From IMG/VR virus record IMGVR_UViG_3300011115_000220, positions 1 through 50,291 of that record: a DNA stretch of 50,291 nucleotides; one strand, given 5' to 3'. The translations under genes and the position numbers were made by a program. The DNA comes from a virus. The notes beneath the pieces are model-generated. The model was not told the DNA's origin. It worked only from the letters and a program-made list of their open reading frames with translations, and made no database searches. Within the stretch, counting starts at the first letter, position 1. Each line of letters opens with the position of its first letter. Positions 1 through 50,291 of this stretch are shown here, in pieces.

Positions 1-1
1 T

Positions 2-1012
2 GGCACTGGGTCAACTTCTGGCACTGGTGGAACTGATGGGACTACTCCTGGCACTGCAGGTACTGGGGGAACTGGTACGGGCGGAACTGGAACTGGTGGT
101 ACGGGAACTGGCGGAACTGGAACCGGTGGAACTGGTACGGGTACTGGTGGTACGGGTGTTGGTGGTACAGGTACTGGTGGGGATGGAACTGGCGGCACGG
201 GAACTAGTGGAACTGGAACTGCAGGTACTGGCACTGGTGGTACAGGAACTGGTACTGATGGAACTGGCGTTGGTGGTACTGGAACCGGAGGCGATGGAAC
301 TGGTGGTACTGGAACCGGAACTGGTACGGGCGGAACTGGAACCGGTGGTACTGGAACTGGAACTGGCGGCACGGGTATTGGCGGAACTGGTACTGGCGGT
401 GGCGATGGCGGCGATGGAGGTGACGGGGGTGATGGTGGCGATGGGGGCGAGGGCGGAGATGGCGGAGATGGTGGTGACGGGGGGGAGGGCGGGGATGGTG
501 GCGATGGTGGTACACCTGTAGTATTGCCCCCTGTGGTAGTGCCTCCTGTGGTAGTGCCCCCTAGAACTCCAGTGACTCCGGTGACACCTTACGTGCCTAC
601 TGTTACGGCACCTAACAGGAACATTTATCGTTCGCAGTATCAAAACTATGCTGACCCATTGACGATGTTCAATGCAAGCAACTACGGCAGAGACCCAGCA
701 ACTTCTGCTGGGTATAACTACGCCACTGCTTCCGGTAATATGGGAATTGATCAGTTGAATCAAAACCTACGTGCTTTTGCAGATCAACAAATGGCCCAAA
801 CATATCCTGATGGTTCTCCTCGGGGCGCGGATATGAATCAAGTATTAGCAGAAATGCGTAGGTCAGGACTAACTGCTACTGATTTGGAAAATGCTCGTTA
901 CGGACGCACAACTGGTCTAAACACACCGTTTAGCCAATACAACAAACAACAGCCCACTGCACGAACATTTGGTGGTGGCATTGCAGAATTGATTAAGAAC
1001 TTGCCTAAATGA
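2..1012 (+). CDS. Gly/Thr-repeat fibre-like structural protein, 5' truncated
   Basis: The frame beginning at base 2 is open without a stop to the TGA at 1010-1012, so the gene enters from outside the window; 336 residues are visible. Roughly the first 170 residues are almost pure Gly, Thr and Asp: GTG, GTGGTG and then GDGGDG units. A Pro/Val linker follows (PPVVVPPVVVPP), then a globular C-terminal part of about 130 residues. The only start codons available inside the frame, such as TTG 524, would cut the protein in the middle of the linker and are not credible. Low-complexity Gly-rich shafts are typical of phage fibres or spikes. It overlaps the next gene by ATGA, at the head of the internal-virion-protein operon. 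Exact function is not recognised. Confidence 0.75.
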   Translation, partial: GTGSTSGTGGTDGTTPGTAGTGGTGTGGTGTGGTGTGGTGTGGTGTGTGGTGVGGTGTGGDGTGGTGTSGTGTAGTGTGGTGTGTDGTGVGGTGTGGDGTGGTGTGTGTGGTGTGGTGTGTGGTGIGGTGTGGGDGGDGGDGGDGGDGGEGGDGGDGGDGGEGGDGGDGGTPVVLPPVVVPPVVVPPRTPVTPVTPYVPTVTAPNRNIYRSQYQNYADPLTMFNASNYGRDPATSAGYNYATASGNMGIDQLNQNLRAFADQQMAQTYPDGSPRGADMNQVLAEMRRSGLTATDLENARYGRTTGLNTPFSQYNKQQPTARTFGGGIAELIKNLPK

Positions 1013-1440
1013 GCTTAAAAATTAGTCACGTTGAAACTAACTATGTCCAGCAAGTCTGGCCTATGGTAAAACCCTTCCTAGAAGAAGCCATGGTAAAAGG
1101 TGGCGACTTTCCGGATTGGGCGCAGGATTACACGGTTGACCATATACAAAGCTTTCTTACAAATGGCGCTTGGCTGCTTGTTGTTGCTGTAGATGAGGAA
1201 GGTACTGTGCATGGTGCCACCACTGTTTCGTTTATTAATTACCCTATGCACAGGGTAGCGTTTGTAACGGCTATTGGTGGCAAACTTATTTCTAGCCAAA
1301 ATACTTTTGACCAGTTTAAAGCCTTGTTAAAACTGCGTGGTGCAACGAAAATACAGGGGTACGGACGAGATGCAATCGTTCGCCTCTGGAAACGATATAA
1401 CTTTGAACCCAGAAATACCCTTGTTGAGGTACTAATATGA
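1009..1440 (+). CDS. GNAT-like (N-acetyltransferase-fold) virion-operon protein
   Basis: This 143-residue protein starts in an ATGA overlap with the fibre gene. The central strand WLLVVAVDEEGTVHGATTV followed by a second strand (RVAFVTAIGGKL), and the late helix-strand with RLWKRYNFEP, fit the layout of GNAT acetyltransferases, in which a protein first contacts acetyl-CoA through strand 4. No clear Q/RxxGxG/A acetyl-CoA loop is visible, so it may be a non-catalytic fold. In T7-like phages a small protein of this kind (gp13) precedes the internal core proteins, and here too it precedes a Gln/Ala-rich protein and a transglycosylase protein. The role in virion assembly is inferred from that order only. 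Confidence 0.55.
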   Translation: MSLKISHVETNYVQQVWPMVKPFLEEAMVKGGDFPDWAQDYTVDHIQSFLTNGAWLLVVAVDEEGTVHGATTVSFINYPMHRVAFVTAIGGKLISSQNTFDQFKALLKLRGATKIQGYGRDAIVRLWKRYNFEPRNTLVEVLI

Positions 1441-2678
1441 GCTATTCCCGCCGAGAACTTTATGCCATGGGCGAGCCCCTTGGTGAGTCTGTTACCCGCC
1501 TTAAACCCGGCGGTGGTCGCATTTATGGTGGCGGTGGCGGTGGCCCAACATCTTCAACAACCAACACATCTAACATTCCTGATTGGCTGCGCCCTCAAGT
1601 TGAGACTGTGCTTGGCGGCTCTATGGAAGAGCTATTTGATACTAAAGCTGCTATAGACCCAACAACTAATCAACCTATCTTAAATGATTCAGGGCAACCA
1701 GTAAAAAATGTTACTGGTGTCAAAAAAGATACATTCAAACCATATAGCGGTGACCCACGAGACTACGTAGCTGGCTTCAGTCCTTTGCAGCAACAAGTTC
1801 AGTACAACGCTGCAAACCTGCAAGTACCCGGTCAATACAACCAAGCAACTGGTTTGACTGGTCTTAGCGGTATGGGCGCTCTTGGTACTGCACAGCAAGC
1901 GCAAGGTGTAGGTAGTGATTATTTAAGCGCAACAAGTAACGTATATAACCCTAAAACTGGCGGATACGATGCAAGTAATGCGGTAGGTTCTTTCATGTCG
2001 CCTTACATGCAGAATGTGGTTGATATTCAGAACCAAGCTGCACAGCGTCAAGCAGATATTGCTAGGACACAACGTCAAGCGCAAGCTACTAAGTCTGGTG
2101 CTTTTGGTGGTAGCCGCCAAGCAATTGAGAATGCTGAAGCTAATCGTTCGTTGCAGAGCATGATGAACAACAATCAGTTGCAAGGACAACAAGCCGCATA
2201 TCAAGGCGCACTGCAAAACATGCAGTATGGCGCTGGTCTTGGCCTGCAAGGGTTAAATACAGCCCAACAAGGTTACGGCATGGCTGGGCAAGCTGGTGCG
2301 GGTTTAGCAAATATTGGCAATCAACAGTTGGGCGCACAGCAAGGCATTCTTGGTTTGCAACAACAAATTGGTGGTCAACAGCAAGGCCAAGAGCAGCAGA
2401 TTATCAATCAAGCTATTCAGAACTACGCCAACCAACAGCAAGCTCCTATGCAAGCGTACAACCAGTACAACGCTTTGTTGCGTGGCTACGCTATACCTGG
2501 CATGACATCTACGCAGTATCAAGCTGCGCCTAGTATGACTTCACAAATTGCCGGTCTTGGCACAGCAGCGGCTGGTGCTTACGGCTTGATGAAGCGTGCA
2601 GGGGGTACTATCAAAGAACCAAAGGGCCAAGGTATTGATACACTTGGTTTGCGTAACGCTTTGAATGCGGGGAAATAA
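1437..2678 (+). CDS. Gln/Ala/Gly-rich internal virion (ejection) protein candidate
   Basis: This 413-residue protein starts in an ATGA overlap. Residues 1-45 are Gly-rich and disordered. Residues about 185-330 are a long Gln/Ala/Gly/Asn-rich tract (QAAQRQADIARTQRQAQATK and onwards) that should be mostly helical. A glycine-rich hydrophobic stretch follows near residues 365-390 (IAGLGTAAAGAYGLM), then a C-terminal AGGTIKEPKGQG tail. Such helical, membrane-active proteins next to a lytic transglycosylase are typical of podoviral core or ejection proteins (T7 gp14, P22 gp7 type). Homology is not demonstrated; the call rests on composition and gene order. It ends in TAATG with the next gene. Confidence 0.55.
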   Translation: MSYSRRELYAMGEPLGESVTRLKPGGGRIYGGGGGGPTSSTTNTSNIPDWLRPQVETVLGGSMEELFDTKAAIDPTTNQPILNDSGQPVKNVTGVKKDTFKPYSGDPRDYVAGFSPLQQQVQYNAANLQVPGQYNQATGLTGLSGMGALGTAQQAQGVGSDYLSATSNVYNPKTGGYDASNAVGSFMSPYMQNVVDIQNQAAQRQADIARTQRQAQATKSGAFGGSRQAIENAEANRSLQSMMNNNQLQGQQAAYQGALQNMQYGAGLGLQGLNTAQQGYGMAGQAGAGLANIGNQQLGAQQGILGLQQQIGGQQQGQEQQIINQAIQNYANQQQAPMQAYNQYNALLRGYAIPGMTSTQYQAAPSMTSQIAGLGTAAAGAYGLMKRAGGTIKEPKGQGIDTLGLRNALNAGK

Positions 2679-4696
2679 TGAACGGCATTGCCCAAAAAAT
2701 TATCGCTGATCCCGATAGCTACTCTATTGACATGCTTACGGATGGTGTGCAGAACGGCACAGTTCCTGCCTATATTGGCATTCCATTAATTCAAGAAAAG
2801 ACGCAAGCTTTAAAACAGCAACAAGCTTTGATGGGTGGAATGCAACAAGCGCAACCGCCTATTGCTCAAGAAGTATTGGCTGAAGCGGCGCAAGCAACTA
2901 CTCCAGTTGGTATTCCCGGCCTTCAATCTAATCTTCCCGTAGCCACCGGTGCTGGTGGAGGCATTGTTGCTTTTGCCGAAGGTGGTGAAGCTGACGATGA
3001 AGAAGATGACGATGAACTTGGCATGAGCGAAGATGAAAAACAATTGTTTAACATCATGCGTAGCCGCATGGCGTCTGGTGACGAGTACGAAGAAATGGCT
3101 GGTATTGGCGCATTGCCTGCCGGTGTTTCCAAGGCTGTAGCTACTAAACGTGAAGTTTCTTCTAAAGTTGGCAACGAGCCCAAGCAAACTAGAAGCGAAG
3201 GCATTACGCAGTTGACTAAAGAAGGCATGGCTCCTGAGTCGCTGATCAACAAGATTATGCAAAAAGAAAGTGGTGGACGTCGTTATGATAAAGACGGCAA
3301 TCTATTGACTTCTCCAAAGGGTGCGCAAGGCGAAATGCAAGTAATGCCCGGAACGGCACGTGACCCCGGTTTTGGTATTCGCCCTGCCCGTGCAGGTGAT
3401 CCTGATGACTTAGCCCGTGTGGGTCGTGAGTACTTTAACGTAATGTTGGATAAATATAAAAATCCAAAGTTAGCAGCAATTGCTTACAACTGGGGGCCTG
3501 GTAATACAGACAAATGGTTGATGGCTGGCGCGGATATGTCCAAGTTGCCTAAAGAAACCAGAGACTACTCACGTGACATGGCTGCTGGCGGTGCTGTGCA
3601 TTTCCAAAGTGGCGGAATAAATAACCCTTTTAGTAGATATGCATCGCCAGAGATATCTAGCCAGATTGGTATTATTGATCAGCAAATTGCTGATGCTGAA
3701 GAAGAAATTAAACAGTTTAAAAATAACCAACCCCCTGCTGGTAGCCAAGAGTTTATGGGGTGGAAACAAAAACTTAATGAGTCTATGGCGCGTAAAAACG
3801 CTTTAGAAGTTGGGTATAAAAATTTAGCGGAACAAACTGGTGCTGCAAGGCCATATCTCGGCAATATGATGCAGCAAGCTACTGGCGTTGGTAAACCTCC
3901 AGAAATTCTTAAAACACCACCACCCTCGCCACCAGCTAAACCGGTACAAAATACACCAGCCCCACAAAAAATGGATATGGTTAACCCTGACGAAGCGGCC
4001 TTAGCTGCGGAAAAAGCTGCTAGGTATACCCCACCAACAGCAGGGGCGGCTAAAGCCGAAGAGCCCTCACTTGTTAACCCAATGGGTGACTACATTGGTG
4101 ACTATGCTTCGTATCTTAAAGATCGCAGGGGAGAACTGGCTAAAGACAAAGAGACCAATAAATACTTGGCGCTCTTACAAGCTGGTCTTGGCATGATGGG
4201 CGGTACATCTCGTTACGCTGGCGCAAACATTGGTCAGGGCGCGAGTCAGGGCATAGCCGCATACATGGCAGGGCGCAAGCAAGAGTCTGCTGATGACCGT
4301 GCAATCCAGCAAGGTATGTTGGGCTTATCCCGTGCAGACCTGTACAACAAGATGCACTTGGAAGATATCAAGCGTAAAGCACTTGCGGATAACAACATGA
4401 AGTTGTATCGTGAGGCTACCTTAGCTATTAACCAACAAAACGCCGCAACTAATGCTGCTAAAGCAAAAATTATGGGGACTCGTGCAACTCAAGAGTTCAA
4501 CATAAAAGCTGATAAAGCTTGGCGTGAAAGTGAAGATTACGCACGTCTAATCAAAGACTTAAAAGGTCAGAAGAAAGACTGGGCTAACGATACCAAGTTG
4601 CAAACTAAATACGAACAAGAGCGTAGGAAATATATTCAGGGTTATTTAGCCGAAAACCAAAGTGGTGCTGGTATCCTTGATGCCGAAGACGCATAA
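2678..4696 (+). CDS. Internal virion protein with lytic transglycosylase domain
   Basis: This 672-residue protein contains a soluble-lytic-transglycosylase (SLT) domain at residues about 185-290. The catalytic glutamate is E197 in QKESGGRRYD, followed by GAQGEMQVMPGTARDP and LAAIAYNWGPG, which are the standard SLT motifs. The domain would cut peptidoglycan glycan strands locally while DNA is ejected. Before it come GGIVAFAEGGEAD and an acidic linker; after it come AAGGAVHFQSGG, a coiled-coil stretch (residues 340-390) and a Lys-rich helical C-terminus. The AxGGxVxFxxGG segments look like short interaction or linker motifs. The start is fixed by TAATG coupling. In T7 the equivalent activity sits at the N-terminus of gp16. 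No separate endolysin is visible, so this domain may be the only muralytic enzyme in the window. Confidence 0.85.
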   Translation: MNGIAQKIIADPDSYSIDMLTDGVQNGTVPAYIGIPLIQEKTQALKQQQALMGGMQQAQPPIAQEVLAEAAQATTPVGIPGLQSNLPVATGAGGGIVAFAEGGEADDEEDDDELGMSEDEKQLFNIMRSRMASGDEYEEMAGIGALPAGVSKAVATKREVSSKVGNEPKQTRSEGITQLTKEGMAPESLINKIMQKESGGRRYDKDGNLLTSPKGAQGEMQVMPGTARDPGFGIRPARAGDPDDLARVGREYFNVMLDKYKNPKLAAIAYNWGPGNTDKWLMAGADMSKLPKETRDYSRDMAAGGAVHFQSGGINNPFSRYASPEISSQIGIIDQQIADAEEEIKQFKNNQPPAGSQEFMGWKQKLNESMARKNALEVGYKNLAEQTGAARPYLGNMMQQATGVGKPPEILKTPPPSPPAKPVQNTPAPQKMDMVNPDEAALAAEKAARYTPPTAGAAKAEEPSLVNPMGDYIGDYASYLKDRRGELAKDKETNKYLALLQAGLGMMGGTSRYAGANIGQGASQGIAAYMAGRKQESADDRAIQQGMLGLSRADLYNKMHLEDIKRKALADNNMKLYREATLAINQQNAATNAAKAKIMGTRATQEFNIKADKAWRESEDYARLIKDLKGQKKDWANDTKLQTKYEQERRKYIQGYLAENQSGAGILDAEDA

Positions 4697-4715
4697 AATT
4701 TAAATTTAATTTGCC

Positions 4716-7700
4716 ATGATCCTTAACCTTCCTAAAATCGGGCTAGTACGTTTTCGTGATGACCTGTCTGAAGCGGAGCTTGATGGTCAATTAGAACGGC
4801 TTTCCAAAAAATACGACTTTGAGATTCCACGTGGGCAGTTGACCACTGGTGAGATGTTTAGTAAATCCCTGTCTCGTGGGGCTAAACAGCTAGGGTCTAC
4901 GTTTGGTGATGTTATCCCTGCAATGGGAGCATCTGCGCTTGGCTTTGATGAGTACGCTGCTAAGCAGATGGAGGAAGCACAGGATACTCAAAGAGAAATC
5001 AATAAGTACTATGCGCCTCAGTACCGTGATACTGGTGACATTAAAGGTATTGGTGACCTTCCCGGCTTTGCATTAGAGACAATTACTGAACAAATCCCTA
5101 ATATTGCCACTGCGCTTGTACCCGGTGGTATTGGTGGAACTATTGCTCGTCGTGCTGGTGTTGCTGCGGCTGAACGCGCCGCTATGCCACTTATTGAGTC
5201 TGGCGCTACTGCCGCTGAACTTGCTCGTGTAGCCGGTCGCACTGGCGCAGAGTACGCTACACGTGGTCAAAACCTTGGAGTCTTTCTAGGCTCTTACGCG
5301 CAGAACGCTCCAGAAGTATTCCAAAACATCTATGAGAAAACCGGTGAACTTGCTCCCGGCGCAGCCATGTTGTTTGGTTCCGCATCTGCTGCGCTTGATT
5401 CTGTATTGCCTGCTCAGTTGCTTAGAAATGTAACTGGCCCAGTAAAAGTCGGCATCATTGAAAAACTTCTTGAACGCTCTGGCATGGACAAGGGCTTGCT
5501 GCGTTCAGTAAGCGCTGGAATGTTAAAAGGTACTGGCGCTGAGTCACTGACCGAAGGTATGCAAGAAGCCATCAGTATTGCTGCTGAAAACTTTGTAGAC
5601 AAACATGAAGCCGTCTTTGGTAGCAGAGAGTGGAACCGCATCATGGAATCTGCCGTGCGTGGCGCAGTGGCTGGCGGTGCGTTTGGTGGTGTAGGTGGTG
5701 GGGCAGAAGCTTTCCGTGCGGGTCAAGAACGTAAAGGCCAGTATGCACAAGCAATGGCTCAACGTCAGCAACGTTTGCTTGCCGGAGAAGTTGGACGCCA
5801 AAGTGAACAGATTGAAAGTTTTGGCGCAGATCAACAGCAAATGCAGCTACCCGGTTTTGAGATTGGGCCTGCCTCTGGATTGCTACCCCCTGCCGAACCC
5901 GCCCCACCAGTACTTAAAGAACCAAAAGGCAAACAACTAGGCTTGTTTGGTGATGAAGGTTTGCCTACTAAAGAGGCAGAAGCCAGTAAACTAAGGGGCG
6001 ATAAAGCCATTGCAAACCAAGAACGGTTGGCACAGCAACGTGAATCCGCTGAAGTAAAAGCCGCCCAAGCAAAACTTAAAGCCGCTATCAATGATCTTAC
6101 AGATACGCCTACTAACTTAGTTGGGTTGGCTAAACAGCCATCACCACTAGCGCAAACAATTGCACAGGCGCAGGGAGATTTAGACGCTCTAGCCAGTAAG
6201 CGTGGCCCTAAAGCGGAAGCTATACCTGAACCAAAAGTTGTGCAAAAAGCTACACCACTTACACCACAACAACTTCCAACAACGATTAACGATGAAGTAC
6301 TTAAAGGACTGGGTATTGGGCATACTGCAATTCTTCGCAAGAACAAGTTACTCGAAGGCAAAGACATCTCCAAACCAGCAGATGCCGCAGAAGTCAAACG
6401 TATTCTTGAAGCCTACGCAGAAAACCGTAGTGAACCCATTCGTCAAAAAATTGAAGCCTACCTTAGTAGACCCGAATTCCAAGGAGCGCAGAATGTTGCA
6501 GGACTTAACGCCGAGCCAAGTGGAGGAAGCCCTAGCGTGGATGGCGGATCCAATCTGGTCACCCCTGCCGAAACCGATGCGGGACTTAAACGAGATGGAG
6601 ATGTTTATGTTGAGCCGGATGTTGGAAACATTGATGCAAGAGAAGAACAGCCAGCCACTTCAGTAATTGAAGAAGAACAGCCAGCCCCTACAGTAACACT
6701 ACCACCGGAAGTACAAGCCGCTAAGGATTTATTGGATGCAATAGATAAAGGTGGCGTTCCGCTAAACCCAAGCAAAATTAATGCAATTGCTAGAAACCTT
6801 GGGCTTGAAGTTAAAAAATCAGCAAAACCTGAAGAAACAATTGCAAGATTACGTGAAGCTGTAGCTCGCGCAGCCCAACCTATGGGTTTTATTGATACTC
6901 AACTTGACGAAGGAACCACAAGTGGCATTGAAACCTCTGAAACTATCGAAGCAGCGCAAGAAGGACAAACGCAATCAGTTGCCGGAGAACCTCTAAGCAA
7001 AAAGGCTGCTACAGATGAAAAGAAAGCCGAGAAAGGTGCTAGTGCAGATACGCAAGAACGCCGCACTTTTGTTCGCGCTATTGACAAGTTGGTTGACAAC
7101 CTCATCACATCTGAAATCCGCAAAGCAGAAAAGGCCGCTAACTTAAATACGGGTGAGGTGCAGTTGCCTACTACTTTTGTAGGTACGGATATTCATAATC
7201 TGTTGCGTTTACCACGTTTGTTAAGTGAGTTCATTCGTTTGCAGGAAGTTATTCCAAAGATTGAAGAAGCTCCGCAAAGAGCCAAGAACGAAAAAGCATT
7301 TAAACAAATTGCTGAAGGTATCAATCGTTCTGGTGTATTTGCCAAAGAAGCAATCGGCGCTCTTAATGGTGGGTTTCGTAATGACCCAGAGGCTTTATTA
7401 GGTGTGCTAAACAAAGCAGGTACTGAGTCGCTTGCAGATTTTGTGTCTGAAAAAATTGAAGCTGCTAAACAAGAAGTAGCAGCCCGTAGAAAAGAAGACC
7501 AACCTCCAGAGCCAAAGAAATCTACAAATCAGCTTTCTAAAACTAGGCTGAAAAGAGCTATTAATGAGGTCTACCACAACTGGACTAGAAGCAACAAGCA
7601 ACGTGCCGCATTTGAAGAGATGGTTAATCAAGGCAAAGGTCTTGAAGCCATTGACCAAGTTCTTGAGTCACTAGACCCAGAGAGCCGCCAAAATTTAAAG

Positions 7701-10700
7701 AGTGAGTTAAACTTTATTTACGGGCAGGAAATGTTCTTGCCTAAAGCTATTGGCCCTGCATTGGATGCTGATGGTCGTGCGCTTGCCGAGAAGGGTAACT
7801 TTAAAGACCTGCTCAGCCACATCATCAATAAGACCGACAACAAGTTGGTGCGTCAAATCCTACGCAAGATTCAGTCGTTAGGTATTGCACCTAAGATTGT
7901 GATTGGAGATGTTGGTAGAGAAAATCATGCAGGGGTGTATGACCCAGCTACCAACACAATTACGCTTGACCCAGATTTTGGTTTAAACCATCACACCATC
8001 ATTCACGAGACTGTGCACGCCGCAATCTCGCACGTACTGCGTAGCCCCAACAATAAGCTAACTCAAGCTTTTGTTCAGTTCTTTGAACAAATTAAGAACC
8101 AAATGGGTTCTGCCTATGGTGGTCAAGACATTCAAGAATTTGCTTCTGAGTTAGTAGGTAACCCAGAGTTCCAAGCCCTGCTTAAAACAATCAAAGCGCC
8201 TCGCAGTGAGAACATGTTTGTAAACATGATGCAGGCTATTGCTGAGTTCTTTGGGTTTCGCAACGCTTATAAAGAAGGCATGAAGTTTGTCAATGATGCA
8301 ATTGATATCTCTTCTAAGGTCGAAGTAACACCTGCTGAAAAGATGTTCTTAAGCATGGGTTCAGCCGTTAACTCTGCGTTTAATACAGTAGGTCAAATTG
8401 GGCAGAACATGCCTTCACTGGCAGGCCAAACGCTTGAAGATACCAAGAATTTGTTCTCTAACGTGAAAGACTTTGGCTGGATGAAAACAGCTATGGGTAT
8501 GTTGCGACTCGACAACATAAACACGTTGTACAAAAAAGAACTGCCATCTATCCAGAAGTTAATAGATGCACTTGAGTTACGTAATGGTATGCAAGAACAA
8601 CGCATATCTGCCATCAACAAAGACTACAAGCGGTTCTCTGATATTGCTAAGGCTAATCCGCAAGCTATGAAGCGTATGGACGACATGGCTATTGATGCCC
8701 GTTTATACGAAGTAGATCCGCTAGATGCAAACTTTAAGACTACACCTGCCAATGCCGCGCAGTACCATCGTTTGCGTAACATCTACACATCCTTACCTTC
8801 TGATGTGCAAACAGTCTATAGAGACATCCGTAACTTTTACACAAAGTCTTTGAATGAGTACGAGCAGTTGTTGCTTAGAAGCGTCTCTCCGTCACTTGCC
8901 GCAAAGCTTACTCAACAGTTTGCAACCCGTAAGAAGTTGACTGCGTACATCCCATTCTTGCGTAGCGGGGATTTTTGGTTGGAGTTTGCTGACCCTGCAA
9001 CTGGTGAGCGTGCTGCTATGGCTTTTGAGTCTATTCGTGAACGCCAGCAGTTTGTTGACACCATCCTTAAACCGCAAAATATTCAGAGTAAGAGCTACCG
9101 CAACTTACAAAACATTTTGTTTGACCCATCGTCAATTCCGCCAACATCATTTGTTGGTAAGATCATGGCTGATCTGCAAAAGCAGGGTGCAAGTCAACAA
9201 CAGCTTGATAGCGTATATCAGGCATACCTGACGCTTTTCCCTGCCGAGTCTATTGCTAAGCAGTTCCTCAAGTCTAAGAACGTACTTGGTATGGAACGAG
9301 ATATTGTCAAAGGCTACGGCACGACTGCGGTTAAGTGGGCGCGTAAGTTGTCTAGTTCTGAATACGCCCCACAAATTGATAGAGCACTAGGCGAAATTAA
9401 AGCACAAGCTGAAAACGTAAATCGTTTAGATGTAACCGCCGCCGCTGAAAATATCATGGAACAGAAAGAGTTCCTGCATAACCCAACGTTTAATGCGTTC
9501 ACACAAGCAGCTACAACTCTTAGTTACTTTGAGTACATTGCAGGTAACATTTCATCTGCTTTGATAAACATCACATCTCTACCTATGTTGGTGTGGCCTA
9601 TCCTTGGTGGTAAGTTTGGTTTTGACAAAACAACATCTGCCATGACTGCCGCCAGCCGTGTTGCAATCAATGGCATGGAGAAGGACGCAAGATACAAGAA
9701 GTTGTACGAAACGATGATGAACCACGGCCAGCTAGAGCACACAATGGCTCGTGAGGTGCTTGAGGGTCGTAGGCAAAAGACTACTGAGTTCACAGGACTC
9801 AAAGGTCGTATCCTTGATGGTCTTTCAATTCCGTTTGCCGCAACTGAACGCTACAACCGTGCTACCACTGCAATAGCCGCTTATGATTTGGCTCGTCAAA
9901 GTGGTATGAGCGAAGCTGATGCTATTCAATATGCAGTGACCACAACTAAAGATGTACATACCTCCGGCTTGGCGGCTACTGCTCCTAAGTGGATGCAGAA
10001 CCCAGTTGGGCGTGTATTCTTTACGTTTAAATCATTCGTATGGAACAGTGCATTTATAATGGCACGTGCTTTCCATCAAGCATTTAAGGGTGAGACTCCT
10101 GCTATCCAGCACGCTGCTCGCCGACAACTTCTTGGTACATACGGCATGGCTATGGCGTTTGGTGGTGTTAAGGGCATGCCGTTCTATGGTGCTATATCTA
10201 CACTTGCCACAATGATCCAAGCATTGTTTGGTGATGATGACGAGCCGTTTGATTTTAACGAAGAGATGCGTGACTTCTTTGGTGAGTTGGGCTACAAAGG
10301 TGCGTTTAACTACGTTACTAATCTTGAGTTGTCTAATCGTGTTGGTATTGCTACTGATCTGATCTTCCGTGATGACCCACGTGGTGTTGCAGAACATGGA
10401 TACATCTTGTCAGCCATGCAACAAATGTTTGGCCCTGCTGGTTCATACGCAGTTAGCGTAGGTAACGGTATTAACATGATCAAAGAAGGTAATGTTGAAC
10501 GTGGTGTTGAAGCCATCATGCCTAGCTTTGTTCGCAACGGTATGAAGGGCATACGCTACATGAGTGAAGGTGCGTTAACGTTGAAGGGTGACCCAGTTGA
10601 TGAAGACATTAACGCCTACAACTCATTGATGCAAGCCATTGGTTTTTCCCCTGCTGATTTGTCTAGCAACTATGAGAAGACTTCAGCCGCTAAATCTTAT

Positions 10701-10964
10701 GAGAAAGAAGTTAGCGCACGTCGTGTCCGCCTCTTGAACTTGCACGATATGGCTAAGACTGCGGGTGATATGGACTTAATGGCTGAAACTAAAGACGCTA
10801 TATCGGAGTTCAACAACAAGCACCCGAACAGTAAGATCACTGGCGATACCTTGCGTAAATCTGAATCGTCTCGCAAGGCGGCTGAGAAGAACATGATCAA
10901 CGGTGTCACATTCAACAAGAAGTTGCGTGGCGAGATTGAAGAGAAGTTCTTCGAGGAAGAATGA
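4716..10964 (+). CDS. Giant internal virion protein with HExxH metalloprotease-like motif
   Basis: At 2082 residues this is by far the largest gene. Residues 8-33 (GLVRFRDDLSEAELDGQLER) match the short VRFPDD-type module found at the N-terminus of many phage virion proteins. Residues about 100-340 hold Gly/Ala-rich hydrophobic segments that could insert into membranes. A Pro/Glu/Lys-rich disordered region covers about 340-900. H1097-E1098-T-V-H1101, in IIHETVHAAISHVL, is a zinc-metallopeptidase-type HExxH motif. Glycine-rich hydrophobic helices lie near residues 1808-1845. The order after the SLT protein suggests an ejected core protein, as T7 gp16 is. Whether the HETVH site is active cannot be told. 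The ATG at 4716 has no clear Shine-Dalgarno. The gene ends just before the convergent terminator. Confidence 0.75.
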   Translation: MILNLPKIGLVRFRDDLSEAELDGQLERLSKKYDFEIPRGQLTTGEMFSKSLSRGAKQLGSTFGDVIPAMGASALGFDEYAAKQMEEAQDTQREINKYYAPQYRDTGDIKGIGDLPGFALETITEQIPNIATALVPGGIGGTIARRAGVAAAERAAMPLIESGATAAELARVAGRTGAEYATRGQNLGVFLGSYAQNAPEVFQNIYEKTGELAPGAAMLFGSASAALDSVLPAQLLRNVTGPVKVGIIEKLLERSGMDKGLLRSVSAGMLKGTGAESLTEGMQEAISIAAENFVDKHEAVFGSREWNRIMESAVRGAVAGGAFGGVGGGAEAFRAGQERKGQYAQAMAQRQQRLLAGEVGRQSEQIESFGADQQQMQLPGFEIGPASGLLPPAEPAPPVLKEPKGKQLGLFGDEGLPTKEAEASKLRGDKAIANQERLAQQRESAEVKAAQAKLKAAINDLTDTPTNLVGLAKQPSPLAQTIAQAQGDLDALASKRGPKAEAIPEPKVVQKATPLTPQQLPTTINDEVLKGLGIGHTAILRKNKLLEGKDISKPADAAEVKRILEAYAENRSEPIRQKIEAYLSRPEFQGAQNVAGLNAEPSGGSPSVDGGSNLVTPAETDAGLKRDGDVYVEPDVGNIDAREEQPATSVIEEEQPAPTVTLPPEVQAAKDLLDAIDKGGVPLNPSKINAIARNLGLEVKKSAKPEETIARLREAVARAAQPMGFIDTQLDEGTTSGIETSETIEAAQEGQTQSVAGEPLSKKAATDEKKAEKGASADTQERRTFVRAIDKLVDNLITSEIRKAEKAANLNTGEVQLPTTFVGTDIHNLLRLPRLLSEFIRLQEVIPKIEEAPQRAKNEKAFKQIAEGINRSGVFAKEAIGALNGGFRNDPEALLGVLNKAGTESLADFVSEKIEAAKQEVAARRKEDQPPEPKKSTNQLSKTRLKRAINEVYHNWTRSNKQRAAFEEMVNQGKGLEAIDQVLESLDPESRQNLKSELNFIYGQEMFLPKAIGPALDADGRALAEKGNFKDLLSHIINKTDNKLVRQILRKIQSLGIAPKIVIGDVGRENHAGVYDPATNTITLDPDFGLNHHTIIHETVHAAISHVLRSPNNKLTQAFVQFFEQIKNQMGSAYGGQDIQEFASELVGNPEFQALLKTIKAPRSENMFVNMMQAIAEFFGFRNAYKEGMKFVNDAIDISSKVEVTPAEKMFLSMGSAVNSAFNTVGQIGQNMPSLAGQTLEDTKNLFSNVKDFGWMKTAMGMLRLDNINTLYKKELPSIQKLIDALELRNGMQEQRISAINKDYKRFSDIAKANPQAMKRMDDMAIDARLYEVDPLDANFKTTPANAAQYHRLRNIYTSLPSDVQTVYRDIRNFYTKSLNEYEQLLLRSVSPSLAAKLTQQFATRKKLTAYIPFLRSGDFWLEFADPATGERAAMAFESIRERQQFVDTILKPQNIQSKSYRNLQNILFDPSSIPPTSFVGKIMADLQKQGASQQQLDSVYQAYLTLFPAESIAKQFLKSKNVLGMERDIVKGYGTTAVKWARKLSSSEYAPQIDRALGEIKAQAENVNRLDVTAAAENIMEQKEFLHNPTFNAFTQAATTLSYFEYIAGNISSALINITSLPMLVWPILGGKFGFDKTTSAMTAASRVAINGMEKDARYKKLYETMMNHGQLEHTMAREVLEGRRQKTTEFTGLKGRILDGLSIPFAATERYNRATTAIAAYDLARQSGMSEADAIQYAVTTTKDVHTSGLAATAPKWMQNPVGRVFFTFKSFVWNSAFIMARAFHQAFKGETPAIQHAARRQLLGTYGMAMAFGGVKGMPFYGAISTLATMIQALFGDDDEPFDFNEEMRDFFGELGYKGAFNYVTNLELSNRVGIATDLIFRDDPRGVAEHGYILSAMQQMFGPAGSYAVSVGNGINMIKEGNVERGVEAIMPSFVRNGMKGIRYMSEGALTLKGDPVDEDINAYNSLMQAIGFSPADLSSNYEKTSAAKSYEKEVSARRVRLLNLHDMAKTAGDMDLMAETKDAISEFNNKHPNSKITGDTLRKSESSRKAAEKNMINGVTFNKKLRGEIEEKFFEEE

Positions 10965-10991
10965 AAAAAAGCCCCTGACTAAGCAGGGGCT
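10963..10991 (-). terminator. Rho-independent terminator for the leftward early operon
   Basis: AGCCCCTG (10970-10977) pairs perfectly with CAGGGGCT (10984-10991) around a 6-base loop. Read on the minus strand the stem is followed by seven T residues; on the plus strand it is followed by TAAATAC. It is therefore built to stop leftward transcription where it meets the end of the giant late gene. Confidence 0.9.
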
Positions 10992-10998
10992 AAATACT

Positions 10999-11229
10999 TC
11001 AAGCAGAAGTAGAGTGCGGGGCGAGTATAACCTCCCTGCGCCATACACGCAACCCATACACGCCATTTTCTATAACTTGTTTTGAAACAACGTCTAAACC
11101 CAACCTGGCGCACTCGCTCATAACAAACTTTTGCACCTGCTTCCTCTGTAGGCAAGGTATAAAGAAAGACGTTCCGGGCTGAAACTTAACCCATTCAATC
11201 AGTATCGACAGGTTGAATACCGTTGTCAT
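10999..11229 (-). CDS. Small conserved-looking phage protein of unknown function
   Basis: This 76-residue protein is the last gene of the leftward operon and overlaps the end of the primase-helicase gene by 35 bases. It carries a compact aromatic core, EWVKFQPGTSFFIPCLQ, followed by an amphipathic helix (RKQVQKFVMSECARLGLDV) and a strand (GVYGLRVWR). This looks like a small alpha/beta fold with no catalytic signature. The ATG at 11227-11229 is the only reasonable start. It lies directly upstream of the terminator and is probably co-transcribed with the replication genes. I do not recognise the family. Confidence 0.65.
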   Translation of the reverse strand: MTTVFNLSILIEWVKFQPGTSFFIPCLQRKQVQKFVMSECARLGLDVVSKQVIENGVYGLRVWRREVILAPHSTSA

Positions 11230-14044
11230 CTAGCAACACATTCTCATTAAAGAAGTCCAGTTTAGTAGTGTCAAAGCACAGGGCGTTCACAGGGGCTTGC
11301 ATGTTTGCAAGGGTGCCAGCCGTCATGCGTTTCTTCTTGGTGTCAACCAGTGCTTTACTCTTGCGGTAGCCACTCAAGGACTCTTCGTAGTTGATAAAGT
11401 TCTTAGAGCAATCGTCTCGGTAGGTGCGGTTCACCACATACAGCATCTTGGTATCGGGCTCGTAGCGTGCAGTCAATGCGCCACGTGGCTCCTTAATCGG
11501 CCCATGCTCTAATCCGTTCTTAGCCTTGTCGCCATTGATCACAAGAATCTCATGGAAGTGACGTTGCAAAAAGCCACCTAAGAAATCGTCACCGTCAAAC
11601 ATGTATTCACGATTGCGAATACGGGTCTCATTAATTAAGCCCACTGCGTAGTTAAACACTGGCTTGATCGGTATGTCGTGCAGTCCAAGGTACTTGGCAA
11701 TAGAGCCACCAGTTATAGCTAGTGACGCCATAAGAGCCCAATAGCGTTCAGCGTTCTTAATACCAGCGGCTTGCTCAATACGCACCTGCACATCAGCCAT
11801 CTTAGCTTTAACCATAGGCAACTGACCCACAAGAGCCTGAGAGAACGGCTCCATTGCATGCCCATAGTTGTTCATCAATTGACCAAAGTGTTGCCGTGCC
11901 CAAGTCGCATCGTCAAATGGGTCAGGTTTGATGTTGATCTCCAAAATCCTCTTTAACTCGCCATCTGGAAAGCCTTTTATGGATAACAGTGCGTCAGTCA
12001 CGTACCGGTTGGATGAAGTGATCAAGCCAGTTTGAAACTTGGTATCGTTCCTACGCTCTGCGTTCTCGTGTTGCTTCAAACGATTCTTGCCACGACCTGA
12101 AGTCACGTCATACACTTGGTTTGACATTTGCTCGGGCGGCATATTTGTGATCTCGTCCATGGTCACTGCCAAGTTCTGCATCACACCAAGGCGGCTCATG
12201 CGTGAGTTGTATGTGTCCTTGGGGGAGAGCAAGAGTTCCTTGGGTCTGCCGTAGATACTGTTGATGGCTTGCAAGATTGTGGTCTTGCCTGAACCTGACT
12301 CACGGCTAACTAAGTTGAGCAAGAAGCCGTCAAGTGCTGTGAACTTCATTAGCATCGTGCCAAACCCCATAAAGAAAGCAAAGGCTCTAGCCTCCATACC
12401 TTCACGACCATAGGCGTTGATTGTGTTCTTCCATACTTGGAAGTCGCCCTTAACTTGGAATAGCGGCACCAGTGGTAGTGTGGGCGCAGATGGCGGGCTA
12501 TATACCGTCTCAGTTGCACGGATTTCTCTGTCACCAATAATGATGGCTGACTCGTCCTCAACCCAACCAAATTGTTTGTGCGCTTTCTCAGCTTGTGAAT
12601 TCATCTGTAATTCCTCAACCCATTTTGTAACGTAGTACATGAGTGCGTCTTGTTTCTTTCCAAGAGCAGTCACGCCAAATGAAGCTACTGTTGCAATAAA
12701 CTTGTCCTTAGACAGCACGTTGGGCAGGGTCATAATCCACTCACGCACTCCGTCTCTAGGTAGGTGCAACCGCAGTAGCAGGGTCTCACCTAAGTCGGGG
12801 TCTTGCATACGCTTGACTACATAGAAGTCATAGGGGTACACAATCTCTTCTGTATCGTTGCCATCTTTGTCTTTGGCACGTTGGTATATACCGCCCATCT
12901 TGCCCCTGAAGAATGGAAAGGGGTACTTGGGAATTACAAACGTCTTGGCTTCTTTAGTCTCAGGCTCTAGGTCTGTGACGATGTTGTCTTCTTCAGTGGC
13001 TTCAATGATTTCTTTGCCAATCTGAATAGGGGATGTGATTTTTAGCTTGCAGCCCTCACAGCCTTGTGCAAACAACTTTTTAAATGTCTCGCAAGTGTAG
13101 GGGCCCCGCGTCTCGTTGGCTTTGCGATCAGTCTCACGCTCTGAATAGTCAGGGTGCTGATTAGAGATGACATGGATGGCTTTGTCTCTATCGACACACT
13201 GTTGAGCAATACTCAGCCCCGCCCGCCACAAAGGTTCATCTATCGTTGTTTGGTTGTGGTAGATGTTCAAGAGTTGATTGCATCCATTGCCTTCAACGGA
13301 CTTAATCAGGATGGTCTTGAAGCGGGACTGACTGCTACCCATCAGTGCAAGGGTCAGTGGGTCTAGCTGACGTTTGAAGTCAGCCTTGTCCAGCATCTTT
13401 AAAATATCTTCAGACGGTACAAGAAGTTTTTCAATCTCGTCAATCGTCATTGTGGGTGCTACGTATAGCACTTCCACTGGAATAGGATTGGTTGGGTCTT
13501 TTACGTGAAAGGTTTCAGGCACCCTAAGAACACGTGCGGCTTCGCCAGTAACGGCAGGGTCAACATCAAACTTATGTTCAACGCACAACTCTTTAAGGCG
13601 GTCAGCATGGCTCCTCCACTGCTTACGTGGGATAGCCTTATCCAGTACCCAATACACGTGGGCACCCAAACCCGACTTTACGATAGTCGGTCGTGGTAGC
13701 TTTGTTATCTTACAAAAGCTTTTTAATGCAATTAACCCTTCGCCCAAATCTGCAAAAGGCTTACCAGTGCCGCAATCAAGATCAATATAAAACGACTTTA
13801 GATAAAGCGCATTATTCGTAGTACGGCCCTCTTGCGGGTCGCCATACTTAGCCATAGCAAAGAACGCATTAAATTCTTCTTGCACTAACACGTCTGCTTG
13901 CGTGCTTATGTCATCTATGCTCTCTACAAACTTCTGCCTAACAACATCTTTTTCGTTAACTGTCTTGATTCCGAATGTGCAGTAGTGCTCGCCTTGCTCT
14001 AGTGGTGGGAGCACCAGTGCGAGAAACTCTTTTCTCGAAATCAT
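11195..14044 (-). CDS. AEP-type primase fused to superfamily helicase (primase-helicase)
   Basis: This is a 949-residue two-part replication enzyme. Residues 1-200 are an archaeo-eukaryotic-type primase (prim-pol) domain: the metal-binding pair D88-x-D90 in SFYIDLDCG, the nucleotide-binding S124GLGAH129, and a basic segment RVLRVPET (171-178). A Cys cluster at about 318-332 (YTC-x11-CEGC) with an upstream His may bind zinc. Residues about 370-800 form the helicase: Walker A RESGSGKTT (K587) and Walker B LAVTMDE (D630-E631), resembling the DUF927/D5-like ATPases. It should lay primers and unwind the fork for the phage PolA encoded upstream. The SD AAGGAC precedes ATG 14044. Confidence 0.9.
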   Translation of the reverse strand: MISRKEFLALVLPPLEQGEHYCTFGIKTVNEKDVVRQKFVESIDDISTQADVLVQEEFNAFFAMAKYGDPQEGRTTNNALYLKSFYIDLDCGTGKPFADLGEGLIALKSFCKITKLPRPTIVKSGLGAHVYWVLDKAIPRKQWRSHADRLKELCVEHKFDVDPAVTGEAARVLRVPETFHVKDPTNPIPVEVLYVAPTMTIDEIEKLLVPSEDILKMLDKADFKRQLDPLTLALMGSSQSRFKTILIKSVEGNGCNQLLNIYHNQTTIDEPLWRAGLSIAQQCVDRDKAIHVISNQHPDYSERETDRKANETRGPYTCETFKKLFAQGCEGCKLKITSPIQIGKEIIEATEEDNIVTDLEPETKEAKTFVIPKYPFPFFRGKMGGIYQRAKDKDGNDTEEIVYPYDFYVVKRMQDPDLGETLLLRLHLPRDGVREWIMTLPNVLSKDKFIATVASFGVTALGKKQDALMYYVTKWVEELQMNSQAEKAHKQFGWVEDESAIIIGDREIRATETVYSPPSAPTLPLVPLFQVKGDFQVWKNTINAYGREGMEARAFAFFMGFGTMLMKFTALDGFLLNLVSRESGSGKTTILQAINSIYGRPKELLLSPKDTYNSRMSRLGVMQNLAVTMDEITNMPPEQMSNQVYDVTSGRGKNRLKQHENAERRNDTKFQTGLITSSNRYVTDALLSIKGFPDGELKRILEINIKPDPFDDATWARQHFGQLMNNYGHAMEPFSQALVGQLPMVKAKMADVQVRIEQAAGIKNAERYWALMASLAITGGSIAKYLGLHDIPIKPVFNYAVGLINETRIRNREYMFDGDDFLGGFLQRHFHEILVINGDKAKNGLEHGPIKEPRGALTARYEPDTKMLYVVNRTYRDDCSKNFINYEESLSGYRKSKALVDTKKKRMTAGTLANMQAPVNALCFDTTKLDFFNENVLLDDNGIQPVDTD

Positions 14045-14132
14045 AGCCGTCCTTGGTATCGTCTTTTAAAAGAGAAAGGCAGGGATGAGACGGAACATCC
14101 TTTTCGGGAGCTACCCTAGCCTACTCAAACTA

Positions 14133-14360
14133 TTAAGCTAACTTTGCAATTAGCTTGTGCATCTTGTCTGCGTACTTACCTGACACTACGGTTTTTCCAC
14201 GGAACCAAGAATATACAGTCACTCGGCTTACACCGAAGAACTCAGCAACGTCAGTTACGGGTATATCCCTATCTAAGCAGAGCATCCCTAACTTGACCCC
14301 GAGCAAGGTTTGATTAGCTTCCTTGATTTCTCGGGCGGTAAGTGTGGAATACCCTGCCAT
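14133..14360 (-). CDS. Small helix-turn-helix DNA-binding protein
   Basis: This 75-residue protein has a textbook HTH at residues about 36-55: VTDVAEFFGVSRVTVYSWFRG, with Gly in the turn and a recognition helix SRVTVYSWF. It starts in a TAATG overlap with the preceding ssDNA-binding-like gene, so the two are translationally coupled. The size and single HTH suggest a Cro-like or accessory regulator. Its position inside the replication operon, ahead of the primase-helicase, makes either autoregulation or an origin-related role possible. The target site is not known from the sequence. Confidence 0.75.
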   Translation of the reverse strand: MAGYSTLTAREIKEANQTLLGVKLGMLCLDRDIPVTDVAEFFGVSRVTVYSWFRGKTVVSGKYADKMHKLIAKLA

Positions 14361-15253
14361 TACTCATCGTCCCAAGCCTCAAGAATCTTGGACAAGTCCT
14401 TCTTAGGGGCTTCTTCCTCTTTCTTGGCGACTCGTTTAGTGGGTTCTTCCACTGGCTCAGCTTCAACCTTGGCGGGTTTGGCTTCTGCTTTAGGCTCAGC
14501 CTTGGGTGCTTCCAACTTGGCGGGTTTAATGCCATCAGCTTCAGCCACAGTCATGGTGATTGCTTTCATAGCAGATTCAGACTTACCCTGCTCAATAGCA
14601 ATGTTATGCTCTGATGCTTCCAAGACTCTGACAGGCTTAAATGTCAGCTTAGGTGTTGCGCTGTCTGTGTCGAAACGCATCTCAGTAACAACTGCAGTAA
14701 TTGGAATACCTTTACTGCCAATCATCTTTGCGTATGTCTGCAAAGGCCACTTCCCGGGTTCGCCTGCACCGAAGATTGATGCGGCAGGCAGGGTCAGTTG
14801 GAACACATCACCCTTCAAGTCGTTTGCCAAAGCCACGGCAAGACGCTGGCTAAAACGGCAAGCACGGCTGTCACCCTGACCTGAACCCTTCATGTTTTTG
14901 TCGCAGTCCATGCAACGCTTCGCTTGAGGCATAGTTGACTTAGCATCAGGGAAGTCGCCATCGGCAGACCAACAATCGGGTGCGGCAGGTTCGCTACCTT
15001 CACTGTACGTTTTTAAATAGAAAGTGCGTGACACTTTTGGTGAAGCGGCAACGACCACCACGTTCATTGAACGCTCTTCGTTCTTCGCAACTTCTTTTCC
15101 GTTGACCATCATGCGCCATACACCGCCCTTGATGGAGATACGTTTCATACCACCACCCGCACCGCCCATCAGCGACTTAGTGGTTTCGTCAAGTTCTACC
15201 TCTTTCAAATACGAGGGTAGACCACCATCCAACATTGCAAGTTCGTTACTCAT
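14360..15253 (-). CDS. Putative single-stranded DNA-binding protein with acidic tail
   Basis: This 297-residue protein starts with SD AGGAG six bases from the ATG. Residues about 35-230 form a compact domain rich in strands (KRISIKGGVWRMMVNGKEV, MNVVVVAASP, KGDVFQLTLPAASIFG, ITAVVTEMRFDTDSATPKL). A Cys set in the middle (CMDCDKNMKGSGQGDSRAC) could bind zinc. The last 70 residues are an Ala/Lys/Glu/Pro linker ending in ILEAWDDE. An acidic tip after a disordered linker is the hallmark of ssDNA-binding proteins such as T7 gp2.5 and bacterial SSB. Sitting between helicase and primase genes supports the call, but no OB-fold was demonstrated. Confidence 0.5.
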   Translation of the reverse strand: MSNELAMLDGGLPSYLKEVELDETTKSLMGGAGGGMKRISIKGGVWRMMVNGKEVAKNEERSMNVVVVAASPKVSRTFYLKTYSEGSEPAAPDCWSADGDFPDAKSTMPQAKRCMDCDKNMKGSGQGDSRACRFSQRLAVALANDLKGDVFQLTLPAASIFGAGEPGKWPLQTYAKMIGSKGIPITAVVTEMRFDTDSATPKLTFKPVRVLEASEHNIAIEQGKSESAMKAITMTVAEADGIKPAKLEAPKAEPKAEAKPAKVEAEPVEEPTKRVAKKEEEAPKKDLSKILEAWDDE

Positions 15254-15262
15254 TTTCTGCTC

Positions 15263-15646
15263 CTAGCGTTTTACGATTACTATAGTTTGATTGACGTCCG
15301 CATTTAGCCCCGGCGGATGAAGATCGGGGTTTTCCTCAAGAAATTGAGCCATGTTCGTGCTGTTGATACGTTGTTGCATCAACGAAAAGGCATCGTTATC
15401 TTTGAGAAATTTGAAAAAAGAATCCCAGTCACTAGTCCAGTAATTCTTTGTGATTCTGCGTGAGACCGTACCAAATTGCGTACGTATCGTTTGGGCACCT
15501 TCAGCCTTGCAAATCTCTAACAGTTGACTTCCAACAGTGTCTTGTTGCTCCTTGAGTTCAGCAACTTGCTTCTCAAGTTCACGTCGCTTGTCACGAATCT
15601 TCACGTAGATTTTTGCTAGCTTTTCGGTATTGGCTTCTTCACTCAT
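15263..15646 (-). CDS. Coiled-coil plus small C-terminal domain, replication-operon protein
   Basis: The 127-residue product begins at ATG 15646, preceded by AAAGGAGAG five to six bases upstream; a longer frame exists but its extension overlaps the promoter. Residues about 8-50 form a heptad-rich helix (KIYVKIRDKRRELEKQVAEL and on). The C-terminal half (FGTVSRRITKNYWTSDWDSF, then LEENPDLHPPGLNADVNQ) is compact and ends in a hydrophobic strand. The shape recalls phage Gam-like or Gp157-like proteins, which have an N-terminal coiled coil, but identity cannot be assigned. It is the first gene after a strong promoter and heads the unit that continues to 10999. Confidence 0.6.
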   Translation of the reverse strand: MSEEANTEKLAKIYVKIRDKRRELEKQVAELKEQQDTVGSQLLEICKAEGAQTIRTQFGTVSRRITKNYWTSDWDSFFKFLKDNDAFSLMQQRINSTNMAQFLEENPDLHPPGLNADVNQTIVIVKR

Positions 15647-15676
15647 TGCACTCTCCTTTTTGTTGTTGGGATATGG

Positions 15677-15705
15677 AATATAGGGGCTCCACTTTACAAT
15701 GTCAA
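15677..15705 (-). promoter_or_regulatory. Sigma-70 promoter, leftward (TTGACA-17-TATATT)
   Basis: Read on the minus strand, TTGACA (15705-15700) is followed after 17 bases by TATATT (15682-15677), one mismatch from consensus. The start of transcription would fall near 15670, about 24 bases before ATG 15646. The -35 hexamer contains the TGA stop codon of the upstream SNF2 gene. Confidence 0.85.
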
Positions 15706-17243
15706 GTGTCTTCCACAATATTTTTATAAAGATCAATTAATCGTGTGTGAATGTCTACTTTTTCCGACAGCATCTTGTAGATGCGTTTTTCTACAGGACT
15801 ACCTTGCAGATGCACAACAGTGCAAGGGTTGCGTTGACCAGCACGATGCACACGTGCATTAGCTTGTAGATACGTCTCTATAGAAGTGATCGGCCCCCAC
15901 CAGACAACAACATTTGCGGCATGAAGCGTTACGCCATGTGCGGCTGCCTGGGGTTGTATTACAAGCACTTGTGGATACTTCTCTGTTTGAAACTTAGCAA
16001 ACACTTCGGTGCGTTTGTTGACGGGCACACCACCATTGATAACTTCACAAGTAATGCCGTTGGTTTTAAGTTCTTCAGATACGATCTCAATAGCGTGCCT
16101 GAACGGAGCAAACACAATTACTTTGTGGCTTGCTTCTTCGATGACCTCCAACAACGCAGTCATACGGCTCTTTGCATCAAATGCAACTACTTCGCCACTG
16201 TCCGAGTACACCGCACCACAAGAAAGTTGTAGAAGCTTGTTCAAGTTTGCGGCGGCGTTTACTGTAGTGATTTCTTCCCCTGCCGCCACAGTCATCATGT
16301 TCTTGCGAATAGTCTCGTAGTACTTCATCTGTTGTGGTGTCAGAGGCACATCACGAGTTACGTAGGTCATCTCGGGCAAGTCAAGACACTCGTCCTTGGT
16401 AAAACGGATCGCTGGTTGAAGAGCATCGTGCAACACCTTTTCTGATGTAGCTTTTGGCACCCATTTGAACTGCGTGATCTTCTGCATCACTTGGTCACGA
16501 AACGCACCAAAGAACTTGGGCACGCCCGATGGGTTGATAATTTTTGCTAGTCCATACGCATCAATAGGCGACTGCGATGCAGGGGTTCCTGTCAACATCC
16601 ATACCCACATGTCAGGCTTGAGCGCAGAGTTCAGTGTCTTCCAACGTTTTGTCGATACGTTCTTATAAGCATTAGCCTCGTCAATCACAACCAAATCAAA
16701 GTTCTTCACCTCGTCTTTGATAATGTCAAGCCCATCAAAGTTGCAGATCACAAAGTCAGCATTACCCTTGGCGGCTCCGATGCGCTTCTCCTTGGAGTAG
16801 CTGTGCGCAATAGCGCATGACCGATGCATCGCAAATTTAAATAGGTCTGCCTCCCATGCCGATGACATGATGGACAGTGGGCACAGCACCAAGACACGCT
16901 TGATCGCACCAATGTTTATCAGGTAGTCAGCCGCCCAAATAACACTGGATGTTTTACCAGTACCCTGCTCGTTGAAGCAGAACGCACGCCTGTGCATGGT
17001 AAGGAACGATGATGTGACCTTCTGATGGTCAAACGGCTTGTATAGCCCTGTCCACTCGTAGTGTGCATTGATAGGCGAAGGCACGTTCTTGATGCGTAAG
17101 TTCTTTAGCACCTGAGCCTCTTCTAGCCCCCACTTCACTAGCACCTCATTGTTTCCCAATAGCTGGCTTTTGGGAATAACTGTTGTAATTCGGTTTGGTT
17201 CCCGAACTTTTAGCAACAACGCTTTGTTGTTAATTATTTGCAT
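15702..17243 (-). CDS. SNF2/SF2-family DNA helicase-translocase
   Basis: This is a 513-residue superfamily 2 ATPase. Motif I NEQGTGKTS is at residues about 91-99 (K97), motif II is DEAN (188-191), motif III LTGTPASQSP, and motif VI QANARVHRAGQ near residue 470, the SNF2-type form of the arginine-finger motif. Phage SNF2 proteins act on DNA forks or displace proteins in replication and recombination. ATG 17243 is preferred because an upstream GTG (17285) would extend 55 bases into the previous gene and has no Shine-Dalgarno; the chosen start overlaps that gene by only 14 bases. Its stop codon lies inside the -35 box of the promoter for the next unit. Confidence 0.9.
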   Translation of the reverse strand: MQIINNKALLLKVREPNRITTVIPKSQLLGNNEVLVKWGLEEAQVLKNLRIKNVPSPINAHYEWTGLYKPFDHQKVTSSFLTMHRRAFCFNEQGTGKTSSVIWAADYLINIGAIKRVLVLCPLSIMSSAWEADLFKFAMHRSCAIAHSYSKEKRIGAAKGNADFVICNFDGLDIIKDEVKNFDLVVIDEANAYKNVSTKRWKTLNSALKPDMWVWMLTGTPASQSPIDAYGLAKIINPSGVPKFFGAFRDQVMQKITQFKWVPKATSEKVLHDALQPAIRFTKDECLDLPEMTYVTRDVPLTPQQMKYYETIRKNMMTVAAGEEITTVNAAANLNKLLQLSCGAVYSDSGEVVAFDAKSRMTALLEVIEEASHKVIVFAPFRHAIEIVSEELKTNGITCEVINGGVPVNKRTEVFAKFQTEKYPQVLVIQPQAAAHGVTLHAANVVVWWGPITSIETYLQANARVHRAGQRNPCTVVHLQGSPVEKRIYKMLSEKVDIHTRLIDLYKNIVEDT

Positions 17244-17451
17244 TTTGTCGGTAGTATTTTGCGATTGAACTCTGCACAGCACCACGTTCTGTTTTGGTTG
17301 GGTTGCCGTCCATTACGACGTAGTTTTTTCTATTAACTACATCACACGCATATAGTTCTTCTCTGTCTATATGCGTACCCTTCACAACCTTGCACATCAG
17401 TAAGTACCGATCTTGTAGTTTTAACAAAGCTTCAAACTCTTCTCTTGTCAT
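17230..17451 (-). CDS. Small hypothetical protein upstream of SNF2 helicase
   Basis: This 73-residue protein starts at ATG 17451, with GGAG eleven bases upstream; a GTG at 17499 would add 16 residues but runs through a perfect inverted repeat and is less likely. The N-terminus TREEFEALLKLQDRYLLM is a clear amphipathic helix. The C-terminus has strands around ELYACDVVNRKNYVVMDG. It overlaps the helicase gene by 14 bases and is probably coupled to it. No family is recognised. Confidence 0.55.
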   Translation of the reverse strand: MTREEFEALLKLQDRYLLMCKVVKGTHIDREELYACDVVNRKNYVVMDGNPTKTERGAVQSSIAKYYRQNANN

Positions 17452-17711
17452 TTGCACTCTAACTCCAAATAGGATATAGACCGAATGTGTGTTTTTCACA
17501 TTCAGTCAAAATGAAGTACTACTTACGGTAGTCACTCGGTTGGCTCGGCTCCCCCAAAATCAAAGATCGTCATCAAGGAGAAAAAAAGGAAGCTACCAAC
17601 TGATGCGGTTAATTTGAGGATTCCAACATCCTCACCTTCGTCACTCACACCTTACACGAAGGTTATGCAAAGGCAATCTGCCACTCCATTCTGCATACGC
17701 TACACAGAATG
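17452..17711. other. 260-bp non-coding gap rich in inverted repeats
   Basis: This is the largest gap inside the leftward gene block before 30 kb. It contains several perfect inverted repeats: GAATGTG/CACATTC (17483-17503), ACTAC/GTAGT near 17520-17535, GAGGAT/ATCCTC near 17620-17637, CTTCGT/ACGAAG (about 17638-17663) and CATTCTG/CAGAATG (about 17688-17711). No open frame, tRNA or consensus promoter was found. A TTGACA lies at its right edge but lacks a matching -10. It may be a structured leader or a small RNA. Confidence 0.5.
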
Positions 17712-18011
17712 TCAAGAGCGTTTACGCTCTTTTTTGCTTGTTTCGGATACCAAATTACCCTTAGAGTCACGCAAGAACGAACGGTTTTTTGACTTGGATT
17801 CAACACGTACTCCATTTGTATTCAAACCGCCTTTGTCCAATGCTTTCACATGGGCAACATCTTTGCCATCACCCTTCTTGGCAGTGCCCGCTTTAACCGC
17901 CCCTGCTCGGGCGGCATTACGCATAGCCCGCTTTTTAATCTGTTCGGGTTTACCCTGATACTCGTCGTATTCTTGGCGATAGTCACGGGAGGATTTGTTT
18001 TTGTATGGCAT
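17712..18011 (-). CDS. Small basic HNH-like protein
   Basis: The 99-residue product starts at ATG 18011, with GAGG seven bases upstream. It is strongly basic. The N-terminal YKNKSSRDYRQEYDEYQGKPE and RAMRNAARA resemble the Lys/Arg-rich lead of phage HNH proteins. Residues 55-85 (KDVAHVKALDKGGLNTN, then ESKSKNRSF) follow the D-x-H ... GG ... N ... S-x-NRS layout of HNH nucleases. The first motif is DVAH rather than a classical DH or HH pair, so it may be a derived or inactive member. Its last codons form a stem (AAGAGCG/CGCTCTT) that would be a good plus-strand terminator. Confidence 0.5.
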   Translation of the reverse strand: MPYKNKSSRDYRQEYDEYQGKPEQIKKRAMRNAARAGAVKAGTAKKGDGKDVAHVKALDKGGLNTNGVRVESKSKNRSFLRDSKGNLVSETSKKERKRS

Positions 18012-18018
18012 GTGAACC

Positions 18019-18345
18019 TCAAGGTTTAATGATTTCAACCATTTTCTCAGTTTCAAGTATCAACTGCAACATCTGCAAGAACTCACTGTTCTCAATGGAG
18101 CCTGTGATCTTAATCCTAACACCATCTAAATCACTTATTGGTTTCCACTGATATTGCCATTTGCCTGTGCGCTCGTTCTTTTCGTTAAATCCTATTTGCA
18201 CATCTATGGCGTTGCCAGACATGTTGCGGATTTCTAACTTCATTTCGTTTTGATTTCCACCTACGCAGTCGTTTGCGTACCGCAAATCGTGGAACACGCC
18301 ATACCCTTCGCCCATGTCACTAAGCTTTACGTCAATCTTAGTCAT
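18019..18345 (-). CDS. Hypothetical beta-rich protein
   Basis: This 108-residue protein starts in an ATGA overlap with the nuclease gene, so the two are coupled. It is predicted from pattern to be mainly strands (MKLEIRNMSGNAIDVQIGFN, then GVRIKITGS) with a C-terminal helix (FLQMLQLILETEKMVEII). No catalytic motif is seen. It may serve with the neighbouring RecB/Cas4-like nuclease or the HNH-like protein, but only position supports that. Confidence 0.6.
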   Translation of the reverse strand: MTKIDVKLSDMGEGYGVFHDLRYANDCVGGNQNEMKLEIRNMSGNAIDVQIGFNEKNERTGKWQYQWKPISDLDGVRIKITGSIENSEFLQMLQLILETEKMVEIIKP

Positions 18346-19031
18346 CTATAAACTCCTTTACCGTTGTGGGTACAGTCCTTAACGGCGCACCAGTTCTTGC
18401 AACTAAAGTTGGGGCGGGGGTTCCATACATCCAACTCGATAGATTTCTCTAGTCGTGCAGTGTCATCAAGCCACCGCATCCAGTAGATGCCTTGTTGGTC
18501 TGCCTCAAAGTCAGCTTTCACAAAGTCATGGGCAACCACAAAAAGCAACCCCGACCGAACTTTTTTGACTTTGGGAAAGTGTTTAAAGATTGCAAGTGAT
18601 AGTAGTTCTAACTGCTTGGTGTCTGCGTACTTGGAGGACTTGCCAGTCTTGTAATCGACCAAATAAGCCTTGTCATCTTGCAAGGTGATCAGGTCAGCAA
18701 TCCCACGCCACCAAACATCTTCATCAAAAAACCCACAAGGACGTAGATCCCGGGTGAGTCCCAACTTGTATTCACAAAGATGTTTACCGTTGCGCTTACG
18801 AAGTAGCTCAAGAGGCTCACGTATAAAGGCATGTTTATCAGGAATGGGGGTTCCATGCTTGATAAAGTCCTCGGCAGACTTATGCACCTCTAACCCATAA
18901 TTTAGATGTTCGGTAGGGGGGTCAACTACATCCTTCTTCACCCTCATCCGATAATACTTCTGTGGGCACTGCTTGAACAAATCAAGGGAGGAGTACGACC
19001 AAGTGTACTTAGTCTTTTTGTCTGCGCTCAT
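18342..19031 (-). CDS. PD-(D/E)XK exonuclease, RecB/Cas4-like with Cys cluster
   Basis: This 229-residue nuclease shows the full Cas4/RecB signature: W-S-Y-S-x-L-x-L-F-x-x-C-P (C22), H50 in GLEVHKSAE, D113 in RGIADLI, D126-Y-K128 in LVDYKTGKS, and Q140 in the helix KQLELLSLAIF. Three Cys near the C-terminus (CKNWCAVKDC) together with C22 could hold a 4Fe-4S cluster, as in Cas4 and AddB. It probably degrades or resects DNA for phage recombination. ATG 19031 is chosen because an upstream extension of 40 residues lies over the previous gene and lacks domain features; the overlap left is 23 bases. Confidence 0.88.
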   Translation of the reverse strand: MSADKKTKYTWSYSSLDLFKQCPQKYYRMRVKKDVVDPPTEHLNYGLEVHKSAEDFIKHGTPIPDKHAFIREPLELLRKRNGKHLCEYKLGLTRDLRPCGFFDEDVWWRGIADLITLQDDKAYLVDYKTGKSSKYADTKQLELLSLAIFKHFPKVKKVRSGLLFVVAHDFVKADFEADQQGIYWMRWLDDTARLEKSIELDVWNPRPNFSCKNWCAVKDCTHNGKGVYR

Positions 19032-19218
19032 ATTTTCTCTTTGGTGTGATTGCGGCAATGCCGTCATCGGTGTCCCGATTGCGCTCATCCATAAGATTAT
19101 CTGCCGTCTTGTAGGCAAGATGTGGAATTTCTGCAAGGCTGTAGTCTCCATTTATGATGAGTCCACACATGGCAAGCATAGCCGCCATATCTCGTAAATT
19201 TTCTTCATGTTCGTTCAT
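19009..19218 (-). CDS. Small hypothetical protein
   Basis: The 69-residue product has a good ribosome site (AAAGGAACAG before ATG 19218). It is helical at first (ENLRDMAAMLAMCGLIINGD) and ends in a basic tail, KRKYERRQKD. It overlaps its neighbours by 14 and 23 bases, in the tight small-gene cluster 19.0-20.5 kb. No function is recognised. Confidence 0.6.
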   Translation of the reverse strand: MNEHEENLRDMAAMLAMCGLIINGDYSLAEIPHLAYKTADNLMDERNRDTDDGIAAITPKRKYERRQKD

Positions 19219-19387
19219 TCTGTTCCTTTAACAGTTGGTCATAGTACTGCTTGGGCATTGGGGTTTTCTTGACAATCATCTGTCGCAACCATTCTGCTCC
19301 ACCAAGCTGATTAAAGATAATCCATTGTCTGTCTGACATTCGTATCTGTCTCCCTATGAGGGGTTCAGGCGGTTTAGGTCTTGGCAC
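19205..19387 (-). CDS. Small basic HTH-like protein with RPKPPEPL lead (GTG start)
   Basis: The start is a GTG at 19385-19387 placed eight bases after a perfect AAGGAG, giving 60 residues. Upstream GTG 19426 lacks such a site. The sequence opens PRPKPPEPLIGRQIRMSD and continues RQWIIFNQLGGAEWLRQMI. From memory this is a recurring phage module in which a Pro-rich lead precedes a short ribbon-helix or helix-turn DNA-binding-like fold (SDxQWxxFxxLGGxEWLR). The target is unknown. It overlaps both neighbours by 14 bases. Confidence 0.6.
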   Translation of the reverse strand: MPRPKPPEPLIGRQIRMSDRQWIIFNQLGGAEWLRQMIVKKTPMPKQYYDQLLKEQNERT

Positions 19388-19559
19388 TTGGCGGTCTCCT
19401 TGCTCGGTTAGTCCAACAAGACACACAATGCCATTTAGTATGGCTCATTTGTATGCCCCCTTCAGGCGGTCTCGTTTCGTTACATTTATCACACACTTTA
19501 TATTTGTGGTGCGGTTGCTTGCTCCCAATTTCCAACTGCTGTCTAACAAAACCATTCAT
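19374..19559 (-). CDS. Small zinc-ribbon protein
   Basis: This 61-residue protein starts in an ATGA overlap at 19559; an ORF start eight codons upstream is not needed. Two CxxC knuckles, CDKC and CVSC, are 21 residues apart with a His between, so it should fold around one zinc ion as a zinc ribbon. The tail is basic (NRARRPPSAKT). Such proteins often bind nucleic acid or a host protein, but no partner can be named. Confidence 0.6.
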   Translation of the reverse strand: MNGFVRQQLEIGSKQPHHKYKVCDKCNETRPPEGGIQMSHTKWHCVSCWTNRARRPPSAKT

Positions 19560-19747
19560 TTCTTCATATCCCTTACAAAACAAGCAAAGCTTGCGGCTGT
19601 ATCACCAAAGGCACGCATCTTGTCGAACTCCTTGGCAACTTCTTCTAATACATCGTTACGCAGTGCAACTTCAACAGTCTCATCAGCTACTCGGCTATCG
19701 TAGCAAGCACAACCACGTTCCCAACATCCTCTGTCCATTAGTGTCAT
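19556..19747 (-). CDS. Small hypothetical helical protein
   Basis: The 63-residue product starts in an ATGA overlap, using AAAGGAGAAG (which also encodes the end of the upstream protein) as ribosome site. It has three Cys in the first 15 residues and two helices (ETVEVALRNDVLEEVAKEFD and GDTAASFACFVRDM). Not recognised. Confidence 0.55.
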   Translation of the reverse strand: MTLMDRGCWERGCACYDSRVADETVEVALRNDVLEEVAKEFDKMRAFGDTAASFACFVRDMKK

Positions 19748-19968
19748 GTGTTCTTCTCCTTTAGTTTGGCTTCAATGATTTTTACTGTTTCTTGAAGCCA
19801 TACAGATTTTCCATGCGGAAACAAAAACCCCAAATCCTCATCCGTCAGCCCAACCCATTCTTGTTTTGGGTACAAAGCCCAAATTTGTCCAAGTGGTGTA
19901 AACAAAGGGCAGTCGTTATCTGTGCTGACCATGCCGTTAGTTGGGTCATACCATGCTATTGGTTTCAT
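19744..19968 (-). CDS. EWVGLT-motif small protein, paralogue 3
   Basis: This 74-residue protein is the last of three tandem paralogues. It shares with its two upstream neighbours the motif EWVGLTDEDL and the C-terminal helix IEAKLKEKNT. The codons for KLKEKNT contain AAAGGAGAAG, which serves as the Shine-Dalgarno of the next gene. The N-terminus (KPIAWYDPTNGMVSTDND) differs from the others. No enzyme motif is seen; the WVGLT segment looks like a short interaction motif. Confidence 0.65.
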   Translation of the reverse strand: MKPIAWYDPTNGMVSTDNDCPLFTPLGQIWALYPKQEWVGLTDEDLGFLFPHGKSVWLQETVKIIEAKLKEKNT

Positions 19969-20207
19969 GTGTTCTTCTCCTTGAGTTTGGCTTCAATCTC
20001 TGCGGCAAAAAGCATCCATAAACTGTTAGGATTACTTAATGCCTGAATGAATTGTTGTTCTACTTGCATTTTGGTTGTGGGTGGCAGGTCTAATCGCGCA
20101 ATAATTTTTAACGCAATTTCCATAGCTTCGTCTTCCATTAACCCAACCCAAGGGCGTTGTTTAAACGGTTCTTCCCTGTAATAGCCGTGGTATCCGTCTT
20201 TATCCAT
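19965..20207 (-). CDS. WVGL-motif small protein, paralogue 2
   Basis: This 80-residue protein starts at ATG 20207, eight bases after AAGGA, which lies in the last codons of the upstream paralogue. It contains RPWVGLMEDEAME and ends AAEIEAKLKEKNT. Between them is a helical insert (ALKIIARLDLPPTTKM) missing from the others. It ends in ATGA with paralogue 3. Confidence 0.65.
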   Translation of the reverse strand: MDKDGYHGYYREEPFKQRPWVGLMEDEAMEIALKIIARLDLPPTTKMQVEQQFIQALSNPNSLWMLFAAEIEAKLKEKNT

Positions 20208-20457
20208 TGTTCTTTTCCTTGAGTTTGGCTTCAATGGCTTTGGCAAAATCAATTGCCCAAGGATGACACTCAGTCTTCCAAAATTCAGACCATTGCAATC
20301 TAATCTCCTCCTCTGTCAGCCCAACCCAAGGGCGAACGTAGTCTTGAATATCATCGTCATCATCTTTACGCTTGGTAAAGTGGTATGGTTGTCCTTTACG
20401 CAGTTCTGCCTCACGCTCGATGCGGGCAAACTCATCGTCTTCGTCAGTGTGAATCAT
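20200..20457 (-). CDS. WVGLT-motif small protein, paralogue 1
   Basis: This 85-residue protein is the first of the three paralogues, with RPWVGLTEEEIR and the C-terminal AKAIEAKLKEKNNG. It has a charged N-terminus (HTDEDDEFARIEREAELRKG) and an Asp run (KDDDDD). It overlaps paralogue 2 by eight bases. The tandem arrangement with shared ends suggests duplication followed by divergence of the N-terminal part. Confidence 0.65.
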   Translation of the reverse strand: MIHTDEDDEFARIEREAELRKGQPYHFTKRKDDDDDIQDYVRPWVGLTEEEIRLQWSEFWKTECHPWAIDFAKAIEAKLKEKNNG

Positions 20458-20484
20458 CTTGGTGCATCCTCATGGTTGTCAGGG

Positions 20485-20964
20485 TTAAATTTTGGGACTC
20501 GGTTGCCCTTGTCCTTGGGGTTTGGGAATGGGGGAAAAGGCCAAGTCATTTGTTTCTCCTAAGTTTGCCATTTGTTCTAATACATCTTTTATTTCGGCAC
20601 CACCCATGAGCAGTGCGCACAGTTCATTCACCACAGTCTTTTGATAAACCATGTAGTCGTACTCAGGGTCTTCACGCTTCAAAATTGCTTCAATCTTTGC
20701 ATGATTGTTTAAACACCTTCCAAAGTATTCTTCTTTCATGGGGTTAAGTTTTTTACTTAAATCACTAGTACGCATACCCGCCATACCCGCAATGCTTTTC
20801 AACGGCATGCCGTCTATCCAAAGATTAAGTAACCCCTCTTTGTATGTATATTCTTTATCTAGTGCTAACCAATTGTGTAAGGTTGGCTGAAGCCCATCAT
20901 ATTGAACACACCAATCAAAGTTACGATCAAAGTGTCTGCCCTTACGCAGATCAACAGTCACCAT
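20485..20964 (-). CDS. Hypothetical protein with possible HTH, overlaps polymerase end
   Basis: With the ATG at 20964 the product is 159 residues and overlaps the polymerase by 14 bases, like other overlaps here. An ATG at 21045 has a better ribosome site (AGGAGG, nine bases away) and would add 27 residues, with a 95-base overlap over the conserved polymerase C-terminus; that site may be chance codons (Lys-Glu-Ala). Residues about 55-95 (EGLLNLWIDGMPLKSIAGMA, then RTSDLSKKLN) look like an HTH. The rest is helical. It may be a small DNA-binding partner of the replication genes. Confidence 0.55.
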   Translation of the reverse strand: MVTVDLRKGRHFDRNFDWCVQYDGLQPTLHNWLALDKEYTYKEGLLNLWIDGMPLKSIAGMAGMRTSDLSKKLNPMKEEYFGRCLNNHAKIEAILKREDPEYDYMVYQKTVVNELCALLMGGAEIKDVLEQMANLGETNDLAFSPIPKPQGQGQPSPKI

Positions 20965-22777
20965 AACTCCGCCCGACCCCTGACTCGCAGTTAAGCGGTA
21001 GTGTCTGACACCAAGTGGGTCTCCATCGCATGCATTGTTCGACATAATCTTGCGCCTCCTTCGCTTCATCTTCTTTGGCAATACAAGCAACAGCATCATG
21101 CACAGTCAGCACGACCTTGTATCGCTTGGCTATTTTCAACATCTGTTCAGCAATAACACATCGAGCAACGGCTTGACAGATGTTCTCAACGACCTTGCCA
21201 CCATAAATCTTAACGATACCCTTGCGGGTTTTGTATTGGTATTGAGCCTTACCTTCAGGGTCAAATACTTTGGTCAGCCCTTCGTACTTTTGCCATAGTC
21301 CACTTGGGAGGAGGAATCCACCTTGGGAGGCATCGAATACGACCGCATCAACTTCCCCAAAAGTTGCTCCTTGGTTGTTAACGAGGGCTTCAACGCACCC
21401 TTGGGCTTGTCTCCATAGCGCAGGGACTTTTGAATAGCGACTGCGGTAGACCGAAATAATCCTCGCACACTCGTCCGCTTGCATCTCAACACCAAATGTT
21501 TTGAGTTGAGTTTGGAACTTCGCACCACCCATGCCATACCCTGCTCCGAGAATCGTAGTCTTACCGACAAATCTTTCTTCCTTCGTAATCTCTGATTCAT
21601 CCTTGCCATAAATAGCTGACGCCATGATCTTGTAAACATCTTCGCCCTTGTCAAATGCTTCCACCAAATCGTTCTGCCCTGCCAACCACGCAACTGTTCT
21701 TGCCTCAATCTGTGATGAGTCTGAGTCAATAATCACATAGCCTTCGGGTGCTTCAATCGACAACTTCAACTTGTTTGCGTTCTGCCCACGGCTCGGTAGG
21801 TTCTGCAAGTTAATCTTGTCGTCACCTCCCCATCTGCCTGTATGGGCGGCATAGTATTTAATTGGTACTGGGAGTGACCCACGCAATGCAATGTCAATAA
21901 ATCTTTGTGTGCGTGTTTCTTCTAAGGTTGTCTTATTACCTAATCGTGCGCTCACCAGTGCTTGTACCCTTGGGTCAGGATGTTCTAGCAGTACCTTGAA
22001 CTCCTCGTCAGTCTTGGCAAATGCCCACGCTTGCTTGCCTGTGCGTGCGCTAATCTTAGTAGGAGGCTCGACCCCCAACAACTTCAACAACTCAGCAAAC
22101 TTGTCGTTGCTCATCAAAGAATCTTTATCAGCTTCAGCTACAGCAAGTAGTTTGGCTTTGCGTTCCTTGACTGTCTCAAGATGAGACTCAAGCATCGGTA
22201 GGTTAAGCCTGAGCGTTGGTTCAACGAACATACGCAGAGTAGTATCAATAACCTTTAACTCTTTCACGGGGAACTTCTCCATGAAGATATTAAATAGTGT
22301 CTTGCACAAACCTACATCGTTACGGCAGTAGCTTCCATACTGCTCAAGTGCTTCGGGTGTAAAGTCTTTTCTGCGTTTGCCATACGCATCATCAACCTCA
22401 GTACCCTTGACACCAATCTTGTATCGTTCTGCCAATACTTTCAGACTACCACCCGCCTCAACTCCATGCAAAGCCCGAGCCATGCACAGTGTATCTAGGT
22501 AGCCCTTGGGTTGTATCCCAAATATCCAGTTAAGGATTGCCCCATCGAATTGGGTGTTGTGGGCCAGAGCGAATGAATTGCTCCAGTCAAACTTGTTTAG
22601 GAATGTCTTTATATCACTGGCCGGGCCTGAGAACCAAGTTGCTTCTCCATCATCAACAGCAACAGCCACACCAATAACTTCAAAGTCCTCATGGCGTACA
22701 TATTCCTCGGTAGTATGGGTTTTGAAGCCCAAGTCCTTGCCGTAGTAGGTCTCAAAATCAACAGTAATGATGTTCAT
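20951..22777 (-). CDS. polA: Family A DNA polymerase with 3'-5' exonuclease
   Basis: This is a 608-residue phage-type PolA. The exonuclease has D7-x-E9 (VDFETYYG), HNTQFDG (N74-D78) and Y150-CRN-D154, so proofreading should be active. The polymerase has motif A D353SSQIEAR360, motif B R402FVGK406TTIL410GAGYG, and motif C VHDAV (D561). L410 aligns with E. coli residue F762. In motif C, Ala562 replaces the usual Glu of HDE; the catalytic Asp is kept. No 5'-nuclease domain is present, as in T7-type polymerases. It starts in ATGA overlap with the upstream gene and must be the main replicase. Confidence 0.95.
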   Translation of the reverse strand: MNIITVDFETYYGKDLGFKTHTTEEYVRHEDFEVIGVAVAVDDGEATWFSGPASDIKTFLNKFDWSNSFALAHNTQFDGAILNWIFGIQPKGYLDTLCMARALHGVEAGGSLKVLAERYKIGVKGTEVDDAYGKRRKDFTPEALEQYGSYCRNDVGLCKTLFNIFMEKFPVKELKVIDTTLRMFVEPTLRLNLPMLESHLETVKERKAKLLAVAEADKDSLMSNDKFAELLKLLGVEPPTKISARTGKQAWAFAKTDEEFKVLLEHPDPRVQALVSARLGNKTTLEETRTQRFIDIALRGSLPVPIKYYAAHTGRWGGDDKINLQNLPSRGQNANKLKLSIEAPEGYVIIDSDSSQIEARTVAWLAGQNDLVEAFDKGEDVYKIMASAIYGKDESEITKEERFVGKTTILGAGYGMGGAKFQTQLKTFGVEMQADECARIISVYRSRYSKVPALWRQAQGCVEALVNNQGATFGEVDAVVFDASQGGFLLPSGLWQKYEGLTKVFDPEGKAQYQYKTRKGIVKIYGGKVVENICQAVARCVIAEQMLKIAKRYKVVLTVHDAVACIAKEDEAKEAQDYVEQCMRWRPTWCQTLPLNCESGVGRSYGDC

Positions 22778-23190
22778 GGTTGTTTGTAGTTGTGCAGTGC
22801 CAACTCATATTGTCGTTGCATTTGTTGCGCAAGTTGTTGGTTGTACTGCGCTTGTTGCCCCGTTAGTGCTTGGCTGTGTAATGCAGACATTGTTGAACCC
22901 GATGTACGCCAAGATGTTACTGAATTTGATGAGTGCTCTACTTTTTCAGGGTTTAACTTCTGACTCAATATTTGCGCAAGCAACTTCTGCCGCTTCAAGT
23001 TTTTCTTCAGCCGTTTATATGCAAAGCCAAGTGCGGCTCTTTCTACAGTGGTGTATTCTTTAGCGCAAAATATTTCAGACCACTTGTTATTGTGGTCATC
23101 AAAGTCAGCTAAGTTTTCTTCCATGTGATTGAGCATCAGCTTCACCTCGTCAGCACAGAAAACACGATAAATCTTTTCCATGAATTTCAT
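22774..23190 (-). CDS. Hypothetical protein coupled to DNA polymerase
   Basis: The 138-residue product starts at ATG 23190, six bases after AGGAGG and in ATGA overlap with the upstream gene; it ends in ATGA with polA. The N-terminal part is acidic and helical (ADEVKLMLNHMEENLADFDD), the middle is Lys/Arg-rich (YKRLKKNLKRQKLL), and the C-terminus is Gln-rich and disordered (QQAQYNQQLAQQMQRQYE). Tight coupling suggests a polymerase accessory role, but this is only positional. Confidence 0.6.
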   Translation of the reverse strand: MKFMEKIYRVFCADEVKLMLNHMEENLADFDDHNNKWSEIFCAKEYTTVERAALGFAYKRLKKNLKRQKLLAQILSQKLNPEKVEHSSNSVTSWRTSGSTMSALHSQALTGQQAQYNQQLAQQMQRQYELALHNYKQP

Positions 23191-23573
23191 ACCCTGCCTC
23201 CTTTTTTCTTGATGGGTGCGTTCCACAAACTATTTTGTTGGTGCATGTTTGATAATGCAGAGTTACCAAGACCAGTGTTGTATGTACCAGTAGTGCCTTG
23301 CTTACCAATAGATGTTACAGGGACACCCTCTTCAGGCGCATCTTCTTTCATCAACTCTTTGAGTACAGTGGCATCGAACTCCAACCTACGCATCTTGCGT
23401 ACTGCTTCATGTATGCGACCTTTCTCTGCCTCGGTCATGGCATCACGGAAATAGTCCTTATATATAAACGTCCATCGACTGCGCTTTTCCCCATTCTCAA
23501 AGAATTCTTCGGGGTACAACTCCATGCGTTCAATCAGGGCATCAACACCTGAGAATATTTTTTCTTCGCTCAT
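23187..23573 (-). CDS. Hypothetical protein of the polymerase operon
   Basis: This 128-residue protein is flanked by ATGA overlaps on both sides. It is helical and acidic in the first 80 residues (VDALIERMELYPEEFFENG, EAEKGRIHEAVRKMRRLE). A Gly/Asn/Thr-rich flexible part follows and a basic KKKGGRV end. The pairing with the next protein, which also has a helical start and a polar end, is notable. No function is recognised. Confidence 0.6.
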   Translation of the reverse strand: MSEEKIFSGVDALIERMELYPEEFFENGEKRSRWTFIYKDYFRDAMTEAEKGRIHEAVRKMRRLEFDATVLKELMKEDAPEEGVPVTSIGKQGTTGTYNTGLGNSALSNMHQQNSLWNAPIKKKGGRV

Positions 23574-23869
23574 AGTTCACCTCGATTTCCTTGTAACTCA
23601 CCCAAGCGTTTACCCAAGAGTGTGGCGTGTTCTGCAACTTCTTCAGAGATGCGGGTGTTAATATAATTGCGTAAAGTTCTGTTCCAATGTTCTCTAAAGA
23701 CTACATCAATCCGTTGGTTGATCTTGTCATCTAGTATGGTTGCAACAGCTACAGAGTCATTGTCCAATCCATCTTTAACCTCTTCGGTCACTTTATCGAA
23801 CATGTCTTTAAACACTTGCTCAACATCAACTGGTGCGTTGTTCATCTCAGCGGGTTCTTTAGTGCTCAT
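23570..23869 (-). CDS. Hypothetical helical protein
   Basis: This 99-residue acidic protein starts in ATGA overlap. It is predicted by pattern to be almost wholly helical (EQVFKDMFDKVTEEVKDGLD, then INTRISEEVAEHATLLGKRL) and may form a coiled coil or small oligomer. It lies between a winged-helix gene and the polymerase-linked genes. No family is recognised. Confidence 0.55.
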   Translation of the reverse strand: MSTKEPAEMNNAPVDVEQVFKDMFDKVTEEVKDGLDNDSVAVATILDDKINQRIDVVFREHWNRTLRNYINTRISEEVAEHATLLGKRLGELQGNRGEL

Positions 23870-24159
23870 AGCTTCTCCAATACCTTGATTAGATTGTTGT
23901 ACTCGGAGCCTTTCTCCAAGGTTTTGTAGCGTAGGTTGTCAGACACATCAACCTTCTTGAGAATGTTCTTTTCACACAATCTCTTTATGCGTGAATGGGT
24001 TGTTGCTTGAGAAGCCCCACTAAATGCGGCAATAAAATCCATGATAGTTACATCATTCTCAAGGTGCACAAATTCACCCAACAGTTCTAGGTCAGTCGCA
24101 TCGAGCCCATACTTATCGCGCATTACCTTGAGCGCATGACTCATTTGTTGTATCTTCAT
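23866..24159 (-). CDS. MarR-like winged-helix transcriptional regulator
   Basis: The 97-residue product has a winged helix-turn-helix: helices at about 20-45, recognition helix QATTHSRIKRLCEKNIL, and the wing KKVDVSDNLRYKTLEKG. This matches MarR-type regulators, in which the wing RY/R strand contacts DNA. It has no sensor domain. Three wHTH genes lie together between 23.9 and 25.1 kb, downstream of the strong promoter at 25461, so this is a regulatory cluster. It starts and ends in ATGA overlaps. Confidence 0.7.
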   Translation of the reverse strand: MKIQQMSHALKVMRDKYGLDATDLELLGEFVHLENDVTIMDFIAAFSGASQATTHSRIKRLCEKNILKKVDVSDNLRYKTLEKGSEYNNLIKVLEKL

Positions 24160-24365
24160 TTATTCCTCCTAACAGAATAGTAGTTGTATCGTTGTCGGTA
24201 TCGCAGTTCAATGACGCCTTCTTTAACGAGGCGATCAATAAACCTCCATGCATGCCGGTCACTTATGTGCAGTAACCTAGCAACATCTTTTATAGAGACT
24301 GCGTACTTGCCATGCAGTATGCGGGTCAACCGCCTAGCAGTACCATCAGTTGGTCTACTCCTCAT
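24156..24365 (-). CDS. Small winged-helix DNA-binding protein
   Basis: This 69-residue protein starts at ATG 24365, in ATGA overlap with the nuclease gene and seven bases after GAGG. Residues 12-65 form a wHTH: RRLTRILHGKYAVSIKDVAR, then LLHISDRHAWRFIDRLVKEG with strand pair VIELRYRQRYNYYSV. It is very basic, fitting DNA binding. No extra domain is present. Confidence 0.7.
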   Translation of the reverse strand: MRSRPTDGTARRLTRILHGKYAVSIKDVARLLHISDRHAWRFIDRLVKEGVIELRYRQRYNYYSVRRNK

Positions 24366-24712
24366 GTAGCATCCTCTTGCTTGAACAGTTCTGCGATGTA
24401 TCCTTCTTTGGGCACGCCACTTGTTATCCATGTCGCAAGCATTAACTGAAACAAACCTATGCCTGTCTCGTCAATGATGATGGAGATACCCTTGTTGTCC
24501 ACGATACTCATCAAGTTCTTCATCTGCAAAGCAGTAGGCACACCGCCATTTGCTTTAACTTCGATGCCAATGAATTTTCCTTGCATGCATGCAACAATGT
24601 CGGGCACACCCGATGAGCCGTAACCATGCGTAGCGGGCATAAAGAAATACACCTTATACCTCGCTAGCAGGTTTTTGACTTTAGCTTTAACCTTTGCTTC
24701 AGGTGTAGCCAT
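24362..24712 (-). CDS. VRR-NUC family nuclease
   Basis: This 116-residue protein is a minimal VRR-NUC (PD-(D/E)XK) nuclease. G35-V-P37-D38 in GSSGVPDIVACMQGKF gives the first metal ligand and E51-V-K53 in IGIEVKANGG the catalytic pair. A basic N-terminal helix (EAKVKAKVKNLLARY) precedes. Phage proteins of this size are linked with Holliday-junction or flap cleavage. It starts in a TAATG overlap. The two adjacent wHTH proteins may guide or regulate it, though that is speculative. Confidence 0.88.
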   Translation of the reverse strand: MATPEAKVKAKVKNLLARYKVYFFMPATHGYGSSGVPDIVACMQGKFIGIEVKANGGVPTALQMKNLMSIVDNKGISIIIDETGIGLFQLMLATWITSGVPKEGYIAELFKQEDAT

Positions 24713-25140
24713 TACTTGGATTCTAGGTAGCTGATAACGGCAAGCGCATCAAAGTACTTGCGTTCAAACTCCAGTGAGGATTGTCGGGCTTCACGCCACG
24801 ACTTCTCCATGTTGCGTACCTCGTTCTTGAGGCGTTCGTTCTCTTGTGCAAGTTTTCGTGCAACCTTGCCAAGTGTGAGAGTCTCGCTCTCATCATTCGC
24901 TTCGAGCGTAGCGGGTATTGTTTCGACTGGCTTATTAACATCTGTTAATACATAGTCGTTAATCTTGTAGAACCCATCATCTCTATTGATCTTGCCCTGA
25001 TCTTTAAGCTTCCACAAACACGCAGACACGCTTTGGCTTACCATGCCTGTGATCTTGACAATATCTTTAACCTTCGCACCCTTGGGCATAGTTGTTGCCA
25101 CGGCACGCAATACTCTTACATTAACTGGAATCTTTTTCAT
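24712..25140 (-). CDS. Winged-helix protein with C-terminal coiled coil
   Basis: This 142-residue protein has a wHTH in residues 8-62 (VLRAVATTMPKGAKVKDIVK, SQSVSACLWKLKDQGKINR, then the wing DDGFYKIN). A linker and a coiled coil follow (residues 93-135: GKVARKLAQENERLKNEVRN). It is likely a dimeric DNA-binding regulator. The palindrome TTAACAGATGTTAA occurs inside it, in frame, encoding LTDVNK. It overlaps the upstream gene by 20 bases. Confidence 0.7.
   Translation of the reverse strand: MKKIPVNVRVLRAVATTMPKGAKVKDIVKITGMVSQSVSACLWKLKDQGKINRDDGFYKINDYVLTDVNKPVETIPATLEANDESETLTLGKVARKLAQENERLKNEVRNMEKSWREARQSSLEFERKYFDALAVISYLESK
24935..24948. promoter_or_regulatory. TTAAC-ATCT-GTTAA palindrome inside the wHTH gene
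   Basis: A perfect copy of the palindrome family, with the ATCT centre and no Shine-Dalgarno. It is read as codons for LTDVN in the wHTH gene and is the leftmost copy found. Confidence 0.6.
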
Positions 25141-25426
25141 TTTTGCACTCTTTAAATAGATTTTTTAATTCGATGTACTCATCGTAGCTGAGATACATCA
25201 CCAATGTACCATCTCCTGTTCTTCTACCTAGCTTCTCTCCTTTCTTACGCTTGTTGATCTCACACAGCTTCAGTAAAGCTATGCGCTCCTCTACATAGTC
25301 AGGCACTTTCGTACCATGCATCAATGTATCAATCACGAATGAGTAGTTGTTTAGAACATCTATGTGATGCCACCCACCATCATCAGTCAACACTACTCTC
25401 GCTACATACGGCTTTTTAACCCTCAT
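25121..25426 (-). CDS. Hypothetical protein, probable leaderless start
   Basis: With ATG 25426 the protein has 101 residues; ATG 25432 would add two, but it lies upstream of the predicted transcription start. The sequence is a small alpha/beta-type protein (VKKPYVARVVLTDDGGWHHI), with a basic middle (INKRKKGEKLGRR) and a helical end (SYDEYIELKNLFKECKNEK). No Shine-Dalgarno is present, and the A of ATG 25426 falls exactly at the position expected for +1 of the promoter at 25461-25433. It overlaps the following wHTH gene by 20 bases. Function unknown; first gene of its transcription unit. Confidence 0.6.
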   Translation of the reverse strand: MRVKKPYVARVVLTDDGGWHHIDVLNNYSFVIDTLMHGTKVPDYVEERIALLKLCEINKRKKGEKLGRRTGDGTLVMYLSYDEYIELKNLFKECKNEKDSS

Positions 25427-25432
25427 ATCCAT

Positions 25433-25461
25433 AATATATGGAACTCTTATAGGTTTGTCAA
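25433..25461 (-). promoter_or_regulatory. Sigma-70 promoter, leftward (TTGACA-17-TATATT)
   Basis: Minus strand TTGACA (25461-25456), a 17-base spacer and TATATT (25438-25433). It would drive the regulator, nuclease and polymerase genes from 25426 down to at least 17712. Seven bases downstream of the -10 box falls the A of ATG 25426. Confidence 0.85.
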
Positions 25462-25472
25462 TAGTTTGAGAA

Positions 25473-26279
25473 TTAATTTTGTTCGGGTGTTGCGTAAATC
25501 CAATAGGTATTTGTACTCATCTTCATGCCGACCTCGGGGATGAATGTGTCAGCCTCAACCATACGCAACATAGCAACTTGTTGTTGCATGTTCTCGGGCA
25601 TCTCTCCCATACTCTGATAGGTATAGTTGAAGTCACCAAAAGTAACTTGCGTAGATTCATCAGGATTGATAAAGACATGTGTCGCCTTGCGAGATTCGTT
25701 CTTCCTACGCATGTGTTCAGTAAACATTGGCATGCCTTCTGTAACGATACGCTTAAACTTGTCTGACTGAAACTCTACACCATGAGCTTGAAGATACTGT
25801 ACTTCAGCGAATAATTCGCTTGGCTCTATTGCAACCACATCTCTAAGCTTCCATCTGAACTCATCACGCCACTCGTCATCATGGTTACTGAACCTACTAG
25901 ATGTAAGCCCTGCGATCTCGCTTGGTGCGAACGGCTTGAAGTAATCCTTGAGGAACTTACTGACCTTCTTGGGGTCATTGGTTGTTCTTGAGTAGTAGTC
26001 ATCGTTGTGCTGTGCATACTTCTCGTTGTTAATTAGTCTGCTACGCACCTCATAAACTTGTTTGCTGTTCTTGTCTAAACCGCAGTCACGCAGTGTGCCC
26101 ACGATGTTATGCACCTTCGTGTTCTTGGCAGGGAATCTGCTGTCCTCAAAGACAATCAAACTACCAAAGTTGCGAGCAGTGACAGTAATTGGAAACCTAC
26201 TGACTTGTGTGCGTCTGAAGTCTGCAATCAGTTGTGTGAAGATTGGATTCATCTCTTCGGGGTTAATTATGTTTAGCAT
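25473..26279 (-). CDS. Hypothetical protein, last gene of the MoxR-vWA unit
   Basis: This 268-residue protein has SD AAGGAG five bases before ATG 26279 and a palindrome just upstream. No recognised domain. It has an N-terminal strand-rich part (RFPITVTARNFGSLIVFEDS), a charged middle (YSRTTNDPKKVSKFLKDYF), and a C-terminal part with strands (ATHVFINPDESTQVTFGDF) and a hydrophobic end. It lies downstream of the MoxR ATPase, vWA protein and phosphoribosyltransferase and may be a partner or substrate, but that is inferred from position only. Confidence 0.6.
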   Translation of the reverse strand: MLNIINPEEMNPIFTQLIADFRRTQVSRFPITVTARNFGSLIVFEDSRFPAKNTKVHNIVGTLRDCGLDKNSKQVYEVRSRLINNEKYAQHNDDYYSRTTNDPKKVSKFLKDYFKPFAPSEIAGLTSSRFSNHDDEWRDEFRWKLRDVVAIEPSELFAEVQYLQAHGVEFQSDKFKRIVTEGMPMFTEHMRRKNESRKATHVFINPDESTQVTFGDFNYTYQSMGEMPENMQQQVAMLRMVEADTFIPEVGMKMSTNTYWIYATPEQN

Positions 26280-26291
26280 CTCTACTCCTTA

Positions 26292-26305
26292 TTAACATCT
26301 GTTAA
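26292..26305. promoter_or_regulatory. TTAAC-ATCT-GTTAA palindrome before the 268-residue gene
   Basis: Perfect palindrome with the ATCT centre (AGAT on the coding strand). Here the Shine-Dalgarno AAGGAG is separate and lies between the palindrome and ATG 26279. Confidence 0.7.
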
Positions 26306-26306
26306 T

Positions 26307-26912
26307 TTAATAATGTGCCCCGAACTCGGGGTTCTTTTGGAACTTCTCTACATACTCTGACCAACTCATCGCAAAGTCATCACATGTAAACAAACTAATA
26401 AGTTCTTTCGCACCCACATAATTGTTTTTATGTGTGCCTTGTGTCTTATCTACCAGTGCTACATAGAAGTCCGCAGTTGGTAAATTAAACGCATGCAGAA
26501 TACTTACTGATTTCTTCAGCGTATCTTGCGACCCTGCTAGGTCATCTACAAGCACTATTGGTTTGCCTGTTGCTACTCCTTCCGTAAAATTAAGTAACCC
26601 ATACACCTTGCGTGACTTCTTGACTGAGATCATTGGCGTACCCAAGATAGCTGACATAGCTAACCCAAGTGGCACACCCGCATCTTCGCAAGCACCGATC
26701 TGTATGTTCTTGTCAGGCAACTTGTTGACCAACAACTCAGCCGCCCCAATCACAAACTTCGGGTCAAACAAACATCTACGCAAATAGAACTGCCATGAGT
26801 AACCCCTGTTCGGGGCTTTCGCAGGGAGATTCCTACCATTGGGCGGTACTCGGTAGATGCCTCTGTGTTCAACCTCATTACGCAAGTACTCCCATATCAT
26901 TTGCTCGTTCAT
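26307..26912 (-). CDS. Type I phosphoribosyltransferase-like protein
   Basis: This 201-residue protein has a PRTase core: IQIGACEDAGVPLGLAMSAI (the ligand-facing strand and turn), then MISVKKSRKVYG, and the PRPP loop PIVLVDDLAGSQDTLKKS with acidic pair D123-D124. The loop differs from the usual DDxxTTGxT, since GSQDT replaces TTGGT. Such enzymes transfer a phosphoribosyl group from PRPP to a base, as orotate phosphoribosyltransferase does. A substrate cannot be named. It is preceded by a palindrome carrying its SD and lies between two genes of the MoxR-vWA unit, which is unusual for a nucleotide-salvage enzyme. Confidence 0.75.
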   Translation of the reverse strand: MNEQMIWEYLRNEVEHRGIYRVPPNGRNLPAKAPNRGYSWQFYLRRCLFDPKFVIGAAELLVNKLPDKNIQIGACEDAGVPLGLAMSAILGTPMISVKKSRKVYGLLNFTEGVATGKPIVLVDDLAGSQDTLKKSVSILHAFNLPTADFYVALVDKTQGTHKNNYVGAKELISLFTCDDFAMSWSEYVEKFQKNPEFGAHY

Positions 26913-26917
26913 ACTTA

Positions 26918-26931
26918 TTAACTCCTGTTAA
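26918..26931. promoter_or_regulatory. Start-associated palindrome with embedded RBS (PRTase gene)
   Basis: TTAACTCCTGTTAA, one of eight identical copies of a 17-mer. On the coding strand its centre reads AGGAG, nine bases before ATG 26912. Confidence 0.85.
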
Positions 26932-27765
26932 TCAGAACATTGACAGAATCTTATCGACCTCGGCTTTGACGCTCAGTCGTGTCCCATCATCCTTACGCAG
27001 ATCACCTGCAGATACACCTACAAGCGCACTCTCTAACTTCTTTCTCATTACCTCTAGCTTCGAGTCATTGGTTACATTCAACTTAGTGAGCAGTTCACAC
27101 AAGTCCACAGCGTTGTTTACCAATGAGTCCCGAAAGATTTGTTTATCTTGCCCTGCAAGTTTGTCACTCATCTTAGTTAGACAGTCGTGTAGCCTGTCCC
27201 ACGCATCTTGCATGGCATCAGACAACTTGTTATTGAAAAACTCCTCGTACTGTTGTTGCAACTCAGCCCGACCCGCCTCGTTCACATCAATGCGAAAGTC
27301 ACCTACATCGGGTACTGGCAAGAACACATACTTAAACTTGAACTTACTCTCTAGCTTTGAAGCATGTGGGTACTCCTCTGCATCAAACAGATCACCTAGT
27401 TGAAATGCTGCTGCCGTAACAAGTGTGTCGTAATCTTCCAAAAACCCTTGCACAGACTCAGCGAACTGGTTCTGGTAATCGCCTAGCGTAGCCTTGTACT
27501 CAAAGAAGTTTTTCATTGGTAGTAGGCGTGAGCCACCATCAGACCAAGGTAGCGTCTGTTCGTAATGCCAAATGCGTATTGCTGAAACAAGTTTCTGCAA
27601 CTCATCCAATCGCTGTGTTCCTGCCAATAGCTTCTTGTGATAGTTACCCGCCCTCGCCTTGGTATGCTTGGCAGAATCAATCTCATCGGATACTTTCTTA
27701 TCCATCTTGCGACCTGTCCACGCTGAGATGTTCAGGTCTACTAACATTGCACTGTTCTGTATCAT
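26932..27765 (-). CDS. Hypothetical helical protein of the MoxR-vWA unit
   Basis: This 277-residue protein starts MIQNSAMLVDLNISAWTGRK and is largely helical. It has a central part LPWSDGGSRLLPMKNFFEY and later VFLPVPDVGDFRIDV. The pattern reminds me of DUF3150-type proteins, which accompany MoxR ATPases in some phages and bacteria, but this is memory and not confirmed. The long helical second half (AELQQQYEEFFNNKLSDAMQ) may form a coiled coil. It starts in an ATGA overlap, and its C-terminus ends next to the palindrome for the PRTase gene. Confidence 0.65.
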   Translation of the reverse strand: MIQNSAMLVDLNISAWTGRKMDKKVSDEIDSAKHTKARAGNYHKKLLAGTQRLDELQKLVSAIRIWHYEQTLPWSDGGSRLLPMKNFFEYKATLGDYQNQFAESVQGFLEDYDTLVTAAAFQLGDLFDAEEYPHASKLESKFKFKYVFLPVPDVGDFRIDVNEAGRAELQQQYEEFFNNKLSDAMQDAWDRLHDCLTKMSDKLAGQDKQIFRDSLVNNAVDLCELLTKLNVTNDSKLEVMRKKLESALVGVSAGDLRKDDGTRLSVKAEVDKILSMF

Positions 27766-28004
27766 TTTGTTATCACTCCTTCTGTTGATGCATTTAATAA
27801 TTTAGCCATAGCAATGGCTTCTTCTTGTGTCATACGCCCATACTTGTTGGCGTCTGTTGGTCTTGCTTTTATAAACTTAACCGCCTCGTACCTAATAAGT
27901 ACCTCCTGTTTCCATGTAGCTATGTTGTAGTTTTGCTCGAGTATTAGCGTGACTGTGTGGTACTGACCTTTCTCAGCACGCTTGTCAAACCATTGCTTGA
28001 ACAT
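27762..28004 (-). CDS. Small hypothetical protein between vWA and helical protein
   Basis: This 80-residue protein has a variant palindrome (loop AGGT) before its ATG. It has an N-terminal strand pair (YHTVTLILEQNYNIATWKQE) and a helix (TQEEAIAMAKLLNAST). It ends in ATGA with the next gene. Not recognised. Confidence 0.6.
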   Translation of the reverse strand: MFKQWFDKRAEKGQYHTVTLILEQNYNIATWKQEVLIRYEAVKFIKARPTDANKYGRMTQEEAIAMAKLLNASTEGVITK

Positions 28005-28007
28005 TTA

Positions 28008-28021
28008 TTAACACCTGTTAA
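28008..28021. promoter_or_regulatory. Start-associated palindrome, variant loop
   Basis: TTAACACCTGTTAA, one base different from the common copy; on the coding strand the centre is AGGTG, seven bases before ATG 28004, a weaker Shine-Dalgarno. Confidence 0.75.
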
Positions 28022-29218
28022 TTAGTTGACACGAACAGTCTTACCGATCTCGGATGTCACATCGGTTGTAATACCCCACAGCGTAGGACACAACCAACCC
28101 TCACCCCATGAGCCTACATAACCATCGGTCAAGATCACTGCACACTCAGCCTTGATCTTCTTGTTGTTCATGTAGTCCACGATGCATTGTGGGTCAGTGC
28201 CTCCACCACCTCGGGGCTTAGTACTGGCTAACAAGTTATCCAGTTGGTCTTGCTCATACTTCTCATGCTGACATACTCGGGTATCCCAATACAACAAGTC
28301 GATACCCTCGGGTTTGACAGTATCGCAAATCTTCTTGACCTCACCCAAGAACTGACCGACCTCTTCGTCACCGATAGAACCTGACATGTCAATACCAATT
28401 ACGATACGACCGACTGACTCACCGATCATTGAGGGCATGTAAACATCTTGTCCAATCCATCTGCGTGATGGACGCCTCCATGTGCTCTCATCCTTATCTG
28501 CGCAGAATGATGTAACGAACTCACGCATAGCCTCACGCCAATCTACCTTGGCTTCAAGTACATCGCTGATCTCTCGGGGTACATTCGCACTCATCTTCCC
28601 TGCGAGAATCGCACCCTGACGCAATGCTTGGTCAATGTCCTTGGCAAGTGTTTCTTTCTCCTCGTTGGTCATGCCCTCGGCACTCTCCCAATCATGCTCG
28701 TCTAGTCCATTGCCTACCTCGATCACTGGCACATCCTTGCCCTCTTGATCACCGACTGTCTTGACATGAATCGTGCCACCCTTGGCTTCTTCCTTGAGCA
28801 TGCGATACACAGTACCCGCATCCAATCCCTTGTACTTGGGGTCAAGCAATGCACCATCGGGCAGAGACACAAAGTTGTTGTCACCATCCATGATCATTAA
28901 GTTGATCACATAGTCACACGCCATGTTCGCTAGCGTTGGGTTCTCTTTGTAGAGATGCTTCCATACAGTTGTATGCCTGAAAGCCTTGTGCAGATTCTCA
29001 TGCAATATCACACCCTTGCGTTTGTTAGACGCTTGCTTAGCCATGTAGTCACGACCATAGTAAGTGTTGCGACCATCGGTGCATGCGGTAGGCACATCGT
29101 CCTTCACCTCGGTGCGACCGATCATAATAATCCCTGAGTACAAGCAATACTTGGGGTCTTTCATTAAGGCAACGTGATCTTTCTGAATCAGTTGCTCGAC
29201 TGTTAGTTTTGTAGCCAT
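28022..29218 (-). CDS. vWA-domain protein with metallopeptidase-like N-terminus
   Basis: This 398-residue protein has two parts. The N-terminal region contains H73ENLH77 in GVILHENLHKAFRH, an HExxH zinc site of the kind seen in the metallopeptidase-like domain before vWA domains (DUF2201 type). Residues about 270-398 are a von Willebrand A domain with an intact MIDAS: D277-M-S-G-S281, T341 in GGGTDP and D365 in ILTDGYVG. vWA proteins encoded beside MoxR ATPases usually work with them as a chaperone-like pair. The gene starts eight bases after the AGGAG of a palindrome and follows the MoxR gene directly. Confidence 0.88.
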   Translation of the reverse strand: MATKLTVEQLIQKDHVALMKDPKYCLYSGIIMIGRTEVKDDVPTACTDGRNTYYGRDYMAKQASNKRKGVILHENLHKAFRHTTVWKHLYKENPTLANMACDYVINLMIMDGDNNFVSLPDGALLDPKYKGLDAGTVYRMLKEEAKGGTIHVKTVGDQEGKDVPVIEVGNGLDEHDWESAEGMTNEEKETLAKDIDQALRQGAILAGKMSANVPREISDVLEAKVDWREAMREFVTSFCADKDESTWRRPSRRWIGQDVYMPSMIGESVGRIVIGIDMSGSIGDEEVGQFLGEVKKICDTVKPEGIDLLYWDTRVCQHEKYEQDQLDNLLASTKPRGGGGTDPQCIVDYMNNKKIKAECAVILTDGYVGSWGEGWLCPTLWGITTDVTSEIGKTVRVN

Positions 29219-29222
29219 GTTA

Positions 29223-29236
29223 TTAACTCCTGTTAA
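29223..29236. promoter_or_regulatory. Start-associated palindrome with embedded RBS (vWA gene)
   Basis: TTAACTCCTGTTAA, identical to the common copy; AGGAG is eight bases before ATG 29218. Confidence 0.85.
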
Positions 29237-29240
29237 CTTA

Positions 29241-30350
29241 TTAAAACAACCATTGATTTTTCAACGCCCAGTCTTTGAACTCTTTGTTCATCACACAGAA
29301 CGCTTGCTTAGCTTGCGACTTCATTACACTGGTAGCAAACAATGCTTGCCACTCCATGTCCATCCGTTGCAAGTAGGTCATCCACTTGGGCAGAGAATCT
29401 TTCTCCACTCTAGTGATCGCACTAAACACCAAGATACATTTCGCAACTGTATCGGTTGGCATCTTCGTAGTAGCAGGGCTTGCCATAATCGCATCCCATG
29501 TCGGCAACTTGTCCACCACAGTAAAGAACGCTTGCATGTCACGGCTTGCGCTCTCACCGATAGTGCCTGTCAGCATAGAGATAGTCAGCGAGTCACCTAA
29601 CTCTGATCTGCGCTTTGCAATGTGACTAGCCTTCTCTAAACTTCTTGGTGTAACCACCGCACCCATGCCCGCACGAGTAGGGTTAAATATATATGGGTTA
29701 TCCTTCTGACTTGCATCTGTGTAACTTGCCAGTGCATGAGGGAACTGCTTGACCCATGCAATAACCTCGGGTGCTACATCGTTGGTGATTGCCCAATCAA
29801 TCCACTCGTCTGCATCAGGCTTGCGTACAGTTGTCATACACACACGATTGCGAGCATGCGCTTCGAGCATGTCACCCACACCATCTGTTAGTAAGTTAGT
29901 CGTACCAAACACAATCGAACCCTTGGGCAAGTAGTGGTCACCAATGCGTTGCTCTAGCATGAGAGTCAATAGCACATTCTTCACAGCCTTCATCGCCTTG
30001 CCGATCTCGTCAAGCATCACGATCACTGGCTTGCCTGTGTGCATCTTGAACCTAGCGTTAGGTGCAAACTTAGTTACCTTCATACCCTCGTCAACTAACG
30101 CACCATCGGAGATCAGTCCATTACGAACTTGAACTGTGTAGGGCAAAGCAAAGTCACCAAGATCAAGCAAGGTACAGTCGATGTATGCGATCTCATAATC
30201 GGGATACTGCCCAGCCAAGACTTTTAGCATGCTTGACTTACCAATTCCTGGCTCGCCCTGACCGATTACAGTAACATCTTTACCTACGATGCCGATGCTC
30301 TTCGCAAAGTCTTGCAATGAGACTGTGTGACCAAAATTTAAAACTGACAT
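29241..30350 (-). CDS. MoxR-family AAA+ ATPase
   Basis: This 369-residue AAA+ ATPase has Walker A GEPGIGKSS (K38), Walker B VIVMLDEIGKA (D114-E115), and FGTTNLLTDGVGDML as the sensor-1 region. This matches MoxR/RavA-type ATPases. ATG 30350 is used because the upstream extension lies in the promoter leader. MoxR proteins remodel or load partners that bear vWA domains, and the next gene is exactly such a partner. It is the first gene after the exact-consensus promoter, so it should be strongly expressed early. Confidence 0.88.
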   Translation of the reverse strand: MSVLNFGHTVSLQDFAKSIGIVGKDVTVIGQGEPGIGKSSMLKVLAGQYPDYEIAYIDCTLLDLGDFALPYTVQVRNGLISDGALVDEGMKVTKFAPNARFKMHTGKPVIVMLDEIGKAMKAVKNVLLTLMLEQRIGDHYLPKGSIVFGTTNLLTDGVGDMLEAHARNRVCMTTVRKPDADEWIDWAITNDVAPEVIAWVKQFPHALASYTDASQKDNPYIFNPTRAGMGAVVTPRSLEKASHIAKRRSELGDSLTISMLTGTIGESASRDMQAFFTVVDKLPTWDAIMASPATTKMPTDTVAKCILVFSAITRVEKDSLPKWMTYLQRMDMEWQALFATSVMKSQAKQAFCVMNKEFKDWALKNQWLF

Positions 30351-30369
30351 AGCGCACTCTTTCTGCTGA

Positions 30370-30383
30370 TTAACAGCGGTTAA
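30370..30383. promoter_or_regulatory. TTAAC-AGCG-GTTAA palindrome in the MoxR leader
   Basis: Palindrome with a different centre, about 55-60 bases downstream of the expected transcription start and 20 bases before the MoxR ATG. It carries no SD; a GAG-containing site lies after it. Confidence 0.7.
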
Positions 30384-30404
30384 TAAATTGATTCTCAGGT
30401 TCAC

Positions 30405-30431
30405 TAACAGTTGGTTACTTTACCACTGTTA
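30405..30431. promoter_or_regulatory. Inverted repeat at the start of the MoxR transcript
   Basis: TAACAGT (30405-30411) and ACTGTTA (30425-30431) form a perfect inverted repeat with a 13-base gap, directly after the -10 box and covering the expected +1. It is a candidate operator or early RNA hairpin. Confidence 0.6.
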
Positions 30432-30436
30432 TATAC

Positions 30437-30465
30437 ATTATAACCTATATCGGGTTGAATGTCAA
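30437..30465 (-). promoter_or_regulatory. Exact consensus sigma-70 promoter (TTGACA-17-TATAAT), leftward
   Basis: Minus strand TTGACA (30465-30460), a 17-base spacer, TATAAT (30442-30437). Both hexamers and the spacing are perfect. The transcript would start near 30430 and run into the MoxR and vWA genes. Confidence 0.93.
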
Positions 30466-30500
30466 GCGTTTTAAAATAAATTTGAATTGTGGATTCCCTT

Positions 30501-31379
30501 TCAAAGTGTGTTGGTAACTGCTTTGCCCGAGGGCTTGACCTCTACAATTTTGTGTATCTCCTTGGCTCGCTTGGCTACCTCAAAGATACGACTACGCAGT
30601 AGCGTTTGTGAATACTTGCAGTCATAGAACTCAACCCTGCGTTGCCATGCGTTCGGTGTACCCGCCATGATTTCAACCATATCTACCTTGGCAAGTCTGC
30701 GTTCTTCTACATGGTGTGAATCACCCAAGTAGTAACTCAAAAGATACAAGTACTCGGAATCATCACATGTCGCTATGTGGTCATACATTGCATCCGCATG
30801 CATGTTGCTCAGCTTGTTGTGATCGTAAGTACCCCAAGGACTTACCTCGACCCCTACCTCCATGCGTGTGTCATGCATAACCCATCCGTCTGACATTTTC
30901 AAGAACGCCTCACAAAAGTTGACGAACGGCATTAAAGGGGCGCGTGCTTCCTTAGCCAAGTCACGATCTACAACTCGTTGCTGTATGACGATTTCCTCTG
31001 CTGGTTCCCATCCCATGCCCTCACCTAAATACTTTAGACGCAACTCATTATTTATAGGTAGCAAGTCATCTCGGTTTTGTATCCACAGTTTCTTGTACCG
31101 CTTGAAGCATCGGAACGGACTGTGCTCATGGATAAACTCAGCAGTGGTTGGTGTTGCCCAATCACCTGACCGAATCACAATGTCACCATTGGGAAAGTAC
31201 TCTACACACTCGGTGTTGTAAAGCTTTGCAATGTAGGATTTCCCGCCATGCCCATCCTGAGAAGTGATAGTTTCCCAATCTCTTCTACGCTGACCGATGG
31301 GCTTGACCTCAACTGACCGCCCACGAATGGGCTTGGTGTTGTTGAACTTATCTTCATAGAACTTATAGCTTGAATGCAT
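30501..31379 (-). CDS. Hypothetical protein of unknown function
   Basis: This 292-residue protein starts at ATG 31379, eight bases after a palindrome AGGAG. The N-terminal half is strand-rich and basic (IRGRSVEVKPIGQRRRDWET, then YIAKLYNTECVEYFPNGDIV). The C-terminal half is helical and charged (EERRLAKVDMVEIMAG). No catalytic motif is obvious. It ends 36 bases upstream of the MoxR promoter -35 box and is the last gene of the upstream small-gene unit. Confidence 0.65.
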   Translation of the reverse strand: MHSSYKFYEDKFNNTKPIRGRSVEVKPIGQRRRDWETITSQDGHGGKSYIAKLYNTECVEYFPNGDIVIRSGDWATPTTAEFIHEHSPFRCFKRYKKLWIQNRDDLLPINNELRLKYLGEGMGWEPAEEIVIQQRVVDRDLAKEARAPLMPFVNFCEAFLKMSDGWVMHDTRMEVGVEVSPWGTYDHNKLSNMHADAMYDHIATCDDSEYLYLLSYYLGDSHHVEERRLAKVDMVEIMAGTPNAWQRRVEFYDCKYSQTLLRSRIFEVAKRAKEIHKIVEVKPSGKAVTNTL

Positions 31380-31383
31380 TTTA

Positions 31384-31397
31384 TTAACTCCTGTTAA
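31384..31397. promoter_or_regulatory. Start-associated palindrome with embedded RBS (292-residue gene)
   Basis: TTAACTCCTGTTAA, common copy; AGGAG is eight bases before ATG 31379. Confidence 0.85.
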
Positions 31398-31398
31398 T

Positions 31399-31899
31399 TT
31401 AATTGTCGAACCAAAATACAAAACGGAACTCATTGGCTTGGGTCATATCGCCTATGCCTGACACACCACACATCTCTTGCAAGAACTGAAGCACTGCATA
31501 GTTCTTATCTGCCTTCAAAGTGTTTTGGTGATACTCGGTCATGGGCTCTTCTTCCCCACTCTCTAGGGCTTCAACGCCATAGTAGTCATCAGCAAAGTCG
31601 GAGGCACTCAGCCACGAATGGCTATGCCCATCACCCTCCCATGCATTAGCGAACATCTGCACCATCTCGCTCACATCATCGGGCAACCCTTGCGGGTCAC
31701 GCCCATCACCACGCACACTCGCAAGTCGGGCAAAGAACTGGTAGTTGCGACCATTGACTACATAGAACATGTGCCCGAAGTTAGGCTTGTCATGCCCCCA
31801 AAACGCCTTGGAATGAATGGCATGGTCAAGGTTGCCCATGTACGCCCAATTACCCGAGGGCATCTTGCGCTCTATAAATGTATGAATATCTGCGCCCAT
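31399..31899 (-). CDS. Hypothetical protein, MGADIH-type phage family
   Basis: This 166-residue protein starts at ATG 31899 after a palindrome RBS. It opens MGADIHTFIERKMPSGNW and has NYQFFARLASVRGDG, GLPDDVSEMV and HSHSWLSASDF. This order (MGxDIH start, R-N-Y-x-F-A-x-L-A-x-VRG, GLP-D-S and HSHSWL) matches, from memory, a widespread phage family of unknown function. The conserved Asp/His residues could bind metal. No role is assigned. Confidence 0.65.
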   Translation of the reverse strand: MGADIHTFIERKMPSGNWAYMGNLDHAIHSKAFWGHDKPNFGHMFYVVNGRNYQFFARLASVRGDGRDPQGLPDDVSEMVQMFANAWEGDGHSHSWLSASDFADDYYGVEALESGEEEPMTEYHQNTLKADKNYAVLQFLQEMCGVSGIGDMTQANEFRFVFWFDN

Positions 31900-31903
31900 G
31901 TTA

Positions 31904-31917
31904 TTAACTCCTGTTAA
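31904..31917. promoter_or_regulatory. Start-associated palindrome with embedded RBS (MGADIH gene)
   Basis: TTAACTCCTGTTAA, common copy; AGGAG is eight bases before ATG 31899. The right arm contains the stop codon of the upstream gene. Confidence 0.85.
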
Positions 31918-32431
31918 CTTGTTGACTGGCTCGCTGTGCAATGTCCTTTTGCACTCGGGCTATAACATCTCGTTGCTCACCATTACTTAACTGGTAAGAC
32001 CTCGCCCGTAGCGTTGATTTGGCTTGCTCTACTTGCCACTCTAGTTTGCGTAACTCTAGTGAAAGTTCCTCTCGCCTCTGACTCGTAGACTCCTCTATAT
32101 CGTATGCATGAAGCAGTGCCTCGTAATAGCTGTCACGCACAGCCTTACGCTTCTCCTCCTTGATCTGCTCAAGGCGTAGTTGTTCCTCGAACATGGTCAT
32201 GGCATGCTTACCTGCCTCGGTCACGCACCACCCCTCGTACTTGACCCCATCTTGAACATAGGGAAAGGTGTTTATCCATGCACTGCGCACAAGCACACCG
32301 AGGGTGCGGTTAGTGTTACCCGAGAACACTAGGTCTTTGATTGACTTTGTGTCCTCAATAGATTTCAACGCATCGTATTGAACTTGCGATGTGTACCGCT
32401 TCAATGCGGGTAGATGTTCGTGTCTCATCAT
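31904..32431 (-). CDS. Winged-helix-like protein with long coiled coil
   Basis: This 175-residue protein has an N-terminal part (YDALKSIEDTKSIKDLVFSG, RTLGVLVRSAWIN, then VKYEGWCVTEAGKHAM) that resembles a wHTH with a wing. Residues about 80-165 are heptad-rich (LRLEQIKEEKRKAVRDSYYE). The last codons, INRS or VNRS type, come from the palindrome itself. It starts in the ATGATG of the 28-residue gene overlap. Confidence 0.6.
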   Translation of the reverse strand: MMRHEHLPALKRYTSQVQYDALKSIEDTKSIKDLVFSGNTNRTLGVLVRSAWINTFPYVQDGVKYEGWCVTEAGKHAMTMFEEQLRLEQIKEEKRKAVRDSYYEALLHAYDIEESTSQRREELSLELRKLEWQVEQAKSTLRARSYQLSNGEQRDVIARVQKDIAQRASQQVNRS

Positions 32432-32514
32432 GGTCTCCAGTACAAAAGGTCAAGGGCTAGCACCATAAGGGCTAGAAGAATCACTACTCTTTCCATTTTT
32501 TCCCACTTTGTCAT
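32428..32514 (-). CDS. 28-residue single-pass membrane peptide
   Basis: This short frame begins at ATG 32514, nine bases after the AGGAG of a palindrome, and ends in TGA inside the ATG of the next gene. It encodes a charged start (TKWEKMERV) and a hydrophobic helix VILLALMVLALDLLYW, enough to span a membrane, then RP. The palindrome RBS and ATGA coupling are the same as for the neighbouring genes, so it is probably translated. Candidate small membrane effector; the role is unknown. Confidence 0.65.
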   Translation of the reverse strand: MTKWEKMERVVILLALMVLALDLLYWRP

Positions 32515-32519
32515 AGTTA

Positions 32520-32533
32520 TTAACTCCTGTTAA
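32520..32533. promoter_or_regulatory. Start-associated palindrome with embedded RBS (28-residue gene)
   Basis: TTAACTCCTGTTAA, common copy; AGGAG is nine bases before ATG 32514, and its first TAA is the stop codon of the upstream gene. Confidence 0.85.
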
Positions 32534-32754
32534 CTTGTTGTGATGCGTGTTGTGTACTCAAACCATTCGGCTTGCGTGTAAGGGAAACGCCCATGTTCCT
32601 TGCGGAACATAACTGCATCGCAGTCGGGGCAACCCTTCTCGTAGGACTTGCAAGGCTTCACATGGCGTATGAACCACATGGTATTTGTGTCGCTGAACCA
32701 CGATGGGTTTGCCATGCGCTCAAGAATCTTGTGCTTGTTCTTCCTGACTTTCAT
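32530..32754 (-). CDS. Small Cys-containing protein
   Basis: This 74-residue protein starts at ATG 32754, seven bases after a palindrome RBS. It is basic at the N-terminus (KVRKNKHKILER). A Cys trio, CKSYEKGCPDC, may form a zinc knuckle with His31 or a nearby residue. It is aromatic-rich (WFSDTNTMWFIRH, EWFEY). It ends at the TAA in the next palindrome. Unrecognised. Confidence 0.6.
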   Translation of the reverse strand: MKVRKNKHKILERMANPSWFSDTNTMWFIRHVKPCKSYEKGCPDCDAVMFRKEHGRFPYTQAEWFEYTTRITTS

Positions 32755-32927
32755 TTATTAACTCCTGTTAATTTTGTGTATGCGTACACATAGCCTTGCA
32801 TCCATGTGAGGCGGTCATCGTCACTCAATGGGGAATTTCCGTTGTATCTACCCTTTTCCCATTCGTAGAAAGCATGAGCCGCTTCGTGCATCATTACTCG
32901 GGGGTCACTCATATCTACATCATTCAT
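32751..32927 (-). CDS. 58-residue protein with HEAAH motif
   Basis: This frame is open from ATG 32927, overlapping the TGA of the upstream gene (ATGA), to a TGA overlapping the next ATG. The sequence contains MMHEAAHAFYEWEKGRYNG: an HExxH motif, followed by LSDDDRLTWMQGYVYAY. The last six residues, LTGVNK, are encoded by the palindrome. If translated, it is a tiny protein with a possible zinc-binding helix. It is too short for a classical metallopeptidase fold, so it may be a fragment or a metal-binding peptide. Confidence 0.6.
   Translation of the reverse strand: MNDVDMSDPRVMMHEAAHAFYEWEKGRYNGNSPLSDDDRLTWMQGYVYAYTKLTGVNK
32758..32771. promoter_or_regulatory. Start-associated palindrome with embedded RBS (Cys protein gene)
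   Basis: TTAACTCCTGTTAA, common copy; AGGAG is seven bases before ATG 32754, and it also encodes LTGVN of the upstream 58-residue protein. Confidence 0.85.
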
Positions 32928-33127
32928 ATCATTACCTCGTCTAGTTGTAGGCTTGCTAGTGTCATGCTGAGATACACATAGCGATCACCTTGGGTTAACT
33001 TGCGCACCCAAACACCACGAGGGATGAAGTCCATCACCTCGTACTTGTGCTTGAATCCTTTGTAGTCCTTGCGTATCAGCGTGTCACCAATATGCACAGA
33101 CTTGCCTGTTTTGCGATCAATAATCAT
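32924..33127 (-). CDS. Small SH3-like beta-barrel protein candidate
   Basis: This 67-residue protein starts at ATG 33127 in a TAATG overlap with the upstream gene. It alternates strands and turns (SVHIGDTLIRKDYKGFKHKY, then VWVRKLTQGDRYVYLSM), a pattern typical of small SH3-like barrels. No motif points to a ligand. A translation start further upstream (33181) would be inside the upstream gene and is not needed. Confidence 0.55.
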   Translation of the reverse strand: MIIDRKTGKSVHIGDTLIRKDYKGFKHKYEVMDFIPRGVWVRKLTQGDRYVYLSMTLASLQLDEVMI

Positions 33128-33330
33128 TACATGACCATCGCAAGCGTACTGAATAAGATAATCAGAAACACAATATACCAAGCCATTTGGCGTCTGAATA
33201 TCACCTCACGCTGATAATCACCGAGATAAACCGCTTGCCAAAACTCGCAGTCCCTATTCATGTGATTACCAAGTGGCTTCTGATAATACTGACCGATCAT
33301 TATCTTGCCTGTGTTGTAAGCTTTGTCCAT
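33127..33330 (-). CDS. Small protein with C-terminal transmembrane helix
   Basis: This 67-residue protein starts at ATG 33330 after a palindrome RBS. The N-terminal 45 residues are soluble (TGKIMIGQYYQKPLGNHMNR). Residues about 48-66, MAWYIVFLIILFSTLAMVM, form a transmembrane helix, so it is likely an inner-membrane tail-anchored protein. No lysis motif can be claimed. Confidence 0.65.
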   Translation of the reverse strand: MDKAYNTGKIMIGQYYQKPLGNHMNRDCEFWQAVYLGDYQREVIFRRQMAWYIVFLIILFSTLAMVM

Positions 33331-33334
33331 ATTA

Positions 33335-33348
33335 TTAACTCCTGTTAA
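33335..33348. promoter_or_regulatory. Start-associated palindrome with embedded RBS (membrane protein gene)
   Basis: TTAACTCCTGTTAA, common copy; AGGAG is eight bases before ATG 33330. The stop of the upstream gene is inside the palindrome. Confidence 0.85.
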
Positions 33349-33560
33349 TATTCGCCATCACCGAACGCATACTCACGCTCGAGCATGCACATACGCTTCC
33401 AATACTCTTGCAGTTGGCTCTTGGCTTGCTCAATGTTGCCGTTGTGTGCGGTCAGCACTTCTTGGTAATCGGCACAGTCGAACGCCTCGTAGACCCAATG
33501 TCCACCCTCCTCGTAGTTGGCGTTGGCAAAGTCTTGCAGTTGCTTGATTGCAGTAGTCAT
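33345..33560 (-). CDS. Small hypothetical helical protein
   Basis: This 71-residue acidic protein has SD AAGGAG six bases before ATG 33560. It is helical (TTAIKQLQDFANANYEEGGH, AKSQLQEYWKRMCMLEREY). It has no palindrome of its own and follows the 54-residue membrane gene by one base. Not recognised. Confidence 0.6.
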   Translation of the reverse strand: MTTAIKQLQDFANANYEEGGHWVYEAFDCADYQEVLTAHNGNIEQAKSQLQEYWKRMCMLEREYAFGDGEY

Positions 33561-33561
33561 G

Positions 33562-33726
33562 TCACTCTCCTTCAGTTGTTGTTACGAACTCAATTAAAAA
33601 GCCAAGGCAAACACCCGATGCAACAAGGCAAAGTTTGTGCAAGCCACCATCACCATTGAACCCGACAACCAAACCGATGGTTGAAAGGATGCCAAAACTG
33701 GCAGGGATAAGTCTCTCGTAGTTCAT
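33562..33726 (-). CDS. 54-residue protein with two hydrophobic segments
   Basis: This frame starts at ATG 33726, eight bases after a palindrome AGGAG. It has two hydrophobic stretches (LIPASFGILSTIGLVVGF and LCLVASGVCLGFLIEFV) around a short Gly/Lys loop, so it is probably a two-pass membrane protein. Its last codons (TEGE) encode the SD of the next gene. Such hairpin proteins resemble small holins in size, but nothing else supports that role. Confidence 0.65.
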   Translation of the reverse strand: MNYERLIPASFGILSTIGLVVGFNGDGGLHKLCLVASGVCLGFLIEFVTTTEGE

Positions 33727-33730
33727 TTTA

Positions 33731-33744
33731 TTAACTCCTGTTAA
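33731..33744. promoter_or_regulatory. Start-associated palindrome with embedded RBS (two-pass membrane gene)
   Basis: TTAACTCCTGTTAA, common copy; AGGAG is eight bases before ATG 33726. It encodes the INRS end and stop of the upstream zinc-ribbon gene. Confidence 0.85.
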
Positions 33745-33964
33745 TATCTTTTGGGTTGTTGCGCTTGGGGTTGACCAGTCGCAGATCATCGGGATTGTGG
33801 ATGTATTGATACGCACCCTTGCTAAAAGGGATTTCCACAATGTGTCGTTTCTGTCTTGCAAGCTTCTCGCCACATAGCATGCAGTGCTTGAAACCGAGAG
33901 CCCATCGAGCAAGCGGTATGTCGTCACCACAGTTTCGGCAAGGGTGATATGCAATATTGTTCAT
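33731..33964 (-). CDS. Small zinc-ribbon protein
   Basis: This 77-residue protein has two CxxC pairs, CRNC and CMLC, 17 residues apart, giving a treble-clef or zinc-ribbon fold. Its C-terminal half is basic (KRHIVEIPFSKGAYQYIHNP). SD AAGGA is close to ATG 33964. It is the first gene after the repeat array and could bind nucleic acid or a host factor. Confidence 0.65.
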   Translation of the reverse strand: MNNIAYHPCRNCGDDIPLARWALGFKHCMLCGEKLARQKRHIVEIPFSKGAYQYIHNPDDLRLVNPKRNNPKDINRS

Positions 33965-33997
33965 ATTTTCCTTAAAAGTTGCCTATTTTTTAAGCAT

Positions 33998-34097
33998 TGT
34001 TCCGTCTGTTCCACTGTGTTCCAGTGGGGTGAAATGAGAGAAAGTGCAATGAAATCAACGTGTTATACGCTTCGTTGTCAGCCTGTTCCAATGTTCC
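33998..34097. repeat. TGTTCC array, left half of a mirrored module
   Basis: Five TGTTCC hexamers, at 33998, 34007, 34017, 34084 and 34092, have start-to-start spacings of 9, 10, 67 and 8. The order is the exact inverse of the right half. It lies in non-coding DNA before gene 33964. Confidence 0.85.
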
Positions 34098-34198
34098 GCC
34101 CAAAATATGGGTTTGGACAAAGCGTTGTCTGTCTAATCTACCCGAATCACTTAACATTGTAAAGTATTTTGCGGTTCGTCTACCTTTATATATATTAT
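34098..34198. promoter_or_regulatory. Central non-coding segment between the two repeat halves
   Basis: About 100 bases. It includes GACAA-AGCG-TTGTC, a perfect stem near 34115-34131, and an AT-rich stretch (ACCTTTATATATATTATGG, ends 34200). A weak minus-strand promoter TTTACA-17-TAGATT is possible. This would be a natural unwinding or binding centre if the module is an origin. Confidence 0.5.
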
Positions 34199-34298
34199 GG
34201 AACAATGGAACAAACATACTAAAAGTGGTAAAAAAGCCTTTAAAATCAACGACTTGCTGTGTTCCAGTCGAACGGAACATTGCGGAACAAGCGGAACA
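34199..34298. repeat. GGAACA array, right half of a mirrored module
   Basis: Five GGAACA hexamers, at 34199, 34207, 34274, 34284 and 34293, have spacings of 8, 67, 10 and 9, mirroring the left half exactly. One further TGTTCC at 34260 and a GGAACA at 34368 lie outside the pattern. The intervening 61 bases differ in sequence from the left half. Confidence 0.85.
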
Positions 34299-34311
34299 GA
34301 ATACTTTCGTA

Positions 34312-34325
34312 TTAACATCTGTTAA
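34312..34325. promoter_or_regulatory. TTAAC-ATCT-GTTAA palindrome beside the repeat array
   Basis: Perfect palindrome with the ATCT centre, in non-coding DNA 14 bases after the right hexamer cluster. There is no gene start here, so this copy is not a ribosome site. Confidence 0.7.
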
Positions 34326-34382
34326 CAACATCATCATCATCCCCCTTGCTACTATCATAAAAAGGTTGGAACAAAAATCGAG

Positions 34383-34410
34383 ACAAAGAAAAAGCCCACC
34401 GAAGTGGGCT
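34383..34410 (-). terminator. Rho-independent terminator with UUCG loop, leftward
   Basis: AGCCCAC (34393-34399) and GTGGGCT (34404-34410) enclose a tetraloop that reads TTCG on the minus strand, followed by TTTTTCTTT. It ends the transcript of gene 34430-34957. Confidence 0.92.
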
Positions 34411-34429
34411 GATTCAGTCAGTTGCCTGA

Positions 34430-34957
34430 TCACTTATTAACAAGTGTTAATACAGCTTGCAATGCTTTTGTGGTTTCAACAAGGTCAAAGTCTGCATCGG
34501 TTGACTTTTCGCACTTCTTGATCAAGTCCGCAATCTGCACTTGAATTTTGGTTTTCAAGCTTGTTACTTCACTTTCCTTTTTATCTTTTGGGAAAGCATA
34601 GCCCACAATGCGGGTGAAATATGTGTCGCATGTTGACCTTGCGTCTTTTTTAGCCTGATACACATATTCCCATGTGTCGCGTTGACCCGCATCTAATGCA
34701 TTAAACTCTTTTGAGTTTTTGCGAGGTAATTCAGTGTTTAAAGCTTTTATATGCTTCTTGTCTAATGCGGGTAATATTGCGTCTGCAATGAATTGCGCTT
34801 TTACTTCAAGCATTGCATTTTCAGACCCAAAAAAAGCCCGCACTTCAGAACCCGCCAGTTGCCATTTATTAACAGTGTTAATATCATTGCGAACCGCATT
34901 TGTGCAAGCGGTTACTGTTGATTCATAAGAAGCGGTTTGTGTGTTTGTGTTTGTCAT
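34430..34957 (-). CDS. Hypothetical early protein, single-gene unit
   Basis: This 175-residue protein has its own control region upstream and a strong terminator downstream, so it is the only gene of its transcript. It starts after AACGGAGAGATAT. It is polar and helical: residues 14-30 (TACTNAVRNDINTVNKW), 45-65 and 100-160 (KTKIQVQIADLIKKCEKSTD). It has no recognised domain. Two palindromes fall inside the coding sequence, one at its end (encoding LTLVNK). Isolated expression and its position at the edge of the early region fit an early host-directed or regulatory protein, but that is inferred. Confidence 0.65.
   Translation of the reverse strand: MTNTNTQTASYESTVTACTNAVRNDINTVNKWQLAGSEVRAFFGSENAMLEVKAQFIADAILPALDKKHIKALNTELPRKNSKEFNALDAGQRDTWEYVYQAKKDARSTCDTYFTRIVGYAFPKDKKESEVTSLKTKIQVQIADLIKKCEKSTDADFDLVETTKALQAVLTLVNK
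34437..34450. promoter_or_regulatory. TTAAC-AAGT-GTTAA palindrome at the end of the early gene
   Basis: Palindrome copy overlapping the last codons and adjacent to the stop of the 175-residue gene, with an AAGT centre. Confidence 0.6.
34869..34881. promoter_or_regulatory. TTAAC-AGT-GTTAA near-palindrome inside the early gene
   Basis: Variant with a 3-base centre (13 bases long), inside codons for INTVN of the 175-residue gene. Confidence 0.5.
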
Positions 34958-35008
34958 ATATCTCTCCGTTAATTAAAGTTAATGTGAATGTCTTGTTAGG
35001 ACAGTTCT

Positions 35009-35036
35009 ATATTACCCCATAGTGTTAATAATTCAA
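35009..35036 (-). promoter_or_regulatory. Possible leftward promoter for the 175-residue gene
   Basis: TTGAAT (35036-35031), a 16-base spacer and TAATAT (35014-35009) on the minus strand. Weak match. Palindrome half-sites TGTTAATAA (35023) and a copy at 35046 flank it. Confidence 0.4.
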
Positions 35037-35045
35037 AGCATTTTA

Positions 35046-35058
35046 TTAACAGAGTTAA
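35046..35058. promoter_or_regulatory. TTAAC-AGA-GTTAA near-palindrome upstream of the early gene
   Basis: Variant with a 3-base centre, about 90 bases upstream of ATG 34957 and just before the possible -35 box. Position fits an operator. Confidence 0.55.
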
Positions 35059-35506
35059 TATTTTCCAGCTTATTAAGAACACCCCACCCCCCAAAATACC
35101 AGTTGGGACTCCGCCCTCCGATCCTACATATTAATATGCACGTCCGATATATACATTTTGAAATTCGTAACGTGCGCGCACTCTACTTACAACACGTATG
35201 GTAGTCGTACCGCATAAAGACATACCACAACAACTACACAGTGCAGAGTTAATAACCGGAACAAGAGATACCAAAAGATCTTTACACATAACATTTCCGA
35301 AGTACTTATTGCCGGTTCTATAGGAACACCCCCCGTCACCTTTTTATTTCGCTACCCCCCACCCCAATATTTGCAAAATTTTGAAAACACTGTACACTTT
35401 GCTTGTTGGTTAAGCGCATAGGGTTTGGAGACACTTCCAAGCACCGCGTCGGGTCAGGAGTTCCTAGCCGCCAACCCCATTTAAACGCAGGAGCCACAAA
35501 CCGCTT
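35059..35506. other. 450-bp non-coding region before the terminase genes
   Basis: No gene is seen. It holds C-rich tracts (ACCCCACCCCCC near 35083; GAACACCCC at 35077 and again at 35324), a perfect palindrome CATATTAATATG (35127-35138), GGAACA at 35258 and 35323, and a possible rightward promoter (35371-35398). It may also carry the packaging recognition site, as it lies just before TerS; that is inference. Confidence 0.5.
35371..35398 (+). promoter_or_regulatory. Possible rightward promoter for the packaging and head genes
   Basis: TTGCAA (35371-35376), a 16-base spacer and TACACT (35393-35398); each box matches four of six consensus bases. About 108 bases upstream of ATG 35507. Confidence 0.4.
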
Positions 35507-36094
35507 ATGCCAATTATTGCTACGCCAGAAGTTGGGATCCCACTCCCATTTGACACTACACCTGAAGAGATAGAGTCTTTTCGGGAAAAAGCGCATGCCT
35601 ATTTCAAGACAATCGAAGCCCTCACTAAACAGGGTTTAGAGATTGATATTACCCAGCAGGACAAAATGGAATCGCACCAGATAATGGCGTCGAAGAAGTT
35701 ACCCCCTGCAAAAGACCTGACCCCCGGAACCATATTAAATCTTGAAGCCATCCTGACAGAATGGGATCAGGAGGTTTTAGACGTGCAGCGTCGTCTGCGT
35801 AACTACATAACTAATAAATTAATAGCGGAATCCGTGGATCCAGACCCCAAGCAGCGCATGCGGGCACTGGAGAATTTGGGCAGGATTGGCTCTGTTGGTC
35901 TGTTCAGTGAGAAGATTGATGTAACTGTTACTCACCGCACGGTGGTAGATATTGAGTCTGAACTGCGCAAAACACTGGCTTTATATGGCAGCCCAGTAAT
36001 AGATGTGGAAGCTAAAGATGCGCCTAAGAGCATTGGCGACATGGACTTGGACGAAGAACTAGGAAGATCAGATGGATCCGAAGCTGCTGATTGA
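35507..36094 (+). CDS. Terminase small subunit candidate
   Basis: This 195-residue protein starts at ATG 35507 with AGGAG 13 bases upstream, a longish gap. It overlaps the large terminase by 23 bases, the standard TerS-TerL arrangement. It is acidic and helical. A helical core at about 75-130 (ILNLEAILTEWDQEVLDVQR, then MRALENLGRIGSVGLFSEKI) could form the oligomeric DNA-recognition ring, and the C-terminal tail is acidic (GDMDLDEELGRSDGSEAAD). No HTH stands out, so the call rests mostly on position. Confidence 0.7.
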   Translation: MPIIATPEVGIPLPFDTTPEEIESFREKAHAYFKTIEALTKQGLEIDITQQDKMESHQIMASKKLPPAKDLTPGTILNLEAILTEWDQEVLDVQRRLRNYITNKLIAESVDPDPKQRMRALENLGRIGSVGLFSEKIDVTVTHRTVVDIESELRKTLALYGSPVIDVEAKDAPKSIGDMDLDEELGRSDGSEAAD

Positions 36095-37583
36095 AGCGGA
36101 AAAACTTCTCCCAAACCTGCCAGATGCCGCCCAGCAGAAGGTAGGCCAGCTTATTGCCGAGGCTAGGAAAGCAGTTACGAAGCAAAAAGCGGCAAACGAC
36201 TTCATGGCGTACGTCAATTACGTGTGGCCAAGCTTCATTCACGGCAGGCATCACGAGAAAATGGCCCGTGCATTTGAGCGAGTAGCCCGTGGTGAGGTCA
36301 AAAGGCTTATTATTAACATGCCGCCCCGCCATACCAAGTCGGAATTTGCCTCATATCTTTTGCCAAGTTGGTTTTTGGGGATGTATCCGGGCAAAAAGAT
36401 CATTCAGACCAGCCACACTGCTGAGTTAGCGGTGGGTTTTGGCCGAAAAGTACGTAACTTGGTGGACTCAGATGCCTATAAAGACATATTTCCAGACGTT
36501 GCGCTCCAGTCTGACTCTAAAGCGGCTGGTCGTTGGGCTACAAATTACGGCGGTGATTACTTTGCTATCGGTGTTGGCGGTGCTGTTACTGGTAAAGGTG
36601 CTGATTTGCTCATTATTGATGACCCTCACTCCGAGCAAGAGGCAGCACTAAGCGAAACTAACCCAGAAATCTACGACAAGACGTATGAGTGGTACACATC
36701 TGGCCCTCGTCAGCGTCTCCAGCCGGGCGGAGCTATCGTAGTTGTGATGACTAGATGGTCAAAGAAGGATTTGACGGGTCAAGTGTTGAAAGCGGCTGCT
36801 CAAAGGAGTGGTGAAGAGTGGGAAGTAATTGATTTCCCGGCTATCCTACCTTCGGGTAAACCCTTATGGCCTCAGTTTTGGTCGCTAAAAGAACTTTCCG
36901 CGCTAAAAGAGGAACTTCCTAATGGAAAGTGGATGGCGCAGTACATGCAGCAGCCCACTTCGGACGTATCCGCCATTATTAAGCGGGAGTGGTGGCAGAT
37001 TTGGCCAGATGATGACCCACCTTTCTGTGAATTTGTCATTCAGTCTTGGGATACGGCATTTTTAAAGACAGAACGCTCGGACTATTCTGCGTGCACAACG
37101 TGGGGCGTGTTCTATAAGCCTGATGCTACGGGGATAAACAGGGCAAACGTTATTTTGCTCAATGCGTTCAAAGCTCGGATGGAGTTTCCTGAGTTAAAAC
37201 AGCGAGCGCAGCAAGAATACAAAGAATGGAACCCAGATACGCTGATTGTTGAAGCAAAAGCTGCGGGCTCTCCACTAATCTTTGAGCTTCGTGCGATGGG
37301 TATACCCGTGCAAGAATTTACGCCTACTAAAGGTAACGACAAGATAGCGCGGTTAAACTCGGTGTCTGACATATTTGCGTCGGGAATGGTGTGGGTTCCA
37401 AACACTAGCTGGGCGGAAGAACTTGTAGAAGAGGTTGCAAGTTTCCCATCCGGAGAACACGACGACATGGTGGACTCCATGTCACAAGCGCTGATACGTT
37501 ATAGACGTGGCGGCTTTATTAGGCTAGAGTCCGATGAAGAAGATGAACCACGGCAATTCCGCAGGAAAGAGCCGTACTATTAA
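36072..37583 (+). CDS. terL: Terminase large subunit
   Basis: This 503-residue DNA packaging motor has both parts intact. The ATPase has an atypical Walker A MPPRHTKSE (K89), Walker B LLIIDDPHSE (D183-D184), and a coupling-motif region VVVMTRWSKKDL. The nuclease has D327 in QSWDTAF, E394 in LIVEAKAAGS, and D464-D465/D468 in EHDDMVDSM, forming the RNase H-like metal site. It packages DNA into the prohead and cuts it. PPRHTKS rather than the usual PPGxGKS is common among phage TerL proteins of this type. A short gap follows before the portal gene. Confidence 0.95.
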   Translation: MDPKLLIEAEKLLPNLPDAAQQKVGQLIAEARKAVTKQKAANDFMAYVNYVWPSFIHGRHHEKMARAFERVARGEVKRLIINMPPRHTKSEFASYLLPSWFLGMYPGKKIIQTSHTAELAVGFGRKVRNLVDSDAYKDIFPDVALQSDSKAAGRWATNYGGDYFAIGVGGAVTGKGADLLIIDDPHSEQEAALSETNPEIYDKTYEWYTSGPRQRLQPGGAIVVVMTRWSKKDLTGQVLKAAAQRSGEEWEVIDFPAILPSGKPLWPQFWSLKELSALKEELPNGKWMAQYMQQPTSDVSAIIKREWWQIWPDDDPPFCEFVIQSWDTAFLKTERSDYSACTTWGVFYKPDATGINRANVILLNAFKARMEFPELKQRAQQEYKEWNPDTLIVEAKAAGSPLIFELRAMGIPVQEFTPTKGNDKIARLNSVSDIFASGMVWVPNTSWAEELVEEVASFPSGEHDDMVDSMSQALIRYRRGGFIRLESDEEDEPRQFRRKEPYY

Positions 37584-37592
37584 GGATCAGAC

Positions 37593-40121
37593 ATGGCTAT
37601 AGATAAAGCACTGTACCAAGCACCGCAAGGACTCGACGCTCTGACGGAAGAGCCGATGATTGAAATTGAGATGGAGCCTGAGATTGAGATAACTGAGTTA
37701 GAAATTGATCTTAATCCTAAAGCTTCTGATAAGGATGACTCGTTTGACGACAACTTGGCTGAGTACTTGGGTGAGGATGTGCTTGAGGAACTTGCCAGTG
37801 AGTTAGCCAGTGATTTTGACGATGACGTTGGTAGCCGCAAAGACTGGATGCAGACTTATGTAGATGGTCTAGAACTCTTGGGTATGAAGATCGAGGAGCG
37901 CACCGAGCCATGGGAAGGCGCATGCGGCGTGTATCACCCCCTGTTGTCAGAAGCGCTTGTGAAGTTTCAAGCCGAAACTATGATGAGTACGTTCCCTGCC
38001 GCTGGGCCCGTGAAGACTCAGATTATTGGTAAAGAAACACCAGAGAAAAAAGCCGCTGCTGTTCGTGTGCAAGATGATATGAACTTTCAGTTAACGGACG
38101 TGATGACTGAGTTCCGCCCTGAGCATGAGCGCATGTTGTGGGGCTTGGGTCTGTCAGGTAATGCGTTTAAGAAAGTGTACTTTGACCCTCACATGGATCG
38201 TCAGGTCTCTTTGTTTGTGCCTGCGGAAGATTTAGTTGTGCCATACGGTGCAAGTAATTTAGAGACGTCTGAACGTGTCACTCATGTAATGCGCAAGACA
38301 GAGAATGAGCTACGCCGCTTGCAAGTGGCTGGCTTTTATCGTGATATTGACTTAGGCGATCCAGACAATGTGCTGGACGAAGTTGAGAAGAAGATTGCGG
38401 AGAAGATGGGCTTTAGAGCCACGTCAGACAACCGCTACAAACTTCTTGAGATGAGTGTTGACCTTGACTTGCCCGGTTACGAGCATGAAGAAGACGGTAA
38501 GAAAACTGGCATTAAGTTGCCATACATCGTGACCGTTGAGAAAGGTTCAAGCAAAGTTTTGGCCGTGCGCCGCAACTGGGAGCCTGATGATGAGACCTAT
38601 CAAAAACGACAGCACTATGTCCACTATGGATACGTTCCTGGATTTGGCTTCTATTACTTTGGCCTCATACACCTTATCGGGGCTTTTGCTAAGTCAGGCA
38701 CTTCTCTTATTCGTCAGCTTGTTGATGCTGGTACTCTAAGCAACTTACCCGGTGGCTTTAAAGCCCGAGGTCTGCGTGTTAAGGGAGACGATACACCTAT
38801 TTCTCCCGGTGAGTGGCGTGATGTGGATGTGCCTAGCGGTACGATCCGCGACAACTTGTTGCCACTTCCATACAAAGAACCTAGCCAGACATTGATGGCT
38901 TTGCTGGGTCAGATCGTGGATGAGGGTCGCCGCTTTGCCAATACTGCTGATTTGCAGATCAGTGATATGTCGGCTAATGCCCCAGTTGGTACAACACTGG
39001 CTATTTTGGAACGCACACTTAAAGTGATGAGCGCTGTGCAAGCACGTATTCACTACTCAATGAAACAAGAGTTGAAACTCTTAAAAGGCATCATTGCTGC
39101 GTATACGCCAGAGGACTACAACTACCAGCCCACCGAAGGTTCACGCAAAGCTAAGCGTAGCGACTACGACAACGTGGATGTGATACCAGTTAGTGATCCA
39201 AATGCGTCAACCATGGCGCAAAAGATTGTGCAGTACCAAGCAGTTATGCAGTTGGCGCAGCAGTCACCACAGCTTTACAACATGCCACTCCTGCATCGTC
39301 AGATGTTAGATGTGTTAGGTATTAAAGATGCGTCAAAACTTGTGCCGATGGAAGAAGACCAAAAGCCTACAGATCCAGTGTCCGAGAACCAGAACGTGTT
39401 GATGATGAAGCCAGTCAAGGCATTCATGTATCAAGATCACCAAGCACACATCATGGTGCACATGTCGGCGATGCAAGATCCCAAGATCATGTCTCTCTTG
39501 CAGAACAACCCGATGGCGCAGCAGTTACAAGCTGCAATGATGGCGCACGTTAACGAGCACTTAGGCTTTGAGTATCGCAAACAGATTGAGCAACAGTTGG
39601 GTATGAGTTTGCCTCCACAAAAAGACGAGGCTGGCGAAGACATCAACATGGATCCCGAAGTCGAAGCGCGGTTGGCTCCCCTGCTGGCACAAGCGTCACA
39701 ACGCCTGTTGGCTTCTAACATGCAGCAACAAGCTCAGCAACAAGCACAGAAGCAAGCACAAGATCCGTTGGTGCAATTGCAACAACAAGAGTTGCAGATC
39801 AAACAAGGCGACTTGCAGCGCAAGGTGGCTAAAGATCAAGCTGATGTGCAGATCAAACAAGAGCAGTTGCAGCTTGAGGCACAGCGTCAGAAAGTTGATG
39901 CGATTAAAACCGTGACGCAGATGCAGAACGACAAACAAGAAAGTATGTTGAACCTTGGCGTTGATGTGCTCAAACATTTGTCTGACAAACAACAAGCTAA
40001 ATCTCTTAAAGACCGAGATCACGAGTATCAAAGTAAGCAACAAGAACGCAATCACTTGAGTCAAGGGCTACAAGCAGTCTTGAACAAGAAACGTGAAACA
40101 CCTGTAACTAAGGAAGAGTAA
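37593..40121 (+). CDS. Portal protein with long Gln-rich C-terminal extension
   Basis: This 842-residue product is longer than most podoviral portals. A very acidic N-terminus (about residues 20-75, EIEMEPEIEITELEIDLN) is followed by the portal core, with FVPAEDLVVPYGASNLETSE and the crown/stem helices near 410-460. Residues about 700-800 are a Gln/Lys-rich coiled coil (QQQAQQQAQKQAQDPLVQLQ, LQIKQGDLQRKVAKDQADVQ). It should be the dodecameric channel through which DNA passes. The extension may hold the internal core, as in phages with barrel-type portals. The next gene starts in a TAATG overlap. Confidence 0.88.
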   Translation: MAIDKALYQAPQGLDALTEEPMIEIEMEPEIEITELEIDLNPKASDKDDSFDDNLAEYLGEDVLEELASELASDFDDDVGSRKDWMQTYVDGLELLGMKIEERTEPWEGACGVYHPLLSEALVKFQAETMMSTFPAAGPVKTQIIGKETPEKKAAAVRVQDDMNFQLTDVMTEFRPEHERMLWGLGLSGNAFKKVYFDPHMDRQVSLFVPAEDLVVPYGASNLETSERVTHVMRKTENELRRLQVAGFYRDIDLGDPDNVLDEVEKKIAEKMGFRATSDNRYKLLEMSVDLDLPGYEHEEDGKKTGIKLPYIVTVEKGSSKVLAVRRNWEPDDETYQKRQHYVHYGYVPGFGFYYFGLIHLIGAFAKSGTSLIRQLVDAGTLSNLPGGFKARGLRVKGDDTPISPGEWRDVDVPSGTIRDNLLPLPYKEPSQTLMALLGQIVDEGRRFANTADLQISDMSANAPVGTTLAILERTLKVMSAVQARIHYSMKQELKLLKGIIAAYTPEDYNYQPTEGSRKAKRSDYDNVDVIPVSDPNASTMAQKIVQYQAVMQLAQQSPQLYNMPLLHRQMLDVLGIKDASKLVPMEEDQKPTDPVSENQNVLMMKPVKAFMYQDHQAHIMVHMSAMQDPKIMSLLQNNPMAQQLQAAMMAHVNEHLGFEYRKQIEQQLGMSLPPQKDEAGEDINMDPEVEARLAPLLAQASQRLLASNMQQQAQQQAQKQAQDPLVQLQQQELQIKQGDLQRKVAKDQADVQIKQEQLQLEAQRQKVDAIKTVTQMQNDKQESMLNLGVDVLKHLSDKQQAKSLKDRDHEYQSKQQERNHLSQGLQAVLNKKRETPVTKEE

Positions 40122-40309
40122 TGGACATTATTGAAGTACTGGTAAAGCAATCTGACGAGAAGGTTGCTCAACTCAGAGACTACTTAGCCGAAGGCCGGGT
40201 AGAAAATTTTGAGGAGTACAAGAAACTCTGTGGTGAGATCAAGGGTCTGCTCACTGCACGAGGATATGCACTAGACCTGCAACAAACCATGGAGAACGCG
40301 GATGACTAG
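40121..40309 (+). CDS. Small hypothetical protein between portal and co-chaperonin
   Basis: This 62-residue acidic protein starts in a TAATG overlap with the portal gene. It is helical (MDIIEVLVKQSDEKVAQLRD, then EEYKKLCGEIKGLLTARGYA). The coupling suggests a portal- or head-associated role. It overlaps the next gene by eight bases. Confidence 0.6.
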   Translation: MDIIEVLVKQSDEKVAQLRDYLAEGRVENFEEYKKLCGEIKGLLTARGYALDLQQTMENADD

Positions 40310-40730
40310 TTCCATCCTGTTGGCTACAGACGCCAACAACCCGCAAGTTGTCGGAGCCTACAACTTCACTGCTACCGCAGAGGAAAAGGGCAAACAACTA
40401 CCAAAACCATCTGGCTATCGAATTCTTTGCGCAATTCCGGAAGCGGAAAAACAATTTGAAGACAGCGAGATTGGTTTAATCAAAGCAGACGAAACCATGC
40501 GCAATGAAGAGACACTCACAACCGTCTTGTTTGTTGTTGATATGGGCCCAGACTGCTACAAAGACTCTGCACGCTTCCCAAATGGCGCGTATTGTCAAAA
40601 AGGCGATTTCGTTCTTGTGCGTCCTCATGCGGGAACCCGCTTGGTGATTCATGGTCGAGAGTTCCGTATCATTAATGATGACTCCGTAGAGGGCACTGTT
40701 GATGATCCCCGTGGTATTAAACGCAAATAA
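40302..40730 (+). CDS. GroES-like co-chaperonin (cpn10 family)
   Basis: The 142-residue product shows the cpn10 pattern: K-P-x-G-Y-R-I-L-C at residues about 35-43, then a long stretch VLFVVDMGPDCYKDSARFPN with DxGPDC where GroES has GxGxx, and KGDFVLVRPHAGTRLVIHGR, EFRIINDDSVEG. The barrel strands and the roof region are present; the mobile loop that contacts GroEL would be around residues 50-70 (SEIGLIKADETMRNEETL). The phage may supply its own co-chaperonin to fold the capsid protein with host GroEL, as T4 gp31 does. Its place inside the head operon supports that. Confidence 0.82.
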   Translation: MTSSILLATDANNPQVVGAYNFTATAEEKGKQLPKPSGYRILCAIPEAEKQFEDSEIGLIKADETMRNEETLTTVLFVVDMGPDCYKDSARFPNGAYCQKGDFVLVRPHAGTRLVIHGREFRIINDDSVEGTVDDPRGIKRK

Positions 40731-40741
40731 AGGAGTACAAA

Positions 40742-41713
40742 ATGCCTGAATTTGATAAAGAAGAATTTAAGTTTCCTGATGAAACTTCAGAAACTAAGGA
40801 TAAACCCGAAGGTAAAGAACCTGAGTTTGAGTACGAGATAGAAGACGATACCCCTGCTCAGGATCGTGGCCGTGAGCCGATGCCTAAACCTCTGGTTGAA
40901 GAACTAGAGAAAGATGAGCTTGACAAGTATGACGAGGAAGTCAAAAACAAGCTTAAACAGATGCGTAAAGTCTGGCACGACGAGCGCCGTGAAAAAGAAT
41001 CTGCACTGCGTGAGCAGCAAGAAGCTTTAAACGTTGCCCAACGTCTGTTGCAAGAAAACAAACGTATTAAAAACATTCTTACAAATGGTGAGAAAGAATA
41101 CGTTGCTACTGTTCAAAATGCCGCCAACATGGAGTTGGAAATGGCAAAGAGGGCATACCGTGAAGCGTATGACGCCGGTGATACTGACAAGATCATTGAG
41201 GCTCAGCAGGCTTTACAAAGTGCCAACTACAAAATAATGCAGGTAAAAAACTTTAAGTTACCCCCTTTACAAGAGGAAGAATTTGAAGTACAACCGCGTC
41301 AAGAGCAACGACAATCTGTTCCTAAGCCTGACAACAGGGCTGAAGATTGGCAAACCCGCAACAGGTGGTTTGGTCAAAACAGAGGGATGACCGCTTATGC
41401 TTTAGGTGTTCACGAAGACCTAAAAGACAACGGAGTTCCAGTTGGCTCGGATGAATACTATTCGGAATTGGACAAAACAATCCGGCAACGGTTTCCAGAG
41501 GTTTTTCAAAACCAACAGAGATCAAATGAATCAACGGCTAGAACTGAGTCTGCTAGAACAAGACCTAGCACAGTAGTAGCCCCGGTAGCTAGAAGTACAT
41601 CTCCAAACAAGGTGAAACTCAAGCAGAGCCAGTTGAATACGATCAAAAAACTTGGAATTACTCCTGAACAATATGTTAAGGAATTCCTGAAAGTGGAGGC
41701 CCAAAATGGCTGA
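40742..41713 (+). CDS. Scaffolding protein candidate
   Basis: This 323-residue protein has SD AAGGAG five bases upstream. The N-terminal 60 residues are highly acidic (DETSETKDKPEGKEPEFEYE). Coiled coil covers about 65-190 (KNKLKQMRKVWHDERREKES, onwards). The last 50 residues are basic, a typical coat-binding end (KVKLKQSQLNTIKKLGIT). Acidic, helical proteins with a basic C-terminus located before the capsid gene are usually scaffolds. It overlaps the next gene by eight bases. Confidence 0.75.
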   Translation: MPEFDKEEFKFPDETSETKDKPEGKEPEFEYEIEDDTPAQDRGREPMPKPLVEELEKDELDKYDEEVKNKLKQMRKVWHDERREKESALREQQEALNVAQRLLQENKRIKNILTNGEKEYVATVQNAANMELEMAKRAYREAYDAGDTDKIIEAQQALQSANYKIMQVKNFKLPPLQEEEFEVQPRQEQRQSVPKPDNRAEDWQTRNRWFGQNRGMTAYALGVHEDLKDNGVPVGSDEYYSELDKTIRQRFPEVFQNQQRSNESTARTESARTRPSTVVAPVARSTSPNKVKLKQSQLNTIKKLGITPEQYVKEFLKVEAQNG

Positions 41714-42155
41714 AAATAGACTCACAAGAGAGTTAGAAACACGTGCGGTACAAGAACGTCCTAAGCAGTGGGCGCTTCCTGAAATCTTACCTGAGCCCGA
41801 CAAGCAGGCTGGGTATAACTACCGTTGGATTCGTGTCTCAACATTAAACGCTGCTGACCCGCGTAACCTATCGGCCAAACTCCGAGAAGGCTGGGAGCCC
41901 GTTGCACTTGAGGAACAACCCAAATTTAGACTGTTAGCTGATCCCAATAGCCGCTACCGCGACAACATTGAGATTGGTGGATTGTTACTTTGCAAAACTC
42001 CTTCTGATTTTGTTGCCCAGCGAAGCCAACACTTTGCTAAACAAACTCAAGCTCAGACGGATGCTGTAGATAACAGTTTCATGCGTCAAAGCGATGCGCG
42101 GATGCCACTCTTCCAAGAGCGTAAATCCTCAAGTAGCTTTGGCAAAGGTACTTAA
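41706..42155 (+). CDS. Hypothetical protein before the decoration protein
   Basis: This 149-residue protein starts in an eight-base overlap with the scaffold gene. It has a compact middle (GYNYRWIRVSTLNAADPRNL, EGWEPVALEEQPKFRLLA) and a basic polar tail (RQSDARMPLFQERKSSSSF). From memory, proteins beginning with RxxRW and E-G-W-E-P-V in this slot recur beside scaffold and capsid genes in related phages, but function is not known. Confidence 0.65.
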   Translation: MAENRLTRELETRAVQERPKQWALPEILPEPDKQAGYNYRWIRVSTLNAADPRNLSAKLREGWEPVALEEQPKFRLLADPNSRYRDNIEIGGLLLCKTPSDFVAQRSQHFAKQTQAQTDAVDNSFMRQSDARMPLFQERKSSSSFGKGT

Positions 42156-42174
42156 ATCTTTATAGGAGTCTTAA

Positions 42175-42999
42175 ATGGCTTATCCCACCATCGACGCCCC
42201 TTACGGCGTTAAACCGGTCAATCTGATCGGTGGACAGGTATTTGCGGGTTCTACTCGTAACCTACCTATTCAGTACAACTATGGCACCGCTTTGTATTAT
42301 GGTGACTTAGTTACTTTGTCTGCTGGTTATGTTGTGATTGCAACTTACCCTGTTAGCACTACCAACACTACTGTTGGCGTGTTCTTGGGTTGCTATTATA
42401 CAAACCCTACGACTAAGCAACGTCAATTCTCACAGTACTACCCAGCTAACGTAACTGCTGGTGACATTACTGCTATTGTTGGTGACGATCCTGACCAAGT
42501 GATGAAAGTCGCTGTTACTACTACCGCTGGTGGTACAACTATTGGTTCAGCTTCTTCAATCCTCGTTGGCGCTAACATGGCTGGCGGCACACAAACTGGC
42601 TCTGCATCTACTGGTAACAGTGGTATGTCTGTTGTTGGTGCGTCTGCTAATGCTTCTGGTGGCGGCTTCCGTGTATTGAACTTGGTTCCCGATACACAAG
42701 TTAGCGTATCAAGCACATACGTGTCTGGTGGCGCTCCGGCAGCAACTTCTGTTGTTGTGTCTGGTTTGCCAGTCGGCACTTTCTTGCCAATCGGCACTGA
42801 TGTGTTCAACTTGGTAAATGGTCAGTTGCAGTTCACAGGTGCTACCCTGAGCGCTGCTTCTACTGTGACAACCACTGGTAGTACAACTCTTACTGTGACT
42901 GCGGTAACAACCCAAGTCGTCGGTACTGTTGTATTGGTCGAAACCCCCGAAGTGTTGGTTAAGTTCAACTTCGGCGCACACCGCTATTACGTAGCATAA
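42175..42999 (+). CDS. Putative capsid decoration / head-associated protein
   Basis: This 274-residue protein is rich in Thr, Ser, Val and Gly. It begins AYPTIDAPYGVKPVNLIGGQ and ends VKFNFGAHRYYVA. A conserved-looking core (GYVVIATYPVSTTNTTVGVF, then GCYYTNPTTKQRQFSQYYPA) is followed by strand-rich repeats (TTGSTTLTVTAVTTQVVGTV). The composition and its place just before the capsid gene fit a decoration protein. SD: TAGGAG about ten bases upstream of ATG 42175. Confidence 0.62.
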   Translation: MAYPTIDAPYGVKPVNLIGGQVFAGSTRNLPIQYNYGTALYYGDLVTLSAGYVVIATYPVSTTNTTVGVFLGCYYTNPTTKQRQFSQYYPANVTAGDITAIVGDDPDQVMKVAVTTTAGGTTIGSASSILVGANMAGGTQTGSASTGNSGMSVVGASANASGGGFRVLNLVPDTQVSVSSTYVSGGAPAATSVVVSGLPVGTFLPIGTDVFNLVNGQLQFTGATLSAASTVTTTGSTTLTVTAVTTQVVGTVVLVETPEVLVKFNFGAHRYYVA

Positions 43000-43011
43000 G
43001 GAGCTTAAATC

Positions 43012-43920
43012 ATGGCTATTTCACGCGCACAACTATTGAAAGAGCTGCTCCCAGGTCTGAACGCTTTGTTCGGTCTTGAGTATGCTAAATACGGCGAAGA
43101 GCACAAAGAGATCTACGAAACAGAGACCTCTGAGCGTTCATTTGAAGAAGAGACAAAACTGTCTGGTTTCTCCGCTGCACCTGTTAAGAACGAGGGCTCT
43201 GCCATCGCTTATGACAATGCACAAGAAGCATGGACTGCTCGATACAACCACGAAACCATTGCTTTGGGCTTCAGCTTGACTGAAGAGGCTATCGAAGATA
43301 ACTTGTATGACTCACTGTCTGCTCGTTACACGAAAGCTTTGGCCCGCGCTATGGCTTACACCAAGCAGGTTAAAGCTGCATCCGTTTTGAATAACGGTTT
43401 CAGCGCAGCCTATCCTGGTGGTGATGGTGTCGCTTTGTTCTCTAGTGCACACCCCTTGGTGTCTGGCGGTACTAACAGTAACGTTCCTTCTACCCCTGCT
43501 GACTTGAACGAAACATCGTTGGAAAACGCTGTTATTCAGATTAGCTTGTGGACAGATGAGCGTGGCTTGTTGATTGCTGCTAAGCCTAACAAGTTGGTTG
43601 TTCCACCTGCATTACAGTTCACGGCAACTCGCTTGCTTGAGACTGAATTGCGTGTGTCTACTGCTGACAACGACATCAACGCATTGAAGAACAATGGTTC
43701 TATCCCTGGTGGATTTACCATTAACCACTTCTTGACCGATACTAACGCTTGGTTCTTGACCACAGACGTTCCTAACGGTATGAAGCACTTTGTGCGTACT
43801 CCTTTGTCACAGTCTATGGACGGTGATTTTGATACTGGTAACGTTCGTTACAAGTCTCGTGAGCGTTACAGCTTCGGCTGGTCTGACCCTCTGGGCATGT
43901 ACGGTTCTTCCGGTGCTTAA
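43012..43920 (+). CDS. Major capsid protein (HK97-fold, Mu gpT-like)
   Basis: This 302-residue protein has SD AAGGAG nine bases before its ATG. The N-terminal AISRAQLLKELLPGLNALFG, then EYAKYGEEHKEIYETETSER, resembles the N-arm of Mu gpT-like capsid proteins. The middle (NHETIALGFSLTEEAIEDNL) carries the long helix and E-loop region, and the C-terminal part (RYKSRERYSFGWSDPLGMYG) the A-domain end. It is the last gene before a strong terminator, as expected for a highly transcribed capsid gene. No HK97-type protease is visible nearby. Confidence 0.8.
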   Translation: MAISRAQLLKELLPGLNALFGLEYAKYGEEHKEIYETETSERSFEEETKLSGFSAAPVKNEGSAIAYDNAQEAWTARYNHETIALGFSLTEEAIEDNLYDSLSARYTKALARAMAYTKQVKAASVLNNGFSAAYPGGDGVALFSSAHPLVSGGTNSNVPSTPADLNETSLENAVIQISLWTDERGLLIAAKPNKLVVPPALQFTATRLLETELRVSTADNDINALKNNGSIPGGFTINHFLTDTNAWFLTTDVPNGMKHFVRTPLSQSMDGDFDTGNVRYKSRERYSFGWSDPLGMYGSSGA

Positions 43921-43943
43921 TATTTCTTAGGAAATATTTGAAT

Positions 43944-43970
43944 GGGGGCCTTGTGCCCCCTTTTCTTTTG
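43944..43970 (+). terminator. Rho-independent terminator after the capsid gene
   Basis: GGGGGC (43944-43949), a 5-base loop and GCCCCC (43955-43960), followed by TTTTCTTTTG. It is strong and faces the same way as the capsid gene. Confidence 0.92.
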
Positions 43971-43984
43971 TTGTATATTGTCTT

Positions 43985-44044
43985 TAACCCGGGGTTATCC
44001 GGTGTGCTAGACAGTCCCGGCTGACGACATACAGACTAGCGCAC
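43985..44044 (+). promoter_or_regulatory. Structured leader: two inverted repeats before the next gene
   Basis: TAACCCGGGGTTA (43985-43997) is a stem with a three-base centre. GTGTGCTAG (44002-44010) and CTAGCGCAC (44036-44044) pair with one G-U mismatch around 25 bases that include CAG/CTG. They lie between the terminator and ATG 44069; no promoter with good -35/-10 boxes was found here. Confidence 0.6.
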
Positions 44045-44068
44045 TCCACTTGTATGTAAGGAAAAATC

Positions 44069-44368
44069 ATGGCATCGACCACCTTCTCCGGCCCAGTAAC
44101 GTCCACAAATGGCTTTATTGGCGCAGTAACCGGTACAGTCACTGGCACAGTTATTGGCAACATTGACGCAACCACAGGCTACGTTCAGCTTACAACTGCT
44201 ACTACAGCAGAAATTGCCTCCGCTACATCAACTGTAAATACTGTTGGCAAAGCCGCAGGTACCATTGTGTTTAACACTACTTTGGGTACTTTAAAGATTG
44301 CTACCGGCGCTACAGCCACTAGCACTTGGGTGAACGCTGACGGCACGACTGCTGTTACACCATCCTAA
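44069..44368 (+). CDS. Small Thr/Val-rich structural protein (fibre-like repeat)
   Basis: This 99-residue protein starts at ATG 44069 with AAGGAAAAATC before it. It begins ASTTFSGPVTSTNGFIGAVT, then GTVTGTVIGN, like the opening of phage head or tail fibres with short VTGTVTG repeats. A small C-terminal domain (AGTIVFNTTLGTLKIATGAT) follows. Probably a virion surface protein. The first gene of the next plus-strand unit. Confidence 0.65.
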   Translation: MASTTFSGPVTSTNGFIGAVTGTVTGTVIGNIDATTGYVQLTTATTAEIASATSTVNTVGKAAGTIVFNTTLGTLKIATGATATSTWVNADGTTAVTPS

Positions 44369-44384
44369 TTAGGAGCATCAAATT

Positions 44385-44663
44385 ATGATGCAATATGACG
44401 TAAAAGCGGCTCATACTGAAGCTACAGGTACGGTAGTAAATCAGCGAACACGCTTAAAAGCGTACCACTGCATATCAGGCGGCACTGCTGGTGATGTAAT
44501 CTTCCGTGATGGCGGGTCAGGTGGCGCTTTATTGTTGCAGTTCAACATTGGTACTGGTACACAACCAATCACTATGTCAATCCCCGGCGAGGGTATTTTG
44601 TTCAACACAAATATCCACGTGACGCTTCCGGCAACCGCTAAAGTTACGGTGTTCTATGGCTAA
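44385..44663 (+). CDS. Small hypothetical structural protein
   Basis: This 92-residue protein starts MMQYDVKAAHTEATGTVVNQ; AGGAG lies nine bases upstream. The second ATG is an alternative. It is strand-rich (FRDGGSGGALLLQFNIGTGT, then PITMSIPGEGILFNTNIHVT). It is probably a small beta-sandwich on the virion. No family is assigned. Confidence 0.6.
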   Translation: MMQYDVKAAHTEATGTVVNQRTRLKAYHCISGGTAGDVIFRDGGSGGALLLQFNIGTGTQPITMSIPGEGILFNTNIHVTLPATAKVTVFYG

Positions 44664-44901
44664 GAGTCCAGCATGGCAGAGGAAAGAAGGCAAGTCCGAG
44701 AAGGGCGGCTTAAACGCCAAAGGCCGAGCCTCCGCCAAAGCGCAAGGTATGAACTTGAAACGTCCCCAGCCGGAAGGCGGCTCGCGCAAAGACTCATTTT
44801 GTGCGCGGATGGGTGGCATGAAAAAGAAGTTGACCTCGGCCAAGACTGCCAACGATCCAGATTCACGGATCAACAAGGCTCTTAGAGCATGGAATTGCTA
44901 A
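44656..44901 (+). CDS. Small basic GGLNAKGRAS-type protein
   Basis: This 81-residue basic protein overlaps the previous gene by eight bases. The order KGGLNAKGRASAK, NLKRPQPEGG, KDSFCARMGGMKK, DPDSRINKALRAW matches, from memory, a family of short phage proteins found near head genes (DUF6321-like). It may bind DNA or be packaged in the virion. Function unknown. Confidence 0.62.
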   Translation: MAKSPAWQRKEGKSEKGGLNAKGRASAKAQGMNLKRPQPEGGSRKDSFCARMGGMKKKLTSAKTANDPDSRINKALRAWNC

Positions 44902-44902
44902 C

Positions 44903-45151
44903 ATGGAACTTATGGTTTGGAATGTAATTCTTTCCTTTGCATCAGCTCTGTTGATGTTCTGGGTAAAGGCGTCTCACGATGAAGTGAAGCGCTTGAGTAT
45001 TCTTTTGAGCAAAACTCGTGAAGAAAATGCTGAGAAGTTTGTAACCAAATCAGATGTACATAATGACATTAATCGAGTGCTGGCCAGGTTGGATAGACTT
45101 GAGAGCAAGATTGATGACTTTATGAAGGAGCATAGAAGTGCCCTCAACTAG
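44903..45151 (+). CDS. Membrane-anchored coiled-coil protein
   Basis: This 82-residue protein has an N-terminal hydrophobic segment (MVWNVILSFASALLMFWV, residues 4-21), then a coiled coil to the end (SHDEVKRLSILLSKTREENA, INRVLARLDRLESKIDDF). The topology resembles a holin or a spanin-like linker, but neither is proven. The ATG has no strong SD. It overlaps the next gene by 14 bases. Confidence 0.55.
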   Translation: MELMVWNVILSFASALLMFWVKASHDEVKRLSILLSKTREENAEKFVTKSDVHNDINRVLARLDRLESKIDDFMKEHRSALN

Positions 45152-45689
45152 CAAGAAACAACACAACTTTATGGCGGCAGTGGCTAAAAACCCTGCATTT
45201 GCTAAGAAAGTTGGTATCAAGTCTAGTGTTGGTGAAGAGTTCATCAAAGCTGACAAAGGTAGGAAATTTGGTTCTGGCGGCGTGACACGTCCAGATGTTC
45301 AAAAAGTAAACAAGCCAAAAACCCAGCACGGGAAAATGGCACTCTTTAATGAAGGTGGCGATATGAAACAAGTGGATATGAAAAAGAACCCCGGTGTAGC
45401 CAAGTTACCTACAGCCGTACGTAATAAGATGGGCTTTATGAAAAAAGGTGGTATGGCTGAAGGCGGCAAGTCAGACATGAAGCAAGACAAGTCTATGATG
45501 CAAAAGGCTGTGAATAAACACGAAGGCCGTTTGCACAAAGGTGCAACTATGACTAAGTTGGCTTCTGGCGGTATGGCTCCATCTAAGATGGGCGCTGTAA
45601 AAACTGGTAAAACACCAAATGGCGTTGCTGTTAAAGGCAAAACCAAAGGCACAATGATCACCATGAAACGTGGCGGCAAAACCTGCTAA
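45138..45689 (+). CDS. KGG-type protein, MPSTSKKQHNF family (GTG start)
   Basis: The GTG at 45138 is seven bases after AAGGAG. The 183-residue protein opens PSTSKKQHNFMAAVAKNPAF, AKKVGIKSSVGEEFIKAD, which is a common phage module. It then has Lys/Gly/Met-rich spacers with KKGGMAEGGKSD and LASGGMAPSKM. Near its end it has PNGVAVKGKTKG, a copy of the KGKT motif, and MKRGGKTC. Basic and low-complexity; it may coat DNA in the head. Unknown function. Confidence 0.65.
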   Translation: MPSTSKKQHNFMAAVAKNPAFAKKVGIKSSVGEEFIKADKGRKFGSGGVTRPDVQKVNKPKTQHGKMALFNEGGDMKQVDMKKNPGVAKLPTAVRNKMGFMKKGGMAEGGKSDMKQDKSMMQKAVNKHEGRLHKGATMTKLASGGMAPSKMGAVKTGKTPNGVAVKGKTKGTMITMKRGGKTC

Positions 45690-45699
45690 GGAGATAATT

Positions 45700-46188
45700 A
45701 TGGCTACTAAAGAAGACGCAATCCAAGAGATGATGGACGCAAAAATGCGTAAAAAAGCTGGCGCTGCTTATGACAAAGCAATGCCTGAACCCGATACTAC
45801 TACTGGCAATTTTGATAGCTTTCGCAAACAAAAGCAGGGCGAAATTGCAACTCGACAAGCAGCTACAGATGCCGCAAAACAAGCTAGAGATGATGCTAAA
45901 GCTAAAGCTGTTTATGAACAGTCCGTTAGAAAATATGAACGTGAAAAAATGTTAAATCCTGATGGAATAAACAAGAGCCTTGATAAAGGTCTTGATAACA
46001 TTGGAGATAAAGTTCGATCAGTTGGTGAATTTTTTGGTTCAAATAGAATGACGAGCATGGACGATAAAGCTCAAATGAAAGCACGTAAAGATGTAAAAGG
46101 TTACGCTAAAGGTGGTTCAGTCTCTTCCGCTTCTAAGCGTGCTGATGGCTGCGCTATAAAAGGCAAGACTCGTGGGAAGATGGTGTAA
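45700..46188 (+). CDS. KGKT-motif basic helical protein
   Basis: This 162-residue protein starts at ATG 45700, about seven bases after AAGGAG (a GTG 30 bases earlier is less likely). Residues 1-90 are helical and charged (DAKMRKKAGAAYDKAMPEPD, ATRQAATDAAKQARDDAKAK). The end holds YAKGGSVSSASKRADGCAIK, GKTRGKMV, the clearest copy of the KGKT motif. Probably head-associated. Confidence 0.65.
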   Translation: MATKEDAIQEMMDAKMRKKAGAAYDKAMPEPDTTTGNFDSFRKQKQGEIATRQAATDAAKQARDDAKAKAVYEQSVRKYEREKMLNPDGINKSLDKGLDNIGDKVRSVGEFFGSNRMTSMDDKAQMKARKDVKGYAKGGSVSSASKRADGCAIKGKTRGKMV

Positions 46189-46190
46189 CC

Positions 46191-46466
46191 ATGCGAGCAA
46201 GCCGTGGAATGGGGGATATCGCCCCCTCTAAAATGCCTAACGGGGCTAAGAAAGCTCGTCGGGATGACACGGACTTTACTCAATATAAAGAGGGCGGTAA
46301 GGTAAACGCTGCTGGCAATTACACAAAACCTAGTCTGCGAAAACGGATTGTGTCCCAAGTAAAAGCCGCAGCAACGCAGGGCACTGGCGCAGGTCAGTGG
46401 TCAGCACGTAAAGCACAGCTTGTTGCTAAGAAGTACAAGGCGGCTGGCGGGGGTTACCGAGATTGA
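46191..46466 (+). CDS. MRASRGMGDI-type protein of unknown function
   Basis: This 91-residue basic protein starts RASRGMGDIAPSKMPNGAKK and contains TQYKEGGKV, AGNYTKPSLRKRI, and GTGAGQWSARKAQLVAKKYK, a series of motifs that, from memory, recurs in many phages of this kind. The QWSARKAQ segment and the KYKAAGGGY end are the strongest parts. Likely a DNA-binding virion protein. It ends in TTGA with the next gene. Confidence 0.68.
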   Translation: MRASRGMGDIAPSKMPNGAKKARRDDTDFTQYKEGGKVNAAGNYTKPSLRKRIVSQVKAAATQGTGAGQWSARKAQLVAKKYKAAGGGYRD

Positions 46467-46696
46467 AAGCGCCTCAGAAATCATTGAAGGACTGGGGCGA
46501 CCAAAAATGGAGAACCAAAAGTGGAAAACCGTCTAGTAAAACAGGTGAGCGATACCTTCCAGAAGCTGCGATCAAAAGTCTCAGCCCTGCTGAGTACGCT
46601 GCAACAACGTTGGCGAAACGTAAGGGCAAAAAGGCCGGGAAACAATTCGTAGCTCAACCCAAAACAATTGCAAAGAAAACAGCAGGGTATAGATAA
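46463..46696 (+). CDS. Basic protein with KWRTKSGKPS motif (TTG start)
   Basis: The TTG at 46463 overlaps the upstream TGA by three bases. The 77-residue product has LKDWGDQKWRTKSGKPSSKT, then GERYLPEAAIKSLSPAEYAA, the pattern I recall for DUF5872-type small basic proteins, and a Lys-rich tail. Likely DNA- or virion-associated. It ends in TAATG with the next gene. Confidence 0.65.
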   Translation: MKAPQKSLKDWGDQKWRTKSGKPSSKTGERYLPEAAIKSLSPAEYAATTLAKRKGKKAGKQFVAQPKTIAKKTAGYR

Positions 46697-47622
46697 TGGC
46701 TAAGACTACCGGAACCACGGCCTTTAATTTGGACATGAACGACCTCATTGAAGAGGCGTTTGAGCGTTGCGGTCAAGAACTTCGCACGGGCTACAACTTC
46801 CGCACTGCACGTCGGTCATTGAACCTTTTGACAATTGAATGGGCGAATCGTGGTATAAATTTCTGGACTGTTGAGCAAGGTCAAATTGTGTTGGTTACAG
46901 GGCAAGCAATATATCCCATGCCTGTGGATACGATCAACTTGCTAGACACTGTAATTCGTCAGAACAACAGTACAACAAACCAAACAGACATCAATATCAG
47001 CGGCATCTCTGAGTCTACCTACATGAGTTTGCCTAACAAGCTAGCTCAGGGTCGCCCTATTCAGATGTGGTTTAACCGCCAATCTGGGCAAGAAAACTTG
47101 TCTACAGTAACGCTAAGCGGCAATATCAACAGTACAGATACATCTATTACAGTGTCTTCGGTTGCTAATTTAGCTACGGCTGGCTTCATTAAGATTGATA
47201 ACGAGACAATCAGTTACCCCAACATTGTTGGCAATCAACTGGTTAATTGCGCTCGTGGGCAGAACAATACAACCGCTGCTAGTCATACATCAGGTGCGGC
47301 TTTGACAATCCAAAACATACCTGCCATCAATATCTGGCCAACACCTAATGCGCCTGGGGATCAATATACCCTTGTGTACTACAGAATGCGACGCATTCAA
47401 GATGCGGGAACGGGTACATCTGTTCAAGATATTCCTTTCCGCTTTATTCCTTGCATGGTGGCCGGTCTAGCCGTTCAATTGAGCATGAAGCTACCTGACA
47501 TAGATCCGCAAAGAATTATGGCTCTAAAGGCCGATTATGAGCAGCAATGGGACATAGCGCAGGCAGAAGACCGTGAAACAGCGCCATTGAGATTTGTGCC
47601 AAGGAATTTGTTCTATGCCTAA
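46696..47622 (+). CDS. Head-tail connector (gp4-like adaptor) candidate
   Basis: This 308-residue protein starts MAKTTGTTAFNLDMNDLIEE and has an early helical part (AFERCGQELRTGYNFRTARR, SLNLLTIEWANRGINFWTVE) typical of podoviral adaptor proteins that bind the portal. A strand-rich insert around 125-200 (TVTLSGNINSTDTSITVSSV, FIKIDNETISYPNIVGN) resembles an added sugar- or surface-binding domain. The C-terminal part is helical. Gene order before the second adaptor supports a connector role. Confidence 0.62.
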   Translation: MAKTTGTTAFNLDMNDLIEEAFERCGQELRTGYNFRTARRSLNLLTIEWANRGINFWTVEQGQIVLVTGQAIYPMPVDTINLLDTVIRQNNSTTNQTDINISGISESTYMSLPNKLAQGRPIQMWFNRQSGQENLSTVTLSGNINSTDTSITVSSVANLATAGFIKIDNETISYPNIVGNQLVNCARGQNNTTAASHTSGAALTIQNIPAINIWPTPNAPGDQYTLVYYRMRRIQDAGTGTSVQDIPFRFIPCMVAGLAVQLSMKLPDIDPQRIMALKADYEQQWDIAQAEDRETAPLRFVPRNLFYA

Positions 47623-48043
47623 TCGGTTTGCGTCTGGTAAGTTTGCGATTGCCGAGTGCGATCGTTGCTCTGGGCGTTACAAGCTCAAGGAATTGCGCAC
47701 CCAGACGGTTAAGACCAAGCCTTTTAAAATCAAGGTTTGCCACGAATGTTGGGATCCGGATCATCCGCAGTTGCAATTGGGTATGTACCCAGTTAATGAC
47801 CCCCAAGCAGTACGTGAGCCAAGGCCGGATGTAAGTTATCAAGTATCTGGTCAAAGTGGACTTCAAACCAACGACACCAATGGTACAGGTGTAGATCAGT
47901 TTGGATATCCTGAAGCGGGTAGTCGAGTATTTCAGTGGGGATGGAACCCAGTAGGGGGTTCTAGAAATTTTGATGCGGTATTAACACCAAATAATTTGGT
48001 TTTAACCATAGAACTTGGTACAGTTACGGTAACAGTTACATAG
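47615..48043 (+). CDS. Zinc-ribbon protein with C-terminal beta domain
   Basis: This 142-residue protein starts at ATG 47615, eight bases inside the previous gene. Two CxxC knuckles, CDRC and CHEC, are separated by a basic stretch (TVKTKPFKIKV) and followed by WDPDHPQLQLG. The C-terminal 50 residues are Gly/Val/Thr-rich and end in a strand repeat (TIELGTVTVTVT) like fibre tips. A small virion protein that may bind DNA is likely. Confidence 0.62.
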   Translation: MPNRFASGKFAIAECDRCSGRYKLKELRTQTVKTKPFKIKVCHECWDPDHPQLQLGMYPVNDPQAVREPRPDVSYQVSGQSGLQTNDTNGTGVDQFGYPEAGSRVFQWGWNPVGGSRNFDAVLTPNNLVLTIELGTVTVTVT

Positions 48044-48052
48044 GAGCTAAAC

Positions 48053-48241
48053 ATGGCATACACAAGATCAGCGGACGGGATTGCTAAAAAAGGCAAAACA
48101 GTCGGTAAAAATTACGGCGACAGTGGCCCAACTGTAGCTACAGAAAATGGCCCCAAGAAGCATACTGTTGGCAAAACAAATGCTGACATGAAAAAAATGG
48201 GTCGTGGTCTGGCTAAAATTGCTAACCAAAAGCGAGGCTAA
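48053..48241 (+). CDS. KGKT-motif 62-residue protein
   Basis: This 62-residue basic protein starts after TAGGAG. It opens AYTRSADGIAKKGKTVGKNY, so the KGKT motif is at the N-terminus instead of the C-terminus, and a second partial copy appears in HTVGKTNADMKKMGRG. Small, lysine-rich, in the head gene block; function unknown. Confidence 0.62.
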   Translation: MAYTRSADGIAKKGKTVGKNYGDSGPTVATENGPKKHTVGKTNADMKKMGRGLAKIANQKRG

Positions 48242-48243
48242 TC

Positions 48244-48510
48244 ATGGCTACATACAGCAAAAAAATGATGGGTAAAGAAGTTGGTGATGGCGCTGTTTAT
48301 GCACCACCCCACACTATGACTGGTAAAGCAACAACTGTTTCTACCAATCCTGGCTCTCTTCCTAACCGCAGTAGCGCAAACACAGTTGATATGGCTGTGG
48401 GTAATATCTACCGCAACCCTGAAGGTAAGCCTACAAAGACATCCGGCATTAAGATGCGCGGCACAGGCGCGGCTACCAAAGGTGTTATGAGCAGGGGCTC
48501 AATGGCATGA
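48244..48510 (+). CDS. Small Lys/Thr/Gly-rich protein
   Basis: This 88-residue protein, polar and low in aromatic residues, ends KMRGTGAATKGVMSRGSMA. It contains VGDGAVYAPPHTMTGKATTV. It starts two bases after the upstream stop and overlaps the next gene by ATGA. No family is recognised; probably virion-associated like its neighbours. Confidence 0.6.
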   Translation: MATYSKKMMGKEVGDGAVYAPPHTMTGKATTVSTNPGSLPNRSSANTVDMAVGNIYRNPEGKPTKTSGIKMRGTGAATKGVMSRGSMA

Positions 48511-49172
48511 ACTACACCGAGTTAAAAGCTGCAATCATTGCTTATACAGAGAATCAGGAAGCGTCTTTTGAGGCGGAAATTCCTGTCTTTGTTGAGCAGG
48601 CTGAACAGCGTATTTACAACTCGGTTCAATTCCCTTCTATTCGTAAGAACGTGGTGGGTGTAACATCCACAAATAATAAGTACTTAGAGTGCCCGTCAGA
48701 CTTTTTGGCAGTGTATTCCATGGCAATTATTGATGGCACGGTAGCTTCTGGTACATACGAGTATTTGTTAAACAAAGACGTTAACTTTATTCGACAGTCT
48801 TACCCACAGGCAGACGATACTGGGATACCACGGTATTACGCCTTGTTTGGCCCTCAGTCAGCTAACTTAGCTGAGTTGTCGTTTATTCTTGGCCCAACGC
48901 CTGATGCAATCTACAACGTTGAGTTGCACTATTACTACTACCCAGAGTCTATTGTGACGGCAGGTACTACATGGCTTGGTGATAACTTTGACACTGTGCT
49001 TTTGTATGGTTCGTTGGTTGAAGCGTACACCTACATGAAAGGTGAGCAAGATATCATGACTTTTTACAATGCTAAATACCAAGAAGCACTTGGTTTGGCT
49101 AAACGTTTGGGCGATGGCATGGAACGTCAAGATGCTTATCGTTCGGGTCAGTATCGTCAGAAGGTAACCTAA
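48507..49172 (+). CDS. Tail adaptor protein (SU10-adaptor / tail tube A-like)
   Basis: The 221-residue product starts in ATGA overlap. The N-terminal helices (MNYTELKAAIIAYTENQEAS, then VEQAEQRIYNSVQFPSIRKN) and the strand pair (YLECPSDFLAVYSMAIIDGT, GIPRYYALFGPQSANLAELS) resemble short-tail adaptors that join the portal ring to the tail. A C-terminal helical part (ALGLAKRLGDGMERQDAYRS) closes the fold. This is the classic size of T7 gp11-like and SU10-type adaptors. Confidence 0.72.
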   Translation: MNYTELKAAIIAYTENQEASFEAEIPVFVEQAEQRIYNSVQFPSIRKNVVGVTSTNNKYLECPSDFLAVYSMAIIDGTVASGTYEYLLNKDVNFIRQSYPQADDTGIPRYYALFGPQSANLAELSFILGPTPDAIYNVELHYYYYPESIVTAGTTWLGDNFDTVLLYGSLVEAYTYMKGEQDIMTFYNAKYQEALGLAKRLGDGMERQDAYRSGQYRQKVT

Positions 49173-49597
49173 TGGCTTTTACTGGCAACTACTCTTGCAA
49201 TACGCTTCGTGTGGCTATGACTACAGGCACGATTAACTTTGCAACTGATTCTTTTAAGCTTGCGTTGTATACCAATTCAGCTACGCTGGATGAAACTACA
49301 ACAACGTATACCTCAGTAGGTGAATCATCAGGTGGAAATTATGTTGCTACTGGGCAAGCAGTAACAGCTACACTCAATTACGCACCCACAACCACTGGTA
49401 GCATTGCATACGTAACGTTTTCCTCTCCCGCTTGGACTGGCTCAATTACTGCTCGTGGGGCATTGATATACAAAGTTGGTGGCGCAGCCCCAGCTATTTG
49501 TGTTCTTGATTTTGGTAATGATAAAACTTCTATTACTAGTTTCACTGTAACAATGCCCACAGATACCAGCACTTCTGCCCTCATCAGACTTTCATAA
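49172..49597 (+). CDS. Beta-rich tail/fibre-associated protein
   Basis: This 141-residue protein starts in TAATG overlap. It is nearly all Thr, Ser, Ala, Val and Gly strands (NYSCNTLRVAMTTGTINFAT, then SFKLALYTNSATLDETTTTY). The pattern matches the small beta proteins that sit near the tail adaptor in short-tailed phages, possibly the tail-tip or fibre-attachment protein. The next protein has a similar core. Confidence 0.6.
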   Translation: MAFTGNYSCNTLRVAMTTGTINFATDSFKLALYTNSATLDETTTTYTSVGESSGGNYVATGQAVTATLNYAPTTTGSIAYVTFSSPAWTGSITARGALIYKVGGAAPAICVLDFGNDKTSITSFTVTMPTDTSTSALIRLS

Positions 49598-49606
49598 GGA
49601 TTTAAT

Positions 49607-50185
49607 ATGACCACGGAAAAACTCAAAGTAACCGACCACATTTCTAGCGGTCTTATTGCTGGCACTCAGTCAGGCGAACAAGCCAAGGCTACAGGCGTTT
49701 ACTACGTTGAATGCCACGATAAAGACGGCAAGCTCAAGTGGTCTGCTGAGACTAAGAACTTGGTAGTCAACGTTGGCCTACAGTACATGGCGGGCACGGC
49801 TCTGACTTCAGTAGCCCAGATTACCACTTGGTACATCGGCCTGTACGGTGCTGGTGCTTCTAATACGCCTGCGGCTGGTGACACGATGTCTTCCCACGCT
49901 GGCTGGACTGAGGTTGTACCTTATAGCAATGCAACCCGTGTGGCGGCTACGTTTGCTACGGCGACTACTGCTAACCCTTCTGTGGTGACCAACTCAGCTT
50001 CTCCTGCTACGTTCAACATTAACGCAACTTCCACTGTTGGGGGCGCGTTCTTGACCAGCGGTAGTGCTAAGAGTGGTACGACAGGCACATTGTTTTCAGC
50101 GGCTGACTTTAGTTCGCCCGGTGATCGCTCGGTGGTTTCTGGCGACATTATCTCTGTAACGTATACGTTCTCTCTCGCCGGTTGA
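49607..50185 (+). CDS. Beta-rich structural protein, relative of the preceding one
   Basis: This 192-residue protein begins TTEKLKVTDHISSGLIAGTQ, then strands (GVYYVECHDKDGKLKWSAET, WYIGLYGAGASNTPAAGDTM). The second half is Thr/Ser/Ala-rich (TFATATTANPSVVTNSASPA). Similar layout to the previous protein suggests two copies of a tail-surface protein. The short motif LYTNSA or LYGAG marks the same strand in both. Confidence 0.6.
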   Translation: MTTEKLKVTDHISSGLIAGTQSGEQAKATGVYYVECHDKDGKLKWSAETKNLVVNVGLQYMAGTALTSVAQITTWYIGLYGAGASNTPAAGDTMSSHAGWTEVVPYSNATRVAATFATATTANPSVVTNSASPATFNINATSTVGGAFLTSGSAKSGTTGTLFSAADFSSPGDRSVVSGDIISVTYTFSLAG

Positions 50186-50192
50186 GGTCTAA

Positions 50193-50291
50193 ATGGCTGA
50201 AGGCGGCTGGGGTTCTGGCACATGGGGTCAGGCTGGCTGGGGTGATTCAGTCTATGACCGGAGTGTTGCTGAAACTGCGACAGGGACAGAT
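50193..50291 (+). CDS. Fibre-like gene, WGSGTWG repeats, 3' truncated
   Basis: GAGG precedes ATG 50193 by five bases. The 33 visible residues begin AEGGWGSGTWGQAGWGDSVY, a Trp/Gly repeat that I associate with tail fibres of phages of this kind. The gene runs off the window. Joining its frame to base 1 does not give an open frame, so the two ends do not form one gene without missing bases. Confidence 0.7.
   Translation, partial: MAEGGWGSGTWGQAGWGDSVYDRSVAETATGTD

Follow-up and report, generated by a model that had tools for sequence, protein, structure and literature searches.

In phage P4, the initiator is the alpha protein, a primase-helicase fusion whose C-terminal winged helix recognises iterons; the P4 iterons and their layout differ from those described below. 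The origins of SV40 and papillomaviruses carry inverted short initiator sites placed for two facing helicase rings, although the DNA-binding domains are unrelated and the layout is much shorter than that of the array reported here. SaPI Rep recognises, via its C-terminal domain, an iteron origin directly downstream of its gene, and the related Cch2 was shown to bind the repeats of its putative origin (PMC7581432, eLife). The origin of plasmid pRN1 is a symmetrical element just past an AEP primase / SF3 helicase gene, but takes the form of a 100-bp stem-loop instead of iterons (PMC4234260). In the record of Streptococcus thermophilus phage Sfi21, a 302-bp non-coding region right after the primase gene is annotated as "origin of replication, phage inhibitory sequence".

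The stretch of DNA analysed here (the window) is a complete virus record of 50,291 bases. It contains a mirrored array of hexamers that is real and far beyond chance. Five TGTTCC hexamers (33998, 34007, 34017, 34084, 34092) are followed by five GGAACA (34199, 34207, 34274, 34284, 34293). The start-to-start steps are 9, 10, 67 and 8 bp on the left and 8, 67, 10 and 9 bp on the right, an exact mirror. A direct recount confirms these ten positions and the spacing given in the original prediction, which missed two more copies, an eleventh within the array that faces the other way (34260) and a twelfth beyond the array (34368). Judged from sequence, the array is probably the replication origin (ori) of this phage, of the iteron type (probability about 85%). 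Its elements are given below together with their occurrence in relatives of the neighbouring gene at 34430, found at loci L003 (nearly identical), L005 (83%) and L006 (46% protein identity).

33998..34022, plus strand: left outer cluster of three TGTTCC (33998, 34007, 34017); the 9- and 10-bp steps recur in L003, L005, L006 and others
34084..34097, plus strand: left inner iteron pair (34084, 34092) with an 8-bp step, from sequence and pattern scan
34098..34198, no strand: AT-rich centre, 64% AT, putative unwinding region, from composition and the enrichment of TATATATA in array centres
34187..34195, no strand: TATATATAT tract adjoining the right inner pair, kept in L005 and L006
34199..34212, minus strand: right inner iteron pair (34199, 34207) with an 8-bp step, from sequence and pattern scan
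34260..34265, plus strand: reverse-facing TGTTCC of the right arm, lying 53 bp beyond the inner pair, a position that recurs elsewhere, since the reverse-facing copies of other arrays peak at 42 and 53
34274..34298, minus strand: right outer cluster of three iterons (34274, 34284, 34293), from sequence
34368..34373, minus strand: lone extra GGAACA beyond the mirrored array, present too in L003 and L005

Across the whole window TGTTCC is not over-represented (30 copies against 26.8 expected), and 11 of the 30 copies fall inside 301 bp. An all-hexamer search returned TGTTCC as the top word of the window, with at least five copies per orientation within 300 bp, and no other hexamer came near 5 + 5 copies in such a span. 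In 40 dinucleotide shuffles of the whole window, no word had more than two copies per orientation in 300 bp. The motif extends to TGTTCCR, with a purine at the last position in 86% of cases. The centre is 64.4% AT in the window; array centres average 61.6%, compared with 53.3% for their loci, and TATATATA is over-represented in them.

The spacing rule, which had been proposed as a check, holds in related phages. L005 keeps all ten hexamers at unchanged offsets, and L006 keeps nine of ten with the mirrored spacing and a centre three bases shorter, although the sequence of the spacers is largely altered. Spacing is thus retained down to 46% identity of the neighbouring gene with most intervening sequence lost. 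This is the opposite of relatives that keep sequence without spacing, or only one or two hexamers. The view that nothing but the hexamers and their geometry is kept stands for most of the spacer sequence; each 61-base spacer, however, also contains a perfect IHF consensus. The sequence does contain the small, perfect stem in the centre (CCCA/TGGG, 34099-34111), but an alignment of relatives shows no conservation, and we discarded it as a conserved element. The array region gave no Rfam match at the gathering threshold for a structured RNA. An open reading frame that crosses the array (33990-34433) was judged spurious because a relative has single-base indels in it.

The layout is widespread. 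Pattern scans recovered mirrored inner pairs in at least 120 viral-contig stretches and in 28 stretches of bacterial or archaeal genomes, where our own estimate of the chance expectation is about 0.03; before filtering, these scan counts include close relatives and repeated contigs. At least 170 loci with mirrored inner pairs are present among the matches listed, 106 after removal of near-duplicates and 84 under a stricter filter. Most one-arm pattern matches also belong to dense arrays, with as many as 15 hexamers, and 226 fetched loci have at least eight hexamers in 340 bp. A nucleotide search with the array region found no match in annotated phages. TGTTCC clusters were absent from roughly 50 kb read of each 61-64 kb genome of Rollin, RHph_TM3_14A and KPP25, the nearest named DUF927/polymerase relatives. 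Besides that of L005, ten more contigs encode a DUF927 protein 68-100% identical to that of the window, and the inner pair occurs in only two of them. The array-less contigs are fragments without the terminase/zinc-finger region and so provide no counter-evidence.

TGTTCC mirrored arrays are also found on contigs of a Prometheoarchaeum MAG (L256) and an Armatimonadetes MAG (L260); these contigs, assigned to an Asgard archaeon and to other phyla, may come from viruses or have been misbinned. At L197 and L243, both arms have identical hexamer offsets of 0, 85, 96 and 105 with an opposite copy at 70, and the arrays lie 5' of a D5 helicase gene, not 3' of it.

The protein that we propose to read the hexamers is encoded elsewhere in the window.

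11195..14044, minus strand: DUF927 primase-helicase, the proposed hexamer-binding initiator (through a C-terminal winged helix), from profile, phmmer and fold searches

A profile search assigns this protein to DUF927 (E = 2e-26). Its AAA+ domain is weakly similar to the model of the SCCmec Cch1 replicative helicase, and phmmer matches the protein to SaPIbov1 Rep (8tch; E = 3e-5). The C-terminus is predicted to be winged-helix-like, with pLDDT mostly 80-94. In a fold search, the modelled C-terminal 215 residues, about 735-949, match SaPIbov1 Rep (8tch, E = 4e-4) and Cch (5dgk, E = 5e-3) best; the next matches are winged-helix DNA-binding folds with insignificant E-values.

Arrays and self-loading helicases occur together. 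Such a primase-helicase is encoded by 43 of 50 array-bearing contigs: DUF927 in 31, D5/DUF5906 (D5/P4) in a further nine and VapE in a further three. The remaining seven have no detected helicase, and some of these are clearly fragments. As a background, the window DUF927 protein has five tblastn matches among 50,697 phage records. The family assignments are backed by TIGR01613 (P4-type primase C-terminus), D5_N, VapE-like and Toprim/primase domains. Among fetched loci with a helicase gene, the array is 3' of the gene in 9/9 VapE loci, 5-323 bp away, and on the 3' side in 13/16 D5 loci, eight of them within 100 bp. At two DUF927 loci it begins 5 bp (L257) and 6 bp (L277) past the stop codon. 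In all three families, helicase-adjacent arrays usually start no more than about 150 bp past the stop codon. Comparison of C-terminal profiles gives E = 3e-4 (probability 38%) for DUF927 against D5 and E = 0.05 for DUF927 against VapE, a weak likeness that leaves common recognition of TGTTCC by the three families putative. For the window itself, we consider it probable that the DUF927 helicase binds the hexamers.

The window thus resembles SaPI Rep and SCCmec Cch in having a self-loading initiator helicase of the same family (Rep/Cch class), multiple short iterons with an AT-rich region, and a C-terminal DNA-recognition domain, which in the window is a prediction. It differs in gene order. A SaPI origin lies directly downstream of rep, whereas in the window 20 kb separate the array and the helicase gene. 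We do not class the array as SaPI-type, since it lacks this adjacency, which is present at other TGTTCC arrays, for example at L257, L277, L261 and the Lactococcus prophage locus L276. The same distance of 20 kb, together with the divergence of the C-termini of the three helicase families, would suit an origin at which a separate initiator binds the hexamers and then recruits the helicase. However, the sole protein family common to phage-type and helicase-adjacent loci is one of 103 aa, present at few genome loci, and in SaPI Rep and Cch2 it is the C-terminal domain of the helicase itself that reads the repeats (PMC7581432). We regard a separate initiator, a variant compatible with the origin assignment, as rather unlikely.

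Sfi21 provides an annotated precedent for the plan of the array. An unbiased hexamer search of whole genomes picked AGTAAC at the origin of Sfi21 and of phage DT1, with 8-bp inner pairs. As in the window, mirrored hexamer pairs with an 8-bp step surround a centre with an AT tract, and outer copies lie further out. In contrast to the window, these arrays directly follow a D5-type primase-helicase gene in phages of a firmicute host, have a different layout of outer copies and use GTTACT/AGTAAC in place of TGTTCC; neither genome contains a TGTTCC cluster. The window therefore has the non-coding mirrored array, the 8-bp inner pairs and the AT-rich centre of the Sfi21 type with another hexamer. The same plan appears at the helicase 3' end in Marinobacter phage PS3 (GGTCAC), Pseudomonas phage LPPA36 (CTGTCC), Paenibacillus phage Bob (TGCAACA) and Lactococcus phage 56701 (TGTAAC). 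Among 15 annotated phages with a D5 or VapE helicase, seven have a hexamer array above all 30 shuffles, in every case near the helicase 3' end, with NatCom_43249 marginal; the other eight have no clear hexamer array beside the gene. A control region from APSE-7, which extends into a toxin cassette, was left out. Pseudomonas phage Rollin, a DUF927 carrier, has three TATGCAA and three TTGCATA in mirror order with 9-bp steps (L282:261-546), accompanied by an IHF-like site and an AT tract. This is no more than suggestive of a candidate origin with another hexamer.

The outward positions of the hexamers follow the helix. Counted from the inner pair towards the outside, same-orientation hexamers lie at about 33, 43, 54, 65-67, 76-77, 86 and 97 bp and are absent between 16 and 29 bp, and opposite-orientation hexamers peak at 42 and 53 bp. 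In non-redundant arrays the iteron period is about 10.75 bp (R = 0.52, n = 272, Rayleigh z = 73), which places the hexamers on one helix face. Between the clusters of the window lie two further elements.

34053..34065, plus strand: perfect match to the IHF-site consensus (AATCAACGTGTTA) in the left spacer, a putative DNA bend
34244..34256, plus strand: perfect match to the IHF-site consensus (AATCAACGACTTG) in the right spacer

The consensus used for scoring, WATCAANNNNTTR, is matched exactly in 33 of 168 strictly non-redundant spacers, compared with 0.4% of random windows, an enrichment of about 47-fold. Among the matches there are 29 distinct 13-mers, with differences at the free positions; this points to selection and not to copying. 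The 50 kb of the window contain eight consensus sites, two of which are those in the array spacers. In arrays from cellular genomes the consensus is rare and mostly absent; IHF is therefore not essential to the general design. A breakdown of genome loci by host group gave very few matches. In this phage, folding of the arms by IHF is reasonably likely.

The attachment site attP of phage lambda combines arm-type and core-type sites with IHF bends. The window array, with IHF sites between two classes of repeat, resembles this arrangement and could in principle be a site for site-specific recombination of the attP type. A search confined to tyrosine integrases found one in three of 50 array contigs and none in the window, and the annotated attP of Sfi21 lies 10 kb from its array-type origin. 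These observations make a recombination site extremely improbable.

We infer origin activity, and from the layout the following assembly of the initiation complex. The TGTTCC(R) hexamers would act as iterons bound by the DUF927 primase-helicase through its C-terminal winged helix. Two helicase rings would sit face to face on the inner pairs that flank the 101-bp AT-rich centre. IHF or a similar host bending protein would bend each 61-bp spacer, folding the outer three-iteron cluster towards the inner pair. We propose that spacing is kept without most of the spacer sequence because the bent spacers bring the outer cluster to the inner pair. The centre would then melt, the two helicases would load and depart in opposite directions, and the family A polymerase of the phage would extend. 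The original idea of an origin, in which a replication initiator would bind one module present in two inverted copies, is strongly backed by conservation, helical phasing, co-occurrence with and adjacency to helicase genes, and the annotated Sfi21 origin.

The genes and signals around the array bear on two further explanations.

33731..33964, minus strand: gene for a small zinc-finger protein directly downstream of the array (context only), a common neighbour in this phage group found at none of the helicase-adjacent array loci
34393..34410, minus strand: intrinsic terminator of the 34430-34957 gene, which parts that gene from the array, kept in 4/4 aligned sequences
34430..34957, minus strand: uncharacterised 175-aa gene upstream of the array (context only)

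Both flanking genes are on the minus strand, so the site does not lie between divergent genes, and many relatives have their array directly 3' of a helicase stop codon; neither observation supports the suggestion of a divergent regulatory hub. A one-way control region, in which a phage regulator such as the zinc-finger protein (33731-33964) or a repressor acts on the hexamers to control the early operon, would agree with the placement of the array between the terminator and the gene that opens a minus-strand run, and with the presence of the zinc-finger gene next to many array loci. However, neither this gene nor the 34430 gene occurs at any helicase-adjacent array locus, where the array follows a stop codon. 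Promoter-like matches around the array are at chance level, and mirror symmetry about an AT-rich centre has no obvious use in a one-way operon. We consider transcriptional control improbable.

The terminase genes of the window are 1.2-3.3 kb from the array, and genes for the terminase large subunit and portal are close to the array in many loci, as might be expected of a packaging (pac/cos) site for the small terminase. In other phages and prophages, however, arrays of the same kind adjoin helicase genes, and mirror symmetry is unfit for directional packaging, which renders a packaging site very improbable.

For an origin, a skew signal had been proposed at 34.1 kb. The GC-skew minimum is near, at 35-36 kb, but lends weak support because genes switch strand there as well.

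Origins of this kind are already known from SaPIs and Sfi21. What looks new is the use of one hexamer and one helically phased layout over three helicase families, together with the IHF sites in the arms and the 20 kb that separate the probable origin from the gene of its helicase. The literature searched, with most subscription papers outside it, does not describe TGTTCC arrays as origins in phages. We tentatively suggest, at slightly less than even odds, a general layout for self-loading phage helicases: an outer cluster, an opposite iteron, an optional IHF bend, an 8-bp inner pair and an AT-rich centre, all mirrored, as a template for two facing rings. The layout would be helically phased across DUF927, D5/P4 and VapE helicases and across bacterial phyla, with the hexamer (TGTTCC, GTTACT, CTGTCC, GGTCAC or TGCAAC) swappable along with the winged helix. 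With such a sequence rule, the replication origins of many uncultivated phages and prophages could be located, and the protein expected to read them could be named. The assembly model, with two rings on mirrored, IHF-folded arms, is testable through simple spacing changes.

Other repeats and genes of the window were observed in passing. In the minus-strand operon at 24933-34452, a palindromic repeat, TTAAC-AGGAG-TTAATA, occurs about 14 times, with variants that have GATG or similar; there are 30 two-strand matches compared with 1.8 expected. Most copies directly precede a gene start, where AGGAG looks like the ribosome-binding site, and two of them (34310, 34435) are to the right of the array. 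The repeat resembles start-associated sequences of some mycobacteriophages. An isolated palindrome, TGTTCCTTGCGGAACA, lies at 32594-32609 within the minus-strand gene 32530-32754. At 28022-30404, a VWA/metallopeptidase gene (DUF2201) adjoins a gene for a MoxR-like AAA+ ATPase, and genes like this pair are also present in RHph_TM3_14A and several array-bearing phages. Between 29 and 360, AACTGG-type words recur in three-base steps, probably reflecting a repetitive protein-coding stretch.
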